Below are positions 1 to 64,000 of a DNA stretch of 64,000 bases, one piece after another. The position numbers were made by a program, and so were the translations under genes. The DNA is taken from contig JAFXQV010000018.1 of the NCBI GenBank assembly GCA_017526785.1, positions 62,001 through 126,000 of the forward strand, read 5' to 3'. How positions within the stretch are numbered: the first letter of the stretch is position 1; the number at the start of each line of letters is the position of its first letter. A model generated the notes under the pieces. That model saw only the letters and a program-made list of their open reading frames with translations, was not told where the DNA came from and ran no database searches. This stretch comes from Oscillibacter sp. (lineage in GTDB: Bacteria; Bacillota; Clostridia; Oscillospirales; Oscillospiraceae).

Positions 1-1
1 C

Positions 2-727
2 CAGAAACGGCAGTTGATTCAAAGCCGCCTCACCGTGACCATTAAGACGCGCGGTTTCGACGACTTCAAGTCCTATGTCGACTACCTGCTCCTGCATGGG
101 AACGGCGACGATATCAACGAACTTTTAGTGAAGCTGACCACAAACTACACCTATTTCATGCGGGAGACGGAGTCTTTCGACTACTTCCAGAAAAGCATTC
201 TCCCGCAGATTACCCGGCGGCGGCAGAGGGACAAGTCCCTCGCCATTTGGAGCGCGGGCTGTTCGTCCGGCGAGGAGCCGTACAACGTGACCATGTACAT
301 GATGGACTATTTCGGCTCGCAGTGGGGCGCGTGGGACACGCGCATGCTCGCCACGGACCTTTCCTTGGACGTCCTGCAAAAGGCGCAGACGGGCATTTAC
401 CAGCTCCCCGACTCCATGCCGGAGAAGTGGAAAGAGGAGTATTTCACCCACGTCAGCGGGACGCGCTACCAAGTCGCGCCGAAAGTCCGGAACAACGTGA
501 TTTTCCGTCAGTTCAACCTCATGGACCCCATACAGTTCCGGCAGAAATTCGACGTGATTTTCTGCCGCAACGTCATGATTTATTTCGACCAGCCGACGAA
601 AAACGCGCTCATTCGCCGCTTTTACGACGCCACGGTGCCGGGGGGCTACCTGATAATCAGCCTGTCGGAGAACCTCCCGCCGAACACGCCCTACAAACGG
701 GTGTCGACCTCAATTTTCCAGAAGTAG
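2..727 (+). CDS. cheR: CheR chemotaxis protein methyltransferase, 5' end outside window
   Basis: S-adenosylmethionine-dependent methyltransferase that methylates glutamates on chemoreceptors during adaptation. The frame is open to the left edge. Its first residues (QKRQLIQSRL) match the internal CheR N-domain helix that normally follows about 20 residues, so the true start lies upstream; the TTG at 14 is not the start. The SAM-binding loop is visible (IWSAGCSSGEEPYN), as is the conserved FCRNVMIYFD motif near the C terminus. It ends 75 bases before cheB, whose product removes the same methyl groups, so the two probably share a transcript. I see no C-terminal TPR extension. Confidence 0.95.
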   Translation, partial: QKRQLIQSRLTVTIKTRGFDDFKSYVDYLLLHGNGDDINELLVKLTTNYTYFMRETESFDYFQKSILPQITRRRQRDKSLAIWSAGCSSGEEPYNVTMYMMDYFGSQWGAWDTRMLATDLSLDVLQKAQTGIYQLPDSMPEKWKEEYFTHVSGTRYQVAPKVRNNVIFRQFNLMDPIQFRQKFDVIFCRNVMIYFDQPTKNALIRRFYDATVPGGYLIISLSENLPPNTPYKRVSTSIFQK

Positions 728-802
728 CCCGCTTTCTCCGTTTTCCCGCGCGGGGGCTTGGAACTTCTGCGATGGAAAAACACCATAGAAAGGAGAATCG
801 GA

Positions 803-1855
803 ATGGCGGAGTTTGGCCGTAAAAAAATTCGCGTTCTCGTGGTGGATGATTCCATGCTCGCGCGAAAGGTCATTATGGACGGGCTTTCGGCGCATGGGGG
901 CTTGGAAGTCGTGGGATACGCCATTAACGCCGTCGACGCGCGGAACAAAATCAAGCAGTTGCGGCCGGATGTCATGACGCTGGACGTGCAAATGCCCGGC
1001 ATGACCGGGCTGGACTTCCTGAAATCCCTGTTGCCCCAAAACCCGCTGCCGGTGGTGCTGGTTTCGTCGCTGAATCTGGGCGTGTTCGACGCCCTGCACG
1101 CCGGGGCGGTCGACTTTGTGCGCAAGCCCGACCGCGACGTAAGCACGGAGGTCTTTGTCCGCACACTCGCCGCGAAGGTCGTGGAGGCCTCGCGGGCGAA
1201 GGTACAGGCTCCGGCGGCGGCCGTGACGCCCGCGGCTCCGGCGGCGGCGCTGGGCGCGTCGGTGTCGGGGCGGGTCATCATCGGCCTTGGCGCGTCCACG
1301 GGCGGCACGGAGGCCACGCTGGAGGTCATGAAGCGCCTGCCCGAGGACATCCCCGGCATGGTCATTGTACAGCACATGCCCACGGGCTTTACGAAGATGT
1401 ACGCCGAGCGCCTCAACAAACTTTGCCGGATGGAAGTCCGGGAGGCCAAGGACGGCGACGAAGTCAAGCGCGGTCTGGCCTTGGTGGCTCCGGCGGACTT
1501 GCAGTGCCGCGTGTTGCGCAGTGCGCTGGGCGGGTACCGCGTCAGTTGCAAGCCCGACGAGCGGGTCAGCGGACACCGCCCGTCCGTCGACGCGCTTTTC
1601 CTGTCCATGGCGCAGAATGTGCGGTGCCAGATGTACGGAATCATCATGACGGGCATGGGGCGCGACGGCGCGGCCGGACTGCTGGCCATGCGCAAAAAGG
1701 GCGCGTACACCATCGGGCAGGACGAGGAATCCTGCGTCGTGTACGGCATGCCCCGCGCCGCGTACGAAGTCGGCGCGGTCACCGTGCAGGCGTCGTGCAA
1801 AGATATCTCGACGGCCTTACTGCGCCATCTGCGCTCGCGCCCCGGCGGCCGCTGA
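803..1855 (+). CDS. cheB: CheB chemoreceptor glutamate methylesterase/deamidase
   Basis: Phosphorylation-activated methylesterase that demethylates and deamidates chemoreceptors. It is 350 residues, the usual length. The N-terminal receiver domain has the acidic pair D15/D16 and phosphoacceptor D61 (MTLDVQMPGMTG). An Ala/Pro-rich linker (about 135-150) leads to the esterase domain with the triad S165 (GLGASTGG), H191 (VQHMP) and D288 (GMGRDGA). The ATG at 803 is preferred over an upstream in-frame ATG at 758 because it follows AAAGGAGA and begins just before the receiver domain. It lies downstream of cheR. A short weak hairpin (1922-1935) followed by TAAATTTTT may end the transcript. Confidence 0.97.
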   Translation: MAEFGRKKIRVLVVDDSMLARKVIMDGLSAHGGLEVVGYAINAVDARNKIKQLRPDVMTLDVQMPGMTGLDFLKSLLPQNPLPVVLVSSLNLGVFDALHAGAVDFVRKPDRDVSTEVFVRTLAAKVVEASRAKVQAPAAAVTPAAPAAALGASVSGRVIIGLGASTGGTEATLEVMKRLPEDIPGMVIVQHMPTGFTKMYAERLNKLCRMEVREAKDGDEVKRGLALVAPADLQCRVLRSALGGYRVSCKPDERVSGHRPSVDALFLSMAQNVRCQMYGIIMTGMGRDGAAGLLAMRKKGAYTIGQDEESCVVYGMPRAAYEVGAVTVQASCKDISTALLRHLRSRPGGR

Positions 1856-2182
1856 CGCGAAAGCGCATACAGGTTCCAGCCTCTGCGAACTGTACAGCCG
1901 TTACAGTTGACAGGGGCTTTTGTCGCGCCCGCGACGCGTAAATTTTTCATCCGTGACGGCCGGGGCGTCTGCCATGCGCGGCTACGGTCACGCCTCTGTA
2001 TATAATTTTTTGAAAAATGCAACGCATACTATTAATTTTTTGTGAAGATGTTCCGATATTTCTTATGAATGGATTCTACAAAGACACGGCAGGCAGTCGG
2101 AACCCCGCGATTCTGTTTTGTGCCGTGCCGTATATCCGGCGCGAAGAAGCGCCATTTCCGCGACTAAAAGGGGGCGTCCTTG
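1856..2182 (+). other. Intergenic region between cheB and flgM
   Basis: This 327-base gap holds no convincing gene. It contains a 7-bp inverted repeat (AACTGTA at 1888, TACAGTT at 1902), a short GC hairpin followed by a T-run at 1922-1945 that could terminate cheB, and the sigma-28-type promoter of the flgM operon at 2033-2059. The in-frame stretch from 2017 overlaps the promoter, lacks a ribosome binding site and has no recognisable domain. Confidence 0.6.
2033..2059 (+). promoter_or_regulatory. Sigma-28 (SigD/FliA)-type promoter for the flgM operon
   Basis: TAAT at 2033-2036, a 15-base spacer, then TCCGATAT at 2052-2059, close to the flagellar sigma consensus TAAA-N15-GCCGATAT. It lies 124 bases upstream of flgM. 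The same arrangement, with the same -35 TAAT and spacing, occurs before fliD (9610-9636), which supports both calls. Confidence 0.75.
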
Positions 2183-2494
2183 ATGACAATCTCAGGAACT
2201 TTGACAACCAATCTTCCCAAGCCCATTGAGTTACAGCGGGCTTATCAGCCGCCGCAGACCAGCGCGGCGCAATCCCAGAAACCCGCCTCGTATTCCCGGA
2301 GATTCGACAGCGTGACCATCTCCGGCGAGAGCGGCCGGGCGTTCGCCATGGAAGCCCGAAGCCGCATCTCCAACGAAGTTCGTACCGCCACTTCCACCGC
2401 GTCCGTCGCCGCAATCCGGGAGGAAATCCGGCAAGGCACCTATCCGCTTGACAGCAGAGCCATCGCCCGGAACATGCTCCTGTGGGGAGGCTGA
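2183..2494 (+). CDS. flgM: FlgM anti-sigma-28 factor
   Basis: Binds and holds the flagellar sigma factor until hook completion, when FlgM is exported. 103 residues, normal for the family. The C-terminal half carries the FlgM signature: an amphipathic helix (VAAIREEIRQGTYPLDS) followed by AIARNML. The N terminus is Pro/Gln-rich and probably disordered, as expected of an export substrate. Start is the ATG at 2183, 8 bases after AAAGGGGG; a TTG just upstream is ignored. First gene of flgM-flgN-flgK-flgL-DUF6470-fliW-csrA and placed behind a sigma-28-type promoter, giving the usual feedback loop on late flagellar genes. Confidence 0.9.
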   Translation: MTISGTLTTNLPKPIELQRAYQPPQTSAAQSQKPASYSRRFDSVTISGESGRAFAMEARSRISNEVRTATSTASVAAIREEIRQGTYPLDSRAIARNMLLWGG

Positions 2495-2498
2495 ACCC

Positions 2499-2951
2499 AT
2501 GGACGAAATCTACGAGGCCTTTTTCACGTATCTTGAAAAAGTGGGCGGGCATCTCGACCGCCTCTCCGAGCTGGCCAAGACCAAGAACATCGCCGCCCAG
2601 CGCGGCGACGTGCTGAGCGTCAACGAGTGCATGCGCGAAGAGCAGGAAATCGGCCTGACCCTCCGCCGCATGGACAAACAGCGCGAACGCCTGCTGACGG
2701 TGTTACATCTCGACGGCGTGCCGCTGTCGGCCGTTCCGGGGCGCTGTCCGCCCGAACTGCGCCCCGCCGCGCGCGCCGCCGTCGAGGCGCTTCTGGCCAA
2801 GCGCGACATCTACCGCAGTGCCGCCGACGCCGCCCGCTCCACGCTCGAATGCAGTCTGCACAACATTGAGAAGCTCATCGAGCAGAAAGAGCCGACCGGC
2901 CGGACGGGCGTACACGCCCGCGGCGGGCTGTTCACCGACTATCGGACGTAA
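2499..2951 (+). CDS. flgN: FlgN-like export chaperone for FlgK/FlgL
   Basis: 150-residue, highly charged, predicted all-helical protein of the FlgN type, which keeps the hook-filament junction proteins FlgK and FlgL export-competent. Family sequence identity is low, so the call rests on length, helical character (long Leu/Arg/Glu heptad-like stretches at about 30-70 and 100-140) and position between flgM and flgK, as in Bacillus subtilis yvyG. Start ATG 2499 follows GGGGAGG at the end of flgM, leaving 4 bases between the two genes, so translation is probably coupled. The longer upstream frame (2448) overlaps flgM and is rejected. Confidence 0.8.
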   Translation: MDEIYEAFFTYLEKVGGHLDRLSELAKTKNIAAQRGDVLSVNECMREEQEIGLTLRRMDKQRERLLTVLHLDGVPLSAVPGRCPPELRPAARAAVEALLAKRDIYRSAADAARSTLECSLHNIEKLIEQKEPTGRTGVHARGGLFTDYRT

Positions 2952-2969
2952 TCTAAGGGGGGAACCGCT

Positions 2970-5093
2970 ATGGGTCTGGTATCCACATTCGGCACTTACT
3001 CCATTGCCAAACTGGGCATTTACGCCGCCAGTAAGGCTCTGCAAGTGACCGGAAACAATATCACGAACGTACAGACGCCCGGCTACACGCGCCAGCACCT
3101 GAACCAAGAGAGTTTACATATGGCGTCGGCTGACCGTTATGTGTCCGGGAACATCCTGCATATGGGAACCGGCGTCTTGGCTCCGTCCGTGGGGCAGTCG
3201 CGGGACGTGTATCTGGACATCCGCTACCGCAACGAGAACACCAGCGTAAACAATCTGGAAGCCATGAAGTACGGGCTGGACAATATCGCCGGAATACTCG
3301 ACGAGGTCGGCAAGGGCGAGGACGGCGAGGGCGTACTCGAGGGCATGTTCAACGACGCCATTGACCAGATGAACGCCTTAGCCGCCGAGGGTGCCGGGAA
3401 AGACCAGTACGACACGCTTTTCCGCTCCTCCATGTCCACGCTCGTCCGGCAGCTCAACCTGAGCGCGGACAATCTCACGCACCTGAAGGAACTGAGCCAA
3501 GAAAAGCTGATGGCGGATATCGAACAAACCAACGCCATTATTTCGGGTATCCGCGAACTGAACACGTCTATCCGCAAGTGCAGTATCTACGGAGACAACG
3601 CACTCGAACAGCGCGACCAGCGGAATGTCCTGCTCGATGACCTCTCCAAGTACATGGCCATTGATGTGGAGTACGGACAGGAGGAGATTGGCCCCGGTCT
3701 GGTGGTCGAAAAGCTGATAGTTCGCACCGACACCGAACCGAAGCGGACGCTGATTGACGGCCGTTACACCACCGAAGTCCTGCTCCGCGACGGTGCCGAC
3801 GAGGGCGACGACCCCAATTTTGATATCGACCTTGCCCAATTGACCGATATCCACGGAAAGACAATGACTTTGGAAGAAAACGACATGGGCGTGGTCAAAA
3901 ACCGCGACGTGGGTGCCGTGGAAGACACCGACGGTATGATTATCCACTACCGGAACCTCAAAGAGGCCGAGGAGGCCGCCGCCGAGATGAACAAAACCGC
4001 CGTCGGCACGGAGTTTCACGCCGAAACCGAGGAGGACGGCTCCTTTACGGTTCACGAATACAGCACCACCGTCTACACCAGTTCCGAGGACGCCGCCAAA
4101 GCGCTGGCCGAAATCAAGAAAGACCATAACAAGCACGTCAATTCACTGGGCGAAGTCACCCGCTATGACCTGCGCATTTTGGACAGCGGCGGGCAGTTTG
4201 AAATTCACCAGTTCGAGGTATTCCGGGGCGAGGTGCAGACGTTAGACACCGAGCTGGGCGGAACGCTTCTGGCCGACCGCGAAATCCTGACGGAAAAGGG
4301 CGTTTTCGCCTCTGAAACCGACTTGGGGATGGACACCAACGCCGCCAGCAAGCGCGGCATTCCCTATTACCAGAAAACGTTAGACGCGCTTGCCAACAAA
4401 CTTGCCACCGTCCTGAACGAGGCAAACCAGCTTCCCGACGAGACTATTTACGAGTCGACCTATGTCGAGTCCGTCGACCAGGACGGCAACATCGTCAAGA
4501 CGCTGGAATTTGTCGACGAGGACGGCAACGTCGTCACCGGAGACAAGAGCCTCTACCAGCTCAAACCCGAGTACAGCGACTACAAGGGCGGCATTCTCCT
4601 CAGCAACCACAGCAACAGCAACGACACCGCCGGAATCACCGCCGCGAACATCTCCATTTCCCGCAACTGGGCAAACGGTTCTTTCCGCGTCCTGCGCTCC
4701 ACGGAACCCAACCCGCCCAGCACCGCCAAAGACAACCTGACCCATATATGCAACGTCCTCACGGGAACACACGAGTTCTACGCCAACACCGAGGACGTTT
4801 ACGAAAAGGCCGCAAACGGAGAGGTGTTTTTTGTCGGCTCCTTCCAGTCCCTGCTCACCGACCACATGGTGGCGCAACTGGCCAGCGACCAGCGGAACGT
4901 CAATGTCATGTACGACAACCGCACCGCGTCCACCAACGAAGTTTACGTCAACCGTGACGGCGTGATGGGCGTCGACCTCAACGACGAGGCCATGAACCTG
5001 ATGATGTATCAGCGCTCCTACGCGGCCGCCTGCCGCCTGATGACATCGTTCGACGAAATGATTGACCGCCTTGTAAACGGCATGGCGGTCTGA
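2970..5093 (+). CDS. flgK: FlgK hook-filament junction protein 1, with internal insertion
   Basis: First of the two junction proteins that join the flagellar hook to the filament. The N terminus has the axial-protein signature (LGIYAASKALQVTGNNITN) and the C terminus the matching helix (MNLMMYQRSYAAACRLMTSF), which assemble as a coiled coil. At 707 residues it is longer than many homologues. The extra length is a central region (about residues 285-440) that contains two similar alpha-beta units, around LKEAEEAAAEMN...GSFTVHEY and SSEDAAKALAEIKK...GQFEIHQF. Start follows AAGGGGGGAACC. Exported through the flagellar type III apparatus; no signal peptide is expected. Confidence 0.95.
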   Translation: MGLVSTFGTYSIAKLGIYAASKALQVTGNNITNVQTPGYTRQHLNQESLHMASADRYVSGNILHMGTGVLAPSVGQSRDVYLDIRYRNENTSVNNLEAMKYGLDNIAGILDEVGKGEDGEGVLEGMFNDAIDQMNALAAEGAGKDQYDTLFRSSMSTLVRQLNLSADNLTHLKELSQEKLMADIEQTNAIISGIRELNTSIRKCSIYGDNALEQRDQRNVLLDDLSKYMAIDVEYGQEEIGPGLVVEKLIVRTDTEPKRTLIDGRYTTEVLLRDGADEGDDPNFDIDLAQLTDIHGKTMTLEENDMGVVKNRDVGAVEDTDGMIIHYRNLKEAEEAAAEMNKTAVGTEFHAETEEDGSFTVHEYSTTVYTSSEDAAKALAEIKKDHNKHVNSLGEVTRYDLRILDSGGQFEIHQFEVFRGEVQTLDTELGGTLLADREILTEKGVFASETDLGMDTNAASKRGIPYYQKTLDALANKLATVLNEANQLPDETIYESTYVESVDQDGNIVKTLEFVDEDGNVVTGDKSLYQLKPEYSDYKGGILLSNHSNSNDTAGITAANISISRNWANGSFRVLRSTEPNPPSTAKDNLTHICNVLTGTHEFYANTEDVYEKAANGEVFFVGSFQSLLTDHMVAQLASDQRNVNVMYDNRTASTNEVYVNRDGVMGVDLNDEAMNLMMYQRSYAAACRLMTSFDEMIDRLVNGMAV

Positions 5094-5113
5094 CAGAGAG
5101 GGGGAACGCAAGC

Positions 5114-6160
5114 ATGGCGTTTCGTATCACGACTAACGGCTTAATGCGCTCGTACCGTACCAGTCTCGGCAAGGTCAACGCGAAAGTGTATGACACGATG
5201 GAACGCGTCCAGACGACCCGGAATTTCAGCACGTCCGCCGAGGACCCCGCCGCCGCGAGCAAGGCCTTCCAGCTCCGCCGCTCCTACTGGCGGGCGCAGG
5301 ACCATATCGACAACACCAAATACCTTCTCAACAAGTTACAGATGGGCTGGAGTTCCACGGACGCGGTTGTGGACGGGGACGGCCACGTACCCAGTCTGGA
5401 CGCAATCTCCACCAGTCTGGCCGCTATCAACGACCCGATTGGGGGCGGCCGCGTACTGCTGGGGCGGGATTTGATTGAAAAGGCCGAGTCTGTCGTCATG
5501 TGCATGAACGTCCGCTACAACGACGAGTTTGTGTTCGCGGGCATTGACGGCATGAACGTTCCGTTTTCGTGGGGCGAGAACGGGGAGCTTCTCTACCGGG
5601 GCGTGGATGTCAGCGCCGCCGAGGGTACCGAAGACTTCGACAAGCTCCAGAAAATGGCCTCCGAAACCGGCTATGTGGACGTGGGGCTGGGTCTCGAAGA
5701 GGACGAAAACGGGGACATCATCGACAGCAGCGCCTTCAACTCCTCCATTGCGGGCATCGAGTTTCTGGGCTACGGGCTGGACGAGGACGGCGAGTCGAAA
5801 AATCTCGCCGTGCTGATGAACGAGCTGGGCAACATCCTCATGGACTGCGACCCGGATACCGGCGAGTACACGGGGGGCGGCGAAGTGCGGGCGAACACGC
5901 TGGCACGGAAAATCCTTGATTCTGTCGCCCGCGTGCAGGAACAGCATGTGGCGCTCTCGTCCAAGAGCGAGTATCTGCAAGTCAATCTGGAACAACTGGA
6001 AAACACCCAGTACACGCTCAACGAGGAAATCGCCGACTTGGAACAGATGGACCCCGCTTTGTCCGTCACGGAGATGTATTGGGCGCAGTATTGCTATCAG
6101 GCCGCGCTCAAAATCGGAAACGACCTTGTGTCGCAGACCCTCTTCGACTATCTCAAGTAA
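5114..6160 (+). CDS. flgL: FlgL hook-filament junction protein 3
   Basis: Second junction protein, sitting between FlgK and the flagellin filament. 348 residues. The N-terminal flagellin-like helix is clear (MAFRITTNGLMRSYRTSL, with the A-S-E-D-P-A-A-A-S-K motif around residues 42-52), and the C-terminal helix (SVTEMYWAQYCYQAALKIGN) is the other half of the D0/D1 core. The middle is acidic. It begins 20 bases after flgK behind GAGAGGGGG, so it is cotranscribed. No signal peptide, as expected for a flagellar export substrate handled by FlgN. Confidence 0.95.
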   Translation: MAFRITTNGLMRSYRTSLGKVNAKVYDTMERVQTTRNFSTSAEDPAAASKAFQLRRSYWRAQDHIDNTKYLLNKLQMGWSSTDAVVDGDGHVPSLDAISTSLAAINDPIGGGRVLLGRDLIEKAESVVMCMNVRYNDEFVFAGIDGMNVPFSWGENGELLYRGVDVSAAEGTEDFDKLQKMASETGYVDVGLGLEEDENGDIIDSSAFNSSIAGIEFLGYGLDEDGESKNLAVLMNELGNILMDCDPDTGEYTGGGEVRANTLARKILDSVARVQEQHVALSSKSEYLQVNLEQLENTQYTLNEEIADLEQMDPALSVTEMYWAQYCYQAALKIGNDLVSQTLFDYLK

Positions 6161-6197
6161 AAAAGGCGTCTCTGGCGGAAACGCCGGAGTCCGTCTT

Positions 6198-6229
6198 TGG
6201 AACCGCGCGGCACCCGCCGCGCACTTCCA
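6198..6229 (+). other. Strong intercistronic hairpin between flgL and the DUF6470 gene
   Basis: A 7-bp perfect GC stem (6205-6211 with 6216-6222, loop ACCC) is extended after a 2x2 internal loop by TGGAA/TTCCA (6198-6202 with 6225-6229). There is no T-run on either side, so it is not an intrinsic terminator. It may protect or mark the end of the flgK-flgL message, or damp expression of the genes that follow. Confidence 0.55.
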
Positions 6230-6267
6230 TAAAGCATTGTAGAATCATGAAAGGAAGTGCTTTCGCA

Positions 6268-6867
6268 ATGTATCCCCTGATTGAGATTAAGAGTGTACCC
6301 ATTGAGTTGCAGTTCAAGACAACCAACGCCTCTTTGGAGTACACGCGCGGCACGGCCGAGATGGAAATCAGCCGTTCCGAGCAGGGCGGCGTCAACGTCC
6401 GGAGCCGCCCGATTCAGGTCAAGCTCGACACGTTTGAACAGCGCGGCGGGCAGTTCTCCGCCGCCAACGCCGCCGTCAGCGCCGCCGTGGGGCAGCCCTC
6501 TCAGGCGCAGTACGAGGCGACCTCCGCCTACGCCGAGCAGGGGCAGATTCAGCTCAGCGCCCGCATTGGCAAGAGCATCCCCCAAGCCGCCGCCCCCGCG
6601 CAGACCGGGGGTAGCGGCTACACCGCCCCCGATATCCAGACGGGCGTCGATGTCAAGTGGGAAGACGGCGCTATGGAAATTCGCTACGCCATGGACAAAC
6701 TCAACTTCGATTGGAAAATTGACAAGGGTGAATTCAAGTTCACGCCCGGCGACATCGAGATTTCGGTTGCCCAGAAGCCCAGCCTGACTATTAAGTACAC
6801 CGGAGGCCCCATTTACGTCCCGCGTTCCGCCGACCCGAACTATCAGCCCGTGGACGTGAACGCGTAA
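6268..6867 (+). CDS. DUF6470 (YviE-type) flagellar-locus protein
   Basis: 199-residue protein of unknown molecular function. In B. subtilis the equivalent gene (yviE) also lies between flgL and fliW, and that conserved position plus the N-terminal pattern (PLIEIKSVPIELQFKTTNAS) is the basis for the call. The protein opens with a beta-rich segment, has an Ala/Gln-rich middle, and ends in a beta-rich segment (KLNFDWKIDKGEFKFTPGDI). The start is ATG 6268 after AAAGGAAG; an ATG at 6247 is possible but lacks a binding site. It is separated from flgL by 107 bases containing a strong hairpin, so its expression could differ from that of flgKL. Confidence 0.8.
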   Translation: MYPLIEIKSVPIELQFKTTNASLEYTRGTAEMEISRSEQGGVNVRSRPIQVKLDTFEQRGGQFSAANAAVSAAVGQPSQAQYEATSAYAEQGQIQLSARIGKSIPQAAAPAQTGGSGYTAPDIQTGVDVKWEDGAMEIRYAMDKLNFDWKIDKGEFKFTPGDIEISVAQKPSLTIKYTGGPIYVPRSADPNYQPVDVNA

Positions 6868-6895
6868 GCCAAACGCGGCTCGGAGGTGCCAGTCT

Positions 6896-7351
6896 ATGAA
6901 AACAGAGACCAAGTATTTCGGAGAGATTACGTACGAACCGGACGAACTTTTGACCTTCCCCAATGGGCTTTACGGCTTTGAGGATGAGCACTCGTTCCTT
7001 CTGCTTCCCTTCGCGGAAAACGGCACCCTCTTCAGCCTGCAAAGCGTCCAGACGCCGCAACTGGCGTTTATCCTGATGGACCCCTTTTCCCTTGACGGCA
7101 GTTACGCGCCGATACTGCGGGAGGAAGAGCTACGGTTCCTGAAAGTAGAGAGAAGCGAGAACCTCTTTTACTATGTGATGTGTGTTGTCAAGGAACCCGT
7201 GCCGGAAAGCACGGTCAACATGCGTTGTCCGGTGGCCATTAACGATGACAGAACCGCCTTGCAGGTGATTCTGGAGGACACGTCGTGGCACATGCGCCAT
7301 CGGCTCAGCGAGTTTGGCCGCGCGGAGGACAAGGAGGTGCCGTCATGCTGA
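6896..7351 (+). CDS. fliW: FliW flagellar assembly factor, CsrA antagonist
   Basis: 151 residues, the usual size. In Bacillus, FliW binds both flagellin and CsrA: free flagellin releases FliW, which then sequesters CsrA allosterically and permits flagellin translation. The conserved opening is visible (TKYFGEITYEPDELLTFPNGLYGFE), as are later family features (LAFILMDPFS and CPVAINDDRTALQVIL). Start follows CGGAGGTG. It overlaps csrA by 7 bases, so the antagonist and its target are probably made in a coupled ratio. The flagellin gene itself is not in the window. Confidence 0.95.
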   Translation: MKTETKYFGEITYEPDELLTFPNGLYGFEDEHSFLLLPFAENGTLFSLQSVQTPQLAFILMDPFSLDGSYAPILREEELRFLKVERSENLFYYVMCVVKEPVPESTVNMRCPVAINDDRTALQVILEDTSWHMRHRLSEFGRAEDKEVPSC

Positions 7352-7629
7352 TACTGCGGCGCAAGTCGGGCGAATCCATTGTCATCGCCGACAACATCAG
7401 CGTGACCGTACTGGACATCAACGAGGGAAGTGTGCGGCTGGCCATTGACGCGCCGAAGAGCATTCCGATTTTGCGCAGTGAACTCTTGCAGGCGGCCGAC
7501 GCGAACCGCGACGCCGCCGCGAGTCCCGCGTCACTACAGCTTCTGGCGGGGCAGTCGGCGCACGCGGCGGGGAAAGTCCCCCCGTGGGCAGTCCGGGCGG
7601 GTACGCCGAATCCGGCCGAACCGGAATAA
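7345..7629 (+). CDS. csrA: CsrA post-transcriptional regulator with long C-terminal tail
   Basis: Small dimeric RNA-binding protein that recognises GGA in hairpin loops and blocks ribosome binding on target messages, classically flagellin in Firmicutes. Core residues 1-50 are canonical (MLILRRKSGESIVIADNISV, then VRLAIDAPKSIPILRSELL), with the RNA-contacting L4 and R44 positions present. The protein is 94 residues, about 20-30 longer than most, because of an Ala/Pro-rich tail with no recognised motif. Start ATG 7345 follows AAGGAGGTG inside the end of fliW. The operon then stops at a 15-bp hairpin terminator. Confidence 0.95.
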   Translation: MLILRRKSGESIVIADNISVTVLDINEGSVRLAIDAPKSIPILRSELLQAADANRDAAASPASLQLLAGQSAHAAGKVPPWAVRAGTPNPAEPE

Positions 7630-7642
7630 TACAACGCAAACG

Positions 7643-7678
7643 AACCACATACCGACGTTGCGTCGGTATGTGGTTTTC
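7643..7678 (+). terminator. Intrinsic terminator of the flgM-csrA operon, probably bidirectional
   Basis: Perfect 15-bp stem (7643-7657 with 7661-7675, loop TTG) followed by TTC on the plus strand. It sits between csrA and the convergent ComFB-domain gene that ends at 7686, so it can serve both strands; on the minus strand the stem is followed by CGTTTGCGTTGT. Confidence 0.85.
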
Positions 7679-7685
7679 AGGGGCT

Positions 7686-8720
7686 TTATCGGCCGTGGTG
7701 GGGGCGCTTCATGACCATGCGGCAGGCGTTCATGACCTGCACCGTCACGGCCACGCTGTACTTTTCCTCGTACATGGACAGCAGGGGCAGGATATCCCGG
7801 TTCTGCGTGGCGACGTACTTGGGTGGCAGGTTCGTCAGCGCGATGGCGGTCACGTCCACCTTGCAACGGCTGCAGGTACACATTCCAAACTGCTTCATCA
7901 GCTTGTCGACCTTGTTTTCCACGACCGCCTGCGTGAGATTGAAGCACAAGAAGTCCTCGGAATTGTCGGGCGGCGCGGCCTTTCGCGGTTGCGGTTGTGT
8001 GGGCTGTTGTTGCGGCTGTTGCGCGTACTGCGGTTGTACAGGCTGTTGTTGCGGCTGTTGCGCGTACTGCGGTTGTACAGGCTGTTGTCGCGGTTGTTGC
8101 GCGTACTGCGGCTGTGCGGGCTGTTGTCGTGGTTGTGCGGCCTGTTGCGGCGGTTGTGCGGGTTCCCGCGCGAGTTGTTGCGGCACGTACGGCCGCGCGG
8201 CTGGCGGTTCGGGTTCCGGCTCCGGGTAGAATTTCGGTTGCTGCGGCATGCCCGCCGTTAGTTCGTCCGCGAAGTCCATCGCCGTCACCGGACGCCGTTC
8301 CTCCACGGGCGGCATGGCGCTGTTGCCCAGCGTGGAGGGATTGCTGAGCATAGAGAGCAGTTCCAGCGTCCGCGGGTCCGGTTCCTGCGCGGCGGGTTGC
8401 GACTGCGGCGGCGTCGCGGCGGCGGGTTGCGACTGTTGCGGAGGCGTCGCGGCGGGCTGTCTCTGCGGCGGCTCCTTCTTCCCGAACAGTTCCGACACCA
8501 GCGAATCTTCCTGCGCCGCCAAAGACGCCTGAATCCGGCTTTCCGTGGCGGCGTCGTCCAGTCCGCGTGTCTGCGGCCTGCCGTTGCTGATGACCTCGGT
8601 TCCGTCGCCTTCCTCTTTATTGTTATGGGAATTGCCCAGCAGAGACGCCGCCGGGTCGGTCAGAAGACTGAGTACCCGCGCCGTTTTACTGCTCTTTCCC
8701 GTGGCTCCGTTTTTTGGCAT
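7686..8720 (-). CDS. ComFB-domain protein with long Pro/Gln-rich linker
   Basis: 344 residues in three parts: a Ser/Lys-rich N terminus (1-90), a long disordered Pro/Gln/Ala region (about 90-250) with near-perfect 13-residue repeats of the type QPVQPQYAQQPQQ, and a C-terminal ComFB-like domain (about 253-335: LTQAVVENKVDKLM, then CTCSRCKVDVTAIALTNLPP). B. subtilis ComFB lies in the comF operon and its role is unclear; some cyanobacterial members are reported cyclic-nucleotide (c-di-GMP) receptors. It is downstream of a ParA ATPase on the same strand and surrounded by flagellar genes on the other. A role in positioning or regulating motility is inference. Confidence 0.75.
   Translation of the reverse strand: MPKNGATGKSSKTARVLSLLTDPAASLLGNSHNNKEEGDGTEVISNGRPQTRGLDDAATESRIQASLAAQEDSLVSELFGKKEPPQRQPAATPPQQSQPAAATPPQSQPAAQEPDPRTLELLSMLSNPSTLGNSAMPPVEERRPVTAMDFADELTAGMPQQPKFYPEPEPEPPAARPYVPQQLAREPAQPPQQAAQPRQQPAQPQYAQQPRQQPVQPQYAQQPQQQPVQPQYAQQPQQQPTQPQPRKAAPPDNSEDFLCFNLTQAVVENKVDKLMKQFGMCTCSRCKVDVTAIALTNLPPKYVATQNRDILPLLSMYEEKYSVAVTVQVMNACRMVMKRPHHGR
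7990..8150 (-). repeat. 39-bp tandem repeats encoding the Pro/Gln-rich linker
   Basis: The sequence GCGCGTACTG recurs at 8021, 8060 and 8099, a 39-base period, giving 13-residue repeats within the ComFB-domain protein; a diverged copy flanks the array. Being in frame, unit gain or loss would change linker length without breaking the gene. Confidence 0.85.
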
Positions 8721-8810
8721 GGTAATTCCCCCTTTTTCATTCCGGATTTCCGCGCGGACTTATTATAGCAGAAACTCCGCCGTTTGAAAAGCCCGTCCAC
8801 GATTTTCCCG

Positions 8811-9569
8811 TCATCCGTTCATCAGTTCCTTGACCAGCGCCTTGAAGTCCTTGGCGGGTTTCGAGCCAGGGTCGTAGGTGATAATGCTTTCGGCGTAGGC
8901 CGGAGCCGCCGCCACGGACACACTGCTGTGAATCTTGGTGCGGAACACCTTGGTTCCCAGATTCTTGGCCAGCTTCTGCGCCATGTCGTCCACCTCCCGG
9001 TTGAGCCGCAGGCGCAGACTGAAGCGGTTGAGCAGAATGCCCAGCACTTCCAGACCGGGGTTGAAGTTCTCCTTGATGTTCACGATTGTGTCCCGAATCT
9101 GCGAGACCGCCAGCACGCTGAGAATTTCCGGCGCCATGGGGATAATCAGCCCGCCGGAGGCGGCGTAGGCGTTCATCGTCAGCACGTTGAGCGCGGGGGG
9201 CGTGTCGATGATGATGTAGTCATAGTTCCCGGCGATTTTTCTCAGCTCGTTGCGCAGGAGGCATTCCCGGCCTTCCGAGCGGAATTCCAGCTCTACCGTG
9301 GAAAGGTCGATGTTCGACGGGAGGATGTCCCCCAGTTCCTCCGTCGACACAATCACGTCGTCAATGGATTTCTCGCCCGTGAACACGTCGTAGACGGTAT
9401 CGCAGTGTTCGATATCCACGCCCGCGCTGAACCCCAAACTGCCCTGCGGGTCCAAGTCCACGCCCAGCGTACGGTACTTCATCTTATGCAGTACGCCCAG
9501 AATCGACATGGCGGTGGTCGTCTTGCCGACGCCGCCCTTCTGGTTCGTGATGGTGATGATTTTTTTCAA
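8811..9569 (-). CDS. Orphan ParA/MinD-family ATPase in the flagellar locus
   Basis: 252 residues. The deviant Walker A motif (NQKGGVGKTTTA, signature K11 and K16), switch I (DLDPQGSL) and Walker B (YDYIIIDTPPAL) are all intact, so an ATP-dependent dimer that binds DNA or a surface is expected. Start is a TTG at 9569 behind AGGAGG. No ParB or parS-like repeat is nearby; its only partner on the strand is the ComFB-domain gene 90 bases downstream. ParA relatives outside chromosome segregation position chemoreceptor arrays and flagella, which fits the setting. It is transcribed away from fliD, from which it is separated by 135 bases. Confidence 0.9.
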   Translation of the reverse strand: MKKIITITNQKGGVGKTTTAMSILGVLHKMKYRTLGVDLDPQGSLGFSAGVDIEHCDTVYDVFTGEKSIDDVIVSTEELGDILPSNIDLSTVELEFRSEGRECLLRNELRKIAGNYDYIIIDTPPALNVLTMNAYAASGGLIIPMAPEILSVLAVSQIRDTIVNIKENFNPGLEVLGILLNRFSLRLRLNREVDDMAQKLAKNLGTKVFRTKIHSSVSVAAAPAYAESIITYDPGSKPAKDFKALVKELMNG

Positions 9570-9609
9570 GGCAAGTCCTCCTGTCTGATAAAAATTTGTC
9601 GGGACCTAT

Positions 9610-9636
9610 TAATCTTTCTATCTATTATGTCGATAT
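9610..9636 (+). promoter_or_regulatory. Sigma-28 (SigD/FliA)-type promoter for fliD-fliS
   Basis: TAAT at 9610-9613, a 15-base spacer and GTCGATAT at 9629-9636, again matching TAAA-N15-GCCGATAT closely. It lies 69 bases upstream of the fliD start in an AT-rich divergent intergenic region. Confidence 0.8.
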
Positions 9637-9704
9637 AAAGGATGAGAAAATTAATAGGGGAACACAAATTTTTTCGCATACCCTATTCAAGGGAGTTGAG
9701 TAAC

Positions 9705-12566
9705 ATGGCAAATATCAACAGTCTGATGAGTTCTACCAGCAGTACGAACAGTCTGTACGGTACCCGGAACGTCCTCAGCGGTCTGGCCAGCGGCATGGAC
9801 ACCGAGGCCATGATTGAAAACAGCATTTCCGGCTACAAGACCAAAATCTCGCAGTTGGAAAAGGAGCAGACCAAATACCAGTGGAAGCAGGACGCGTACC
9901 GCAGTATTACGGACAAAATGCACGACCTGACCGAAAAATACACCTCCTACACCTCCAAGACAAACCTCTACAGCCCCGCCTACTTCAGCAATACCGTCTC
10001 CACGACCCCGGTCAGCGCGTCAGCGGAAGCCGCCGCCAGCGTCTCCGCCACCGGGCGCTCGTCCAGCGACATCCAGCTTTTAGCGGCCAAGGCCGCCACG
10101 TCGGCGCGTTACAATGTCTCCGCCGACGCATTAGGCCTCCAGACCACCTCCGCCACCACCGCCGGAATCGGGAATCTTAACGATAATGTCACCGTCGGCA
10201 CCCTGAAAGGCTCCATGACGCTGGACTACGACGGGCTGTCCATCGACATCTCGTTTGACGAGACCGACAACAATATTGACGGCACCGACGGTCATACACT
10301 CGCGGACGCCATTCAGGACAAACTCAACAAGATTGATATCGAGACCAGAAACGGCAAGCAAAAGGCCGGAGACATTATCACGGTCGGCGTCGACAACGGC
10401 AAGATTACCTTTACCGAAAACAGCGCCGCAACCAATCAGGGTGCCAGCCCGTACATCTCCTACGTTGACAGTTCCCTGAAATCCGCCCTGAGCGCCTCCG
10501 AAAGCACGCGCTCCAACGGCTACAAAGAGTACACCCTCGGAAGCGCGGGTGACTTTACAGATAGCCCCACGGGCGCGAAGTACCTCGCCGACAAGGAAAT
10601 CAGCGTCACACTCGACGGCGTGACCAAGAGTTTCAAGCTGAACAAAGACACCATTGAAAACCAAGGGATTGCGCAGGCGTTTAACGACGCTTTTGCAAGC
10701 GTCAACATGAATGTCAGCGCCACACTGAACGGCGACAAACTGACATTCAAGCCCAAGCCCACCAATGACACCTCCAATTTGTCCATCACGACGAAGAACG
10801 AGAAAGCCGCCGAAATGCTCGGCCTCGGAAACGGCGTCAGCAACTATCTTGACCCCAAGACCGCCATTAAGGATATACTGGGTTCTAAATTCAACTTCAC
10901 GCCCCAAGTCGCCAATACCGCTGACCTCACTTTGAAGCCGGAAAGCGACGGTTCCGCTTTCTACACTGACGAGACAACCGGAGACCGCTATGAATACGTG
11001 GAGAGCGCGGGGGTCGGCGACTACTACCGCGTCAACGACGACGGCGATTATCTCTACGAGTTGACCATCAACAGCAAGAGCATTTATGTCTCGGAGAAAT
11101 CCACCCTGCAATCGGTTCTGGACGATATCAACAGCAGTGACATGGGCGTGAACGCGTCGTACTCCAAGCTGACGGGCAAGTTTGTCTTTACCGCCAAGGA
11201 TACCGGGGAGAGCGGCAGTGTCAGCTTTGATAATGACCTTGCGCAAAGTCTCTTTACAACCGGAAACGGCGACCCCAGAAGCCGAACATTGAAGGATGTC
11301 CTCGGGCTTGCTGATAGTGTGACAAGTTTCACGTTGAAACTGGGTAGTAAGGCAGTCGGCACATTTAACGCCACAGATAACATTCAAACAGTAATGGATG
11401 TTATCAATGACAAAACTACAACGTCTCATGAAATCAAGGGCTTTGTAGAGTATGACAGCAACGCAGGCAAATTCTACAATACTGGTTCGGATAAGATTTC
11501 CTCTTCGTGGAACTTTTCCGCTTATGATGCCTCCGATAACCGTATTTCCTCTGTTGTTTCCGGTACGCAATTCTTCCGCGATACCTCTCTCATTGGCGAA
11601 AACCGCACCGCAGGCACGGACGCCACTGTGAGGATGACAGTCAACGGCGAGGCTATCACGCGTACCTACGCCAGCAACGAAATCGACTTGGACGGCATGA
11701 CCGTCACGCTCAAGGGCAACATCGGCGACGTGAGTGCCTACAAGACTTCCCCGGACAGTGACACAAGCCCGGCCGCAATCCAAGCGAGAAAAGACGCGGA
11801 CACGGCCAATCAGGCCAATACCGTTTCGTTCACCACGGCGGGCGGTTCGGACGACCTCATCAAGACAATTACCAGCTTCGTGAACGACTACAACGCCATT
11901 CTCAAAGAGGTTCACGACGCCTACGCCACCATGCCCGCCGAAAAGAGTTCCTCCACCCATGAGAAGTACGAACCCCTCTCGGACGACGACAAAAACAGCA
12001 TGAGTGACAAGGCCGTTGAGAACTACGAGGCCAAGGCCAAACAGGGCTTGCTCTTCGGTGACAGCGACCTCCGGGCGCTCTACGAAACACTCGTACGCAA
12101 TATCAACCCCGGCGGAAGCGACGGTGCCGCCCTGCGGAATATCGGCATTAGCGTCAACTACTCCGACAACACAGCCCAAATCACACTCGACGAAACCAAG
12201 CTCCGCGACGCCCTGAACAAAGACCCCGACAGCGTTACCAACGTATTCACCCGGTCGAAAGAGGGCGGTTCCAACTCCGACGGCCTCATGAGCAACGTAA
12301 AGACCACGATGGAGCAGTACGCGTCGACCTCTTTTGTCAGTCCGGGCGTACTCGTCCGCAAGGCCGGAAACAAGTATTCCTCCACGTCCCTGCTCAACAA
12401 CGAACTCCAGAAACAGCTCGACAACGTGCAGAAGAAAATCGAGCAGTGGCAGTCCAAGATGAGTACCAAAATCGACTACTACACGCGCCAGTTCACCGCG
12501 CTGGAAAAGCTCATGAACACCATGAACAGTCAGAGTTCCGCGCTGGCCGGACTGATGGGCATGTAA
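9705..12566 (+). CDS. fliD: FliD flagellar filament cap protein
   Basis: Caps the growing filament and catalyses flagellin folding at the tip. 953 residues, clearly longer than the 450-700 common in the family. The N-terminal FliD_N domain is recognisable (LSGLASGMDTEAMIENSISGYKTK) and the C-terminal FliD_C helices are too (DNVQKKIEQWQSKMSTKIDY, ending SSALAGLMGM). The extra length is a Thr/Ser/Asp-rich, beta-rich central region that is probably surface-exposed and variable; its codon use is slightly more AT-rich around 11.3-11.5 kb. The ATG at 9705 follows GGGAG and begins a typical FliD N terminus; the upstream frame from 9642 is not used. Confidence 0.93.
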   Translation: MANINSLMSSTSSTNSLYGTRNVLSGLASGMDTEAMIENSISGYKTKISQLEKEQTKYQWKQDAYRSITDKMHDLTEKYTSYTSKTNLYSPAYFSNTVSTTPVSASAEAAASVSATGRSSSDIQLLAAKAATSARYNVSADALGLQTTSATTAGIGNLNDNVTVGTLKGSMTLDYDGLSIDISFDETDNNIDGTDGHTLADAIQDKLNKIDIETRNGKQKAGDIITVGVDNGKITFTENSAATNQGASPYISYVDSSLKSALSASESTRSNGYKEYTLGSAGDFTDSPTGAKYLADKEISVTLDGVTKSFKLNKDTIENQGIAQAFNDAFASVNMNVSATLNGDKLTFKPKPTNDTSNLSITTKNEKAAEMLGLGNGVSNYLDPKTAIKDILGSKFNFTPQVANTADLTLKPESDGSAFYTDETTGDRYEYVESAGVGDYYRVNDDGDYLYELTINSKSIYVSEKSTLQSVLDDINSSDMGVNASYSKLTGKFVFTAKDTGESGSVSFDNDLAQSLFTTGNGDPRSRTLKDVLGLADSVTSFTLKLGSKAVGTFNATDNIQTVMDVINDKTTTSHEIKGFVEYDSNAGKFYNTGSDKISSSWNFSAYDASDNRISSVVSGTQFFRDTSLIGENRTAGTDATVRMTVNGEAITRTYASNEIDLDGMTVTLKGNIGDVSAYKTSPDSDTSPAAIQARKDADTANQANTVSFTTAGGSDDLIKTITSFVNDYNAILKEVHDAYATMPAEKSSSTHEKYEPLSDDDKNSMSDKAVENYEAKAKQGLLFGDSDLRALYETLVRNINPGGSDGAALRNIGISVNYSDNTAQITLDETKLRDALNKDPDSVTNVFTRSKEGGSNSDGLMSNVKTTMEQYASTSFVSPGVLVRKAGNKYSSTSLLNNELQKQLDNVQKKIEQWQSKMSTKIDYYTRQFTALEKLMNTMNSQSSALAGLMGM

Positions 12567-12590
12567 TCCTGAATACGGACGGTTGAAATT

Positions 12591-13079
12591 ATGAATACAA
12601 GAGGCTATCAGCAATACAAGCAACAGTCCCTGAACACGATGACGCCGGGCGAGTTGTTGCTTCTGGTACTCGATGAGCTGGTCAAGCGTCTGTTGCGGGG
12701 CGACTTAGCCCTGCAACAGCAGGACTATGCACTGTTCGACGCTTCCATTGACCGCTGTATCGCCATTGTGCGCTATCTGGACGACACACTCGACCGGAAA
12801 TACGAAATCAGCCGGGAACTGCACCGCCTTTACGAGTTCTTCAGTTACGACCTGAACCGAATCAAAATCGGGCGGAATCAGGAGGAGTTGAACCGCCTGC
12901 GGCCGCTGATTGTGGACTTGCGCGACACGTTCCGAATCGCCGAGCGCAACGTGGCCGAGCAGAACGGCGCGAACGCCACAAGCAGTCTTTCGGGGCCGCG
13001 CCACATCCCCGACACGGATTCCGGTATCCCCGGGCTGGACACGGGAGGGCGGAACGTCTATGGACACTCCTACTCTTGA
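12591..13079 (+). CDS. fliS: FliS flagellin export chaperone
   Basis: 162 residues. FliS binds the C terminus of flagellin to prevent premature polymerisation. The opening MNTRGYQQYKQQSLNTMTPG followed by ELLLLVLDELVKRLLRGDLAL is the standard FliS first helix, and the following helices (YDLNRIKIGRNQEELNRLRP) fit the family. A 40-residue Gly/Ser/Pro-rich tail is extra. It starts 24 bases after fliD and its tail overlaps the next gene by 20 bases, so all three are translated from one message. Confidence 0.93.
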   Translation: MNTRGYQQYKQQSLNTMTPGELLLLVLDELVKRLLRGDLALQQQDYALFDASIDRCIAIVRYLDDTLDRKYEISRELHRLYEFFSYDLNRIKIGRNQEELNRLRPLIVDLRDTFRIAERNVAEQNGANATSSLSGPRHIPDTDSGIPGLDTGGRNVYGHSYS

Positions 13080-13455
13080 AGAGCTTTGGCGGCGCAAGAA
13101 GGCACAGACTATCCGGCTCATGGAAGTGGCAGACCTGACGCGGCAGATTTTGGCGGCCGCCGAGCGCCGCGACCAAGTTTCGGTGGATATGCTCCTGTCC
13201 ATGCGCGCCGACCCCGTACAGCGCCTGACGGAACAGGAGGCCGGGCTGCAGCGCTTTTTGGAGAGCCTGCCGCGCCCCGACGCCATCCGCGCGGCGGAAC
13301 TGCTCAAGGGCGCGCCACCCGGCACCCCCGGCGAGGCGCAGTTGTCCGAACAAGTGGGGCAGTACCGCCGCCTGCTGGAATCCACCATAGAAATGGACCG
13401 CCGCCTGAGTATCCGGATTGGCGGGGAACGCTCTTTTTACAAGAAGTTCCGCTGA
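13060..13455 (+). CDS. FliT-like small helical protein at the end of the fliD operon
   Basis: 131 residues, predicted all-helical and strongly charged (TLEELWRRKKAQTIRLMEVA at the start, then Arg/Glu-rich helices, ending SIRIGGERSFYKKFR). No clear family signature. In Bacillus the third gene after fliD-fliS is fliT, encoding a small helical chaperone for FliD, so position and fold suggest a FliT or FlgN-like chaperone, but the assignment is by context. The start at 13060 overlaps fliS by 20 bases behind GGGAGGGCGG; a longer frame (12910) lies wholly within fliS and is rejected. Confidence 0.65.
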   Translation: MDTPTLEELWRRKKAQTIRLMEVADLTRQILAAAERRDQVSVDMLLSMRADPVQRLTEQEAGLQRFLESLPRPDAIRAAELLKGAPPGTPGEAQLSEQVGQYRRLLESTIEMDRRLSIRIGGERSFYKKFR

Positions 13456-13465
13456 ACTTCCACAG

Positions 13466-13498
13466 CCCGCTCCACCGCCGGAGGGTGGGGCGGGTTTC
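13466..13498 (+). terminator. Intrinsic terminator between convergent genes
   Basis: An 11-bp stem (13466-13476 with 13484-13494, one T-G pair) with a 7-base loop and a following TTTCCCC. It lies between the FliT-like gene and the convergent C39-like peptidase gene and can end the fliD-fliS operon. Confidence 0.75.
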
Positions 13499-13507
13499 CC
13501 CTGTCGC

Positions 13508-14542
13508 CTACAGGCCAAGGGGAGCCGTAATCAGCCAGAGCGGCGCGCCGTCCCAGCGGCTCTTGGAGAACTCCGAGAGAATAACGTCCGGGTTCCACAC
13601 GGCCAGACTGTTTTCCCGGCTGTTGGGGTCGGCCACCAGAATGTCCCCGGAGAGCGTCACGCCGTGCAACAGGATGAAGTGGCCGCCCGAGGTGAAGTGT
13701 CCCGGCCCCATGAGCGCGACCAGAACGCCGCCCGTGGAGAGCGCGTCGTAGAGCGTATCCGCGCTGGCCTCCTCCACCGGAATCGACGCGCAGTCGAGGC
13801 CGTAGCGCTTGGCGGTTCCCTCCACAATCGACAGGTACGAGCCGCTGTGCAAGGCCGCGTACCCGGCGGACGCCGTCCACGCCGCCATGGCCTCCGGCGT
13901 GACGAGGTTCCCCGTCATGGTCGAAATTACCATGGCAAGCGCCGTGGGGCCACAGCCATACTTCCCGATTGGGTCGCGCCCGAAGAGCTTTTCCGCCCAC
14001 TGCGCGTCGCCCTGATTGAAGTAGCAGAGCGTCATATTCCCGCCCGTGAGGAACTCCTGCCCGTGCATGGTGACGAGTTCCGTAATGGCGGGGTCTGCCT
14101 TTTCGAGCTTCTCCCGGATACTGGGGTCTCCGGCGAGTTGCGCGAACTCCTGCGCGTTTTTGAGCATTTCGGCGGCGTAGGCCTCTTCCTCTTTTTGACG
14201 GCGTTCCGCCTCCCGTTGCAGGGCGGCGTTCTGCCGTGACTGACGCCGCGCCGTGGCGCGCAAGCGCCGCGCCTCCGCCTCGACGCGCTGTGTCTCCGCC
14301 ATGGCCGCCCGCGCTTTGACCTGTTCGGCCTCCCAGCGGTCAAATGATTCCGCGTACCCCTTGACTTGTGACCGGGTGTCATGGTATAAGATACGTACGG
14401 GCGTGACAATGGTCTCGTAGAGTTCCGGGTCGTTGAGGCGGCACAGGAGCAACTCCAAGCCAAGTACGCACGACACCGCCAGCAGTACCAGCGCCAGTAT
14501 CATCTTTGCCGGGCTGTTATACATGGTTCCTACCCCCATCAT
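13508..14542 (-). CDS. Membrane-anchored C39-like cysteine peptidase
   Basis: 344 residues in three parts: one transmembrane segment (about 14-34, LALVLLAVSCVLGLELLL), a long Arg/Glu/Ala coiled-coil region (about 60-130) and a C39_2-type papain-like domain (about 160-340). The likely catalytic pair is C197 (GKYGCGPTALAM) and H288 (GGHFILLHG), with an Asp in VADPNSRE. The topology places the peptidase outside the cell. Members cleave bacteriocin leaders, processed proteins or peptidoglycan-linked substrates, and the target here is unknown. It faces an FtsE-like ATPase gene 124 bases away; FtsEX systems drive extracellular wall hydrolases, so a link is possible but unproven. An internal ATG at 14524 is an alternative start. 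Confidence 0.8.
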   Translation of the reverse strand: MMGVGTMYNSPAKMILALVLLAVSCVLGLELLLCRLNDPELYETIVTPVRILYHDTRSQVKGYAESFDRWEAEQVKARAAMAETQRVEAEARRLRATARRQSRQNAALQREAERRQKEEEAYAAEMLKNAQEFAQLAGDPSIREKLEKADPAITELVTMHGQEFLTGGNMTLCYFNQGDAQWAEKLFGRDPIGKYGCGPTALAMVISTMTGNLVTPEAMAAWTASAGYAALHSGSYLSIVEGTAKRYGLDCASIPVEEASADTLYDALSTGGVLVALMGPGHFTSGGHFILLHGVTLSGDILVADPNSRENSLAVWNPDVILSEFSKSRWDGAPLWLITAPLGL

Positions 14543-14665
14543 GACCGGGAATTTTCGTCTCCCGGCGGAAAACCATCATGATGTCACACATCAAGGCTTC
14601 ACTTCCTTTCACCGGAAGTCATGATATCGAATTTTGGCGGAAATGTCAAGACGGGAGGCGCGGAA

Positions 14666-15370
14666 ATGCCCACAATACGACTGGACAACATATCCAAACT
14701 CTACCACTTGGGGGAGTTTGAACACTGGGCCGTGCAGGCGGTCGACCTGACCATTGAGCAGGGGGATTTTGTCTTTCTGGTGGGGAGCCGCGGCGCGGGC
14801 AAAAGCACCCTTATCAACATCATGGCCGGGGTGACCAAGCCGACACTCGGCAAGGTCTTTCTGGACAATGTGAACGTGGAGGAACTCAGGCCGAGAGAAC
14901 GCGAACAGGCGTTTTCGTCCATCCGCTGTATCGAGCAGGGCGCGGAACTCGACCGCTCCGACACGATTTACGGCAATCTCTCCGAGGAAGTGCGGCGGTT
15001 CTTCTTCTTCCGGCGGCGGGTCGTCAACAAGACCCTTGCCGACAAGGCTTTGGCCGTGGTGGGCGTCCCCGAATCCGGCGACACGTTCCCCCGCGATTTG
15101 TCCAGACCGGAATGCCGCCGCGTGCTGATTGCCAAGGCGGTACTCCACTCCCCGGCCATACTCATGCTCGACGACTTCACCGACCGCATGGACGAGGACA
15201 CCGTCTGGGACATGCTGCACCTGCTCAACGAGCTGAACCGCAAAGGCACCACCATTATCATGTCCACGAATTCCAGTTACGTCGTGAACACCATGCGCCG
15301 CCGCGTGGTGACGCTCGCCGACGGGAAGTTAGTGGGCGACGTGAAAAGGGGACGTTATGGCTATATCTGA
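14666..15370 (+). CDS. FtsE-like ABC ATPase with degenerate catalytic motifs
   Basis: 234 residues, the size of FtsE, and its Walker A (GSRGAGKSTL, K46) is FtsE-like. Later motifs depart from active ABC ATPases: the signature LSGGQ is LSRPECRR, the Walker B catalytic Glu is replaced by Asp (LMLDDFTDRMD), and the switch His is Asn (IIMSTNSS). ATP binding is likely, turnover doubtful or slow. No FtsX permease gene is next to it. Start ATG 14666 follows GGGAGG; the earlier frame start at 14621 has none. It is the first gene of a run with the FtsA-like, EAL-HDOD and Lys-rich membrane proteins, so it may act as a nucleotide-dependent scaffold. Confidence 0.8.
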   Translation: MPTIRLDNISKLYHLGEFEHWAVQAVDLTIEQGDFVFLVGSRGAGKSTLINIMAGVTKPTLGKVFLDNVNVEELRPREREQAFSSIRCIEQGAELDRSDTIYGNLSEEVRRFFFFRRRVVNKTLADKALAVVGVPESGDTFPRDLSRPECRRVLIAKAVLHSPAILMLDDFTDRMDEDTVWDMLHLLNELNRKGTTIIMSTNSSYVVNTMRRRVVTLADGKLVGDVKRGRYGYI

Positions 15371-15476
15371 TTCCAGCAAGGCCGAAAAGGTCGCGCCGCG
15401 CGTTCTGCCGCGTGGCAGGACGGTCAAACCGCGTACAAAAACCGAGGGGCGGCGCGCCCCGGTTGGAGGAGTTTCT

Positions 15477-17342
15477 ATGGGCGAGGCAATGAGAGAGCAG
15501 GACGCCAGCATCGTATTTTCACTGGACATCGGCACGCGCAGTATTATCGGCGTCGTGGGCGAGGTCGTCGACGGGAAACTGCACGTACTGGCCATCGAGA
15601 AGGAGAACCACGGACAGCGCTCCATGCTGGACGGCCAGATTGAGAACATCGGGCAGGTGGCGCAGGTGGCGAAGCGCGTCATAGAGCGCCTGCAGAAGCG
15701 GACGAAAATCCGCCTTGCGCGGGTGTGCGTCGCGGCCGCCGGACGCGCCCTGAAGTCCGAGGCCGCCGCGTTCACGCTCGAACTGCCCACCGTACAGCCC
15801 ATCACGGACGACGACATCAGCCACTTGGAGGCCGGCGCCGTGTCCGAGTCGGAGCAGGTCATCATGGAGCAGTCCGGCGACCAGAACGACCAGTATTACA
15901 TGGTCGGCTACACCGTCACCGGGTACCGGATAGACGGCTACCCCATGTCGAGTATCAAGGACCACAGCGGGAAGGTGCTGGAAGCGGAAGTCGTGGCGAC
16001 GTTCCTGCCGCGGGGCGTCGTGGATAGTCTGTATGCCGTGGTGTCGAAAGTCGGTCTGGAAGTCGCCAGTCTGACGCTCGAACCCATTGCCGCCTTGAAC
16101 GCCGCCATTCCCGCCGACATCCGCCTGCTGAATCTGGTTCTGGTCGACATCGGCGCGGGAACGTCGGATATCGCCATCTGCCGCGACGGAAGCGTAGTCG
16201 GCTACACCATGGCGACTATCGCCGGGGACGAAATCACAGAGTTGCTCATGCGTACGCTGTTGGTCGACTTCGAGACCGGGGAACAACTGAAAATGTCGCT
16301 CAATCAGGACAAGGCCGTGACCTACACGGACATCCTCGGCCTCTCGCACGACGTGAACCCCAAGGAGTTGCAGGAACTCGTCTCGCCGTCGGTCTCGACG
16401 CTCGCCGGGGAAATCGCCCAGCGCGTCCTTGACCTGAACGGCCGTCTGCCGTCGGCGGTGTTTCTCGCGGGCGGCGGGTGCAAATTAACCGGACTGCGCG
16501 AGAAAGTCGCCGAAGCGCTCAAAATGGACCCCAACCGCGTCACCGTCGCCGGGAACCACTTCCAGCGCAACTCGTACGCGGAAGAGTACAACCTGAACGA
16601 CCCCGAATACGCCACCCCGCTGGGAATCGCCATTTCGGCCGGGCTCGGCCTCATCAATGACAGTTACGTTATCCTGCTCAACGGCGAACCCGCAAAGTTA
16701 TTCCGTAGCGGCTCTCTGATTATCCGCGACCTGCTCATGATGAACGGCCACAACTACAACGACATGATGGGGCGCACCGGGGAAAATCTCACGTTCACGC
16801 TCAACGGCGAACGGAAATTTTTCCGGGGCGGACTGCCCGTGCCGCCCGTCATCCTGCTCAACGGCGAACTGGCCGCGCTGACCGACACCGTACACGCCGG
16901 AGACCACCTGCAATTTGTCCCCGCCAAGCCCGGGGAGGACGCGTCGAAGCGTATTTCCGACCTGCTGGGCGCTGACTTCAAGGGTACCGTCACCGTCAAC
17001 GGCGCGAAAGCCCGCCTTGACGCCCTCATCCACACCGGGGACGATATCTGGGCGGACAGGAAAGACCCCCTCCCGGAACCCGAACCCGTGCCGACGCCGA
17101 CACCCGTTGCCAAACCCGCCGCCCCCGCTGGCGACGCCGGACAAATTCGTGTCACCCTCAACGGGGAAAAGCTCATGCTCTTTGGCAAGCCCGGAGGAGA
17201 CCCCTACTACCTGATGGATTTGCTGAAATTCTCCGACCTCGATTTCCAGAACCTCGAAAAGCCCGTGGAACTGCGCGTGAACGGCCAGCCCGGGCAGTTT
17301 CAGGAAATCATCAAGGACGGCGACAGCGTGGAAATTGTGTGA
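15477..17342 (+). CDS. FtsA-like actin-family protein with repeat-rich C-terminal extension
   Basis: 621 residues from this start. Residues 1 to about 390 form an FtsA/PilM-type actin fold: phosphate 1 (FSLDIGTRSIIG), an SHS2-like insert, phosphate 2 (LVLVDIGAGTSDIAI) and adenosine loop (VFLAGGGCKLTGLRE). The remaining 230 residues repeat a beta unit with LNGE or VNG cores (VILLNGEPAKL, FTLNGERKF, VTVNGAKARL, VTLNGEKLML), with a Pro-rich linker near 545-570. Real FtsA is about 420 residues and ends in a membrane helix, which is absent, so this is a paralogue. ATG 15477 has GGAGGAG 5 bases upstream. ATG 15357, overlapping the ATPase gene, would add 40 basic residues and cannot be excluded. Confidence 0.8.
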   Translation: MGEAMREQDASIVFSLDIGTRSIIGVVGEVVDGKLHVLAIEKENHGQRSMLDGQIENIGQVAQVAKRVIERLQKRTKIRLARVCVAAAGRALKSEAAAFTLELPTVQPITDDDISHLEAGAVSESEQVIMEQSGDQNDQYYMVGYTVTGYRIDGYPMSSIKDHSGKVLEAEVVATFLPRGVVDSLYAVVSKVGLEVASLTLEPIAALNAAIPADIRLLNLVLVDIGAGTSDIAICRDGSVVGYTMATIAGDEITELLMRTLLVDFETGEQLKMSLNQDKAVTYTDILGLSHDVNPKELQELVSPSVSTLAGEIAQRVLDLNGRLPSAVFLAGGGCKLTGLREKVAEALKMDPNRVTVAGNHFQRNSYAEEYNLNDPEYATPLGIAISAGLGLINDSYVILLNGEPAKLFRSGSLIIRDLLMMNGHNYNDMMGRTGENLTFTLNGERKFFRGGLPVPPVILLNGELAALTDTVHAGDHLQFVPAKPGEDASKRISDLLGADFKGTVTVNGAKARLDALIHTGDDIWADRKDPLPEPEPVPTPTPVAKPAAPAGDAGQIRVTLNGEKLMLFGKPGGDPYYLMDLLKFSDLDFQNLEKPVELRVNGQPGQFQEIIKDGDSVEIV

Positions 17343-17362
17343 CAAAAGGAGGCGTTTGTCTC

Positions 17363-18628
17363 TTGAACGCCTACATTGCACGTCAGCCGATTCTCAACCA
17401 GCGCAAGGAGACAGTAGGCTATGAACTGCTGTTCCGCAACAATTCCGGCAACGCGGCGCATGTCAAGGACAACGACGCCGCCACAAGAAAAGTCCTGACG
17501 GACGCCGTGAACCTCTTCGGCCTCGACAACCTCACGGGCGGGCGCTACTCCTACATTAACTTCACGTCTCGCCTCATACTCGACGGCTTTGTGCGCCGCG
17601 CCGACCCCTCGAAAGTCGTCGTGCAGGTCATGGGCAACGCCGTCATGAATGACGACATGGAAAACGCGCTCCGCGCCCTCCGCGACGACGACTACTTTCT
17701 GGTGCTGAAAAACTATCTCGGGCAGGAGCATTACCACCCCTATTTGTCCCTGTTCGACGTGATACGCGTCAACTTCCGAAAGACAAACTTTGTATTCCAG
17801 CGCTCGGCCGTCCGCAAGTACGGCACCCCCGAAACCGTGTTCATGGCCGACCGCATCGAGACCGAGCAGGAATTTCAAAGCGCCCTGAACATGGGCTACC
17901 AGCTCTTTCAGGGCTACTACTTCGGCACGCCGGACATGCTCTCCATTCCGATTCTTCCCCTTATGGAGACCGCCTACGGCAAAATCCTCGCGGCGCTTCT
18001 GGTCGTCTCGCCGGACGTGCGCTGGGAGAGGCAGTGCGCCGACATTATCCAGAGTGACTTGCTTCTGTCGTACCTGTTCCCGCGCGAAATGGCCACGGTG
18101 CCGACCCCGACCGGGAAAAAGCCAGAGCATTACACCCCGCCCGACGACTGGAGTCCCGTTATCTACCGCATGGGGCCGCACTGGGTACGGCGCTGGGTCT
18201 GTCTGGCGCTCCTGCGGCACAACAACGCCTCCGGGGACGACCAGCTTCCCCGCGACGCCTACCGCCGCGCCCTGTTCATGGACACGCTCGCGGCGCGGTC
18301 ACAACTCAATGTGGACGTGCAGAGCGGGAACGTGTTCCTGCTCGGCATTATGAGCATGATGGAGGAAATCGTCGGAGAGGGGCCGCTGTACCTCCTGCGC
18401 GGCTTCCCTCTGCCGCCCGAACTCCGGGGCGTCCTGCTCGAAAACGCCGATAACGACTACGCCGCCCTCCTGCGCTATGCCCGGCTCTACGAGACACGCC
18501 CCAACGGCAGACTTGTGCCGGATTTCCCGGTCTCTCTGGACAAGTACAAGATTGAGGACGCCTTCAAGGCCTGCATGGAGGAGACCGAGGCGGCCATAGA
18601 GAGAATGGACACGCCCACGCCACAATGA
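17363..18628 (+). CDS. EAL-HDOD (YuxH-type) protein with degenerate EAL domain
   Basis: 421 residues. The N-terminal EAL-like domain opens as in YuxH proteins (NAYIARQPILNQRKETVGYE), but the catalytic EAL is ELL, the DDxxTG-type metal site is absent, and AEKVET is MADRIET. Cyclic-di-GMP hydrolysis is therefore unlikely, though binding remains possible. The C-terminal half is an HDOD domain (MGPHWVRRWVCLALL region). Such proteins link second messengers to signalling in motility loci. Start is TTG 17363, 10 bases after AAAGGAGG, which gives the standard N terminus. It begins 20 bases after the FtsA-like gene. Its last 27 residues resemble a tiny reading frame immediately downstream. Confidence 0.85.
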   Translation: MNAYIARQPILNQRKETVGYELLFRNNSGNAAHVKDNDAATRKVLTDAVNLFGLDNLTGGRYSYINFTSRLILDGFVRRADPSKVVVQVMGNAVMNDDMENALRALRDDDYFLVLKNYLGQEHYHPYLSLFDVIRVNFRKTNFVFQRSAVRKYGTPETVFMADRIETEQEFQSALNMGYQLFQGYYFGTPDMLSIPILPLMETAYGKILAALLVVSPDVRWERQCADIIQSDLLLSYLFPREMATVPTPTGKKPEHYTPPDDWSPVIYRMGPHWVRRWVCLALLRHNNASGDDQLPRDAYRRALFMDTLAARSQLNVDVQSGNVFLLGIMSMMEEIVGEGPLYLLRGFPLPPELRGVLLENADNDYAALLRYARLYETRPNGRLVPDFPVSLDKYKIEDAFKACMEETEAAIERMDTPTPQ

Positions 18629-18705
18629 AGCAGGTTGACAACAAATACAGGATGTGCGTCCACGAGACCGAGGCGGCGATATCGCGCATAGATACGCCGG
18701 TATAG
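18625..18705 (+). other. 26-codon reading frame resembling the end of the preceding gene
   Basis: It starts at an ATG that overlaps the stop codon of the EAL-HDOD gene (ATGA) and encodes a 26-residue peptide whose end, CVHETEAAISRIDTPV, parallels CMEETEAAIERMDTPTPQ at the end of that gene. DNA similarity is also visible over about 45 bases. It could be a remnant of a small tandem duplication or a short translated peptide made by stop-start coupling. No ribosome binding site is needed in the second case. Nothing indicates which is right. Confidence 0.45.
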
Positions 18706-18736
18706 CGGCGCATGCCAGATTGGAGGACAGCAACAA

Positions 18737-19582
18737 ATGAGTGACGAAGCTACCGAGGAGAAGAAGGGCAAAAAAAAGAAAGAGAAAAAGCCCAAGAAGG
18801 AAAAGCCCCCCAAGCCTAAAAAGGAGAAGAAACCCAAAAAGGGTAAGGAAACTCCCGAGGGTGCCGAGGGCGGAGAGGGCGGCAAAAAAAAGGGACTGCC
18901 GTTGCTTCTGATTCTGATTCCGGTGTTTGTGGTAGTGATTGCGGCGGCACTCGTGGTGATTTTCGTGGTACTGCCGAAACTCCGGAAGCCCCCGGCGGAA
19001 GAGGAAATCGACCCCGACGCCCCGCTTTCGGCGCAGGTCGAGAACACCGAACGCGCAAAAAAAGGCGATAAGCCGGACAAGGACGGCGGCGGCACCGAAA
19101 AAGCGGACGACGGCGGCGACACCGACGCCGAAGTACCGCCTCCCAATGACGAGGCCGACGCCGAAGCCGCCCCCGAAGTACCGCCTCCCGAAGAAGAAAA
19201 GAAGCCCGCGGACGTGGACATCGTGGTTTCTATGACCACCTCCGAGTCCATCAGCTATTTCCGCTCCCTGCCGCCGGAGGCGCTCGGACTGCCCGGCGAG
19301 AGTATGGCCGATTACGATATTTTCGCCTCCGAACACCTGATTCTCGTCGACGGCGTGCCGTGCAAGGAGTTCCACGTCTACAGCGTCGCCGGGAAGGCCG
19401 GAACGAATTCCGTGGAAGGCCTCTACCTGCTGACCCAGCGCGGCGCGCGGAAAATCTACAAGCTCGACGAGGCGACCAATACCGTGACGGAATTGAACTG
19501 GAAGCCTCCGCGCCCCGAACCCGAACCCGAACCGCTCCCGGAATCCGGGGACGGCGCGGAAGCCGAAGCCGAACCCGCGTAA
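18737..19582 (+). CDS. Lys-rich single-pass membrane protein of unknown function
   Basis: 281 residues, not recognised as a known family. Residues 1-52 are an extreme Lys/Pro/Glu stretch (low complexity), followed by one strong transmembrane segment (about 54-80, LPLLLILIPVFVVVIAAALV), an acidic Pro/Asp/Glu linker (about 88-165) and a soluble beta-rich domain (about 166-258, VDIVVSMTTSESISYFRSLP onward), then an acidic Glu/Pro tail. By the positive-inside rule, the Lys-rich part is cytoplasmic and the domain outside. The N-terminal layout recalls FliL but the outer domain does not. Start follows TTGGAGGAC. It is the last gene of the ATPase/FtsA-like/EAL-HDOD run. Confidence 0.8.
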   Translation: MSDEATEEKKGKKKKEKKPKKEKPPKPKKEKKPKKGKETPEGAEGGEGGKKKGLPLLLILIPVFVVVIAAALVVIFVVLPKLRKPPAEEEIDPDAPLSAQVENTERAKKGDKPDKDGGGTEKADDGGDTDAEVPPPNDEADAEAAPEVPPPEEEKKPADVDIVVSMTTSESISYFRSLPPEALGLPGESMADYDIFASEHLILVDGVPCKEFHVYSVAGKAGTNSVEGLYLLTQRGARKIYKLDEATNTVTELNWKPPRPEPEPEPLPESGDGAEAEAEPA

Positions 19583-19665
19583 CCGGAAACTCTCCGCGTT
19601 GCCTGTTTTTTCCGTTCCGCCCGTTTTTGGGGAAATGATTTTTTCCCGTTCCACCCGGGAAACAG

Positions 19666-19694
19666 TTGACGAAACGGGAAATTTGTAATAAAAT
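19666..19694 (+). promoter_or_regulatory. Sigma-A promoter for the chemoreceptor gene
   Basis: TTGACG (19666-19671), a 17-base spacer and TAAAAT (19689-19694). It lies 205 bases before the chemoreceptor start, so the message carries a long leader. No sigma-28-type promoter was seen here, unlike flgM and fliD. Confidence 0.8.
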
Positions 19695-19700
19695 AGGGAA

Positions 19701-19898
19701 AGACAGGCTTTGCAAGTTTTTCGCTTTTCAGGAGGTGGGCGCTTCTGATGACTGCTTCCCCGGCGACTGCTCCGGCCTTGCGGACGTGACATGTCCGCGC
19801 CCGGACAGCGCGAAACTTTGTCGGACTTCCGCCCTACCCGGCGGAGGATTATATCAGGCCGCCCGGCTCCCCGGACGCTTAGAGAAGGAGAATGTTAA
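19701..19898 (+). promoter_or_regulatory. Structured, GGA-rich 5' leader of the chemoreceptor message
   Basis: Hairpin GCGGAC/GTCCGC (19780-19785 with 19793-19798) competes with GTCCG/CGGAC (19793-19797 with 19802-19806), because CGGAC recurs at 19781, 19802, 19822 and 19872. A second hairpin is TCCGCC/GGCGGA (19828-19833 with 19840-19845). Several GGA triplets fall in or near these elements, the target type of CsrA. It does not show the conserved GCAAA core of the c-di-GMP-I riboswitch. Confidence 0.45.
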
Positions 19899-21662
19899 AT
19901 GCTTAAAAACATGCAAATCCGCACAAGACTGATTACCGCGTTTCTGATTGTCATTCTCATGATGGCGCTTACGGGCGTGGTGTCCATTGTCATGCTCTCC
20001 AAGGTCGGTGCCAGCCTGCAGGGCTTCTACGACACGTCCTTGCAGACCATTGAGCAGTCGTGGAAAGGCAAGCGCGCCGCCGCCCTCATCCGCGCGAACG
20101 TCCTCCAAGCCACGCTTGACGACGACGACACGCGCAGTAACGGCTACATGACCTCCACGCGCACGGAGTACCAGACCCTTCAAGACGCCGCCGCCACGCT
20201 GAAAAACACCTACACGGGCGATAAGAGCGTCCTTACCACGCTGGATACTACTATCTCCAACATTGGCCCCACGCTGGAGCGCCTCTTCACCTACGCCAAT
20301 AACCATGACGTGCAGAACGGCTACCTCTATCTCCGCGAACAGTACGAGCCTCTGGCGGACTCCGTCCGTGCCCAGTTGGACAAAATCGGTCAGGACGCCG
20401 ACCAGGCCGCCCTTGACACCGTCGACACCGGGAAAACCCTCTCCACCACGGCCAATGTCCTTGTCATCACCCTTGTGATTCTGAGCGCCGCCGTTGGAAT
20501 CGTGCTGGCGATTGTCATCGCCAACGGCATTGTGAACCCCGTCAACGAAATGCAGGAGGTCACGCTTGCCGTTTCCCAAGGCGATTTCGAGTCCGATATC
20601 AAGTACCACTCCAAGGACGCCCTCGGCAGTCTCGCCGACAATATGCGCCACCTCACCGCCACTATCAAGGAAATTATCACCGACGTGGAAATGCAGTTGG
20701 CCGCCATGGGTGACGGTAACTTCAACGTCCGCAGCCGCAAAGAGGAAATGTATCTCGGTTCGTTCGCCCGCCTCCAGACCGCTATGACCAAGCTGACAAT
20801 GGCCGTCTCCGAGACCATGGCGCAGATTGACGTGTCCGCCGACCAAGTGAACAGCGGCGGCGAACAGATTTCTTCCTCCGCGCAGGCCATGGCGCAGGGC
20901 GCGACCGAACAGGCGTCGAGCGTGCAGGAACTCGCCGCCACCATCGGCGAAATCTCCCACGCCGTCGAGGAGACCGCCGAACACGCCCAGAACGCCAAAG
21001 TCGATAATCAGGCCTCCCACGACCAGATTGCCGTATGCTCCGCGCATATGGCCGACCTCATGGGCGCTATGAAGGCCATCGAGGTCAAGTCCCTTGAAAT
21101 CAGCAAGGTTATCAAGACCATTGAAGATATCGCTTTCCAGACGAACATTCTCGCCCTGAACGCGGCGGTAGAGGCCGCCCGCGCCGGAAGCGCCGGCAAG
21201 GGATTCGCCGTCGTCGCCGACGAAGTGCGCAACCTTGCCACGAAGTCGCAGGAGGCCTCCAAGAGTACCGCGACCCTTATCGAGGAGACCGTCAAGGCCG
21301 TCAACGAGGGAAGCCGCCTCTCCGTCGAGACCGACGAGGCACTCAAAGAAGTGGTTATCCGCGCCCAGAAGGTCATGGACGCCGTGACGCGTATCTCGAA
21401 GGCCACCGACGCGCAGTCGCACGATGTCGCGCAGGTCAGCACGGGTATCGACCAGATTTCCAGCGTCGTCCAGACGAACTCCGCCACCGCCGAGGAATCC
21501 GCCGCCGCCAGCGAGCAGTTGTCCGGGCAGGCCAACCTCCTGAAAGAGCTTATCGGACGCTTCACACTCCGCAAGGAAGTGGGCGGCGCGCGTTCGACCG
21601 TCGCCGCCGCGCACTCCGGCGACAGCTTCTCCGCCTCCAGTTCCGCCCACGATAAGTATTAA
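19899..21662 (+). CDS. Methyl-accepting chemotaxis protein
   Basis: 587-residue transmembrane chemoreceptor. TM1 is about residues 10-32, followed by a four-helix-bundle ligand domain of about 150 residues and TM2 (about 187-209, VLVITLVILSAAVGIVLAIV). A HAMP linker (VNPVNEMQEVTLAVSQGDFE) leads to the coiled-coil signalling domain with the highly conserved tip (IEDIAFQTNILALNAAVEAA, then GFAVVADEVRNLA) that docks CheA and CheW. Gln/Glu pairs around the two bundle arms are the likely CheR/CheB targets. No C-terminal CheR-docking pentapeptide is seen. Start follows GAAGGAGAA. It has its own promoter, a long leader and two terminators, so it is a single-gene unit. Confidence 0.97.
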   Translation: MLKNMQIRTRLITAFLIVILMMALTGVVSIVMLSKVGASLQGFYDTSLQTIEQSWKGKRAAALIRANVLQATLDDDDTRSNGYMTSTRTEYQTLQDAAATLKNTYTGDKSVLTTLDTTISNIGPTLERLFTYANNHDVQNGYLYLREQYEPLADSVRAQLDKIGQDADQAALDTVDTGKTLSTTANVLVITLVILSAAVGIVLAIVIANGIVNPVNEMQEVTLAVSQGDFESDIKYHSKDALGSLADNMRHLTATIKEIITDVEMQLAAMGDGNFNVRSRKEEMYLGSFARLQTAMTKLTMAVSETMAQIDVSADQVNSGGEQISSSAQAMAQGATEQASSVQELAATIGEISHAVEETAEHAQNAKVDNQASHDQIAVCSAHMADLMGAMKAIEVKSLEISKVIKTIEDIAFQTNILALNAAVEAARAGSAGKGFAVVADEVRNLATKSQEASKSTATLIEETVKAVNEGSRLSVETDEALKEVVIRAQKVMDAVTRISKATDAQSHDVAQVSTGIDQISSVVQTNSATAEESAAASEQLSGQANLLKELIGRFTLRKEVGGARSTVAAAHSGDSFSASSSAHDKY

Positions 21663-21675
21663 TACGCGAAACCAT

Positions 21676-21710
21676 CTCCCCGGAAATGTCATGTTTCCGG
21701 GGAGGTTTCC
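21676..21710 (+). terminator. First terminator after the chemoreceptor gene
   Basis: An 11-bp perfect stem (21676-21686 with 21694-21704), 7-base loop, followed by GGTTTCC. It sits 14 bases after the stop codon. Confidence 0.75.
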
Positions 21711-21720
21711 AATGAATCAG

Positions 21721-21752
21721 CCGCGCCGGGAACGGTTCCCCGGCGCGGTTTC
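21721..21752 (+). terminator. Second, tandem terminator after the chemoreceptor gene
   Basis: A 10-bp GC stem (CCGCGCCGGG at 21721 with its complement ending at 21748) followed by TTTC. Together with the preceding hairpin it gives a back-to-back stop. Confidence 0.7.
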
Positions 21753-21935
21753 ATTGCGGCTTGGCGCGGTGTTTTGTTACGGTTACGGCGTCACTGGTTG
21801 CGTTGCATGAACTTCTGACGCGGTGCAGTTCGACTTCCGCCGCGCGGCGTTGCCTGAAAGTTGCCCCGTTTGCTGTCAGAATATGCGGCTTGCGGCAACT
21901 CTGAAAAGTCCTGCAATACAACCCGCAAAAAGGAA

Positions 21936-21964
21936 TTGACGGCGCGGCCGAAATCTGTTAAAAT
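21936..21964 (+). promoter_or_regulatory. Sigma-A promoter for nfnAB
   Basis: TTGACG (21936-21941), 17-base spacer, TAAAAT (21959-21964), 70 bases before nfnA. The same hexamers and spacing drive the chemoreceptor gene. Confidence 0.85.
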
Positions 21965-22033
21965 CGTGACAATCTCGCGTAACGCAATGGCAGACCACAC
22001 GTAACGCGCATTACAGGGGAAAGAAGGAACAAC

Positions 22034-22873
22034 ATGTACAAAATCGTCAGAAAAGTGGAACTGCGCCCCACGGTCACACTCTACGAAATCGAAGCGCCGT
22101 TAATCGCCAAGAAGTCCCACCCCGGACAATTCATCATCCTGCGCGTGGACGAGGGCGGGGAACGCATTCCCATCACCATCAACAGTTACGACCCCGAAAA
22201 GGGTACCGTGACCATCATCGTGCAGACGGCCGGCGCGACCACCGAGAAACTCAAGGCCATGAAAGAGGGCGACTGTCTGGCGGACTTTGTGGGGCCGCTG
22301 GGGAAGGCGACCGTCATTGACGGTACGAAAAAGGTGTGCATTGTCGGCGGCGGCGTGGGCTGCGCGATTGCCTACCCCGTCCTGAAGGCGTTCCACGACG
22401 CCGGAGCCGATGTCCACGCCGTGGTTGGGTTCAAGAACAAAGACCTTGTCATCTTGGAGGACGATTTCCGCGCCGCGACCAGCGTCCTGAAAATCTGCAC
22501 CGACGACGGCTCTTACGGCCAAAAGGGGCTTGTCACCGACGCCCTGAAAGAACTTATCGAGGCCGGGAACCAGTACGACGAAATTTTTGCCGTTGGCCCC
22601 ATGGTTATGATGAAGTTCGTCAGCAAGACCACGGAACCCTACGGAATCAAGACCACCGTTTCCATGAGCCCGATTATGATTGACGGGACGGGCATGTGCG
22701 GCGGCTGTCGTCTGAGCGTCGGCGGAGAAATGAAATTTGCCTGCGTCGACGGCCCCGACTTCGACGGCCATCAGGTTGACTGGGACATTGCAGTGAAACG
22801 GAATCAGATGTACCACGACTGGGAACTCAAAAAGCACGAGGAGACTTGCAATCTCCTGAAAAAGGAGGCGTGA
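22034..22873 (+). CDS. nfnA: NfnA, small subunit of electron-bifurcating NADH-dependent ferredoxin:NADP+ oxidoreductase
   Basis: 279 residues. Carries FAD and a [2Fe-2S] cluster and binds NAD(H); with NfnB it couples NADH and reduced ferredoxin oxidation to NADPH formation. Visible parts: flavin-binding barrel (PGQFIILRVDEGGERIPITI), NAD-binding loop (VCIVGGGVGCAIAYPV) and the C-terminal Fe-S region (GTGMCGGCRLSVGGEMKFAC, with the later DFDGHQVD that completes the site). The same fold occurs in dihydroorotate dehydrogenase electron-transfer subunits, but direct coupling to the GltB-like gene 3 bases downstream identifies Nfn. Start follows GGAAAGAAGGAAC behind a sigma-A promoter. Confidence 0.92.
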   Translation: MYKIVRKVELRPTVTLYEIEAPLIAKKSHPGQFIILRVDEGGERIPITINSYDPEKGTVTIIVQTAGATTEKLKAMKEGDCLADFVGPLGKATVIDGTKKVCIVGGGVGCAIAYPVLKAFHDAGADVHAVVGFKNKDLVILEDDFRAATSVLKICTDDGSYGQKGLVTDALKELIEAGNQYDEIFAVGPMVMMKFVSKTTEPYGIKTTVSMSPIMIDGTGMCGGCRLSVGGEMKFACVDGPDFDGHQVDWDIAVKRNQMYHDWELKKHEETCNLLKKEA

Positions 22874-22876
22874 ACC

Positions 22877-24271
22877 ATGGCACGGAAAGCGAATATGTCC
22901 TTGCAGAAGAACCCCATGCCGTCGCAGGAACCGGACGTACGCAACCATAACTTTGAGGAAGTCGCGCTGGGCTACACCAAGGAACAGGCTCTCGACGAGG
23001 CACAGCGTTGCTTGCGTTGCAAGAACCGCCCCTGTATGGAAGGCTGTCCCGTCATGGTGCGCATTCCCGAATTTATCGAGAAGGTGGAAGCGGGCGAGTT
23101 CGAGGAGGCTTACCAGATTATCTCCGCCACGTCGGCACTCCCGGCGGTGTGCGGCCGCGTCTGCCCACAGGAGAGCCAGTGCGAAAAATACTGTGTGCGC
23201 GGCAAGAAGGGCGACCCCGTGGGTATCGGGCGTCTGGAACGCTTTGTGGCCGACTGGCACAATGAACACGTCACGGCGAAGGCCGAAAAGCCCACCCCCA
23301 ACGGACACCGCGTCGCCGTGATTGGCTCCGGCCCCGCCGGACTGACCTGTGCCGGAGACCTTGCGCGTAAGGGTTACGAAGTCACGGTCTTTGAGGCTCT
23401 GCACCTTGCGGGCGGCGTGCTGGTGTACGGAATCCCGGAGTTCCGTCTGCCCAAGGCCATTGTGCAGAAGGAGGTCAACGGCCTGAAAGATTTGGGCGTC
23501 ACCATCTCCACGGACACCGTCGTAGGCCGTACCATTACCGTCGACGAACTCATGACGGAACAGGGTTTCGAGGCCGTGTTCATCGGTTCCGGCGCGGGAC
23601 TGCCCATGTTTATGAACATCCCCGGCGTGAACTACAAGGGCGTCCTGTCCGCTAACGAGTTCTTGACGCGTATCAATCTCATGAAGGCCTATTTGCCCGG
23701 TGCCGACACGCCGATTATCCACCCGAAGAAAGTCGCGGTCGTCGGCGGCGGCAACGTCGCCATGGACGCCGCCCGCTGTGCGAAGCGTCTGGGCGCGGAG
23801 GTGTACATTGTCTACCGCCGCGGCATGGAGGAGCTTCCCGCCCGGAAAGAGGAAGTCGAACACGCCATTGAGGAAGGCATCATCTTCAAGACGCTCAACA
23901 ACCCCGTGGAGATTCTGGCCGACGAAGACGACAATGTGACCAAAATCCGTTGCATTGAAATGGAACTCGGCGAGCCGGACGCGTCCGGACGCCGCCGCCC
24001 CATTGAGAAGCCCGGCAGTGAGTTTGAGCTTGAGGTCGACTGCGTGATTATGGCGTTAGGCACCAGTCCGAACCCGCTGATTAAGTCCACGACGGAGGGA
24101 CTGGAAATCAACCGCAAGGGCGGAATCGTGGTCAACGAGGACGGCCTGACCTCCCGCGAAAACGTGTACGCGGGCGGCGACGCCGTGACCGGAGCGGCAA
24201 CCGTCATTCTGGCCATGGGCGCGGGCAAGACCGCCGCCAAGGCCATTGACGAGGCGTTAAGCAAAAAGTAA
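22877..24271 (+). CDS. nfnB: NfnB, large subunit of the bifurcating transhydrogenase (glutamate synthase small-chain fold)
   Basis: 464 residues. It holds two [4Fe-4S] clusters and the bifurcating FAD. The N-terminal cysteine clusters are present (AQRCLRCKNRPCMEGCPV and VCPQESQCEKYC), followed by the FAD dinucleotide fold (VAVIGSGPAGLTCAGDLARK), the NADPH fold (VAVVGGGNVAMDAARCAKRL) and the C-terminal FAD site (NVYAGGDAVTGAATVILAMG). Such proteins are often named gltA or GltD, but no large glutamate synthase gene accompanies it. It begins 3 bases after nfnA behind AAAAGGAGG and ends just before a terminator hairpin. Confidence 0.92.
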   Translation: MARKANMSLQKNPMPSQEPDVRNHNFEEVALGYTKEQALDEAQRCLRCKNRPCMEGCPVMVRIPEFIEKVEAGEFEEAYQIISATSALPAVCGRVCPQESQCEKYCVRGKKGDPVGIGRLERFVADWHNEHVTAKAEKPTPNGHRVAVIGSGPAGLTCAGDLARKGYEVTVFEALHLAGGVLVYGIPEFRLPKAIVQKEVNGLKDLGVTISTDTVVGRTITVDELMTEQGFEAVFIGSGAGLPMFMNIPGVNYKGVLSANEFLTRINLMKAYLPGADTPIIHPKKVAVVGGGNVAMDAARCAKRLGAEVYIVYRRGMEELPARKEEVEHAIEEGIIFKTLNNPVEILADEDDNVTKIRCIEMELGEPDASGRRRPIEKPGSEFELEVDCVIMALGTSPNPLIKSTTEGLEINRKGGIVVNEDGLTSRENVYAGGDAVTGAATVILAMGAGKTAAKAIDEALSKK

Positions 24272-24288
24272 GCGTAACCAAACAGTAA

Positions 24289-24320
24289 CGCCGCAATCCG
24301 TTCAGGATTGCGGCGCATTT
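24289..24320 (+). terminator. Terminator of nfnAB
   Basis: An 11-bp perfect stem (24289-24299 with 24305-24315), 5-base loop, followed by CATTTC. Confidence 0.75.
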
Positions 24321-24366
24321 CATCAGGAGTGTGTCCGATGTAAGACTATAGGCTGTGGTACATCAA

Positions 24367-24675
24367 TCATTTTAAATCTTTCATGCGCCTGTCCGCGATT
24401 TTGTAGACTTCATCATCAGCTCTGAACCCCACAACTACAATCAGCAGACTACTTTCCGTACGGCACACGTTGTAAACAATACGGATACCCGCTTTCCGAA
24501 GTTTAACTTCCCGGAGTCCGGTTAAATTTACTTGTTTATGCCCCAGTGCTTTGCCGAAATTTTCCGGGTCGGTTTTTAATTTCTCGATTGCCTTCCGAAC
24601 TTCACGGCTTACACTGCCATCCAGACGATTTAAGTCTTCTTCCGCTTCCCGTAAATAGCGAATAGTCCATTTCAT
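24367..24675 (-). CDS. RelE/ParE-family toxin
   Basis: 102 residues, typical for the family. RelE-type toxins cut ribosome-bound mRNA and are held by a cognate antitoxin. The fold is readable: N-terminal strand and helix (WTIRYLREAEEDLNRLDGSV), central basic strands (GLREVKLRKAGIRIVYNV) and the final VVVGFRADDEVYKIADRRM pattern common in Firmicutes members. Start follows CAGGAGGAAC, a strong site. The antitoxin lies upstream on the same strand, but the genes are 216 bases apart, unusual for this type, and the gap holds a long inverted repeat. The module is visibly more AT-rich than its neighbours, suggesting acquisition. Confidence 0.88.
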   Translation of the reverse strand: MKWTIRYLREAEEDLNRLDGSVSREVRKAIEKLKTDPENFGKALGHKQVNLTGLREVKLRKAGIRIVYNVCRTESSLLIVVVGFRADDEVYKIADRRMKDLK

Positions 24676-24705
24676 CTGTATGTTCCTCCTGTGTTATGGT
24701 AGTTC

Positions 24706-24719
24706 TACCCCTTGGGGTA
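24706..24719. repeat. 14-bp near-palindrome upstream of the toxin gene
   Basis: TACCCC (24706-24711) and GGGGTA (24714-24719) around a TT centre, between the toxin start and the larger inverted repeat. It could be an operator half-site pair or a small hairpin; nothing else identifies it. Confidence 0.4.
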
Positions 24720-24720
24720 C

Positions 24721-24823
24721 ATATACTCACGAGCGATGAAATTTGCCGTCTCTTGCTCCGCCGCGCTTACGTCAAGCGGGATTCAAAGCGTCGGGCGGCA
24801 AATCTTACCGCTCACGAGTATAT
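24721..24823. repeat. 103-bp element with 30-bp imperfect inverted repeats between toxin and antitoxin genes
   Basis: Left arm 24721-24750 (begins ATATACTCACGAGCG) and right arm 24794-24823 (the complement begins ATATACTCGTGAGCG) match at about 23 of 30 positions, most differences compatible with G-T pairing. The 43-base centre contains a smaller hairpin (CCGCGCTT/AAGCGGG). There is no T-run, so it is not a simple terminator. It resembles a miniature inverted-repeat element inserted in the operon, or a stable mRNA hairpin that separates toxin and antitoxin expression. Confidence 0.6.
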
Positions 24824-24891
24824 AAGCATTACAGCAAACCATAAAACAAATAAGGAACAGCGTCAAACAAGCGTTACGGTTGCTTACAGAT

Positions 24892-25218
24892 TTATTCGAG
24901 TTCGATGTCCTCCCATCCCGCCAAATCTTCTTCCGTAATGCCTAAATTGGCATCTACTTCCTCCTGTGAAATTGTTTGGGAAGGGTCATAGCGCGACATA
25001 CGCTCCATAGCAAGCGCGTAAAGTTTCGCGTCTTCCAGTTCGTCCACTAAGTGGGCATAATTTGCCGGAGAGAGTAGCACACATTCAACAACATCATCTT
25101 TCATGACTACTTTCACGCCGGTTTCCCATACTTCTTTCAAAATCTGCTCCACAAGACTGCGGTCTAAATCAGATATGGAAACCGCGTCTTTGACTGTAGG
25201 GAACATAGTTGCCATCAT
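24892..25218 (-). CDS. Phd/YefM-type antitoxin
   Basis: 108 residues. N-terminal DNA-binding fold of the Phd type (DAVSISDLDRSLVEQILKEV, then VVMKDDVVECVLLSPANYAHL) and an acidic C-terminal tail (EEVDANLGITEEDLAGWEDI) suited to wrap a basic RelE toxin. Several start codons are close together (GTG 25224, ATG 25218, ATG 25215); GGGGTGAG lies just upstream, so 25218 or 25215 is likely. It has its own sigma-A promoter and, as usual for such systems, probably represses it. The partner is the RelE-type toxin 216 bases downstream. Confidence 0.85.
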   Translation of the reverse strand: MMATMFPTVKDAVSISDLDRSLVEQILKEVWETGVKVVMKDDVVECVLLSPANYAHLVDELEDAKLYALAMERMSRYDPSQTISQEEVDANLGITEEDLAGWEDIELE

Positions 25219-25252
25219 ACTCACCCCATTTCAAGGAATCCCGGCACTCTGT

Positions 25253-25281
25253 ATAGTAGCAGATATGTCTTGCTTTGTCAA
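25253..25281 (-). promoter_or_regulatory. Sigma-A promoter of the toxin-antitoxin module
   Basis: On the minus strand TTGACA (25281-25276), 17-base spacer, TACTAT (25258-25253), about 35 bases before the antitoxin start codons. Confidence 0.8.
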
Positions 25282-25317
25282 GGGGGCTACAATGTTTTTC
25301 CCACGTTCCGATTGGTA

Positions 25318-26838
25318 TCACGTTTCTGTCTCCGCGTGTACGGCGCGGACAATTTTTTCGCGTAACTGCCGCTTTCGGTCGTCGAAAAGCAGTTCCCGAT
25401 TGTGCCGGAAATAGGCGTCACACCCGAAGTTTTCCACGTACCAAGACAGATGAAACCCCGCCGTGATTTCCGTCACAAATAACACCAGTTCCTGTCCCTC
25501 TCCGACTGCCTCTTCCAGAAACCGGAAAGCGTTGTCGAACTGCTTCCCGGTCTCGTCGGCGAACTGTTCGCGGCGCGTGACCTCCGCCCCGAACCACGCC
25601 CGCACGGCGTCCATAACCGCGTCACGATTCGGGAACGTCCCGCCCCGGATACGCGTCCGGTAGTCGTCCAAAGCGCCGATTTCCCGCTGCAACGCGTCGC
25701 GGTGTTCGGGGTCGAGATGTCCGGCCTCCCGCGCCTGACGCAACCTGTCGCGGCGGCGTTGCGATAATTCCTCCAAAATCGCGTCCGGCTCCTCCGCCGG
25801 GAGACGTTCCCGGAACTCCGTCAAGGCCGCGTGAAGCGCCGACGTGAAGCCGTCCTGCCGCCACACGGCTTTGGCGCTGTCCGTCAGCCGCGACAGCAAC
25901 AGCCCCATGACGGACAGTTTCTCGTCGAAAGGCGCGTCCCGCAGTTCGGAGACTGTCACGGGTTGCCAATGGCCTTGCAAGACTTCCTCCACGCGGTAAC
26001 GCTTACGGTACTTGTTGTAGAGTTCCAAATAGTTGGCGAAGTCCCGCGCAATCCGGGGGAGCTGGATATACTCGCCGATTGTGTCGCGCCCGACTTTGAC
26101 GCCGATTTTCTCGCAGACGGTCAGTAATTCGCTCAAGTCCTCCCAGCCCCGCGCCGTGGCGAACTCCATGCCGTCCACGGTCGTTTCGACGGCGTAAAAG
26201 TTCTCCTTGCGGATGTCCAGATAGGACACGACAGCGCCGTGCAACCCCTTCCGCGTGGCGTACTCCTTCCAGACGCCGAAATCCTCCCGGACATCGATTT
26301 TCCTCACGCGGTCGAGCGTCACCACGTCAAATTCCCGGACGGAACGGTTATATTCCGGCGGATTCCCCGCCGCCACAATCATCCAGCCGTCGGGCAGACG
26401 CTGATTCCCGAACGTCTTGCACTGCAAAAACTGTAACATCATGGGGGCAAGCGTCTCGGAAACGCAGTTGATTTCGTCCAGAAACAGGATACCCTCCCGG
26501 ATTCCGGTTTTCTCCATGAGGTCATGCACGGAAGCGAGAATTTCGCTCATCGTGTATTCCGTGACGGAATACTCCGCGCCGTCGTAGACGCGTTTCGAGA
26601 TAAACGGAAGTCCCATGGCGCTTTGTCGGGTGTGGTGCGTGATGGTGTAGGACACCAGCCCAACGCCCGATTCCGCCGCGATTTGCGCCATAATCTGTGT
26701 TTTGCCGATACCCGGCGGCCCCATTAACAGAATCGGGCGTTGCCGTATGGGCGGAATCAGGTAATTTTCCAGCCCGTCACGGGTCAGATAAGCGCGCAAG
26801 GCGTCGGAAATCTCCTGTTTTGCCTGTTTGATGTTCAT
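25318..26838 (-). CDS. MoxR-type AAA+ ATPase
   Basis: 506 residues. The AAA+ core is N-terminal: Walker A (LLMGPPGIGKTQIM), Walker B (GILFLDEINCV) and sensor-type segment (IVAAGNPPEYNRSV). The C-terminal half is a long Arg/Glu-rich helical region, partly coiled coil, found in the subfamily annotated simply as AAA family ATPase in Clostridia. MoxR proteins are chaperone-like and usually act with a VWA-domain protein; none is in this window. It starts 9 bases after tex ends, so the two are cotranscribed, with nucleoside kinase first. Substrate and function are unknown. Confidence 0.85.
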   Translation of the reverse strand: MNIKQAKQEISDALRAYLTRDGLENYLIPPIRQRPILLMGPPGIGKTQIMAQIAAESGVGLVSYTITHHTRQSAMGLPFISKRVYDGAEYSVTEYTMSEILASVHDLMEKTGIREGILFLDEINCVSETLAPMMLQFLQCKTFGNQRLPDGWMIVAAGNPPEYNRSVREFDVVTLDRVRKIDVREDFGVWKEYATRKGLHGAVVSYLDIRKENFYAVETTVDGMEFATARGWEDLSELLTVCEKIGVKVGRDTIGEYIQLPRIARDFANYLELYNKYRKRYRVEEVLQGHWQPVTVSELRDAPFDEKLSVMGLLLSRLTDSAKAVWRQDGFTSALHAALTEFRERLPAEEPDAILEELSQRRRDRLRQAREAGHLDPEHRDALQREIGALDDYRTRIRGGTFPNRDAVMDAVRAWFGAEVTRREQFADETGKQFDNAFRFLEEAVGEGQELVLFVTEITAGFHLSWYVENFGCDAYFRHNRELLFDDRKRQLREKIVRAVHAETET

Positions 26839-26847
26839 GAAAGTTCC

Positions 26848-29010
26848 TCATTGCGCCTTGGCCTGTTTGATAGAAAGGCTGATACGCTTCTTTTTCTCGT
26901 CCACGTCCAGCACGACGACCTGAACCACGTCGCCGACGCGGAGCGCCTCCGACGGGTGCTTCAGGTAGCGGTCGGCAATCTGCGAAATGTGCACAAGCCC
27001 GTCCTGATGTACGCCGATGTCGACGAACGCGCCAAAATCAATCACGTTCCGCACGGTGCCGGACAGCTTCATACCCGGTTTCAGGTCGGAAATGTCCATA
27101 ACGTCCGTTCTCAAAATTGGCTTCGGGAGGCTGTCGCGCACGTCGCGCCCGGGCTTCATGAGTTCCCCGATAACGTCCGAGAGCGTCGGGACGCCGACGC
27201 CCGTTTCCCGCGCGGCCTTCTCCAAGCCGTAGGCCTCGACTTTCTTCCGCAAGTCGCCCAGACGCCCCGCTTTCACGTCCTCATCCGTGTTGCCCATGAG
27301 ACGAAGCAGTTTCTCCGCCGCGTCGTACGATTCGGGGTGTACGGCGGTATTGTCGAGTACGTTCTTGCTCTCCGGAACGCGCAGGAATCCCGCGCACTGC
27401 TGATACGCTTTCGGCCCCAGTTTCGGGACTTTCAGCAGTTGGGCGCGTTTCGTGAAAGCGCCGTTTTCCTCACGGTAGGCCACAATATTTTTCGCGGTCG
27501 CGGCGGTCAAGCCCGACACCCGTTTCAGTAACGACGCCGAAGCGGTATTCAAGTCCACGCCGACGGCGTTTACACAATCTTCCACTACGGCGTCCAGCGC
27601 GGCCTCCAACTGTTTCGGCGGGCAGTCGTGCTGATACTGTCCGACGCCGATTGCTTTCGGCTCGATTTTCACGAGTTCCGCCAACGGGTCTTGTAGGCGT
27701 CTGGCGATTGACACGGCCGAACGGAGATTCACGTCATACTGCGGGAACTCCTCCGCCGCCAGCTTGCTTGCCGAGTACACAGACGCGCCCGCCTCCGAGA
27801 CCATCATGTAACTAAGTCCGGCGTCGGGGTTGCGGCGTATCATCTCGACGGCCATTTGTTCGGTCTCGCGGCTCGCGGTGCCGTTGCCGATTGCCAAGTG
27901 TTCGACGTGGTGCTTGCGTACCAGTGCCGAAAGTTTCGCGATTGCCTCCTCTTTCTGGCGCTCCCCGAACGTCGGATAGACTACGGCGGTGTCCAATACT
28001 TTCCCGGTGCCGTCGACGACCGCGACTTTGCACCCGTTTCTGTAGCCGGGGTCAAGCCCCATCGTGACTTTCCCCTTGACGGGCGGCTGCATGAGCAACG
28101 GGCGCAGATTCAGCGCAAATTGCCCGATTGCGCCGTCATAGGCGGTATCGGAGAGCCCGGAACGCGTCTCGCGCTCCACGGACGGGAAAATCAAACGGTC
28201 GTAGGCGTCCAGCGCGGCGGCCTTGACAAAGTCCGTGGACGGCGTGCCGGGTACCGCCGACGCCTTGTAAACTGTCTGCATGGCGCGGTCGTGGTTCATG
28301 TCGACGGTGACTTTCAGAAACTTTTCCTTTTCGCCGCGATTCAATGCTAAAATCTGGTAGCCCTGCAAGCGGTTCAGGGGCTGCGTGAAGTCGTAATACG
28401 TCCGGTATACGGAATCCTCGTCGGTGGCGGCCTCCGCGTGTACGGTCGCCGTACGGCTGACAAGGGAGCGGAGCGATTTCCGGAGTTCGGGGTCGTCGCT
28501 GATTTTCTCCGCGATAATGTCCGACGCGCCCGCCAAGGCGTCCTCGACGGTCTCCACGCCCTTTTCGGGGTCGATGTACGCCGCCGCCGCTTCCTCCGGC
28601 TTGGGGCCGTCGCGCCGCTGTGCAAAGAGAATTTCCGACAGCGGTTCCAATCCCTTTTCCTTCGCCACGGTGGCGCGGGTGCGGCGTTTCGGCTTGTAGG
28701 GGCGGTACAAGTCCTCCAACTCCGCCAGCGTCTTGGCCTCCGCGATTGCCGCCGACAGTTCCTCCGTGAGCTTGCCCTGTTCCTCAATGGCCTTGAGAAT
28801 CGTTTCCCGGCGCTCCTGCAAGCCCCGTAAGTACGCCAGACGCGTTTCGAGTGTGCGTAGCGCGGTGTCGTCCATAGCGCCGTGCAACTCCTTCCGGTAG
28901 CGGGCTATAAACGGAATCGTGTTGCCCTCGTCCAGAAGCTGGATAACGTTTGCAATCTGCTGTTCGTCCCGTCCGAGTTCGGCGGACAGGATAGAAACAA
29001 TGGAATCCAT
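26848..29010 (-). CDS. tex: Tex-family RNA-binding transcription accessory protein
   Basis: 720 residues, the normal length. Tex is a multi-domain nucleic-acid-binding protein related to eukaryotic Spt6. The N-terminal helical domain (LDEGNTIPFIARYRKE), the YqgF/RNase-H-like domain (GLDPGYRNGCKVAVVDGTGK), a helix-hairpin-helix pair (VNAVGVDLNTASASLLKRVS) and a C-terminal S1 domain (VIDFGAFVDIGVHQDGLVHI) are in the expected order. The ATG at 29010 follows AAGGAGAGA and opens with the typical MDSI segment; the longer frame to 29109 runs into the upstream gene. The operon order is nucleoside kinase, tex, MoxR ATPase. Confidence 0.96.
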   Translation of the reverse strand: MDSIVSILSAELGRDEQQIANVIQLLDEGNTIPFIARYRKELHGAMDDTALRTLETRLAYLRGLQERRETILKAIEEQGKLTEELSAAIAEAKTLAELEDLYRPYKPKRRTRATVAKEKGLEPLSEILFAQRRDGPKPEEAAAAYIDPEKGVETVEDALAGASDIIAEKISDDPELRKSLRSLVSRTATVHAEAATDEDSVYRTYYDFTQPLNRLQGYQILALNRGEKEKFLKVTVDMNHDRAMQTVYKASAVPGTPSTDFVKAAALDAYDRLIFPSVERETRSGLSDTAYDGAIGQFALNLRPLLMQPPVKGKVTMGLDPGYRNGCKVAVVDGTGKVLDTAVVYPTFGERQKEEAIAKLSALVRKHHVEHLAIGNGTASRETEQMAVEMIRRNPDAGLSYMMVSEAGASVYSASKLAAEEFPQYDVNLRSAVSIARRLQDPLAELVKIEPKAIGVGQYQHDCPPKQLEAALDAVVEDCVNAVGVDLNTASASLLKRVSGLTAATAKNIVAYREENGAFTKRAQLLKVPKLGPKAYQQCAGFLRVPESKNVLDNTAVHPESYDAAEKLLRLMGNTDEDVKAGRLGDLRKKVEAYGLEKAARETGVGVPTLSDVIGELMKPGRDVRDSLPKPILRTDVMDISDLKPGMKLSGTVRNVIDFGAFVDIGVHQDGLVHISQIADRYLKHPSEALRVGDVVQVVVLDVDEKKKRISLSIKQAKAQ

Positions 29011-29068
29011 GTGTTCGTCTCTCCTTGTCACATTATGACGGCGCGTCCCGTGGAACGCGCCGGAATTG

Positions 29069-30730
29069 TCAGACGTTGTAGCACCCGCCGCCGATGAACT
29101 CCCGGACAATTGACGATTTCGGCACCACGTCGTCCGGCAAAGGCAGAAAGTAGTTCATGAACTTCAACAGCCGTTTGGCCTCCACATACTCGTCACTGTC
29201 ACGCGGAATGGCGAACAGTAGCGGTTCCAAGTACGCCTGTAACAGCGCGGTCTCGAAAATCAGCGACGAGTTAAACACCACGTCGGCGCTGTCCTGATAC
29301 GGGAAAATGTTGTTTTCCTCGCCGCGCCGGACACTCGGCCACATGCGGATTGTCGCCTGTGCGTTGTGTCCACGCGTACGGGCGTCGCGCTCGATACGGC
29401 GCAACAGGCGGGCGTCGGTGCTGGGAATGCGGTTGTGGTCGTCAACGTTCAGAATGGTCAGACAACTGATATAAATCTTGAACTTGCTTTCGGGGGGGAG
29501 TGTGTACGACAGCGCGTCATTCAGGCAGTGGATACCTTCAATCACTAAAATGTCTTGGGGTCCCAAAGTCAGATAGTCGCCGTTGTACTCCCGACAGCCC
29601 TTCTTGAAATTGTAACTGGGAATCTCGACCGTTTCCCCGGCTAACAGGCGCGTCATGTCCTGATTCAACTGTTCCACGTCCATCGCGCCGAGGCCTTCAA
29701 AGTCATAGTTGCCGTTTTCGTCGCGGGGGGTCTTGTCGCGGTTGACAAAGTAATTGTCCGTGGCGACGGGGTGCGGGTGCAGGCCGCATGCCCGGAGCTG
29801 TGTACAGAGGCGGTGGGAAAACGTGGTCTTGCCCGACGACGACGGCCCCGCAATCATGACAAAGCGCACATCGTGCCGCGCCGCTATTGTCTGGGCGATG
29901 TCGCCGATACGCTTTTCCATAAGCGCTTCATGGGTCAAAATGAGGCCTTCCGACTGTCCGCGTGCAATCAGGTCGTTGAGTTCGCCGACGTTGCTGATAC
30001 CGAGCGCGGCGGCGTGGGCGGTGTCGTCGCGGAGCGTCTGGAACACCTTCCGCGACGGGTTGAACGTCCCGATTTTCGACGGGTCTTTCATCGACGGCAG
30101 GTGCAGTAAAAAGCCGTCCTCGTAGACTTCCAGTGAAAAGACTTTCACGTATCCGGTACTGGGCAGCATGTAGCCGTAGAAGTAATCGGAGAAGCCGTCG
30201 AGCGTGTAGACGTTGACATGGGAATCAATGCGGTAACGAAACAGCCGCGCCTTGTCCTCAAAGCGGTTCTTGTGGAACAGTTCTATGGCGTCGTCCGTGG
30301 GGAGGACTTTCTTTTCAATGGGCAAATCGGCGGCCGCGAGTTCCCGCATACGCGCCTCGACGCGTTCGAGCAGCGCGGCGTCAAGGTTAAAATTGCCCGT
30401 GGCGCGGAGGAACAGCGCGTTGCTCAGCGAAAACTCGACAACCACCCGGTCGACGTTCTCCGCCCCGGCGGTGTCGTAGAACGCCTTCAGGAGCAGGAAC
30501 ACGGCGGAACGCTCATAGGACTGGATTCCGGGCTTGTCACGGGCGGTAATCATGGTCAGGTGACAGTCGCGGTCGAGGTGGCGGTAGAGTTCGCGGAGCT
30601 TGCCGTCGCGGTTGACAAGCAGGATGTCGTCGGGGTAACGGCTCTGCATGTCGCGGGCAATCCGGGCGTACGTGACCCCGGCGGGGTAGTCGTACGCGGT
30701 GCCGTCGATGGTGACAGTGTAACGCTTCAT
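29069..30730 (-). CDS. Uridine kinase-like nucleoside kinase with N-terminal TGS domain
   Basis: 553 residues. N-terminal TGS domain (1-65; IDGTAYDYPAGVTYARIARD), a threonyl-tRNA-synthetase-like second domain (about 70-230) and a C-terminal uridine-kinase P-loop domain (FVMIAGPSSSGKTTFSHRL, then the DNYF and IEGIHCLND segments). This architecture is common in Firmicutes; it is assumed to phosphorylate a nucleoside, but the true substrate and the purpose of the tRNA-synthetase-like part are not established. Start follows AAAGGAGG. Its promoter (30774-30802) is embedded in a 9-bp inverted repeat that could be an operator. Confidence 0.9.
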   Translation of the reverse strand: MKRYTVTIDGTAYDYPAGVTYARIARDMQSRYPDDILLVNRDGKLRELYRHLDRDCHLTMITARDKPGIQSYERSAVFLLLKAFYDTAGAENVDRVVVEFSLSNALFLRATGNFNLDAALLERVEARMRELAAADLPIEKKVLPTDDAIELFHKNRFEDKARLFRYRIDSHVNVYTLDGFSDYFYGYMLPSTGYVKVFSLEVYEDGFLLHLPSMKDPSKIGTFNPSRKVFQTLRDDTAHAAALGISNVGELNDLIARGQSEGLILTHEALMEKRIGDIAQTIAARHDVRFVMIAGPSSSGKTTFSHRLCTQLRACGLHPHPVATDNYFVNRDKTPRDENGNYDFEGLGAMDVEQLNQDMTRLLAGETVEIPSYNFKKGCREYNGDYLTLGPQDILVIEGIHCLNDALSYTLPPESKFKIYISCLTILNVDDHNRIPSTDARLLRRIERDARTRGHNAQATIRMWPSVRRGEENNIFPYQDSADVVFNSSLIFETALLQAYLEPLLFAIPRDSDEYVEAKRLLKFMNYFLPLPDDVVPKSSIVREFIGGGCYNV

Positions 30731-30768
30731 AGCGGCCTCCTTTCGTGTACGGGGTGGCTTGCGGCTTT

Positions 30769-30802
30769 GCGACATTCTACCACATTTTTGAATGTCGCGC
30801 AA
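30769..30802 (-). promoter_or_regulatory. Nucleoside kinase-tex promoter overlapped by an inverted repeat
   Basis: Minus strand TTGCGC (30802-30797), 17-base spacer, TAGAAT (30779-30774). GCGACATTC (30769-30777) and GAATGTCGC (30790-30798) form a perfect 9-bp inverted repeat that covers the -10 and reaches the -35, the layout of a repressor operator. Confidence 0.6.
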
Positions 30803-30947
30803 CCGCTATTTGTGAAAAGGCCGATGTCACTTTGTTGTATGGATTTCCCGAAAGGGACTGGAAACGGGGAAACGGTATGAAAAGAGCCTGTTCCGGGGTT
30901 CAATTTTTGGCGCGTCTTTGTCGGTTCTCTATAGTTTTTTCCGTTGT

Positions 30948-30971
30948 AAAAAAGCCATGCCGCCCGGCATG
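30948..30971 (-). terminator. Possible minus-strand terminator upstream of rpsB
   Basis: CATGCCG/CGGCATG hairpin (30956-30962 with 30965-30971) followed on the minus strand by GCTTTTTTAC. No minus-strand gene precedes it in the window, so it may block antisense transcription from the rpsB region. Confidence 0.45.
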
Positions 30972-31013
30972 TGCCGGAGAGCCAAAAGCCCGCGAGAACT
31001 TGACAAAAAACGC

Positions 31014-31042
31014 TTGACAGAACCGGGCGGACGTGTTAAAGT
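31014..31042 (+). promoter_or_regulatory. Sigma-A promoter of rpsB-tsf
   Basis: TTGACA (31014-31019), 17-base spacer, TAAAGT (31037-31042). A second TTGACA lies 15 bases further upstream without a matching -10. Confidence 0.85.
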
Positions 31043-31049
31043 TTACAAG

Positions 31050-31149
31050 TTATCCCACACGGCGGCGGACTGTCGGTTCGTGCGAACCCGTCAGCCGACG
31101 GGGCGAGGCCGCCGGAGGTACAACGAAACCATTTCAGGAGGAATCACAC
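31050..31149 (+). promoter_or_regulatory. Structured rpsB 5' leader, candidate S2 autoregulatory site
   Basis: An outer helix GGCGGC/GCCGCC (31061-31066 with 31108-31113) encloses two hairpins, GGTTC/GAACC (31075-31079 with 31084-31088) and CCGTC/GACGG (31088-31092 with 31097-31101), forming a three-way-junction shape directly before the AGGAGG of rpsB. Ribosomal protein leaders of this kind usually bind the encoded protein. Confidence 0.5.
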
Positions 31150-31908
31150 ATGGCAAATTCCAGCATTGTTTCCATGAAGTCCCTGCTCGAAGCGGGCGTC
31201 CATTTCGGACACCAGACCCGCCGCTGGAACCCCAAAATGGCTCCCTATATCTACACGGAGCGCAACGGCATTTATATTGTCGACCTGCAAAAGACCGTCC
31301 GCAAGCTCGAAGAGGCCTACAATTTCGTCCGCGAGTTGTCGGAAAGCGGCCAGTCCCTGTTGTTCGTCGGCACCAAGAAGCAGGCGCAGGACGCCATCCG
31401 CGAGGAGGCCACGCGTTGCGGTCAGTATTACGTCAACGCCCGTTGGCTCGGCGGCATGATGACCAACTTCAAGACCATGCGGACGCGTGTCGACCGCCTC
31501 AACCAGTTGAAGCGCATGCAGGAGGACGGCACATTTGACATGCTTCCGAAAAAGGAAGTCATGAAACATCTGGGCGAAATCGCCAAGCTCGAAAAGTATC
31601 TGGGCGGCGTCAAGGACATGAAAACGCTTCCCGGCGCGCTGTTCATCGTCGACACCCGCAAGGAACGCAACGCCATCGCCGAGGCGCACAAGCTCCATAT
31701 CCCCGTTGTGGCTATCGCCGACACCAACTGTGACCCCGACGAAATCGACTATGTAATCCCCGGCAATGACGACGCAATCCGCGCCATTAAGCTGATTTCC
31801 TCCATTATGGCCAACGCCATGCTGGAAGGCCGTCAGGGCGAACAGAACGAGGAAGCCGCCCCCGAAGCGGTGCCGGAAGCGGCCGAACCCGTCCAGAGCG
31901 CGGAATAA
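31150..31908 (+). CDS. rpsB: 30S ribosomal protein S2
   Basis: 252 residues. Binds the small subunit near the mRNA exit. Canonical opening [20 protein letters not shown], followed by [19 protein letters not shown] and the [13 protein letters not shown] segment. The last 20 residues are an acidic Glu/Ala/Pro tail, common in Firmicutes. The start at 31150 follows CAGGAGGAATCACAC. It precedes tsf by 25 bases, the usual pair, and has a strong promoter with a structured leader suggesting translational feedback. Confidence 0.98.
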
Positions 31909-31933
31909 CGATACAGGTAAGGAGTAACAAACT

Positions 31934-32860
31934 ATGGCATTCACAGCGGCAGATGTAAAGACCCTGCGCGAAATGACTGGCGTGGGGATGATGGATTGCA
32001 AAAAGGCGCTTTCCGCCACCGACGGCGACATGGACAAGGCCATCGAGTGGCTCCGCGAAAAGGGTATGGCCGCCTCCGCCAAAAAGGCCGGGCGTATCGC
32101 CGCCGAGGGCATGGCCTACGCGGCGGTCATTGACGGCGTGGGCGTCGTGGTGGAAGTCAACGCCGAGACGGACTTTGTCGGCAAGAATGAAAAATTCGTC
32201 GACTTCGTCAAGGGCGTGGCGGCGACCGTCGCCAAGGAGAACCCCGCCGACCTCGACGCGCTCATGAACGCCAACTACAACGGCACGGACAAGACCGTAC
32301 TGCAACAGCAACAGGAAATGGTGCTGGTTATCGGCGAAAATATCAAAGTGCGCCGCTTCACGCGCTTTGAGGGCGGCGTGTCGGTGTCCTATGTCCACAT
32401 GGGCGGCAAAATCGGCGTACTCGTCAACTTTGAAACCGACCTCCCCGCCGACAAAATCCAGACCCCCGGCAAGGACGCCGCCATGCAAATTGCGGCGCTG
32501 AATCCGCGTTTCTGGGACAAGTCGCAGGTCTCCGACGACGTGCTGGCCGAGGAAAAGAAAATCATGCTTGCCCAAATGGACAACGACCCCAAAATGGCCG
32601 GAAAGCCCGCGCAGGTCAAGGAAAAAATCGTCATGGGCAAGATGAACAAGTTCTACGCCGAAAACTGCCTGTTGCAACAGGAGTTCGTGCGGAAAGACGT
32701 GTTTGACGGCACGGTGGGCGCGTATCTCGCCGACGCCGCCAAGAAGTTGGGCGGAACTATCACGTTCAAGAACGCCGTCCGCTTCGAGAAGGGCGAAGGC
32801 ATTGAGAAGAAAGAGGAAAATTTCGCGGCGGAAATCGCCTCCCTCGTGAAAGGTTCCTGA
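31934..32860 (+). CDS. tsf: Elongation factor Ts
   Basis: 308 residues. Nucleotide exchange factor for EF-Tu. The N-terminal UBA-like domain is clear (VKTLREMTGVGMMDCKKALS, then DMDKAIEWLREKG), followed by the EF-Tu-contact motif (EVNAETDFVGKNEKFVDFV) and the paired core subdomains. Cotranscribed with rpsB; a hairpin terminator follows about 90 bases downstream. Confidence 0.98.
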   Translation: MAFTAADVKTLREMTGVGMMDCKKALSATDGDMDKAIEWLREKGMAASAKKAGRIAAEGMAYAAVIDGVGVVVEVNAETDFVGKNEKFVDFVKGVAATVAKENPADLDALMNANYNGTDKTVLQQQQEMVLVIGENIKVRRFTRFEGGVSVSYVHMGGKIGVLVNFETDLPADKIQTPGKDAAMQIAALNPRFWDKSQVSDDVLAEEKKIMLAQMDNDPKMAGKPAQVKEKIVMGKMNKFYAENCLLQQEFVRKDVFDGTVGAYLADAAKKLGGTITFKNAVRFEKGEGIEKKEENFAAEIASLVKGS

Positions 32861-32869
32861 TATCGTTCT

Positions 32870-32940
32870 TGCCTCCTCCGGCAACGGCCGCAAGGCGACA
32901 GAGGGGGCAAGCGTCCCCTCTCCCCCAGAGGGCAAGGGAA
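32870..32940. repeat. GC-rich intergenic repeat copy A
   Basis: Contains GCCGCAAGGCGACA (32887-32900) followed by a G-rich and a C-rich run. The same 14 bases occur at 40509-40522, and a diverged form near 45460, always between genes. Confidence 0.5.
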
Positions 32941-32946
32941 AATTAG

Positions 32947-32983
32947 ACGCCGTTTCCGGTTTCGTGCCGGAAGCGGCGTTGTT
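32947..32983 (+). terminator. Terminator of rpsB-tsf
   Basis: ACGCCG-T-TTCCGG paired with CCGGAA-G-CGGCGT (32947-32959 with 32967-32979), loop of 7, followed by TGTT. Confidence 0.7.
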
Positions 32984-33008
32984 ATGATTCCAGCAAAGTT
33001 TAGACGCG

Positions 33009-33605
33009 TTATCCCACAAGGGAACGTTCCAGTATGCGCGTCACGGTTCCGGCGCACTCGAACGCGTCCGCACTCAGCGCCCGGAACAGTTCACCCAGAC
33101 ACGGGTCTGGTGTGCCGTCGGCGGCGCGTTCATAGTTCATCGCCGTGCAGGCCGCGCCGTGATAGCGTTCCCGCAGTGCCGGACACCATTTCCCCACATA
33201 GATTCGCTCCTCGCAAATCGCCGGAATGTACGTCTCTCCCGTAATCAGGTAGTACGCCGCGACAAGACGCCTTGCGCGTCCGGCGGCACGCGCCGCGAGT
33301 GTCAGCAACGTTTGCCGCGCCCATAACGGGGACTGCCGGGCGAGTGCCTGTAACTGCCGCTTTTCGGCCTGTTCGTCCTCCACAAAGCCCGTAACCACGG
33401 CCGTGTCGTTTTCGGCCTCGGTACCCATACAGCACGGGTCAGGCTCCGCGCCGGGCAGGCTTCCGGCGTTCGTTTCCGCCAACGCGTCCGACGCCAACAC
33501 AATGCCGTCAGTCTTCACGCCGTCGCGCAAGGCCTTTCCCACGGCGTCCGCGCCCGGCCACGGGTTCAGCGTCGGCGCGACGCGCCGCCATACCTCTTTT
33601 TCCAT
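33009..33605 (-). CDS. Ferritin-like-fold protein, divergent
   Basis: 198 residues. Residues about 95-190 form a helical bundle (EDEQAEKRQLQALARQSPLW, then RARRLVAAYYLITGETYIP) that resembles ferritin-like/rubrerythrin-type domains seen in Clostridia, but the paired ExxH iron ligands are not evident; several expected Glu/His positions are Ala or Arg. The N-terminal 60 residues are Pro/Ala-rich and variable. A structural rather than iron-storage role is possible. The ATG at 33605 is preferred over 33686 because it opens with MEKEVW after GGGGCGGAAC. It stands alone between tsf (other strand) and ruvB. Confidence 0.6.
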   Translation of the reverse strand: MEKEVWRRVAPTLNPWPGADAVGKALRDGVKTDGIVLASDALAETNAGSLPGAEPDPCCMGTEAENDTAVVTGFVEDEQAEKRQLQALARQSPLWARQTLLTLAARAAGRARRLVAAYYLITGETYIPAICEERIYVGKWCPALRERYHGAACTAMNYERAADGTPDPCLGELFRALSADAFECAGTVTRILERSLVG

Positions 33606-33684
33606 AATGTTCCGCCCCTTTCCGTACAGTCTATTCCGGAGAGCGCGGGCGCGTGTCATGTCCGCCGCTGTCGCGCAACGGCAC

Positions 33685-33713
33685 AAGCCGCCTCATTCAT
33701 GAAGCGGCTTTCG
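33685..33713. terminator. Possible terminator after ruvB
   Basis: AAGCCGC/GCGGCTT hairpin (33685-33691 with 33704-33710), 20 bases beyond the ruvB stop on the minus strand, with TTC on the plus side and only TGTG on the minus side. Weak as an intrinsic terminator. Confidence 0.4.
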
Positions 33714-33733
33714 TGGTTTCCACATGTCGCGGA

Positions 33734-34777
33734 CTATTTCGCTTCGTTTGCGGAATTTTCGGGGAGCGGCTTCCCCAAATGCCTGTAGGCCGCCTCCGTG
33801 ACACAGCGCCCGCGCGGGGTGCGCGTCAGAAAGCCCAACTGCATCAGATAGGGTTCGTACACGTCCTCCAGCGTGACGGCCTCCTCTGCAATTGTGGCGG
33901 CGAGCGTCTCCAACCCCACGGGGCCGCCTTTGTAGTGGTCGATAATCGCCCCCAGCATGCGGCGGTCTACCGGGTCAAGCCCCAAATAGTCAATTTCCAG
34001 CGCGCAAAGCGCCATATCCGCGACGGCACGCGTAATCACGCCGTCGGCGCGGACTTGCGCGTAGTCACGGACGCGCCGTAGCATTCTGTTGGCGATACGC
34101 GGCGTTCCGCGACTGCGCCGCGCAATCTCGAAAGCGCCGTCCGGCTCTATCTCGACGCGTAAAATCTTCGCGCTCCGCGTCACAATGCGCGACAACTCCT
34201 CCGGCGTGTAGAGTTCCAGACGCAGTGTTACCCCGAATCGGTCACGCAACGGCGCGGACAACTGTCCGGCGCGGGTCGTGGCTCCGATAAGCGTAAAGTG
34301 CGGCAAGTCCAGCCGAATGGAGTTGGCGCTTGGCCCCCGCCCCACGATGATGTCAAGGGCGTAATCCTCCATGGCGGGGTATAGAATCTCCTCCACGCTC
34401 CTGTCAAGGCGGTGGATTTCGTCGACAAACAGAATGTCGCCTTCGTTCAGGTTCGTCAGAAGCGCCGCGAGGTCGCCGGGCTTCTCAATGGCGGGTCCCG
34501 ACGTAATGCGAATGTTCACGCCCATTTCCTGCGCGATAATCCCCGCGAGTGTGGTCTTGCCCAGTCCGGGCGGCCCGTGCAACAGGGTGTGGTCGAGTGA
34601 CTCCCCGCGCTTCTTCGCGGCCTCTATGAAAATCTGCAACTGCTCCTTGGCCTTCTCCTGCCCGATGTACTCCCGCAGCGTTTTCGGGCGGAGTGTGCCT
34701 TCCTGCGCGTCCTCCTGCAGAAACGTCTTGGCTACAAGAGGCTCCTCGTAAATGTCGTTCCCGAAATCAATGCTCAT
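33734..34777 (-). CDS. ruvB: RuvB Holliday junction branch-migration ATPase
   Basis: 347 residues. Hexameric AAA+ motor that drives branch migration with RuvA. N terminus [19 protein letters not shown], Walker A ([14 protein letters not shown]), Walker B ([19 protein letters not shown]), sensor ([20 protein letters not shown]) and the winged-helix C terminus ([20 protein letters not shown]) are all intact. Third gene of ruvC-ruvA-ruvB, 19 bases after ruvA. Confidence 0.98.
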
Positions 34778-34796
34778 GCTTCACGTCCGTTCCGTA

Positions 34797-35393
34797 TTAC
34801 TTCGCCATTTTTTTCAGGCTCTGGCGTATGATTTCCTCCAGCGGCAGGGAGGCCGTGTCAAGGCCTTTCATCGCCGCGCGGATTTCCTGCGCGGAGTAGC
34901 CCAGCGCGGTCAAGGCCTGCGCGGCCTCCGTGGCCTTGTCCACGAACGCCGCCGCCGCGCCGCCGGATACGTCCGCGCCGCCGCCGAACGTCTCCCCGGA
35001 AAGCCTGTCCTTAAGTTCGAGTATCATACGGCGGGCGATTTTTTTGCCGATACCCGGCGCGGAAGTCAGGGCGCGTTCGTCCTCCGTCACAATCGCCAGC
35101 GTCAGCGCGTCCGGGGTCATCGCCGACAGAAGCCCCAGCGCGGCCTTGGGTCCCACGCCCGAAACCCCTATCAGCATGCGGAACGCGTCCAGCTCGTTCC
35201 GCGTGGCGAAGCCGTATAAGTCGAAAATGGCGTCCCCGACATGCAGGAACGTGTACATCTTCCCGTTCTGGCCGCGTTTGAGCGCCGAAAGCGTGTTGGA
35301 CGTGGTGCGGCACGCGTACCCGACGCCCCCGCAGTCCATGACCGCCATGCCGGGCAACAGTTCGGCAACCGTGCCATTCAGATAGTAAAACAT
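34797..35393 (-). CDS. ruvA: RuvA Holliday junction DNA-binding protein
   Basis: 198 residues. Tetramer that binds the four-way junction and loads RuvB. OB-fold N-terminal domain (FYYLNGTVAELLPGMAVMDC), two helix-hairpin-helix motifs (LIGVSGVGPKAALGLLSAM and ALTSAPGIGKKIARRMILEL), an acidic Gly/Ala-rich linker and the RuvB-binding C-terminal domain (TEAAQALTALGYSAQEIRAA). Follows ruvC by 15 bases. Confidence 0.97.
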   Translation of the reverse strand: MFYYLNGTVAELLPGMAVMDCGGVGYACRTTSNTLSALKRGQNGKMYTFLHVGDAIFDLYGFATRNELDAFRMLIGVSGVGPKAALGLLSAMTPDALTLAIVTEDERALTSAPGIGKKIARRMILELKDRLSGETFGGGADVSGGAAAAFVDKATEAAQALTALGYSAQEIRAAMKGLDTASLPLEEIIRQSLKKMAK

Positions 35394-35408
35394 GCGTGTG
35401 GTCTCCCA

Positions 35409-35918
35409 TCAAACGGTTTTCCCGGTTCTGTCCGCGCGCGGCAGGCGGGACGTGGCGCTTCTGGCGTGGCAGAGCGCGATACTTAACGCGTCCGCCGCGT
35501 CGTCGGGCTTCGGAAGCGCGTCAAGCCTCAAAATGCGGCGGGTCATGTCCATGACCTGCCGTTTGGCGGCCTTGCCGTAGCCCGTGACGGAAATCTTGAC
35601 CTGCGAGGGCGTGTACTCGTACAGCGGGACGCCGTAGCGCTCCACCGCGCACAGAATCACGCCCCGCCCGTGCGCCACGGCGATTCCGGTCGTGTGGTTC
35701 GTGTTGAAGAACAGCTCCTCGACCGCCACGACATCCGGTTTCAGGGTGTCTAAGAGCTGTCCCATGTCGCGGTCAATCTGCAAGAGGCGTTTCGAGAGCG
35801 GCAACCCCGCCGGGGTCGTGATTGCGCCGTAGGTTCTCATGCGCGCCTGACCGCGTTCGGCCTCAATCAGCCCAAAGCCGACAATGGCGTATCCGGGGTC
35901 AATGCCCAGTATCCGCAA
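35409..35918 (-). CDS. ruvC: RuvC Holliday junction resolvase
   Basis: 169 residues. Symmetrical endonuclease that cuts Holliday junctions. RNase-H-like fold with the catalytic acids: D7 (LGIDPG), E67 (VVAVEELFF) and the Asp pair near the C terminus (PKPDDAADALSIALCH). The start is TTG at 35918 after GGAGGTGAGG; upstream sequence in frame is not RuvC-like and contains the promoter. It leads the ruvCAB operon with its own sigma-A promoter. Confidence 0.96.
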   Translation of the reverse strand: MRILGIDPGYAIVGFGLIEAERGQARMRTYGAITTPAGLPLSKRLLQIDRDMGQLLDTLKPDVVAVEELFFNTNHTTGIAVAHGRGVILCAVERYGVPLYEYTPSQVKISVTGYGKAAKRQVMDMTRRILRLDALPKPDDAADALSIALCHARSATSRLPRADRTGKTV

Positions 35919-35940
35919 AACCTCACCTCCCGCGCCGGAA

Positions 35941-35969
35941 AGTATAGCACACTGTCCGGCAAAACGCAA
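35941..35969 (-). promoter_or_regulatory. Sigma-A promoter of ruvCAB
   Basis: Minus strand TTGCGT (35969-35964), 17-base spacer, TATACT (35946-35941). The transcript would start only about 15 bases upstream of the ruvC TTG. Confidence 0.75.
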
Positions 35970-35972
35970 CCG

Positions 35973-36003
35973 AAAAAGTGTGCCGCCCCTCTGTCGGGGC
36001 GGC
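35973..36003 (-). terminator. Terminator of the InlB-repeat protein gene
   Basis: Minus strand stem GCCGCCCC/GGGGCGGC (36003-35996 with 35989-35982), loop of 6, followed by ACACTTTTTCGG. It lies 16 bases after the stop codon and just before the ruvC promoter. Confidence 0.8.
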
Positions 36004-36018
36004 AACTGTCCGCGCTTG

Positions 36019-37293
36019 TCAGAAGTCTTTCAGGAAGGGGGCGCAGAGCGGGGCGAAAGTGTCGGGGGACAACAGGAACGCTTTCAAGTACGCGGCTCCG
36101 GTTATGTCCGGGCTTAAATCCGCCGAAGTGCCGCTGTCAACCGTACGCGCCGCGCAAGAGAGCATTTTTCCGTCACGCCCCGCCTCTCCATTGGCGGGCA
36201 GTATTCTTTCTTCATTTGAGTACGCGCAAACGACCACAGACACGGGTCTTTTGACCGCGTTGGAAAACTGTACCGTGACGGCGTTTTTCCAGCCCGGGAG
36301 AATGTCGCTGACGGCGATACCGTACCATTGCGCAACGGCTACGGCGTCGGCGTGGAGTTCCACTGTGTCCCCAACCTGATAGACCGTGCCGTTCATCAGC
36401 CAGCCGTCAAACTCTGCGTTTGGCGGCGTGGGCGGCGGTGTGAAGCCACACTTTGGAAACACAAAGATTCCGTTGTCCGCCACTTTCAAGGGAGGCATGG
36501 AACCGCTCCCGCCGTTCGCGTCAAAAGTCACGGTATACGTCGGCGGTACGTACGTCCAGTGTGCGTACAGGGTCTGGTCTCCGGAGAGATTTACCGTGGT
36601 GTCGGGTGTGATTTGTGCGCCGCCGTCGCGGTCTGTGAACCAGCCTGAAAAATCGTGATATTCACGGTAGGGCGTGGGCAGGTCTCCGTAGCGTTCGCCG
36701 TTGGTAACGTCCTTTTGTGTGGGACTGACGCTCCCGCCGTTCGCGTCAAAATAGGCGGTATAATCATAATAAATCGGGCGGATACGGTACCGATATTCCG
36801 GATGGGAAACAGCGTCAACCCAGCGGCTTTCCTCCCAGAAGAAATCCGGGTTACTGTAACCGTCGACTTTGTACTTTGTCCACATGGGATACCCTCTGTG
36901 GTCGGTGCCGGAAGCGTGGATATGCGAGGAGTGTTCCCAGTCAAAATGTCCGCACAGCCAATGCGTATTGGTGTCGGTGGCGCGTACGGTTGACCACGCG
37001 GTTTCCTCTACGGAGTACGTCCCGCCGTGCAGGGATTCGCCGTACTCCTTGCACCAGTTGACAGTTGCCCCGACCCACCTGCCGTAACGGTATTCCGTAT
37101 GCGCCGCGACATCTTCCACAGCCCAGGATTCTGCCTCTACATCCCAGTCGGCGGTGGAAGACGGCGGTAAATCGCGGCTCCATTCACTCCAGTTGCTCCA
37201 ATCGCCGTAGCGCACCCGCGCCGAAACGTACGACGGAAACAGCGCCGCCAGCATACAGCATACCAACAGCGTACTAAACAGACGTTTTCTCAT
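36019..37293 (-). CDS. Secreted protein with two InlB B-repeat (Listeria-Bacteroides) units
   Basis: 424 residues. A signal peptide is clear (MRKRLFSTLLVCCMLAALFP, cleavage likely after SYVSA). Residues 28-180 are Trp/Tyr-rich (YGDWSNWSEWS), of a type seen in clostridial surface proteins. Two beta-grasp InlB B-repeats follow, both with FDANGGS cores (about 181-249 and 252-325), each ending in a Trp. The last 100 residues are not recognised. No LPXTG motif or transmembrane anchor is present, so it is probably released or loosely held. Role unknown; such repeats occur in adhesins and cell-wall-associated proteins. It is a single-gene unit with its own promoter and terminator. Confidence 0.85.
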   Translation of the reverse strand: MRKRLFSTLLVCCMLAALFPSYVSARVRYGDWSNWSEWSRDLPPSSTADWDVEAESWAVEDVAAHTEYRYGRWVGATVNWCKEYGESLHGGTYSVEETAWSTVRATDTNTHWLCGHFDWEHSSHIHASGTDHRGYPMWTKYKVDGYSNPDFFWEESRWVDAVSHPEYRYRIRPIYYDYTAYFDANGGSVSPTQKDVTNGERYGDLPTPYREYHDFSGWFTDRDGGAQITPDTTVNLSGDQTLYAHWTYVPPTYTVTFDANGGSGSMPPLKVADNGIFVFPKCGFTPPPTPPNAEFDGWLMNGTVYQVGDTVELHADAVAVAQWYGIAVSDILPGWKNAVTVQFSNAVKRPVSVVVCAYSNEERILPANGEAGRDGKMLSCAARTVDSGTSADLSPDITGAAYLKAFLLSPDTFAPLCAPFLKDF

Positions 37294-37340
37294 GGCGTCC
37301 CGCCTCCTGTTCTTTTGATTGTGGCGCTTGTATCTGGAAA

Positions 37341-37369
37341 ATTATACACAACGCGGAACCCTATTGCAA
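37341..37369 (-). promoter_or_regulatory. Sigma-A promoter of the InlB-repeat protein gene
   Basis: Minus strand TTGCAA (37369-37364), 17-base spacer, perfect TATAAT (37346-37341), 48 bases before the start codon. Confidence 0.85.
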
Positions 37370-37413
37370 GACAGCACAGGCGGAAATTCTACAAATCTGC
37401 TGTCAAATAACGC

Positions 37414-37442
37414 TTGCTTTATGCGTAAAGTCAGAGTATACT
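37414..37442 (+). promoter_or_regulatory. Sigma-A promoter of the 530-residue protein gene
   Basis: TTGCTT (37414-37419), 17-base spacer, TATACT (37437-37442), 52 bases before the GTG start and divergent from the previous promoter. Confidence 0.75.
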
Positions 37443-37493
37443 AACGGCTTGTGCGAGAAAAACAGACGTTTCAAGTCGGAAAGGAGCCGCTCT

Positions 37494-39086
37494 GTGAACA
37501 AAACCGACCACATCCCGCCGCAGACGGGATTTTCCCTCGAAAACGGGACACTTTCAGACCATATCGCCGGGAAGCGTACGGACACCCCCGGGCTTGTCGC
37601 GCTGACGCCCGATATCGTCCGTGAAAGCGGCGGACTGCCGCAAGCCATTTCCCGCGTGGCCGCCGCCGTCGTCCGGGACAGTTTCCAAGGCCTCGACATT
37701 CACACTTTCCCGCCCGACGTACTCGGACGCTGGGAGTATATCCTGTCGCACTTCCGACCCCACATGGACGAGTATTTGTCGTCGCTGTTTCTGCGGGCGT
37801 GCCTGCCCGATGAGATGTACCGCTTGCAACTGGGCGAGACATTTTTAATATCCCGCGACGACGACCCCGACGCCAAAGCGCGTTGGCCGCGCGCGGCCGT
37901 ACTCGGAATCGGTGCCACGGCCAAGGGCGGCGCGGAGCCGCTGTTACTGTTCGACGAACACGAATCGTACGGAGAGGAACGCGAAAGCAGTTCCCTTGTG
38001 ATTCTGATGAAGCGTTACCTGCTGGGCAAGCAGCATCCCCCGTACCCGTTCTATCAGATGTTGAACGAGGTGAACTATATCGACATGTACGGCGGCGGAC
38101 ACTCCAAAAATCTGGCGACGTACGTCAAGTATCTGAACACGCTGCCGGTTGACCGCTTCGGCGGGGAGGCGTCCGCACCCGTCTGGAAAAGCGCCGTTAT
38201 CGACGCGTGTCTGACGGCGTTCTATCTGGGACTGTCGGAGCCGTCCGTAAATTTCCGCGACCGCGCCAAGTGGGAGGCACCGCTTCGGGCTTCGCTGGCG
38301 GACTACCGGGAGCGCACGCCCATGAAGGACGACCCCAATTTTGACGCCGCCGCGCGGAAAATCACGCGCTACGTCACCACGACTTTCGCGCGCAGTCAGG
38401 CCAACGGCGAACTGAAAATTACCATGACCGACAAGAGCGGAAACCGCGTCGTGAAAGGCCGCGCCACCGGACACGAGACCGATTTAAATTTACTGGTGCC
38501 GTATCTGCCGTATCTGTGCGAACGGGCGTGGGGCGGGAAGGTGTCGCGGCTGGTGATGTACTTCCTGTGGGAGAGCCGATTTTATCAGGAAATGCTCTTT
38601 TCGCGGACGTACGCGGGGCTTTGCGGGGCGATTCCGAAAAACTGCCCGGACACGGACGCGCTCGAAACCCCCGCCGGACAAATCGCCGTTGTCAGTTGCG
38701 ACCTCAAAGACAAGAACGGCGTGCCGTTCAGAATCTATGATTTGTCGTCGACGGGCGGACTTGCGCCGGGGCCGCTGAACCGCTATGTAAGGACGCACAA
38801 CGCCGGATTCGGCGTGACGATTTTCCGGGACGTTGCCATACATTCCACGGTATTGACGCGCGGCGAGGCCGTCGACATGGCGCTGTGGGAGCGTATCTGT
38901 GACGCGCTGATTGCGCGGGAGGGTGCGTCGGAAAATCAAGGCGTCTGGCACGCCACGCGCAACCCCAACGGAATCGCGGGCTTCCTTCTCAACGGCAATC
39001 CGACACACCGCTATGTCCCGTGTACGGCCGTCACGGCGCGGTCACTGGCGGCACTGGTCGACGAATGCGCCGCCGCGACATCATGA
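37494..39086 (+). CDS. Unrecognised 530-residue cytoplasmic protein
   Basis: I do not recognise the family. The protein has no signal peptide or transmembrane segment and looks globular throughout. Conserved-looking stretches are LGIGATAKGGAEPLLLFDEH, the Gly/His segment IDMYGGGHSKNLATYVKYLN, and near the C terminus IYDLSSTGGLAPGPLNRYV. His, Asp and Glu residues in FDEHESYGEE and GGGHS could bind metal, but this is only a guess. Start GTG 37494 follows GGAAAGGAGCC. It forms a single-gene unit with a promoter and a strong terminator, and has no functional neighbours. Confidence 0.8.
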   Translation: MNKTDHIPPQTGFSLENGTLSDHIAGKRTDTPGLVALTPDIVRESGGLPQAISRVAAAVVRDSFQGLDIHTFPPDVLGRWEYILSHFRPHMDEYLSSLFLRACLPDEMYRLQLGETFLISRDDDPDAKARWPRAAVLGIGATAKGGAEPLLLFDEHESYGEERESSSLVILMKRYLLGKQHPPYPFYQMLNEVNYIDMYGGGHSKNLATYVKYLNTLPVDRFGGEASAPVWKSAVIDACLTAFYLGLSEPSVNFRDRAKWEAPLRASLADYRERTPMKDDPNFDAAARKITRYVTTTFARSQANGELKITMTDKSGNRVVKGRATGHETDLNLLVPYLPYLCERAWGGKVSRLVMYFLWESRFYQEMLFSRTYAGLCGAIPKNCPDTDALETPAGQIAVVSCDLKDKNGVPFRIYDLSSTGGLAPGPLNRYVRTHNAGFGVTIFRDVAIHSTVLTRGEAVDMALWERICDALIAREGASENQGVWHATRNPNGIAGFLLNGNPTHRYVPCTAVTARSLAALVDECAAATS

Positions 39087-39123
39087 AAGTACCCTCCCCC
39101 GGCGACGGGGAGGGTACTTATTT
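39087..39123 (+). terminator. Terminator of the 530-residue protein gene
   Basis: A 13-bp perfect stem (39087-39099 with 39107-39119), 7-base loop, followed by ATTTC. It begins at the base after the stop codon. Confidence 0.85.
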
Positions 39124-39197
39124 CCTGCCTGAGCGGATAGCAGTGGAAGAGGAGGTGATATCACGTTTCAAGCCCGTTGGCAGATACGAACAGGCTC

Positions 39198-40331
39198 TTA
39201 AATGCGGCCTGCCAGACGTTCGACGTACTCCGTATAAAACGCCGCGTATTGTTTGGCCTCGATGGCCTGCCGGATTCCCGCCATGAGGTCGTTGTAGAAT
39301 TGCAGATTGTGCAACACCGCCAGACGCAACGCTAACACCTCCCCGGCCTTGAACAAGTGCCGCAGATACGCCCGCGAATAGTGTTGGCACAGCGGACAAT
39401 GACAGCGTTCACTCACCGGGCGGTCGTCAGAGGCGTATTTCTCGTTCAAAATGTTGATTGTACCGTCCCAAGTGAACAGCTTCCCGTGTCTGCCGTTGCG
39501 TGACGGCATAACGCAGTCGAAGAAGTCCACGCCGCGCCCCACCGCTTCCAGTATGTTGACGGGCGTCCCGACGCCCATTAGGTAGCGGGGCTTGTCGGCG
39601 GGCATATGCGGCTCCACGGCCTCTATGATTCGGTACATCACTTCGGCGGGTTCGCCGACAGCCAGTCCGCCGATTGCGTAGCCGTCGCAGTCTAATTCGG
39701 CGATACGCTCCATGTGCCACACGCGCAAGTTGGCATATGTCGCGCCCTGATTGATTCCGAACAGCATTTGGCGCGGGTTGATAGTCTCCGGCGACGCGTT
39801 GAGGCGTTCATGCTCGGCCTTACAGCGTTCCAGCCAGCGCAGTGTACGCGCACAACTGGCCTTGGCGTAGTCGTACGGCGCGGGGTTCTCGACACACTCG
39901 TCAAACGCCATTGCGACATCACTGCCCAAATTGGACTGTATCCGCATGGATTCCTCGGGACCCATGAAGATACGGCGTCCGTCGATATGGGACGCGAATT
40001 GTACGCCCTCCTCCCGGATTTTGCGCAACGGTGCCAGCGAAAACACCTGAAAGCCGCCGGAATCGGTCAAAATGGGGCTGTCCCAGTTCATGAAGCGGTG
40101 CAGGCCGCCCAGTGTCCGGACACGCTCATCACCCGGGCGTAAATGCAGGTGGTACGTGTTGGACAAAGCAATCTGACAGCCGACCTCGCGCAAGTCCCAC
40201 GCCGAAACGCCGCCCTTGATAGCGGCCTGCGTGGCGACATTCATAAAGACGGGCGTCTCGACCGCGCCGCCGTGGGCGCAGTGGAAGCGTCCGCGCCGTG
40301 CCTGTCCGTCCGTGGAAAGTACCTGAAACAT
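39198..40331 (-). CDS. tgt: tRNA-guanine transglycosylase
   Basis: 377 residues. Exchanges guanine-34 of GUN anticodons for the queuosine precursor preQ1. Conserved blocks: LSNTYHLHLRPGDERV, the catalytic region SPILTDSGGFQVFSL, the substrate segment LGVGTP-type (RYLMGVGTPVNILEAVGRGV with FDCVMPSRNGRHG), and the zinc site (CHCPLCQHYSRAYLRHL with the later His in LHNLQFY). In many Clostridia tgt sits beside yajC; here a clostripain gene and efp lie between them. Start follows AGAGGACAAGCG. No terminator is obvious beyond its end. Confidence 0.97.
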   Translation of the reverse strand: MFQVLSTDGQARRGRFHCAHGGAVETPVFMNVATQAAIKGGVSAWDLREVGCQIALSNTYHLHLRPGDERVRTLGGLHRFMNWDSPILTDSGGFQVFSLAPLRKIREEGVQFASHIDGRRIFMGPEESMRIQSNLGSDVAMAFDECVENPAPYDYAKASCARTLRWLERCKAEHERLNASPETINPRQMLFGINQGATYANLRVWHMERIAELDCDGYAIGGLAVGEPAEVMYRIIEAVEPHMPADKPRYLMGVGTPVNILEAVGRGVDFFDCVMPSRNGRHGKLFTWDGTINILNEKYASDDRPVSERCHCPLCQHYSRAYLRHLFKAGEVLALRLAVLHNLQFYNDLMAGIRQAIEAKQYAAFYTEYVERLAGRI

Positions 40332-40368
40332 ACGCTTGTCCTCTTTTCAACCGCCTGATTAGGGGAAT

Positions 40369-40397
40369 ATTGTACCATTCCGGGCGGTACGTGTCGA
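40369..40397 (-). promoter_or_regulatory. Sigma-A promoter of tgt
   Basis: Minus strand TCGACA (40397-40392), 17-base spacer, TACAAT (40374-40369), 38 bases before the tgt ATG. Confidence 0.75.
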
Positions 40398-40500
40398 AGT
40401 ATGGCTAAAGGATTTGTTGGCAAGGTTCATTCGCCGCCGTGCGGGGAAGTCACAAAGCCGACATTTCCCGTGGAATTGTCACGTTTTCCCCCTCGGCAGT

Positions 40501-40526
40501 CCCCTGTCGCCGCAAGGCGACAGGGG
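40501..40526. repeat. GC-rich intergenic repeat copy B, GNRA-loop hairpin
   Basis: CCCCTGTCGCC (40501-40511), GCAA loop, GGCGACAGGGG (40516-40526): a perfect 11-bp stem. The GCCGCAAGGCGACA core is identical to copy A at 32887-32900. No T-run follows on either strand. Confidence 0.6.
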
Positions 40527-40667
40527 GGCGGGGAGGGTGGCGCATCGCGCCGGGGGCTTTCAGACCCGCCTTTGTCCGTTCGTGACAGGCGATTCCGTCG
40601 GCGGTCTCTAAAGTCGCGTGACCGCGTACTCTCGCCGCCTGACGGCGGCAGAGGGGCGTTTTCCGGG

Positions 40668-42647
40668 TTACTCCGCCGCTTCCGTGCGAATGACGCCATC
40701 TTCCACGGTAAAGACCGCCATTTCAGACCATGTCGTGTTGTTGTGGGCGTCCACGAGTTCAAACATCATCGCAAATTCGCCGTCGCCCATGTCGACTTCC
40801 CCGAAGGACGTGCTTTCCGTGACTTTGAACGTGTCCATTTCGTAGAGTGCAAAGGAATCGTCGCCGCTCATCGACGCGACATAGTGCAGTGTGGTGATTT
40901 CGTCGCCGGGTTGGAGCTGGACAAGGTTCTTGTCGGCCATGCCGTTGGCGTCGAGACCCTTTCTGGCACCCAGAATGTAGTATTGCCCGTCGTTGTAGTC
41001 GTAGACCACGCGGAGGTTGTACTTTTCGCCGTTCAGCAGAATCGGCACCATGTAGGTATTGTAGTCGTTGCTCTCATAGATGAGTTCCATGTAGGCCAGA
41101 TAGCCGTCAATGGCTCCCCAAGTGCCTTGGAAGTTATCCTGAAAGACGCCGTTTTCCCAGTCCATATAGATGTTGTTGTCCCGGCCTAACAGGATTGCAA
41201 TGTCCTGTTCCTCGTCGACGTAGACAAGGCGGAAGTAGACGCCTTTCAGCATGTTGGCAATGTCGGGGCCAATGTCCATGACGGCGTTGCCCTCGTCGTC
41301 GATGTACACCGGATAATCCTGCTCCGTGCTGACATCTTCCAGCGTCGGAACCTCCGCGAGTTCCTCCCGCTCAAAGCCGATTCCGTTAAGGTACGCCATG
41401 CCCCGGTCGTCCAGCGAACCGTCGATTTCGTAGCCGTACAGGTAGGTAAACGCGTCACAGGCGGCGATATCGGCGAAGCCGCTGTAATCTTTCTTGTCGC
41501 TGTTGTAGGAGTAGTAACAGCTCAGCCCGGTGGCCTTTGCGCGGTAGGGGCCGTTGACTTTGTAGGTGACGCAGTCCGCTAACGCTTCCCGTACCGCGTT
41601 GGCGCTCTCCGGCAGGAGTTCGGCGCAGTGGTAGGCAAGGTCGCCGAGGTCGACCATGTTCGTGTAGCCCTCGTCTTCGGTGTTGCCGCCGTAGTTTTCG
41701 GCGCGGCTGGCCATGCGCCCCATTGCGGGGAAGAATCCGGGGTTGTCCACGGCGTTCAGGAGCGCTTCCTGCCCCAGACTTTCGTATGCTTCCATGAGGT
41801 TCCCGATACGGCTTAAGTCCGTGACGGACAGCGTGATTTCGTCGGCTACCTCCTCGTCCTGACAGCCTTTCTCGAAGGCGTCACAGATAACCTTTCCGAG
41901 TTCCGCGCCGTCCATGCCGGGATTTTCGGAAAGCGCCTCCAGCCACCCGGTGTAATACCAGCCGCAGCCGGGTTCCGTCTCCTCCGACGCCACCAGATAC
42001 CGGGCAATGTCGCAGAAGGTGTAAGCCGTGTCAACGGTCGCCATCAGACAGGTGTCGAAGCCCACAACGTCTATCGGCGGATTGTCCGTCGAGAGGTCAA
42101 AAGCCGACTGGAACGCCTGATAAAATTCGTTGAGTTTCAGGGAATCGTAGTCGTAATTCTCATCGAAGGCCGCGCCGTCGACACTCCCGCCGCCGTGGTT
42201 CCAGAACACGACCGCCGTATGCGCGGCGGGGTAATGGCTCTTGCAAAACTTCAGGAAGTCGGCGAGCGTCTCCGGACTGCCCATGTTGCCCCGGGGCTGT
42301 TCGTCCACGAGGTAGAAGCCGTCACTGTTGTAGACGTAGCGCTGGAGTTTGTCGGCGTCCATCTGCGTATTGTGCCACTTTTTCGCGCCTCCGGTCTGTA
42401 CGACGACCTGCACCTTGTCGGACAGGTCAACGCTGAGCATTTCCTTGATGTCCCCGGACGCGCAGCCCCACTTGGATTCAAGGTCACTGCCGCAGTTGTA
42501 CCAGTAGACCGCCCAGTCGGCGTACGATTCTTCGCCCGACGCCGCCTCCACGCGTTCGGCGGACATTTCCACGTCCTCCACGAAACATCCCGTCAGCAGG
42601 GACGCGCACACCGCCGCCAGCAACAGGATTTTCCAAAGTTTTTTCAC
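40668..42647 (-). CDS. Clostripain-family (C11) cysteine peptidase lipoprotein
   Basis: 659 residues. The N terminus is a lipoprotein signal (LWKILLLAAVCASLLTGC, lipidated Cys21), so the enzyme is anchored outside the membrane. The peptidase domain has the C11 dyad His (AVVFWNHGGGSVDG) and Cys (VVGFDTCLMATVD); Asp-rich segments around them fit a calcium-dependent, Arg/Lys-specific enzyme. The C-terminal 200 residues are acidic and beta-rich and not recognised. Start is GTG 42647 after AAAGGAGG; the longer frame to 42698 would hide the signal peptide. It has its own promoter and diverges from efp. Confidence 0.9.
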   Translation of the reverse strand: MKKLWKILLLAAVCASLLTGCFVEDVEMSAERVEAASGEESYADWAVYWYNCGSDLESKWGCASGDIKEMLSVDLSDKVQVVVQTGGAKKWHNTQMDADKLQRYVYNSDGFYLVDEQPRGNMGSPETLADFLKFCKSHYPAAHTAVVFWNHGGGSVDGAAFDENYDYDSLKLNEFYQAFQSAFDLSTDNPPIDVVGFDTCLMATVDTAYTFCDIARYLVASEETEPGCGWYYTGWLEALSENPGMDGAELGKVICDAFEKGCQDEEVADEITLSVTDLSRIGNLMEAYESLGQEALLNAVDNPGFFPAMGRMASRAENYGGNTEDEGYTNMVDLGDLAYHCAELLPESANAVREALADCVTYKVNGPYRAKATGLSCYYSYNSDKKDYSGFADIAACDAFTYLYGYEIDGSLDDRGMAYLNGIGFEREELAEVPTLEDVSTEQDYPVYIDDEGNAVMDIGPDIANMLKGVYFRLVYVDEEQDIAILLGRDNNIYMDWENGVFQDNFQGTWGAIDGYLAYMELIYESNDYNTYMVPILLNGEKYNLRVVYDYNDGQYYILGARKGLDANGMADKNLVQLQPGDEITTLHYVASMSGDDSFALYEMDTFKVTESTSFGEVDMGDGEFAMMFELVDAHNNTTWSEMAVFTVEDGVIRTEAAE

Positions 42648-42704
42648 GCTGAATGCCTCCTTTGCAAAATCGTCTTCCTGTGTGCATCGGTTTCCCAACG
42701 CCCT

Positions 42705-42733
42705 ATTTTACCGGAAAACGCGGCGTTTGTAAA
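42705..42733 (-). promoter_or_regulatory. Sigma-A promoter of the clostripain-family gene
   Basis: Minus strand TTTACA (42733-42728), 17-base spacer, TAAAAT (42710-42705), 58 bases before the GTG start. Confidence 0.75.
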
Positions 42734-42773
42734 TGCCGTTTTGAAAATTGGCCGCGCGGCCGCGAAAAAAGTC

Positions 42774-42802
42774 TTGCAATCCGCGCCGATATCGGCTACA
42801 AT
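42774..42802 (+). promoter_or_regulatory. Sigma-A promoter of efp
   Basis: TTGCAA (42774-42779), 17-base spacer, TACAAT (42797-42802), 64 bases before the efp ATG. Confidence 0.8.
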
Positions 42803-42865
42803 AAGCCCGTTCAGAAACCAGTTGCGGAACTGCCCGCGACGCACTTTTTGCAAGGAGTGAGATAT

Positions 42866-43432
42866 ATGCCTACCATTACGGCCGGGGAGTTCCGGAACGG
42901 CGTCACGTTCGAGATGGACGGAAAAGTTATGCAGGTGGTGGAGTTCCAGCACGTCAAGCCCGGCAAGGGCGCGGCGTTCGTGCGCACCAAGATGAAAAAC
43001 GTCATCACGGGCGGCGTCACGGAGACATCCTTCAACCCGACGGCGAAATTTGAGCAGGCGTCGATTGAGCGCCGCGACGCCGAATATCAGTGGAACGACG
43101 GCGACCTCTACCACTTCATGGACCCCAACACCTACGACGACATCCCGCTGAACCGTGACGTTCTGGGCGACGGCTTCCGGTTCGTCACCGAAAACACCAT
43201 GTGCAAACTGCTGAGCTACAAGGGTTCCGTGTTCGGCGTGGAAGTCCCCAACTTCATGAATCTGGAGGTCACGCAGACCGAGCCGGGCGTCAAGGGCGAC
43301 ACCGCGACCAACGTCACGAAGTCCGCGATTCTGGAGACCGGGGCGGAAATCAAGGTGCCTCTGTTCATCAACGAGGGCGAGAAAATCCAAGTCGACACCC
43401 GCACGGGCGAGTATCTCGGCCGGGTCAAATAA
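42866..43432 (+). CDS. efp: Elongation factor P
   Basis: 188 residues, standard length. Relieves ribosome stalling at polyproline. Three barrel domains; the modifiable loop residue is K34 ([16 protein letters not shown]). The signature near the C terminus is present ([20 protein letters not shown]). Start ATG 42866 follows CAAGGAGTGAG. No lysyl-transferase (EpmA) gene is visible, and Firmicutes EF-P may be modified otherwise or not at all. A single-gene unit with promoter and terminator. Confidence 0.98.
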
Positions 43433-43440
43433 GCGCGTAC

Positions 43441-43472
43441 GGACGGCGGGAACACTCCCGCCGCCCGTTTTT
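43441..43472 (+). terminator. Terminator of efp
   Basis: CGGCGGG/CCCGCCG stem (43444-43450 with 43457-43463) extended by outer GG/CC pairs, followed by GTTTTTGC. Confidence 0.85.
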
Positions 43473-43473
43473 G

Positions 43474-43896
43474 CTACCATGTCCGCCGGGGCTTCTTTTT
43501 GGCGCGCGGACGGCCTAATATCCCCGCCGCGCCGCCGCCGCACAGCGACCAAAGCAACAGCGTCCCGCCGTGACCCGTCCAAGAAATCCGTTGCCAGCTC
43601 AAAAGCCCCATGCACAGCAACAGCGACGTGAACAGTACAGCCACCAGCATGGCGGAAATGAGTGTCCCCCACGGCGTGTGCCGTACGACGCTGACCGCGC
43701 CCACGAACGCCGCCAGAGCTGTCAGCCCAGAGAGTACCGGGAACGCGTTTGCTTCCCCGACGCCCCCCGCCGTCATGATACCCGTCAGCAGTCCCACGCC
43801 GCAAGCCCAGACGACCACTGACAGCGCCACGCCGCGCATGACGACCACCCATAACGCGCCGGACTTCCGGCGCACCGTCGTTTTTTCCGCGCCCAT
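43474..43896 (-). CDS. TIGR04086-family membrane protein
   Basis: 140 residues with four predicted transmembrane helices (about 15-40, 50-72, 77-100 and 108-128; for example ALWVVVMRGVALSVVVWACG) and basic ends (C terminus PRAKKKPRRTW). This small family is typical of Clostridia and often lies next to yajC, as it does here (72 bases downstream on the same strand). Function unknown; a link with the Sec membrane machinery is suggested only by position. Confidence 0.75.
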   Translation of the reverse strand: MGAEKTTVRRKSGALWVVVMRGVALSVVVWACGVGLLTGIMTAGGVGEANAFPVLSGLTALAAFVGAVSVVRHTPWGTLISAMLVAVLFTSLLLCMGLLSWQRISWTGHGGTLLLWSLCGGGAAGILGRPRAKKKPRRTW

Positions 43897-43968
43897 GACA
43901 AAACCTCCCCGGACATTCTCGCCTTTCAGCGTATGTCCGGGGATTGCGCGTTATGACGGGCGCGTACG

Positions 43969-44346
43969 TTATGACTTGGATTCTTCCTCGGAGACCGGGG
44001 TACCGTTCAGGCGCGTTTCGGGCTTTTTGTCGAGCGCCACCTTCTCCTTGTCGGCGGCCTCGGTTGTGACGGGTTCGGCCTGTTCGGTACCCTGCACGCC
44101 CAGACTCGACACCGCCCACTTTGCGATTTCCAGCCGTACGCGGTCTTCGCTGGTCTCCATAATCACGGTATTGTTGGGCGTGACGTAGACAATCTTGCCC
44201 ACGATGCCGCCGATAGTCGTGATAACGTCGCCTTTTTTGAGGCTGTCGCGCATTTCCTGCGCCTGCTTCTTGCGCTTGTTCTCCGGGCGAATCATGAAAA
44301 AGTACATAATCGCTATCATCGCCGCAATCATCAGCATACTTTCCAT
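43969..44346 (-). CDS. yajC: YajC preprotein translocase subunit
   Basis: 125 residues. Accessory of the SecDF-YajC complex. One N-terminal transmembrane helix (MLMIAAMIAIMYFFMIRPEN) followed by the family motif KKAQEMRDSLKKGDVITTIG and GGIVGKIVYV. The C-terminal 45 residues are Glu/Lys-rich and variable. The ATG at 44346 follows GAAGGAGAAC; the longer frame to 44457 covers the promoter. secD/secF are not in the window. Confidence 0.95.
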   Translation of the reverse strand: MESMLMIAAMIAIMYFFMIRPENKRKKQAQEMRDSLKKGDVITTIGGIVGKIVYVTPNNTVIMETSEDRVRLEIAKWAVSSLGVQGTEQAEPVTTEAADKEKVALDKKPETRLNGTPVSEEESKS

Positions 44347-44415
44347 AAAAAACAGTTCTCCTTCCGTTGGTTGGCGGTATCCGGGGAACGTCTGACTTCC
44401 CGCGGCAGTGTGTCT

Positions 44416-44443
44416 ATTATAGCAGAGGTTTCCCGTTTTGCAA
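44416..44443 (-). promoter_or_regulatory. Sigma-A promoter of yajC-TIGR04086
   Basis: Minus strand TTGCAA (44443-44438), 16-base spacer, perfect TATAAT (44421-44416), 69 bases before yajC. Confidence 0.8.
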
Positions 44444-44572
44444 GGGTGTTCTTTCAAATTTGCGGGGACGGGAAAGGCATCGTCCGGAAAACTCTTGCAT
44501 GGACGCTTTTTTCAGCGTGTTTTCCGCCATCCGTCGAGCCTTCATTTCGTTGGCTTTTCATAGAGAAGCCCC

Positions 44573-45439
44573 CTATTCCAAAGGCGGCAGGGGCGTCGCC
44601 GTGAACGTATTCGGATAGCGTTCCCGGAGTGTATCGGCCGCCGCTTGGGCGGTATCGGCGTCGCGGAACATCCCGCACACCGTCGGCCCCGAACCGCTCA
44701 TGACCGCGTTTTTCGCGCCCAGTTCCAGCAGACGCTCCTTGACGGTAAAGACTTCCGCGAACTCCGGCGGCAACACGTCCTCGAACACGTTGCACAGCCG
44801 CGCCGCTATCGCGTCGAAGTCGCCGCGGCGTACGGCGTCGGTCATGCCGTCGATGTCGGGGCGGCGGGGCAGTGTGAGGCGGTCGGCACGGGCAAAGAGT
44901 GTCGGCGTGGGGATATCGAACGGCGGCTTGCAGAGTACGAAGCACATGTCCGGCAACGGCGGCAGGGGCGTCAGAATTTCGCCGCGCCCCCGCGCGTACG
45001 CCGTGCCGCCGCGTACGCAGAATGGCACGTCGCTTCCGATTGACAGTCCAATCCGTTCCAGCGCGTCCGCCGACAGCGACGGACAGTAAACTTTTCGGAG
45101 TATCCGCAGAAACGCCGCCACGTCCGCGCTTCCGCCGCCGATACCCGCGTAGGCCGGAATGCGCTTTTCGAGTGTCACGCGCAGTCCGGGCATGGGGCGG
45201 CCGATTGCCGAAAAGAACGCTTCCGCCGTGCGCTGTTCCATGGAGCGCCCCGCCAGCGGCGTGAAGCCGCCGCCAGTGTCGAGCGCGAAGCCGCCCGGCG
45301 TCTCCTCCACTATGACGGTGTCGCACAGTGACACCGACTGCATGACCATGGACAGGTCATGATAGCCGTCCGGGCGGCGGCGGAGAATGTCCAGCGCAAG
45401 ATTCACTTTCGCGGGCGCGGGTTCCTTCCAACGGGACAT
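44573..45439 (-). CDS. ispE: 4-diphosphocytidyl-2-C-methyl-D-erythritol kinase
   Basis: 288 residues. GHMP kinase of the MEP isoprenoid pathway. N-terminal PAPAKVNLALDILRRRPDGY substrate motif, the phosphate-binding loop KRIPAYAGIGGGSADVAAFL, and the third motif SGSGPTVCGMF. Last gene of the thrH-DUF1015-ispE operon, 48 bases after the DUF1015 gene; other MEP genes are not in the window. The start follows AAGGAAACTGCC. Confidence 0.96.
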   Translation of the reverse strand: MSRWKEPAPAKVNLALDILRRRPDGYHDLSMVMQSVSLCDTVIVEETPGGFALDTGGGFTPLAGRSMEQRTAEAFFSAIGRPMPGLRVTLEKRIPAYAGIGGGSADVAAFLRILRKVYCPSLSADALERIGLSIGSDVPFCVRGGTAYARGRGEILTPLPPLPDMCFVLCKPPFDIPTPTLFARADRLTLPRRPDIDGMTDAVRRGDFDAIAARLCNVFEDVLPPEFAEVFTVKERLLELGAKNAVMSGSGPTVCGMFRDADTAQAAADTLRERYPNTFTATPLPPLE

Positions 45440-45487
45440 GGCAGTTTCCTTTCTCCGCTTGCCGCCGCAGGCGGCAGAGGCGGCAAA
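45440..45487. repeat. GC-rich intergenic repeat, diverged copy C
   Basis: GCTTGCCGCC-GCA-GGCGGCAGAGGCGG lies in the short gap between the DUF1015 gene and ispE. GCCGCCGCAGGCGGC is a hairpin of the same style as copies A and B, with a shorter loop. Confidence 0.4.
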
Positions 45488-46777
45488 TCAGCGGATTTTC
45501 CGCGCCTCGACATAGTAGCGCTTATCCCGCGCCTCGCCCATCGAGAACGTTTTCCGGGGCAGTACGCCGTCGGCGATAACCGTCTTAAACAGTTCATTCT
45601 TGCCCATGGCGGGAAGCAGTATGGCAATGTTTCCGGGCGTCTGCCCGAGCGTACGGGCGGCCTCGTCGCCGTGGATATAGTCTACGGTCAGGTCGTTTTG
45701 CCTCACATAGTCGTCAAGGAAGCTCTGGAGTGTGCCGACGGCCAACTGTGCCTTGGGGTTCGGGACGTTGTACCAGACATCGTGACCCTCCCAAACGAAC
45801 TGCATGCTGTGTCCGGTGTCGCGCCAGCCCTGCGCGGCTCCGGTGGCCTCCCGGAACGCTTTTATTAACGCGTCGGGGTCGGTGTCGAACACAACGCGGT
45901 GTATCGGCTCGAACTGTAACGCGAACTCGTGCAGGTTCACTAACTCGACCATGGCGTAGCGTCCGGGCAGGCTCTCCCACTCCTCTTTGGAGTACGTGAC
46001 CTTTTCTTCCTCCCAGCACTGCTTGGCGGCGGCGAGGGAGTGGTTGCCGTCGCCCACCGCGAAGCGTAACGGCGCGGCGTCTTTGAGGCCGTACTTCTTT
46101 TCCATCGCTTCCGGGGTCGACAGCGCCCGCAAGGCCGTTTCCACACTGTCCATCTGTTCGGGGGTCAGCTTCCAGCCGCGCACGGCTCCGCCGCCCTGCT
46201 GTAACGGGAAATCATAGAGCGGCTCCATGCCCGGCGCGCCCTCCAACGGCTCAATGACTGTCCGCCCGGGGTCGTCAATCAAAACCATGACGTGGGGGAG
46301 TTCGAGCGACGCCTTCCGGCGTACGCGCACACGCGCCGGCAGACGCGTCATAACGGTTCCCTCCGTGGCGCGTATCAGGGACGTACTTCCGGGGTTGTAG
46401 TCGTACTGTTCCAAGTCGACCATGCCCACGAGGCCGCGCCGGATTTTCCCGTCTGACTGCGTACGCTCGACGTAAATCATGGCGTTTTCGATGGTCTGGA
46501 ACATTCCGGCGTTGACGTACTCATTCATAGTGGCGTTGATGCGCGCCACGCGCCCGAAAATGCCCGGGTTGTGCAACTGCCACTCCGGGAGAATCAGCCG
46601 AAGCGTCGACGGCGCTTCCCCGACGGTCTTTTCCACGTTCGCCCAGTATTCCGGCTGGCTGGAAAACTGGTCGCAGGCCACGACAGCCCACTTTGTCATA
46701 TCGGTTCCGGCTTTCGGGAGCAGGATGTCGGCGGGGTAAAAGCCGATGTCGCCCCATTTCTTCACGGTGTCACTCAT
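45488..46777 (-). CDS. DUF1015 family protein
   Basis: 429 residues. Recognised by the N-terminal pattern (IGFYPADILLPKAGTDMTKW, then VVACDQFSSQPEYW) and the central FAVGDGNHSLAAAKQCWEE segment, which is the best-conserved part of the family and often replaces a ParB-like GDGHHR motif. Molecular function is not established, though members often accompany serine and phosphoserine metabolism genes. Here it sits 25 bases after thrH, which uses phosphoserine, agreeing with that association. Confidence 0.88.
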   Translation of the reverse strand: MSDTVKKWGDIGFYPADILLPKAGTDMTKWAVVACDQFSSQPEYWANVEKTVGEAPSTLRLILPEWQLHNPGIFGRVARINATMNEYVNAGMFQTIENAMIYVERTQSDGKIRRGLVGMVDLEQYDYNPGSTSLIRATEGTVMTRLPARVRVRRKASLELPHVMVLIDDPGRTVIEPLEGAPGMEPLYDFPLQQGGGAVRGWKLTPEQMDSVETALRALSTPEAMEKKYGLKDAAPLRFAVGDGNHSLAAAKQCWEEEKVTYSKEEWESLPGRYAMVELVNLHEFALQFEPIHRVVFDTDPDALIKAFREATGAAQGWRDTGHSMQFVWEGHDVWYNVPNPKAQLAVGTLQSFLDDYVRQNDLTVDYIHGDEAARTLGQTPGNIAILLPAMGKNELFKTVIADGVLPRKTFSMGEARDKRYYVEARKIR

Positions 46778-46802
46778 TCGGTATCAGTCCTTTCATGCCG
46801 GA

Positions 46803-47405
46803 TTAGAGAACGGCCTTTATGGCGTTCAGGAGGTCGCCGAAGTCCTCAAAGGCGGGGATTTCCGGGAAATCGGCCTTGATTTTGTCGGTACTCTTAAAAA
46901 GGAATCCGGCCTTGCCCGCCTGAATCATGGCGAGGTCATTGTAGCTGTCCCCGGCGGCGATTGTCTCGTAGCCAATGGACTGTAACGCCTTGACGGTCGT
47001 CAGCTTGGACTTCTGGCAACGCATGTGATAGCCGATAATCTCGCCGCTGTCGGCGACTTCCAGCGTGTTGCAGAAGATGGTAGGCCAGTCAAGTTTCCTC
47101 ATCAGCGGCTTGGCGAACTGCTCAAAGGTATCGCTGAGAATCAGAACCTGTGTCAGTGTGCGGAGTTCGTCCAGAAACGCTTTCGCGCCGGGAATCGGGT
47201 CAATTTTGGCGATAGTGGCCTGAATTTCCCGCAGTCCGAGGCCGTGTTCTTTGAGAATGCCCAGACGGTATTGCATGAGTTTGTCGTAGTCGGGTTCGTC
47301 GCGGGTGGTGCGGCGCAGTTCGGGAATGCCGCTCTCCTCTGAAAAGGCTATCCAGATTTCCGGCACGAGTACCCCTTCCATATCCAGACACACAATGTTC
47401 ATCAT
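46803..47405 (-). CDS. thrH: ThrH, phosphoserine phosphatase/homoserine phosphotransferase
   Basis: 200 residues. HAD-family enzyme that dephosphorylates phosphoserine and can transfer the phosphate to homoserine. HAD motif I is CLDMEGVLVPEIW (nucleophile Asp with the Glu in place of the second Asp, typical of ThrH), motif II VLILSDTFEQF, motif III Lys in QKSKLTTVKAL, motif IV AAGDSYNDLAMI. First gene of an operon with DUF1015 and ispE. Two adjacent ATGs serve as possible starts after GGAAAGGATGG. Confidence 0.92.
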   Translation of the reverse strand: MMNIVCLDMEGVLVPEIWIAFSEESGIPELRRTTRDEPDYDKLMQYRLGILKEHGLGLREIQATIAKIDPIPGAKAFLDELRTLTQVLILSDTFEQFAKPLMRKLDWPTIFCNTLEVADSGEIIGYHMRCQKSKLTTVKALQSIGYETIAAGDSYNDLAMIQAGKAGFLFKSTDKIKADFPEIPAFEDFGDLLNAIKAVL

Positions 47406-47440
47406 CGACCATCCTTTCCCGTCGAATTTTAGACCGCCCG

Positions 47441-47469
47441 ATTATACAACAGATTGCCGCGTCTTGCAA
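47441..47469 (-). promoter_or_regulatory. Sigma-A promoter of thrH-DUF1015-ispE
   Basis: Minus strand TTGCAA (47469-47464), 17-base spacer, perfect TATAAT (47446-47441), 36 bases before thrH. Confidence 0.85.
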
Positions 47470-47590
47470 TGGGAAATCCGCATTTCTTTTCGCGATTCAT
47501 CATACGGCACCAAGTGTGATAATCATGTATGGAACGTGAAAGGGGCGGCTTGTATCCGTAACCACATTTCCGCCTCGCAAAATTTGAGGC

Positions 47591-47619
47591 TTGACAATCC
47601 GCGCCGAATGGACTATGCT
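47591..47619 (+). promoter_or_regulatory. Sigma-A promoter of the acyl-CoA synthetase gene
   Basis: Perfect TTGACA (47591-47596), 17-base spacer, TATGCT (47614-47619), 57 bases before the ATG at 47676. Confidence 0.8.
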
Positions 47620-47675
47620 TACGTTTGCTTTAGAGGGAAAAACCGTGAAAGCGTCAAGAAAGGATGTTGCCCTTT

Positions 47676-49310
47676 ATGCCCATTACCGACCTGTTGGAAC
47701 GCAACAGCAAACTTTACGGCGACGAAATCTGTCTTGTCGAGATGAACCCCGACATACAGGAAGCGCCCCGCGTCACATGGAAGGAATACGAACTCATCCA
47801 GCCCACCGCCCCCACGCCGTACGTACGGCAGATTACTTGGAGCGTGTTCGACGAGAAGGCGAACCGCGTGGCGAACCTGTTACTGTCGCGCGGCGTCCGC
47901 AAGGGTCAGAAAGTCGCCATTCTGCTGATGAACTGTCTGGAGTGGCTCCCGATTTACTTCGGCGTCCTGAAAACGGGTGCCGTCGCCGTGCCGCTGAACT
48001 TCCGCTACACGGCCGACGAAATCGAATACTGCCTCAAACTGGCCGACGCCGATATTTTATTCTTCGGCCCCGAATTCATCGGGCGCGTGGAGGAAATCGC
48101 CGACACTATCGGCCTGAACCGGATTCTGTTCTTTGTCGGTCAAAGCTGTCCGTCGTTCGCCGAGAGCTACCACGACGCCACCGCGAACTGTTCCTCAGCC
48201 GCGCCGAAAATTTTAGTGCAGGACACCGACGAGGCCGCTATCTACTACTCGTCCGGCACGACCGGATTTCCCAAGGCCATTCTGCTTGACCACACCGCGC
48301 TGTTGCAGTCCGCGCGCATGGAGGCCGTACACCACGAGACCACCCATGACGACGTGTTTCTGTGCATTCCGCCGCTCTACCACACCGGCGCGAAAATGCA
48401 CTGGTTCGGCTCCCTCTACACCGGAGGAAAGGCCGTCCTGCTCAAGAGCAACTCCCCCAAGGCGATTCTGGAAGCCGTCACGCGGGAGGGCTGTACCATT
48501 GTCTGGCTGCTGGTGCCGTGGTGTCAGGACTTGTTGGCGGCGCTCGACCGGGGCGAATTGCGCCTTGAAGACTATCAGCTTTCGCAGTGGCGCTTAATGC
48601 ACATCGGGGCGCAGCCCGTGCCGCCGTCGCTGATTAAGCGCTGGATGGAGTATTTCCCACATCACAAGTACGATACCAACTACGGCCTGTCCGAGTCGAC
48701 GGGGCCGGGCTGTGTGCATCTGGGGCTGGAGAACATCCGCAAAGTCGGCGCGATTGGCGTGCCGGGCTTCGGCTGGAAGTGCAAGATTGTCGACGAACGG
48801 GACACGCCCGTGAAACCCGGCGACGTGGGCGAACTGTGCGTGAAGGGTCCCGGGGTCATGCGCTGTTACTACCACGACCCCAAGGCCACGGCGGAAGTCC
48901 TGAAAGACGGCTGGCTCCACACCGGAGACATGGCAAAGCAGGATCCCGAAGGATTCTACTTTCTGGTAGACCGTAAGAAGGATGTCATTATCTCCGGCGG
49001 CGAGAACCTCTACCCGGTACAGATTGAGGACTTTTTGCACACTCACCCGAAAATTCACGACGTGGCGGTTATCGGGCTTCCCGACCCGCGTTTAGGCGAA
49101 ATCGCCGCCGCCATTATCCAAGTCCGCGAGGGCGAGACCTGTACCGAACAGGAGATACAAGACTTCTGCTTGGAACTCCCGCGCTACAAGCGCCCCCGGA
49201 AGATTATCTTTTCCGACGTTCCCCGCAACCCCACGGGCAAAATCGAAAAGCCGAAACTGCGCGAAATGTACGGTGCCGCGCGCCTTGTCGAGAGCCAGAA
49301 CAAGGGCTGA
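47676..49310 (+). CDS. Acyl-CoA synthetase (AMP-forming), fatty- or aryl-acid type
   Basis: 544 residues of the ANL superfamily. It activates a carboxylic acid as acyl-AMP and then forms the CoA thioester. Motifs: P-loop-like YYSSGTTGFPKAILLDH, the A5 region YDTNYGLSESTGPG, GWLHTGDMAKQDPEGFYFLV, and the catalytic Lys in NPTGKIEKPKLRE. Residues 20-50 contain a short insertion relative to many members. Substrate cannot be read from sequence. ATG 47676 is chosen over 47664 because the AGAAAGG site is 12 bases upstream of the former and touches the latter. Monocistronic, with its own promoter. Confidence 0.9.
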   Translation: MPITDLLERNSKLYGDEICLVEMNPDIQEAPRVTWKEYELIQPTAPTPYVRQITWSVFDEKANRVANLLLSRGVRKGQKVAILLMNCLEWLPIYFGVLKTGAVAVPLNFRYTADEIEYCLKLADADILFFGPEFIGRVEEIADTIGLNRILFFVGQSCPSFAESYHDATANCSSAAPKILVQDTDEAAIYYSSGTTGFPKAILLDHTALLQSARMEAVHHETTHDDVFLCIPPLYHTGAKMHWFGSLYTGGKAVLLKSNSPKAILEAVTREGCTIVWLLVPWCQDLLAALDRGELRLEDYQLSQWRLMHIGAQPVPPSLIKRWMEYFPHHKYDTNYGLSESTGPGCVHLGLENIRKVGAIGVPGFGWKCKIVDERDTPVKPGDVGELCVKGPGVMRCYYHDPKATAEVLKDGWLHTGDMAKQDPEGFYFLVDRKKDVIISGGENLYPVQIEDFLHTHPKIHDVAVIGLPDPRLGEIAAAIIQVREGETCTEQEIQDFCLELPRYKRPRKIIFSDVPRNPTGKIEKPKLREMYGAARLVESQNKG

Positions 49311-49343
49311 CCGCGTTCCCTTGCAATGCCATTCACTTAGGAA

Positions 49344-49366
49344 CCCCGCCCCTTTCAGGGGCGGGG
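49344..49366. terminator. Hairpin between convergent acyl-CoA synthetase and addA genes
   Basis: CCCCGCCCCT/AGGGGCGGGG, a perfect 10-bp stem with TTC loop. There is no T-run on the plus side and only TTCCT on the minus side, so it is a moderate candidate for both. Confidence 0.5.
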
Positions 49367-49417
49367 GACAAAATTTGATACGATTTTCCGCTTTGCAGGT
49401 CGGAAAGTTCGTATGTG

Positions 49418-52400
49418 TCACACATCCACGGTCGCGCCCGTGTCCAGAAAGTACAGCGTCCGCCGGACAACAGGCACTTCCAACACCCGTTGCAGGGCGT
49501 CACTGTAGGCGCGTAACTGCGGACGGTACGCTTCCACTCGCGCCGCCAAGCGTTCCGCGTTGCGTACATAGTCCGTCTTGAAGTCAACGACCGTGATTCC
49601 GGCGTCCGTCTCGAAACAGCAGTCCACGACGCCTTGCAGTAATACCGTGTCCCCGGCGCGGGCGCGGGCGTCGTACGCGGACGCGTCCATCAGAAGCGTG
49701 AAACGGTACTCCCGGCGTATATTATGCGCGTTGCGGATTTCGTCCGCCAGCGGCGACGACAGGAAGCGGTCAACGGCGCGGAAGTTCACGGCGTCGGCCT
49801 GTTCGGGCGTCAAGAGGCGTTGCTTGACGAGTTCCGCCGCCTGTTCGGACGCCGCCGCCCCGGAAAAGTCCAGATGTTGCAAGAGTAGATGTGTCGCCGT
49901 GCCGCGCTCGGCGGGTGTGAGGCCGTGCGCCTCCCAGCGGAATCTCGGCTGAGAGAGCGGACGTAAGGCGGGCGTATGCGCGGCGTTCTCGGAAATCTCC
50001 TCGTCCACGGGACGCCCCTTCAACTGCGTGGCGGTGAGCTTCGCGGGAAGCGCCGTCTCGAGGCCGTACGGGTACCGCCACGACAGCAAAGCCGGGTCGA
50101 ACGCCGCGGACGCCGATTTTTTGTCGCGGACAGTCTGCGCGGCGTCGGGGATGTCGCGGAACACCTCCGCGTCGTGCGTGAACACGTCCCACGGCGAATC
50201 GTCGCCCGTCCAGAGGGAATCCGGCTCGACCCCGGCGGCGTCACGGAGTGCCGACGCCTCCGGGCGCGTCAGCAGGGACAGTAACAGCCAGTCCCCGAAA
50301 GATTTTCCGTCCGCGACACTCTCCGGGCGCACCGGGCAACCCGTCACAGAGGCGAATTTCTGTAACTTCTTCTCCGTGCCGTAGACCGTATCGACCATAA
50401 TCAGCTTTTCTTTCGGGCGGGTCATGGCAACGTATAAAATTCTTTGTTCCTCCGCCAGATTTTCGCGGCGCAAGCGTTCCTCTAACGCGATACGGGCGAG
50501 TGTCGGGTAGCGGATACGGCGGCGCAAGTCGACATAGCGGGGTCCCAAGCCTAACTCCGGGTGTACTAACACCGGGGCGTCGAAGTCCTGCCGGGAAAAG
50601 GCGTGGTCGAGGTCGGCCAGAATCACCACCGGGAATTCCAGCCCCTTGGACTTGTGAATGCTCATGAGGCGGACGCCGCTGTGTGTGCCGCTCTGCCCGG
50701 GCGGCATGCGTCCGGCGTCGATAAGCCGCCGCGTCTGCGTCACGAACGCGAACAGGCCGCGGTAGCCGTTCTGTTCAAAGCGTTCGGCGTGGCGTCCGAA
50801 CGTCAGCAGGTTTTCGCGGCGTTCCTCCCCGGCGTCCATCGCCCCGAAGAGGCCTAACAGGTTCAGCCGCCCGCAGAGGTGACAGTAGAACTCGTACACG
50901 CCCATATCGGGCGCGGCGCGGCGCAACTCCGATAACGTGTCCAGAAACGCGACACAATCCGGGTCGCCGGGTTCGGGTTCCGCGTCCGTGTCGGGCGTTT
51001 CCGCGTTCTCGGACGCGGGAACATCGTCCGGAAGCCCGTCCTCGGGCGCGGAAATCTCGTCGGGAAGTCCGGCGGCGGCGCGTAAGGCGTCGTAGAAGTC
51101 GCCTTTTGTGTGGCGGGCGCGGATTTCGGCGAGCCTGTCCGCCGTGAACGCGAAAACAGGCGAGCGTAACACGGCAATCAGCGGCACGTCCTGACGCGGA
51201 TTGTCGACAATCTGCAACAGCGCGAACGCCGTGGAAACTTCCATGGTGTCGAAGAAACCGCCGCTTTCGTCGAAGGAACACGGTATATCGCGTTCCGACA
51301 GCGCCTCGAAAAACGCCGCCGTCCGGGAGCGCGGGGAGCGCATAAGGATAACGATATCTTCCGGGCGGCAGGCACGGAAACCGCCGTCGGCGTCCGTGAC
51401 CGGAAAAGCGCCGTCCAGCAGTTCCCGGATACGCCCGGCGACGAAACGCGCTTCCGCCGTGACACGCCGGACGGGCGGGTTTTCGGGGTCGTCGTCGCCG
51501 GAACGCCGCCGGGCGGTTATCAGGTGAAATTCCGTGGCGCAGTCGTCGCGGGGCGGGTAGTACGCCGCGCCGAAATGTAACGCCTCCTCCGCGCCGTACG
51601 ACATTTCCCCCATTTCCGGCGACAGGATGTTTGTAAAGACAAAGTTTGTGGCGTCCAGAATCTCACGCCGGGAACGGAAATTCTTTGACAGCAGAATTTT
51701 CCGTTCCTGTCCGTTTGCCGCCTGTTCGTACGGGAGAAACTGCCCGTACTTGCGCAGAAAAATAGTCGGGTCGGCCAGCCGGAAGCGGTAAATACTCTGT
51801 TTCACGTCCCCGACGACGAATAAATTTTGCTGGTCTTTCGAGACGGCGCGGAATATCGCGTTTTGTACCTCGTTCGTGTCCTGATACTCGTCGACAAGGA
51901 TTTCCGTGTAGCGCCCGGAAATCTGCCGCCCGGTTTCGGTGGGCGTCCCGTCCTCGGAAAGCAGTAACTGTAACGACAAATGCTCTTGGTCGGGGAAGTC
52001 GGCGGCGTTGATACGGAGCTTTTCGGCGCGGTAGGCCTCCGAAAAGTCCGACACCAAATCCAGCAACGCTATCATGGCCGGGGCGATTGTCCGCAAGTCC
52101 TCCATGGCGTCCGCGCCGCTGACGGCGATTGTTTTGCACAGGGCTTTCAGGCCGTCCTTGCACGTCTCCCAGACGCGCTTCAGCGACACTATCAGCGGGT
52201 CGTCGGCGCGGCCTTTCGGCGTGGTGACACGCGGAAATGTCACCAGTTCGGCAAGCTGTGCGGCGTCGTCCCAGTGCGCGACGCGGGAAAGCGCGTCCAT
52301 GCCCGCCGCCGCCGTCAGGAATTTGTCGCCGTAGCCCTTTTTGAGTTTGGGGTCGGCGACGGTTTTCGCGGCGCTCTCGCGCAGGAGCGTTTCCCAGTAC

Positions 52401-53095
52401 ACGCCCCGCCGCCGCACCACCGACAGCAGTTCCGACGCGTACGCCGTGGTATCGAACGACACCACGCCGCTTGACAGCATTTTCCACACGTTCCGGCTCT
52501 GTTCGAGCCACCGCATAGGCCACGCGTGACTTTGCAATTTCTCGTAGACTTCCAGCGCCAGCGACACTAACGCGCTATCGTCACGCCCCGCGCCCATCGT
52601 GTCCGCCAACAGCGCCCCGCCCTCCGACAGGTTTTCGTAGAACGCTTCCAGCGTCCGGCGTAGCACGCGTTCCCGCAACAGCGCCGCCTCCGGTTCGTCC
52701 AGCACGCGGAAATCCGGCGTCAACGCGTGGCGGTCTCCCTCCCGCGCTAACAGGTGCGTGTTCTCGCGCAGAAGCCCCGTGCAGAACGCGTCGACCGTCT
52801 TAATGTCGGCCTGATAGACGCGCAACATTTGCCGCCGTAAATGTTCGTTGCCGGGGTTCTCCCCGACGCGCTTACTGAGTTCCCCGGCGATTTTGCCGCG
52901 CAGTTCGGCCGCCGCCGCTTTCGTGTAGGTGATGATTAGGAACTCGTCAAGGTTCTTATGTTCCCGTTCGACATAGCGGAAAAGGCGCTCCACTAAAACT
53001 TTCGTTTTCCCGGAACCCGCCGCCGCCGAGACTAACAACTGTCCGCCCCGGTTCTCGACCGCCGCGGACTGTTCCGGCGTCAGTGTCACGCTCAC
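49418..53095 (-). CDS. addA: AddA, helicase-nuclease subunit of the AddAB recombination complex
   Basis: 1225 residues, normal. It resects double-strand breaks for RecA-dependent repair. UvrD-type helicase: Walker A (LLVSAAAGSGKTKVLVERLF), motif Ia/II region (EILVDEYQDTNEVQNAIFRA), motif V/VI segments (IHKSKGLEFPVVILADLDHA and LYVAMTRPKEKLIMVDTVYG). The C-terminal RecB-type nuclease has GVVDCCFETDAGITVVDFKT, with the Asp and the D-x-K catalytic residues. It overlaps addB by 4 bases (ATGA), so the subunits are translationally coupled. Confidence 0.97.
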   Translation of the reverse strand: MSVTLTPEQSAAVENRGGQLLVSAAAGSGKTKVLVERLFRYVEREHKNLDEFLIITYTKAAAAELRGKIAGELSKRVGENPGNEHLRRQMLRVYQADIKTVDAFCTGLLRENTHLLAREGDRHALTPDFRVLDEPEAALLRERVLRRTLEAFYENLSEGGALLADTMGAGRDDSALVSLALEVYEKLQSHAWPMRWLEQSRNVWKMLSSGVVSFDTTAYASELLSVVRRRGVYWETLLRESAAKTVADPKLKKGYGDKFLTAAAGMDALSRVAHWDDAAQLAELVTFPRVTTPKGRADDPLIVSLKRVWETCKDGLKALCKTIAVSGADAMEDLRTIAPAMIALLDLVSDFSEAYRAEKLRINAADFPDQEHLSLQLLLSEDGTPTETGRQISGRYTEILVDEYQDTNEVQNAIFRAVSKDQQNLFVVGDVKQSIYRFRLADPTIFLRKYGQFLPYEQAANGQERKILLSKNFRSRREILDATNFVFTNILSPEMGEMSYGAEEALHFGAAYYPPRDDCATEFHLITARRRSGDDDPENPPVRRVTAEARFVAGRIRELLDGAFPVTDADGGFRACRPEDIVILMRSPRSRTAAFFEALSERDIPCSFDESGGFFDTMEVSTAFALLQIVDNPRQDVPLIAVLRSPVFAFTADRLAEIRARHTKGDFYDALRAAAGLPDEISAPEDGLPDDVPASENAETPDTDAEPEPGDPDCVAFLDTLSELRRAAPDMGVYEFYCHLCGRLNLLGLFGAMDAGEERRENLLTFGRHAERFEQNGYRGLFAFVTQTRRLIDAGRMPPGQSGTHSGVRLMSIHKSKGLEFPVVILADLDHAFSRQDFDAPVLVHPELGLGPRYVDLRRRIRYPTLARIALEERLRRENLAEEQRILYVAMTRPKEKLIMVDTVYGTEKKLQKFASVTGCPVRPESVADGKSFGDWLLLSLLTRPEASALRDAAGVEPDSLWTGDDSPWDVFTHDAEVFRDIPDAAQTVRDKKSASAAFDPALLSWRYPYGLETALPAKLTATQLKGRPVDEEISENAAHTPALRPLSQPRFRWEAHGLTPAERGTATHLLLQHLDFSGAAASEQAAELVKQRLLTPEQADAVNFRAVDRFLSSPLADEIRNAHNIRREYRFTLLMDASAYDARARAGDTVLLQGVVDCCFETDAGITVVDFKTDYVRNAERLAARVEAYRPQLRAYSDALQRVLEVPVVRRTLYFLDTGATVDV

Positions 53096-56000
53096 GATAA
53101 TTCCTCCTTGTCGAGCAGTTCCCAGAACTCCTCCGGCTTGATTTTGCGGACGTAACGCAGGCGGTCACGGTCGCGCCCGTCCTGAAAGTGGCACGCCCCC
53201 GCCCAGTCGCAGTAATGGCACGGCGTCTCGTTCGCCGTCTCACAGCACGGGTCGGCGTCGATGTTCCCGGCGCGGACTTCCCCGGCAATCTTGCGGATAA
53301 GGCTTTCGACGTACTTTCCCAGTTTGCCCAGTTGCGCGGCCGACGCCAAGTCGCCTGTAATGTTGCCGTCCTTGCGGACGTACATGGGCAGAAAGCGCGG
53401 CTCCGACAGCGCCTCGTGTTCCATCGCCCGCAACACGTCCGGCTCTGAGAGAATCAGCCCCGAACGGCGCAATTCCTTGTTTCGGGCTTTCTCCAAGTCC
53501 TCTTCCGTGATTCCGCGCTCCGCGTCCAGAATGCCGTCACGCGCCGGGAGATACAGCACCCCCGCCGCCCGGATGTCGCCGCCGAACCACTGTTTTCCGC
53601 CGCGTTCCAGCGCGAACAGGTACAGAAGCATTTGCAAGTCCAGCCCCATGCGGACGTTGGACAGGTCGAACTTTTTCCGGCCTGATTTGTAGTCCATCAC
53701 GCGCAGATACGTTTTTCCGCCGCGCTTCCAAGCGTCCACGCGGTCGACGCGTCCGCGTAAACGGAGTTCGCCACCGGGGTCGTGAATCACAATCGCCGGA
53801 AAGGCCTTTTTGCCGTCGCCGGACGGCGTGCCAATTCCGAGTTCAAATTCCACCGGGACAAAATCCGAGTGCCGCAACTCCTCCGCCGTCTGCCCGACAA
53901 TCGCCAGCGCGCTCCGGCGCAGGCGCTGGAACAGATACCGGAAACGCGCCGTCTTTTTCGACAGGTCGCCGAATGTCTCTTTCACGAACTGTGCAATATA
54001 CTGTTCGGTAAGCGCGTGTAAAGTGTCGTCGTCGACGGCGGAAAAGCCGCCCATGCTCTTTACGTCCGCGCAGACATGTTCCAGCAGGTAGTGCAGGAAG
54101 GTTCCGATTTGCGGGGCGTCGAAGGACGCGGCGTCACGCGGGCGCGCCCGCAGTCCGTAGCGCATAAAGAACGAGAAGTGACAGCTCCGCGTGCGTTCCA
54201 GTTGCGAGGCCGACAGCGAAAGGCGTTCGCCGTACAGAGCCTGTACCGCCGGACGCGACAGCGCCCCGCGCCGCAGTCCCGAAGCGCGTTTCATCGCCGA
54301 CAGCGCCTCTTGACAGTCGCCGCGTGTTTCCAGATACGTCCAGAGCGCGCCGCCGATATCGGTTCCGGCGGCCTCCATGGCGGGCAGTTTCGCGGTTAGG
54401 CGGTACTCGTGCCGCCCGGTCTCGCGTTCGACGCGCAGTGCCGGGAAGAGCGTCAAGAGGCGCGGAATCACGAACGCCGGACGCAGTTCCTCCCCGGCGG
54501 AACCCGTCACGGGGTAACTGACCGTCAGCCCGTGCGTGGGTTGGGCTAACGCCGCGTAAAGGTTCTGTAACTCCATGCTCATCTGCTCGACGCCGTTGGG
54601 GGAGAGTTCGACGCCCCGCGCCGACAACTCGCGGCGGTCGTCCTCGTTGAGAATGCCCCCGGCCTGCCCGGGCGTGGGTAAAACGTGGTCATTCGCGCCC
54701 AGCAGGAACAAGTATTTGACGGTGTGGCGGTCGTTGCGCGTAATCTCGCTGACGGAAACTTGGTCGAGTGACGCCGGAATCGTGCCGACGCTGTACTGTG
54801 ACAGGATTTGCCGGAACAGCCTTGCGAACGTGTCGGAATCCATGCGTTCACCGCCCACGATTTCCACGAACTGGTCAAGCACCCCGCAGAGGATTTCCCA
54901 CAATTGCGCGGTCTCCTCCGCTTCCTGTAGGCGTCCGGCGGCGGCCTGTTCTTGCATTCGGCTTTCGAGCGCCTCCCGGAGTTGGAGTTTCTCCATGAAG
55001 CCGTAAAGCGCCTCCACCTTCTCCGCCGCCGTGTCGCCGCTTTTGAGGCCTTCCGACAGAGGCGACAGCGCCGCCCGTACCCGCGCCCGTAACGCGTTCA
55101 CGCGCCGTAAATGTTCCGTCTGTTCGTCCGTCCAGTCGTTCCCGTACCCGTCGGGATGTTCCGTCCAGTCTACGTCACGCGTCCACATCGCGCCGTGAAT
55201 TTCCCATTTCAGGGCGTAATTCTCCAAGATGTCGCATTCCTCCGGCGACAGCCCGCCGAGACCCGTTTTCAGCCACCGGAACATGTCCTCGTATTCGTAG
55301 CCGTCCGTGACCGCCGACAGCGCCCCCGTTACCAGACTGACGGCGGGTTTCTCCAAAATGTCGCTCCGCCTGCTGAAATACGCCGGGATTTCCCAGCGCG
55401 AAAAGACCGTTTGCAGTGTGCCGAGATAGTCTTCCATGTTCCGCGCGGAAACCGTGATTTCCCGGAAACGCGCTTTCCCCGACGACACAAGTCTGACGAT
55501 TTCGGCGGCGACGCGTTCCGCCTCCGTGACGACGTTCGCGGCCTCCCGGACGCGGATTTCGGCGCAGTCCCCGGCGTACGCCGCGCCGCCCCGGAAAAAG
55601 TGTCGCTCGAGGTGTCCCAGCGCCCCACGCGCGGGCGCGGTCATCGTCTCGACCTCCGCCTGACACCCGGCGTCGTCGGCCAGCCGCCGCAACTGCCACA
55701 GTGTACGCAGTGCCATGGTAAACATTTCCTCCGCGCTGTTCGGCTCGCCCAGTAGCGCGACTGTCACGGAGTGCGCCTGACGCAACATCACCGACAGCGC
55801 CCGGCGCTCCTGCGCGTTGAAGTACGTGAAGCCGTCCAAGAAGATATCCTTCCCGGCAACGTACCCCGACTTTTCCAGATTGTCGCAAAGACGGCTCATC
55901 CGGTCGCGGCGGTCGTGGCCGTGTTCGCGCAGACGCGCCTCGTAGGCTCCGTAGAGCATGGACAAGTCCCGGAGTTTGTCGGCGGTCATGCCGGACAGTT

Positions 56001-56424
56001 CCCCGGCCTTCTCGTACAGTAGCTCCGGCGTGACTTCAAATGCCCGCAACTCGTCGAACACGTCCAAGAGTTTTTGCAGAAAGGCGGGCTTGCGCGACGG
56101 CCTGCGGTAGACTGTCAGCATGGGCGAAAGTTCCGTCATACAGCGCTGTAACGTCAACAGCTTCCCCCCGGCGTCAAGGGTGGTCTCGGACGCCCCGCCG
56201 ACGGCCGACAAAACCCGGTCGCATAGCCTCCGAAAGCTCAACACCTCCGCGTGACGGCTCGCGGTGTCGCCGCACACCCGGCACAAGTCCACTTCCGCCG
56301 CGTGCGACGCGTGTTCCGGCACTAATAGAATCTGTCCGCCGCCGCAGTCGCCGAGGGCGCGGATTGCGTCCAGAATCCGCCTTGATTTGCCCGTCCGCGC
56401 CCGTCCCATCCAGATTGTCAGCAT
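53092..56424 (-). CDS. addB: AddB, second nuclease/Chi-recognition subunit of AddAB
   Basis: 1110 residues. N-terminal P-loop (WMGRARTGKSRRILDAI) and an inactive helicase-like core that binds Chi in Firmicutes. The C-terminal nuclease has GRVDRVDAWKRGGKTYLRVM followed by DYKSG. It is framed by the iron-sulphur cysteines, one at LERTRSCHFSFFMRYGLRA and three in DPCCETANETPCHYCDWAGA onward, which hold the nuclease fold. Start follows AAGGGGAAGCC behind a sigma-A promoter. It heads the addBA operon, as usual in Firmicutes. Confidence 0.95.
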   Translation of the reverse strand: MLTIWMGRARTGKSRRILDAIRALGDCGGGQILLVPEHASHAAEVDLCRVCGDTASRHAEVLSFRRLCDRVLSAVGGASETTLDAGGKLLTLQRCMTELSPMLTVYRRPSRKPAFLQKLLDVFDELRAFEVTPELLYEKAGELSGMTADKLRDLSMLYGAYEARLREHGHDRRDRMSRLCDNLEKSGYVAGKDIFLDGFTYFNAQERRALSVMLRQAHSVTVALLGEPNSAEEMFTMALRTLWQLRRLADDAGCQAEVETMTAPARGALGHLERHFFRGGAAYAGDCAEIRVREAANVVTEAERVAAEIVRLVSSGKARFREITVSARNMEDYLGTLQTVFSRWEIPAYFSRRSDILEKPAVSLVTGALSAVTDGYEYEDMFRWLKTGLGGLSPEECDILENYALKWEIHGAMWTRDVDWTEHPDGYGNDWTDEQTEHLRRVNALRARVRAALSPLSEGLKSGDTAAEKVEALYGFMEKLQLREALESRMQEQAAAGRLQEAEETAQLWEILCGVLDQFVEIVGGERMDSDTFARLFRQILSQYSVGTIPASLDQVSVSEITRNDRHTVKYLFLLGANDHVLPTPGQAGGILNEDDRRELSARGVELSPNGVEQMSMELQNLYAALAQPTHGLTVSYPVTGSAGEELRPAFVIPRLLTLFPALRVERETGRHEYRLTAKLPAMEAAGTDIGGALWTYLETRGDCQEALSAMKRASGLRRGALSRPAVQALYGERLSLSASQLERTRSCHFSFFMRYGLRARPRDAASFDAPQIGTFLHYLLEHVCADVKSMGGFSAVDDDTLHALTEQYIAQFVKETFGDLSKKTARFRYLFQRLRRSALAIVGQTAEELRHSDFVPVEFELGIGTPSGDGKKAFPAIVIHDPGGELRLRGRVDRVDAWKRGGKTYLRVMDYKSGRKKFDLSNVRMGLDLQMLLYLFALERGGKQWFGGDIRAAGVLYLPARDGILDAERGITEEDLEKARNKELRRSGLILSEPDVLRAMEHEALSEPRFLPMYVRKDGNITGDLASAAQLGKLGKYVESLIRKIAGEVRAGNIDADPCCETANETPCHYCDWAGACHFQDGRDRDRLRYVRKIKPEEFWELLDKEELS

Positions 56425-56456
56425 GGCTTCCCCTTCTTTCGTTGTTGCTGATATTG

Positions 56457-56485
56457 AGTATACAGCGGCGCTTCGATTCTGTCCA
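56457..56485 (-). promoter_or_regulatory. Sigma-A promoter of addBA
   Basis: Minus strand TGGACA (56485-56480), 17-base spacer, TATACT (56462-56457), 33 bases before addB. Confidence 0.75.
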
Positions 56486-56507
56486 GTGGTAAAAGTTCGC
56501 GCTTCGC

Positions 56508-56536
56508 TTGATTCCGGGGGCGGAATCTGCTATAAT
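56508..56536 (+). promoter_or_regulatory. Sigma-A promoter of the DUF4317 gene
   Basis: TTGATT (56508-56513), 17-base spacer, perfect TATAAT (56531-56536), 43 bases before the ATG. Confidence 0.85.
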
Positions 56537-56578
56537 CGGGAAAACAACGCCACTTGACGGGGAGGGGAACTTTTTCAC

Positions 56579-57751
56579 ATGAACCAAAAGGAAGTCAACG
56601 AACTGCGCCGCCGCTTCCGGCCTGAAAAGAACGCCATCAGCCGCGTTTACGGCTGTTATGTCAACGGAAACCGGGAGATTGTGTCGTATCTGGACACGTC
56701 GCTCGGCCTCATGCCGGAGGAGGAGGTCGAACTGTATTTAGCGCGCCTGAAAAAGACGCTCACGGGCGGCCTCGGCCGGAACCTGATTGACATTGTCTTT
56801 TCGACGCAGCAGGTCATGGACAGCGACGAACACAAGCTACTGTCCGACTTGCGCGACTCCCAGTTACAGAACGCCGACGCCCGCGACGCGTTCTACAATA
56901 CCGTGATTGGGCAGTTAGACCTCGGCGAAAACGGGTATCTGATTCTGCTGGCGTCGGACGTGTACGACGTGCCGCGCCGGGGACGCGACGGAAAAGACCG
57001 CCTCGACGAATCGGAAAACATGTTTTCTTACATCATTTGCGCCGTCTGCCCGGTCAAAGACGCGGGTTACGCGTTGCGCTACTTCCACGACGCCAACGAG
57101 TTTCACGGCAGCGCAATCGGGCGCATGGTCGACAATACCTGTCTGGGCTTTCTGTTCCCGGCGTTCGACGACCGCGCCGCGAATATCTATAACGCGCTCT
57201 ACTACACGCAGAAGTCCGGCGAGCCGCACCAAGAATTCATTGACGCGGTATTCCGCACGGGGGTAGTCATGTCGGCGGACGAACAGCGGGAGGCGTTCCA
57301 CGACGCGCTGTCGGAATCCTTGGCCGATGAATGCGGCTATGACCTGTTGCAGACCGTCCATGAACAGCTACTCGAACGCATGGAGGAACACCGCGAGGAG
57401 CAGAACCCGGAACCGCTGACCATGACGCCCCGCGAACTGTGCGACATTTTGGAGAACGGCGGCGCGTCCGCCGAACGTCTGGAAGCGTTTGAGCGTTCCT
57501 GCGGGGAGCGCTTCGGGGAGAACGCGGTTCTGAATCCGGAAAACCTCATTGACAGTAAGCGCTTCGAGATAATCACGCCGGAGGCGCGGGTCACGGTCAA
57601 CCCGTCGTGCAGTTACGTCGTGGAATACCGCGTGATTGACGGCAGGAAGTATCTGCTGATTCCGGCAGACCACGACGTGACGGTAAACGGAATGCCTGTG
57701 CGCGTGGTTCCGGAAACGGTTCCGGATTCCGAAAACGCGGAGACGGTTTAA
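56579..57751 (+). CDS. DUF4317 family protein
   Basis: 390 residues. Recognised as DUF4317, a family largely confined to Clostridia, from the N terminus (NELRRRFRPEKNAISRVYGC) and the VCPVKDAGYALRYFHDANEF and IGRMVDNTCLGFLFPAFDDR segments. No catalytic motif, membrane segment or signal peptide is apparent, and the function is not known. Start follows GGGGAGGGGAAC. Its stop codon overlaps the convergent thioesterase gene by 4 bases, so there is no room for a separate terminator. Confidence 0.85.
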   Translation: MNQKEVNELRRRFRPEKNAISRVYGCYVNGNREIVSYLDTSLGLMPEEEVELYLARLKKTLTGGLGRNLIDIVFSTQQVMDSDEHKLLSDLRDSQLQNADARDAFYNTVIGQLDLGENGYLILLASDVYDVPRRGRDGKDRLDESENMFSYIICAVCPVKDAGYALRYFHDANEFHGSAIGRMVDNTCLGFLFPAFDDRAANIYNALYYTQKSGEPHQEFIDAVFRTGVVMSADEQREAFHDALSESLADECGYDLLQTVHEQLLERMEEHREEQNPEPLTMTPRELCDILENGGASAERLEAFERSCGERFGENAVLNPENLIDSKRFEIITPEARVTVNPSCSYVVEYRVIDGRKYLLIPADHDVTVNGMPVRVVPETVPDSENAETV

Positions 57752-58191
57752 GATTCCATGGGCGCGGATTCCGTCACGTCCGGCGTCGGGAACGGGCGGA
57801 CGGTCTGGTCAACGCAGAAGTGGACGAACGTCCCCGACGCGAGTAATTTTCCGTTTTCGCCCGTGATGTCCACTTCCACAAGACAGGTCGTCCGCCCACG
57901 GCGCTTTACGGCGGCCTCCGCGCGGACGACGCCTTCTGTCTGGTTTTGCAGGAAGTACATGTTACTGCTCTGCGTGACGTACGAGCGGCCGTCCATATGC
58001 GCGACCATGCCCGTGGCGTTGTCGGCTAACGTGTAGAGCGCCCCGCCGTGCGCCACGCCGTACGGGTTCCGCACTTCCGGGCGGATGGTCAGCGACGTAA
58101 CGGCGCGGTCGGGCGTCAGTTCCGCCACCTCCATGAAATTATGTTCCATAAACGCGTTGGGGTGGTTGCGTTGCCATTCTTTCGCTTCCAT
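57748..58191 (-). CDS. PaaI-family hotdog thioesterase
   Basis: 147 residues. Hotdog-fold acyl-CoA thioesterase. The PaaI motif is intact: NPYGVAHGGALYTLADNATG (the HGG and the catalytic Asp). The N terminus (ERNHPNAFMEHN-like) and the C-terminal strand GKLLASGTFVHFC fit the family. Substrate unknown. Last gene of the minus-strand operon Spx-like, YihY, K+ channel, thioesterase, starting 21 bases after the channel gene. Its 3' end overlaps the DUF4317 gene on the other strand. Confidence 0.9.
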   Translation of the reverse strand: MEAKEWQRNHPNAFMEHNFMEVAELTPDRAVTSLTIRPEVRNPYGVAHGGALYTLADNATGMVAHMDGRSYVTQSSNMYFLQNQTEGVVRAEAAVKRRGRTTCLVEVDITGENGKLLASGTFVHFCVDQTVRPFPTPDVTESAPMES

Positions 58192-58212
58192 AAAAGCCCT
58201 CCTGATTTGTTG

Positions 58213-59403
58213 TCATACCCGCACTTTTTCGGCGTCGGACATGGGAATCTGTGTGTAGAGCGTGACGCTGTCGCCCTCTTTCAGCACCAAGTCGCCGTTG
58301 GGAATCAGCGCCCGGTTTCCGCGCCGTACCGTGACAATCAGCGTATGCCGGGAAATGTCGAGGTCGCGGATGGCTTTCCCGTTCCACGGGTGCTGGCGGC
58401 GTAGCGTGACTTCCTGAAAATCTATATGCTGGTCGTCGCGGAGCGGTTCCGCGCCGAGTATCACCGTATCCCCGTCCTCTAACGTGATGTTTCCGCGAGG
58501 CACAATCACGGCCTTTCCGCGCCGTACCGCCGCCAGTATGACGCCCCGGGGAAGCCCAAGCTCTTTGACGCGCCTGCCCGTCCAAGCGTCTTGACGCGTC
58601 AGGCGGAGCTTGATAAAGTGGATGTCCACTTCGTCGGCGATTTCGCTCAGGCGCTTGATTTTGGAATACTGCTCGACGAACCCGGCCGAGATAATGCCCG
58701 TCGGTATGGCCACAATGCCCACGCCCAAGAACGTAATGCAGATTCCGAAAAGGCGTCCGGCGGGTGTCATGGGGTATATGTCGCCGTAGCCGACCGTCAG
58801 GAGCGTGGACGCCGCCCACCAGATTCCCGAAAAGGCGTTGGCGAACACGTCCGGCTGTGCGTCGTGTTCGAGGCTGTACATGCAAAGACTTGCGCCCAAC
58901 ATCAGTACGCACAAGATGAATACCGACGAAAACAACTGTTGCCGCTTGCCGCTGATGACTTCCGTAATGACGTTGAGGGAGTCGTAATAGGTGTTAATCC
59001 GGAAAAGCCGGAAAATGCGCACGACTCGGAACATACGGAACGCCACCGCCCCCGCCGGGAAAAATACGGGCAGATACCACGGCAGAAAGCATAACAAGTC
59101 AATGATACCCGTCAGCGAAAAGACGTACTTTCGGACGGGGTGCGGGTTCTCCGGGTATAGCTGGTCGGCCGTCCAGACCCGGAGCGCGTAATCGGCCGTG
59201 AAAAACAGTACCGTGACCGTCTCCAGCGCGGAGAGCAGTTCGCCGTACTGTACGTGGTAACTGTCGAAGGTGTCCAGCACGTTCACGCCGATGTTGACCA
59301 CGATTGCAAGGACGCCGAGAAAGTCGTAGGCGCGGCTGTAGAAGTCCCCGGCGTAGCCGACTTCCAACAGTTCAAAGACGCGTTCTTTCCGTTTGCGATT
59401 CAT
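58213..59403 (-). CDS. Voltage-gated-type potassium channel with two RCK-C domains
   Basis: 396 residues. Six transmembrane helices with an Arg-rich S4 (FRMFRVVRIFRLFRI) and a canonical K+ selectivity filter in the pore loop (STLLTVGYGDIYPM). The cytoplasmic part has two TrkA-C/RCK-C lobes (about 260-325 and 327-390: LPRGVILAAVRRGKAVIVPR, then DISRHTLIVTVRRGNRALIP), but no N-terminal RCK nucleotide-binding lobe. RCK-C domains can bind c-di-AMP, so that ligand is plausible. The start at 59403 overlaps the YihY gene stop (ATGA); longer upstream frames lie within YihY. Confidence 0.9.
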   Translation of the reverse strand: MNRKRKERVFELLEVGYAGDFYSRAYDFLGVLAIVVNIGVNVLDTFDSYHVQYGELLSALETVTVLFFTADYALRVWTADQLYPENPHPVRKYVFSLTGIIDLLCFLPWYLPVFFPAGAVAFRMFRVVRIFRLFRINTYYDSLNVITEVISGKRQQLFSSVFILCVLMLGASLCMYSLEHDAQPDVFANAFSGIWWAASTLLTVGYGDIYPMTPAGRLFGICITFLGVGIVAIPTGIISAGFVEQYSKIKRLSEIADEVDIHFIKLRLTRQDAWTGRRVKELGLPRGVILAAVRRGKAVIVPRGNITLEDGDTVILGAEPLRDDQHIDFQEVTLRRQHPWNGKAIRDLDISRHTLIVTVRRGNRALIPNGDLVLKEGDSVTLYTQIPMSDAEKVRV

Positions 59404-60281
59404 AGCGGCTCCTTTCCCTGTTCGGCGTTGAGGCGTTCCTTTCGCAGACTGATGAGTGTCCCGTTGAGTTCCGCGCCTAAAATTAATACCATTGCGCTTA
59501 AGTTTAGCCAGATGAGCAGTACCATCATCGTACCGAGGGAACCGTAGAGCAGGGAGTAGCGGGCGATGTTGTTGACATAGAAGGTGTAGAGCCACGAAAC
59601 CGCCATCCAGCCCAGCAGAGAGGCCAGCGTACCCGGCCAGATATCGCGGGGGCGTATGGCGCCGTCCTGCGCGAAGGCGTAGAGCGCGAACAGCGCGAAA
59701 AAACCTGTCACTGCAATCACCGGGAAGCGCAACACCCCCCACAAGTCCGCCACGAAAACCGGGAGGTTTACATTTTCCACGCCCCACGCTAAAATACGGT
59801 CGCTGACCGTCATGAGCGTGACCGTCAGCACAATTCCCGCCGTCAGAAGCACCGTATAGAGTAACGTTTTCAACATCTGACCGAGCGCGGCGGCGGGAGG
59901 TCCCAGACGGTACGCCTTGCGCACGGAGTGAATCAGCGAATTGGCGGCGCGCGTCGGGAAGTACACCGAGAACACAAGCCCGAACGTCAGCAGGCGTGGG
60001 CTTGGGTTTGCCGCGACGAACGTCAGATAGCGCCGCACAATCATGACCACGGACTTCGGGAGGAAGTCGCCCAGCCGCGCTAATTCGGCCTCAATGTCGG
60101 CGTGGAGAATCCCCACGAGCGCGCTGATGAAAATCAGAATCGGGAACAGCGCGAACAACAGGTAAAAGGCCAGCGCGGCACTCCGCATACCGACCTGATG
60201 CCGCAGATAGCGGCGCGCCATGATATACACACAGCGCGCGAACCGGTTGCGCGGCGGCGTGAACAACGGACGCTTTTCCAT
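59400..60281 (-). CDS. YihY/BrkB-family membrane protein
   Basis: 293 residues, six predicted transmembrane helices. Family hallmarks are RSAALAFYLLFALFPILIFI near the N terminus and LLYGSLGTMMVLLIWLNLSA in the last helices. The family was once called RNase BN in error; its function is unknown and may concern transport. It starts 18 bases after the Spx-like gene and overlaps the channel gene by 4 bases, so its expression is tied to that of a K+ channel. Confidence 0.9.
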   Translation of the reverse strand: MEKRPLFTPPRNRFARCVYIMARRYLRHQVGMRSAALAFYLLFALFPILIFISALVGILHADIEAELARLGDFLPKSVVMIVRRYLTFVAANPSPRLLTFGLVFSVYFPTRAANSLIHSVRKAYRLGPPAAALGQMLKTLLYTVLLTAGIVLTVTLMTVSDRILAWGVENVNLPVFVADLWGVLRFPVIAVTGFFALFALYAFAQDGAIRPRDIWPGTLASLLGWMAVSWLYTFYVNNIARYSLLYGSLGTMMVLLIWLNLSAMVLILGAELNGTLISLRKERLNAEQGKEPL

Positions 60282-60299
60282 GGAACGCGCCCCCTTTCG

Positions 60300-60635
60300 T
60301 CACGTCCAGTTTGCCCACACATCCGGGCAGTATCCAACCGTGGCCTCTTTCCCGTTGCGGACAATCGGCACGCGGAACAGTTCCGGGTGGTCAAGAAGCG
60401 TCTCCTCCCGCGCCTGCGGCGTGATATAGGCCATGTACAAGGCCTCATAGGCTTTCGATTTTTCGTCGATAAGCGCCTCTGTGCCAATTTTGCTCTTGAC
60501 AGACTGGTACTCTCTGGGGGATAATCCCTTGGAGGGCAGGTCGATATACTGGAACGGAATCCGGCGCTCTTTAAACCAGCGTTGCGCCTTTTTGGTGTCA
60601 AAGGATTTCGACGCGCCGAAAATCTGGATGTTCAT
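60300..60635 (-). CDS. ArsC/Spx-family protein lacking the redox cysteine
   Basis: 111 residues. Thioredoxin-like fold of the ArsC/Spx/YffB family: N-terminal strand IQIFGASKSFDTKKAQRWFK, then RRIPFQYIDLPSKGLS, and the C-terminal LLDHPELFRVPIVRNGKEAT. In active ArsC and Spx members the first loop is CxxC or Cx5R; here it is GASKSFDT with no Cys, so it cannot act as a thiol reductase at that site. It may bind a partner protein, as Spx does with RNA polymerase. First gene of the operon with YihY, channel and thioesterase, divergent from a sirtuin gene. Confidence 0.85.
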   Translation of the reverse strand: MNIQIFGASKSFDTKKAQRWFKERRIPFQYIDLPSKGLSPREYQSVKSKIGTEALIDEKSKAYEALYMAYITPQAREETLLDHPELFRVPIVRNGKEATVGYCPDVWANWT

Positions 60636-60734
60636 AACAGGTTCCTTTCTGGAAGCGCGGGACGCGTTTCCGGGCAGATACGGGAGACATGGGAAACCAC
60701 GCTTCCGGGCGGACACAATCGGGAGGGATTAGCC

Positions 60735-61454
60735 TTGAAAGAAGAAATTCAGAAGCTCAAAGAGTGGGTCGACGGGGCAAAGAAAATGGTCTTTTTCGGG
60801 GGCGCGGGCGTGTCCACGGAATCCGGCATTCCGGATTTCCGCAGTACGGACGGCCTCTACCACCAGCAGTGGAAGTACCCCCCGGAGACTATTTTAAGCC
60901 ATACGTTCTACGAAAGCAACCCCGAAGAATTTTTCCGCTTCTACCACGCCAAACTGCTGGCGCGTGACGTGAAGCCCAACGCCGCCCACAAGAAGCTGGC
61001 GCAGTGGGAGCGGGAGGGCAAACTGCTTGCCATCGTCACGCAGAACATCGACGGCCTGCACCAAGCCGCCGGAAGCAGGAACGTGTACGAACTCCACGGA
61101 AGCGTACACCGGAACTACTGCGAGCGCTGCGGGCAGTTCTACGGGTTCGACTATATCTACTACAGCGAGGGCGTGCCGAAGTGCGAGAAGTGCGGCGGAC
61201 GCGTCAAGCCCGACGTGGTTTTGTACGAGGAAGGCCTTGATTCCAAGGTGCTCAACGGCGCGATTGACGCCATCTCTCAGGCGGACTTGCTGATTATCGG
61301 CGGCACGTCCCTGAACGTGTACCCGGCCGCCGGGCTGATTCACTACTACCGCGGGGAGCGTCTGGCACTCGTGAACAAGTCCGAAGTGGCGCAGTCACTC
61401 CACAACGCGCTTGTGATTCGTGACCCCATCGGGGAGGTATTTTCGCAACTGTAA
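60735..61454 (+). CDS. Sirtuin NAD-dependent protein deacylase
   Basis: 239 residues, the size of bacterial CobB. Motifs: GGAGVSTESGIPDFRST (NAD loop), IVTQNIDGLHQAAGS, the catalytic His in YELHGSVHR, and the zinc ribbon C-x2-C...C-x2-C (NYCERCGQFYGF with PKCEKCGGRV), then IIGGTSLNVYPAAGL. The start is TTG 60735 after GGGAGGG; the longer frame overlaps the divergent gene. It is 73 bases upstream of mannitol-1-phosphate dehydrogenase, but a functional link is not clear. Confidence 0.93.
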   Translation: MKEEIQKLKEWVDGAKKMVFFGGAGVSTESGIPDFRSTDGLYHQQWKYPPETILSHTFYESNPEEFFRFYHAKLLARDVKPNAAHKKLAQWEREGKLLAIVTQNIDGLHQAAGSRNVYELHGSVHRNYCERCGQFYGFDYIYYSEGVPKCEKCGGRVKPDVVLYEEGLDSKVLNGAIDAISQADLLIIGGTSLNVYPAAGLIHYYRGERLALVNKSEVAQSLHNALVIRDPIGEVFSQL

Positions 61455-61527
61455 CGCCCGGCTCGTTCTCCCGGACGCGGTTCCGGGTTTGGAATAGCGG
61501 ACGATTTACTTTCAAGGAGGAGACATC

Positions 61528-62685
61528 ATGAAACAGGCAGTCATGTTCGGCGCGGGCAATATCGGGCGCGGCTTCATTGGCGCTATTCTGGAGCGGAGCG
61601 GCTGGCACGTCACGTTTGCCGACGTGGTGGAGTCCATCATCGACGCCATCAACACGCAGAAGCGCTACACCGTGCATATTCTCGACCAGAACTCTTACGA
61701 TTTTGAAGTCAGCAACATCAGCGCGGTTTCCTCCGCCGGAGACCAAATCGCCCCGACTATCGCGGCCTGCGACCTGATTACCACCGCCGTGGGGCCGCTC
61801 GTACTCCCCAAGATTGCCAAGACCATTGCCGAGGGTATCCGGGCGCGTATCGCCGCCGGGAACAAGGAACCCTTGAATATTATCTGCTGTGAGAACGGCC
61901 TGCGCACCACCACGCGCCTGAAAGAGGAGACGTTCAAGCACCTGACCCCGGAGGAAATCGCCTTTGTCGGCGAATATATCGGCTTTGCCGACTGCGCCGT
62001 AGACCGCATTTGCCCGAAGCCCAACTATGAAAACCCGCTCGACGCCGCCGCCGAGGAGTACATGGAATGGGACGTGGAGCGCTCCGCGTGGAAGGGCGAA
62101 CCCGTCGAAGTGGACGGCCTGACCTACACGGACAATCTCATGGCCTGTCTGGAACGGAAACTCTTCACGCTCAACAGCGGCCACGCCATCTGCGCCTATC
62201 TGGGAAGCCTGCGCGGCTACTCGACCATTTTGGAGAGTATCCAAGACCCGGTCATCGGCGACATCGTACACGCCGCAATCCGGGAAAGCGGGGAAGGACT
62301 GATTCGGGAATTTTCCTTTGACCCGGAGACCCACCACGCCTATGTGGAACGCATTTTCAAGCGCTTCCACAATCCGCACCTGAAAGACGAGGTTGCCCGC
62401 GTCGGACGCGAACCCATACGCAAACTCTCCCCCGGCGACCGCCTCATTAAGCCGCTTGTCACCACGGCGTCCTACAATCTCCCGGTTGACCATCTGATTT
62501 TCGGCGCGGCGGCGGCCATGCGCTTTGACTGCCCCGACGACCCCCAGAGCGTCGAAATGCTGGAAAAAATCCGGAAGGAAAACGCGGCGGCGGCCTTGAA
62601 GCTCTACAGCGGCCTGAAGCCTGAAGACCCCCTGTTTACGCGTATTCTGGACGTGTACCGCGCCTTGGCAATCGCCGTCCGCTGA
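61528..62685 (+). CDS. mtlD: Mannitol-1-phosphate 5-dehydrogenase
   Basis: 385 residues. NAD-dependent enzyme interconverting mannitol-1-phosphate and fructose-6-phosphate. The N-terminal Rossmann motif VMFGAGNIGRGFIGAILERS is typical for MtlD, as is the later segment CPKPNYENPLDAAAEEYMEW and the active-site region SGHAICAYLGSLRGYSTI. It starts after AAGGAGGAG, and a mannitol PTS or regulator gene is not nearby, so the substrate source is unknown. It is followed by a hairpin that serves the opposite strand. Confidence 0.92.
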   Translation: MKQAVMFGAGNIGRGFIGAILERSGWHVTFADVVESIIDAINTQKRYTVHILDQNSYDFEVSNISAVSSAGDQIAPTIAACDLITTAVGPLVLPKIAKTIAEGIRARIAAGNKEPLNIICCENGLRTTTRLKEETFKHLTPEEIAFVGEYIGFADCAVDRICPKPNYENPLDAAAEEYMEWDVERSAWKGEPVEVDGLTYTDNLMACLERKLFTLNSGHAICAYLGSLRGYSTILESIQDPVIGDIVHAAIRESGEGLIREFSFDPETHHAYVERIFKRFHNPHLKDEVARVGREPIRKLSPGDRLIKPLVTTASYNLPVDHLIFGAAAAMRFDCPDDPQSVEMLEKIRKENAAAALKLYSGLKPEDPLFTRILDVYRALAIAVR

Positions 62686-62723
62686 CGCGGCAAAAAACGC
62701 CCCTCCCGGCGTTGACAGAAGCA

Positions 62724-62750
62724 AAAAAGCCCGCCGACACATGTCGGCGG
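62724..62750 (-). terminator. Terminator of the right-edge two-gene module
   Basis: Minus strand CCGCCGACA/TGTCGGCGG stem (62750-62742 with 62739-62731) followed by GCTTTTTTGC, an excellent intrinsic terminator, 10 bases after the stop codon. On the plus side it is followed only by ACTTTG but may also end mtlD. Confidence 0.85.
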
Positions 62751-62760
62751 ACTTTGCGCG

Positions 62761-63090
62761 TTATGCAATTCCCATCCACGACAAGAGCGCCGTACTGGCG
62801 ATTCCCGTTAAAACGTCCTTTGTTGTTTCGCCCGCGAACTTGCCTAACAATTTCTTGATTGTCGGCTTGTCCTGCGCTTTAACGGCTTCTTCCAGAGAGG
62901 CTAAGGCGTCGGCTATCATGGGTTCCGTGGTCTCCAACTGTTTCCGGACGCGTTGCAACTCTCGGAGAATTTCCACGTTTTCATCGGCTTTTTTGGACTT
63001 ATCACGGACATTGATTTGAATGCCTATTCCCTCATCATGGATGTGTCCTATTTTAGTCTCAAAAGTTACGTTGCTGAAGCCGGTTTCCAC
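62761..63090 (-). CDS. Small protein of unknown function, module gene 2
   Basis: 109 residues, family not recognised. It begins with a beta-like motif (ETKIGHIHDEGIGIQINV, residues about 11-28) that closely matches the last residues of its upstream neighbour (NTQVGKISDHGVGVQLNV). A charged helical section follows (about 35-85, likely coiled coil) and the C terminus is a hydrophobic helix (VLTGIASTALLSWMGIA). It starts 11 bases after the neighbour ends, behind AGGAGG, and a strong terminator follows. The AT-rich composition differs from the rest of the window. The shared motif suggests that the two proteins bind each other or stack as one repeat. Confidence 0.75.
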   Translation of the reverse strand: METGFSNVTFETKIGHIHDEGIGIQINVRDKSKKADENVEILRELQRVRKQLETTEPMIADALASLEEAVKAQDKPTIKKLLGKFAGETTKDVLTGIASTALLSWMGIA

Positions 63091-63101
63091 GATGTATCCT
63101 C

Positions 63102-63653
63102 CTACTTCTCAACATTGAGTTGTACACCTACGCCGTGGTCACTGATTTTTCCTACTTGCGTGTTGATGTTGATATTCGTCTCCTTTGTTGTACCACTTTC
63201 AAAGATGTTCGCAAACACCTGTAACACCTGACGCATAAATTCCTTGTCTGTAAACACAAAGGAATACACATTGCCGGAATTTAACGCCAGATTCAGATAT
63301 GTTTTGTCTTTGTCGTTACGGGTCAGCCACCACCCTAAGAGCAATAATAAAAAGAATAAGATTGAGAACCCGGTAACAAGAACTCCAAATACCTGTACAG
63401 CTTCATCGTAATAGTACGATTTGGAGCTTACATCTAACAAGTAGATTCCGAAAAGTCCGAGAATACCCACCACAACAAAGAACCACTTAGAAATATGAGG
63501 AGCGGGTACTTCCGCAGTGGACACCATAGAAATGTTGCTGATTTGAATAACCGTATCAGACCACCGGAGAAGATGTCCGCGAATGCTGATTTCCGGTGTA
63601 TCCACAACTTTTGATTTGGGGTCTAACCCGAATACATTGTTGCTATCTGCCAT
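63102..63653 (-). CDS. Membrane protein of unknown function, module gene 1
   Basis: 183 residues, family not recognised with confidence. The N-terminal part (about 20-50, ISIRGHLLRWSDTVIQISNI) looks like a small beta domain, then two transmembrane helices (about 58-75 and 85-110; WFFVVVGILGLFGIYLLDV and VTGFSILFFLLLLLGWWLT), then a soluble region (FTDKEFMRQVLQVFANIFES) and a C-terminal beta-like motif (NTQVGKISDHGVGVQLNV) also found at the start of the next protein. The start follows GAAAGGAGG. AT-rich compared with neighbours, so probably acquired. The architecture recalls membrane effectors of conflict systems, but this is only a suggestion. Confidence 0.75.
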   Translation of the reverse strand: MADSNNVFGLDPKSKVVDTPEISIRGHLLRWSDTVIQISNISMVSTAEVPAPHISKWFFVVVGILGLFGIYLLDVSSKSYYYDEAVQVFGVLVTGFSILFFLLLLLGWWLTRNDKDKTYLNLALNSGNVYSFVFTDKEFMRQVLQVFANIFESGTTKETNININTQVGKISDHGVGVQLNVEK

Positions 63654-63681
63654 AAGACCTCCTTTCCAGTCAATTTCCGAC

Positions 63682-63752
63682 GCTTCCGACGGGGGGAACT
63701 CGCGGGGATGATAGAGGAATTGAGGAACACCCGCAAGTCCCCCCGTGGAAGC
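63682..63752. repeat. Long interrupted hairpin upstream of the module
   Basis: GCTTCC (63682-63687) pairs with GGAAGC (63747-63752); inside it ACGGGGGGAACTCGCGGG (from 63689) pairs with CCCGCAAGTCCCCCCGT (ending 63746) with one bulge and one G-T pair. The loop is about 23 bases. No T-run follows on the minus strand. Confidence 0.55.
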
Positions 63753-63753
63753 A

Positions 63754-63965
63754 TAAAAGGCGGCGTTGAGTTACGTACCCAACACCGCCTCGAATAAAAT
63801 TCAAAGCGAACACAAAGACGCACCCATATTTCACCGCTTGTAAAAACGCGGAAAATGGGTATAATACGCCATTGGCGCAATAAAATTGCCGTGTTGAGTG
63901 GTCGTGTCACTCGCATGGAGCCGCAGGGGTGGACACCTTGCGGCTTGCCGCTTTTATGCTTCCGG
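63754..63965 (-). ncRNA. Candidate structured noncoding RNA of about 210 nt
   Basis: On the minus strand a promoter (63972-64000) would start RNA near 63965. The first bases (GGAAGCATAAAAGCGGC) are complementary to the last (GCCGCCTTTTATGCTTCC), closing the ends. Inside are helices AGCCGCA/TGCGGCT, GAGTG/CACTC and the nested pair ACCCAT/ATGGGT with CCGC/GCGG. The 3' end is a GGCGG-GTTG/CAAC-CCGCC hairpin followed by TTTTAT, as in an intrinsic terminator. The class was not identified; raiA RNA or 6S RNA are possibilities to test. A -10 in the opposite direction (63860-63865) leaves some doubt over strand. Confidence 0.5.
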
Positions 63966-63971
63966 ACGCAT

Positions 63972-64000
63972 AATATACCACATTGTTCGACGCTTTGCAA
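63972..64000 (-). promoter_or_regulatory. Sigma-A promoter at the right edge of the window
   Basis: Minus strand TTGCAA (64000-63995), 17-base spacer, TATATT (63977-63972). It points into the candidate noncoding RNA and, beyond its terminator, the two-gene module. Confidence 0.75.

Follow-up and report, generated by a model that had tools for sequence, protein, structure and literature searches.

A long FtsA-like protein of Oscillibacter and other Clostridia and its link to flagella

The presence of genes for FtsA-like and FtsE-like proteins beside the flagellar genes of an Oscillibacter sp. raises the question of what relatives of cell division proteins do at such a locus. A preliminary description of the window, i.e., the whole stretch of 64,000 nucleotides that was analysed, claimed a cluster of five genes in a motility region; all five lie where it placed them, and FlgK, an FlgL-like protein, FliW, FliD and FliS are encoded upstream. 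The genes considered here are as follows.

9642..12566, + strand: FliD, filament cap (Pfam FliD_C, 2.7e-32; FliD_N, 8.6e-12; cluster in 25/36 loci)
12591..13079, + strand: FliS, flagellin export chaperone (Pfam FliS, 1.2e-23; 25/36 loci)
13060..13455, + strand: FlgN-like small protein, named by position as a guess, without a supporting family match (conserved cluster, 22/36 loci)
13508..14542, - strand: C39-like cysteine peptidase, anchored in the membrane and bearing a coiled-coil-like stalk (Pfam Peptidase_C39_2, 8.8e-14)
14666..15370, + strand: FtsE-like ATPase with degraded catalytic motifs (TIGR02673, 131.8 bits; cut-off, 264.85)
15357..17342, + strand: long FtsA-like protein of the actin family, carrying beta-grasp (ThiS/Ub-like) repeats at its C-terminus (TIGR01174, 99.8 bits; cut-off, 175.85; PDB profile match 7q6f, 2.2e-19)
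17339..18628, + strand: EAL-HDOD protein, catalytically degenerate (Pfam EAL, 1.7e-4, under the cut-off; alignment with L032)
18737..19582, + strand: Lys-rich membrane protein with a Lys-rich tail, one transmembrane helix, an acidic linker and a conserved extracellular domain (alignments; hydrophobic segment)
19899..21662, + strand: methyl-accepting chemotaxis protein (MCP) with 4HB, HAMP and signalling domains (Pfam)

The frames of the FtsE-like and FtsA-like genes share 14 nt in the window, an overlap kept in each of the five closest loci. Later starts are possible for the FtsA-like gene at 15477 and for the EAL-like gene at 17363, the latter a TTG codon after the Shine-Dalgarno-like AAAGGAGG. 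The median pairwise dN/dS was 0.10–0.28 across the five genes and the MCP gene, indicating that all of them are maintained by purifying selection. The late flagellar row including fliD stands ahead of the cluster, and a ComFB-domain protein is encoded nearby. A search with what we take to be the sigma-28-type site pattern found none near the cluster; the window contained three matches against 0.87 expected, and 6 of 100 shuffles also reached three.

Comparison of 36 loci carrying the FtsA-like gene revealed that the cluster is real and is conserved as a block within the flagellar locus (fliD–fliS). The conserved module consists of the FtsE-like ATPase, the MCP, the FtsA-like protein and the surface-anchored protein, often together with the C39 peptidase, and its members are kept together, so that the scatter of homologues that would have counted against the preliminary description was not seen. 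The MCP gene, overlooked in the preliminary description, belongs to a cluster found in 29 of the 36 loci and lies inside the module in 27, sitting in most relatives between the FtsE-like and FtsA-like genes. Ten loci of the genus (L029, L030, L033–L038, L040 and L043) share the one-strand order fliD-fliS-flgN-FtsE-MCP-FtsA-Lys. The module lies between fliD-fliS and flgB-fliI in L017 and upstream of flgB-flgC-fliE-fliF-fliG-fliH-fliI, with an SLH-protein gene intervening, in L020; in L049, the FtsA-like gene adjoins the MCP gene and the same flgB-to-fliI row. The branching order of L017, L016, L026 and the window's clade agrees between the FtsE-like and FtsA-like trees, and the position of L032 differs between them. 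As for the surface-anchored protein, a strong transmembrane segment was found in 24 of the 27 Lys-type proteins. In the other three (L017, L032 and L045), a lipoprotein-like signal replaces the Lys-rich tail, which weakens the candidate role of that tail as a conserved docking site for FtsA. Profile searches gave neither a Pfam or PDB family that explains the Lys-rich protein nor a convincing solved relative.

The sequence marks the FtsA-like protein as a long paralogue of FtsA, in which an FtsA-type actin core is followed by predicted beta-grasp repeats that replace the membrane helix. It covers positions 2–368 of the 371 in TIGR01174 (a comparison of sequence only), so that the whole FtsA core model is matched, including what we take to be the place of the 1C region; the motifs DIGT and DIGAGTSD, presumably the phosphate motifs, are present, and the FtsA of PDB entry 7q6f aligns across profile positions 16–352. 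Nevertheless, it differs from FtsA in several respects. The FtsA-like protein of the window scores 99.8–101.6 bits, under the equivalog cut-off of 175.85 (NCBIfam), whereas canonical FtsA passes in 6 of 6 cases (312–401 bits) and adjoins FtsZ in all six loci. The FtsA-like proteins are also longer, with frames mostly of 580–790 aa, occur with flagella and do not adjoin FtsZ here; the window cluster is indeed devoid of FtsZ, as the preliminary description had it. The C-termini of six long proteins are beta-grasp-like or polar and carry no amphipathic helix, whereas those of six canonical FtsA proteins are basic/hydrophobic and helix-like, a distinction drawn mainly by eye because the hydrophobic moments overlap (0.29–0.56 versus 0.44–0.68). 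ThiS and Ub-Mut7C were matched in 11 and 12 of 16 FtsA-like homologues, respectively (E 0.01), the window copy falling under the curated cut-off. UFBoot for the long FtsA clade was just 63. A separate canonical FtsA is present in the four genomes checked that carry the FtsA-like protein; in the window's own genome, a profile search found no other FtsA, the second match being MreB.

PilM of type IV pili (TIGR01175) is the other actin-like protein that invites comparison, being likewise encoded among motility genes and close to the gene of a bitopic membrane protein, and PilM_2 was matched by all 16 FtsA-like homologues. However, the FtsA-like proteins score lower to PilM than to FtsA, and in the window's genus the locus carries flagellar genes. 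No pilus genes, PilN and PilO included, were recognised in the neighbourhoods, of which a part was scanned against a family library.

The FtsA-like protein is nearly confined to flagellated bacteria, a link far stronger than the preliminary description could have seen. In the class, the long FtsA-like protein occurs in 73 of 293 genomes, of which 72 have FlhA and the remaining one has FlhF; 174 genomes have neither FlhA nor the FtsA-like protein. In the order (197 genomes), all 11 genomes with the FtsA-like protein have FlhA. Among 61 species of the genus, 21 have both, 33 neither, 5 the FtsA-like protein only and 2 FlhA only, and four of those five and both FlhA-only genomes are of low completeness (56–76% and 71%, respectively). 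At a completeness of at least 90% (32 species), the counts are 12, 19, 1 and 0, and in the single FtsA-like-only genome the gene is N-truncated and stands beside FlgL/FlgK frames. These are plain counts from related, non-independent genomes and are not tree-aware. The FtsA-like protein is not universal among flagellates: it is missing from 46 of 118 FlhA-positive genomes in the class and from 28 of 39 in the order, indicating that flagella work without it. A role as a substitute for FlhF is unsupported, given that, among 119 flagellates, FlhF occurs in 67 of the 73 that have the FtsA-like protein and in 35 of the 46 that lack it. The window's genome gave no FlhF match at the threshold used. 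Taken together, the distribution suggests that the FtsA-like protein and its companions are part of the swimming apparatus, one for which we found no description. It is close to an even chance that this long protein, as an ATP-binding scaffold of the actin family, no longer takes part in cell division and works for the flagellar apparatus in Clostridia.

The preliminary description proposed a nucleotide-controlled membrane scaffold whose output is the peptidase; as an FtsEX-like switch driven by nucleotide, this is not supported. It was right in regarding the FtsE-like protein as degenerate: Walker A is retained, but the signature motif is altered, DD stands at the catalytic Glu and Asn at the H-loop His. 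The same three motifs are altered in 9 of 26 FtsE-like copies (the window, L011–L017 and L026), the other 17 retaining Glu and His. The 26 copies form one clade (UFBoot 99), within which the ATPase lost its catalytic residues in the window's own clade. FtsX is absent from the locus, also as described; a pairing of this ATPase with an FtsX elsewhere, which would have counted against the preliminary description, was not seen, as the one FtsX found in the genome adjoins a canonical FtsE on another contig. A genome profile search gave no second FtsX as a partner, with a model that matches just 7 of 14 control genomes, so that a divergent FtsX could escape it. As for the output, the peptidase gene lies away from the FtsA-like gene in 21 of 36 loci, though it is often found elsewhere in those genomes. 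The locus resembles FtsEX acting with FtsA and a coiled-coil hydrolase in that an FtsE-derived ATPase has as neighbours a member of the FtsA family and a stalked cysteine enzyme that is exported; it differs in the degraded ATPase, the lack of a detected FtsX partner and the C39 type of the enzyme. Given the degraded ATPase, and with no FtsX partner found, FtsEX-type activation of the peptidase is rejected as the main reading.

A module for wall remodelling or cell separation in motile cells is unlikely, though the likeliest of the alternatives. Extracellular enzymes would then be guided by the FtsA-like protein together with its partners, for separation of motile rods or passage of the flagellar rod through the wall, and the FtsA-like protein would not place flagella. 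The C39-like peptidase has invariant Cys197, His288 and Asp305 in 6 of 6 aligned proteins, presumably the active-site residues of a papain-like fold. Its gene is present in 15 of 36 loci by profile, the window counted, and in the genus it follows FlhA (21 of 23 FlhA-positive versus 5 of 38 FlhA-negative genomes, >200 bits). VanY is encoded beside the FtsA-like gene in L021 and, by cluster, in L022, and VanW in 6 of 20 class loci, with a peptidoglycan-binding domain in the single member scanned. In E. coli, as one study has it, the FtsEX–FtsA interaction matters to cell separation (PMC7343993). Against this stand the degraded ATPase and the missing FtsX partner, the inconstancy of the peptidase gene beside the FtsA-like gene, its weaker relatives (155–175 bits) in four FlhA-negative genomes of the genus, and a structure-database search that gave no convincing solved relative of the enzyme.

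It is quite unlikely that the FtsA-like protein is a division or envelope protein retained with flagella merely because certain motile lineages retain both. The relatedness of the genomes compared would favour this, as would the neighbours of the FtsA-like gene outside the order: in 20 loci picked from the class hits, an endonuclease III-type gene occurs in 12, GGDEF and VanW genes in 6 each and flagellar genes in 1. However, the gene is lost together with flagella inside one genus, is contiguous with fliD–fliS in many loci and coexists with a separate canonical FtsA in the genomes checked.

The EAL-HDOD gene is a local addition and has no core role, being a module member in just 8 of 36 loci. 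Its naming stands by homology only: an alignable homologue in L032 matches both domains in the same order, and the window copy is below the cut-off for EAL and below detection for HDOD. Unlike typical EAL-HDOD proteins, the window copy lacks the DD pair that we take to bind metal (LKNY in the window and in all copies of L011–L015; LDDY in L032), and close relatives have one to three tandem copies. It is also quite unlikely that the FtsA-like protein is a c-di-GMP effector, a relay through which second-messenger proteins adjust flagellar function. In favour are this gene, a PilZ gene that in 10 loci lies two genes past the Lys-type gene (from a scan of one member) and in L021 and L022 beside the FtsA-like gene, GGDEF, with GAF in the single member scanned, in those 6 of 20 class loci, and the nearby ComFB-domain protein. 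Against it, the second-messenger gene varies by lineage and the catalytic Asp pair is gone from the EAL of the window.

The best reading, which we rate at just under even chances, is that of an actin-family scaffold for assembly or placement of the flagellum or of chemoreceptors; placement of flagella may thus still hold from among the options of the preliminary description. From gene content, conservation, motif loss and the flagellar link, all of them observed, we infer the following function and physical interactions. The FtsA-like core would form ATP-dependent dimers or short polymers beneath the membrane, and the beta-grasp tail, a putative docking part in place of the FtsA membrane helix, would bind the chemoreceptor and the anchored protein. 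The scaffold may thereby organise or place flagella or chemoreceptor arrays. In Oscillibacter-type genomes, the FtsA-like gene would have been joined to late flagellar genes together with the FtsE-derived ATPase, the chemoreceptor and the surface-anchored protein. The FtsE-like subunit, originally an ATP-driven switch, may have turned into a static adaptor within the clade of the window, and the C39 peptidase could trim the wall or a surface protein where the structure passes.

Bacterial actin-family proteins act in division (FtsA), cell shape (MreB), pili (PilM) and magnetosomes (MamK). We found no paper on a flagellum-linked FtsA in the literature searched, which omits most subscription journals and bioRxiv preprints. 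Tentatively, and with rather less than even probability, Clostridia possess a flagellar cytoskeletal protein, a dedicated non-division FtsA paralogue of the actin family that belongs to the flagellum or chemosensory apparatus and that was joined, in one lineage, by a subunit derived from FtsE, by a chemoreceptor and by a surface module. In the FtsE-like protein, catalytic residues were lost from an ATPase that is under purifying selection and sits in a conserved module. If the proposal is true, a widespread flagellum-tied protein would add a role to the actin family and would be a candidate for how Gram-positive cells build or place their flagella.

A long FtsA paralogue, with an FtsA-type actin core and C-terminal beta-grasp repeats, co-occurs with flagella across Clostridia. 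In a search of 293 class genomes with profile A6, 73 genomes scored above 240 bits and the next values were below 90, a clean gap after which the limit was set. The flagellar marker FlhA (PF00771) was present in 118 of the 293: 72 genomes had both proteins, one (G325) FtsA-like only, 46 FlhA only and 174 neither (Fisher p 1.7e-35, which ignores relatedness). G325 carries another marker, FlhF, and therefore all 73 class genomes with FtsA-like (73/73) have a flagellar marker. At the order level, the long protein was found in 11 of 197 genomes (1e-10), all 11 FlhA-positive, and 28 of the 39 FlhA-positive genomes lacked it. FlhF and FtsA-like were considered as alternatives to each other, which did not hold across 119 flagellates; FlhF was not found in the source genome at a threshold of 1e-45.

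Among 61 species of the genus, 21 had both FtsA-like and FlhA, 33 neither, five FtsA-like only and two FlhA only. Both FlhA-only genomes are 71% complete, and four of the five FtsA-like-only genomes are 56–76% complete, the fifth being G240 (96%). At a completeness of at least 90% (n = 32, no contamination filter), the counts were 12, 19, one (G240) and zero, respectively. The G240 locus, L045, looks like a decaying motility locus:

L045 (G240, contig C17), 2303–6629: adjacent frames for FlgK, FlgL and an N-truncated FtsA-like protein, in a genome without an FlhA match

The window derives from a 2.34-Mb genome (94.6% complete; contig C34, 62001–126000), and the five named records closest to it are MAGs assigned to Oscillibacter or Oscillospiraceae, four of which come from goat reticulum or sheep rumen. 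By the gene content ahead of the five genes (C39-like peptidase, FtsE-like ATPase, FtsA-like, EAL-HDOD and Lys-rich, or Lys-type, membrane proteins), the locus is flagellar:

2970–5093: FlgK
5114–6160: FlgL-like protein, with weak flagellin-type matches
6079–6867: DUF6470 protein, its gene flanked by those for the FlgL-like protein and FliW
6896–7351: FliW
7686–8720, minus strand, opposite to FlgK–FliW: ComFB-domain protein
8811–9569, minus strand, adjoining fliD: ParA-type ATPase
Next along the window after the ParA-type gene: FliD (confirmed by Pfam), FliS, then a small FlgN-like protein, named from its position

The FlgN-like gene is followed by the five genes and then by a chemoreceptor (MCP) gene. 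Of 36 loci (the window and 35 neighbourhoods of relatives), 21 contain the ParA cluster, which in L024 lies away from fliD, and 18 contain the ComFB cluster. The ComFB-domain protein and the ParA-type ATPase next to fliD may have a role in placement or second-messenger control.

The window FtsA-like protein matched the FtsA model end to end, with a score far under the model cut-off. It was the sole FtsA-family protein found in its own genome, where the second match was MreB (Pfam 2e-139), and its closest solved chains were FtsA (2.2e-19) and then PilM (7.1e-13). The C-terminal ThiS/Ub-like stretches matched Ub-Mut7C in 12 and ThiS in 11 of 16 homologues (E 0.01). Canonical FtsA adjoins FtsZ in 6/6 class genomes (Pfam), and these six proteins scored 312–401 bits. 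Both kinds are present in G446, G430, G295 and G281, and no match to the long kind was found in G292 and G519. The ends of the six canonical proteins are helix-like and basic/hydrophobic, whereas those of the six long ones examined are not. In a tree, the 55 long proteins (UFBoot 63) are separated from the 6 canonical ones (UFBoot 100).

Gene order is kept in the five named loci L011–L015, with one to three EAL copies each; local-alignment identities to the window are 83–94% (FtsA-like), 77–89% (FtsE-like), 75–92% (C39), 46–79% (EAL) and 57–69% (Lys-type). Thirty further neighbourhoods comprised 10/10 non-own order-level and 20/25 non-own genus-level hits; of the five omitted (G199, G205, G223, G215 and G247), the first three match L012, L013 and L011, respectively, in match position or frame length. 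Genes per locus were counted by clustering the 35 loci and the window, FtsA-like being in 36/36 by choice of loci. MCP genes occurred in 29 loci, 27 within the module and those of L019 and L024 about 4–5 kb off; the Lys-type protein in 27, to which a frame in L026, found separately, can be added; the FtsE-like gene in 26 (excluding unrelated ABC genes of L018 and a second in L032); FliD and FliS in 25 each; the FlgN-like gene in 22; C39 in 15, window included; and EAL inside the module in eight. Most genus loci have the order fliD-fliS-flgN-FtsE-MCP-FtsA-Lys, and in the window's clade EAL is inserted and MCP lies downstream. The complete row is on a single strand in ten loci, one of which, L040, also has an overlapping C39 frame on the opposite strand. 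Most of the module is absent from eight order-level loci (L018–L025) and truncated L045; contig ends are close to several of these loci (L019, L021 and L022), where absences therefore prove little. Median dN/dS was 0.10 for FtsA-like, 0.17 for C39, 0.18 for MCP (four sequences), 0.22 for Lys-type and 0.28 for EAL (five sequences).

The 26 FtsE-like copies form one clade (UFBoot 99), outside which fall the source genome's canonical FtsE and seven further ABC ATPases that it encodes. Seventeen copies (L027–L038 and L040–L044) retain the catalytic Glu and His with a near-normal signature, and these features are altered in one nine-copy subclade (L011–L017, L026 and the window), together with the Walker A Lys in L017; dN/dS was 0.12 (window and L011–L015). 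The simplest reading of these sequences is that a single lineage would have converted an active ATPase to an adaptor.

C39 proteins above 200 bits occur in 26 of 61 genus genomes, namely 21 of 23 with and 5 of 38 without FlhA, a distribution similar to that of FtsA-like and flagella. Against this pattern, however, four FlhA-negative genomes have weaker relatives (155–175 bits), and flagellates G010 and G030, of another genus, have C39 without FtsA-like. The Lys-type protein, for which no convincing relative was found in Pfam or PDB, is conserved in its C-terminal domain (about 90 residues). A single strong hydrophobic segment is present in 24 of its 27 copies, and the other three carry a lipoprotein-like signal. 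In the window clade, the DD pair of the EAL-HDOD protein is lost. Tandem copies number three in L012 (6175–10019; 46–67% identical to the window copy) and two in L011 (11939–14510; 48–79%), an expansion of degenerate copies in close relatives.

Outside the order, 20 neighbourhoods were picked from the 73 class hits, mostly one or two per family. By cluster, with one member scanned each, FtsA-like adjoins an endonuclease III-type (HhH-GPD) gene in 12 loci and VanW in six, and a GAF-GGDEF-type gene lies beside it in six (L051–L055 and L060). Of these 20, L049 alone has a flgB-flgC-fliE-fliF-fliG-fliH-fliI row nearby; two loci inside the order, L020 and L017, likewise have such a row, that of L020 confirmed by Pfam (rod proteins, FliE, FliF, FliG, FliH and FliI-type ATPase). 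The general feature is therefore co-occurrence with flagella, not flagellar-operon position. As further neighbours, a PilZ protein and a VanY-type carboxypeptidase lie beside the long FtsA-like gene in L021 (scanned) and L022 (by cluster), and in ten loci (L029–L031 and L033–L039; one scanned) a PilZ gene, adjoined by a large SLH-domain protein gene, lies two genes past the Lys-type gene.

Full-text literature searches found no report of a flagellum-linked FtsA. FtsEX and FtsA act in cell separation, according to PMC7343993. C. perfringens, described in PMC6958937 as without flagella, has a pilT-ftsA-ftsZ operon. The main rival to a scaffold role is wall remodelling for motile cells. From its fold family, flagellar link, recurrent chemoreceptor neighbour and surface partners, we infer that the FtsA-like protein may serve as a scaffold.
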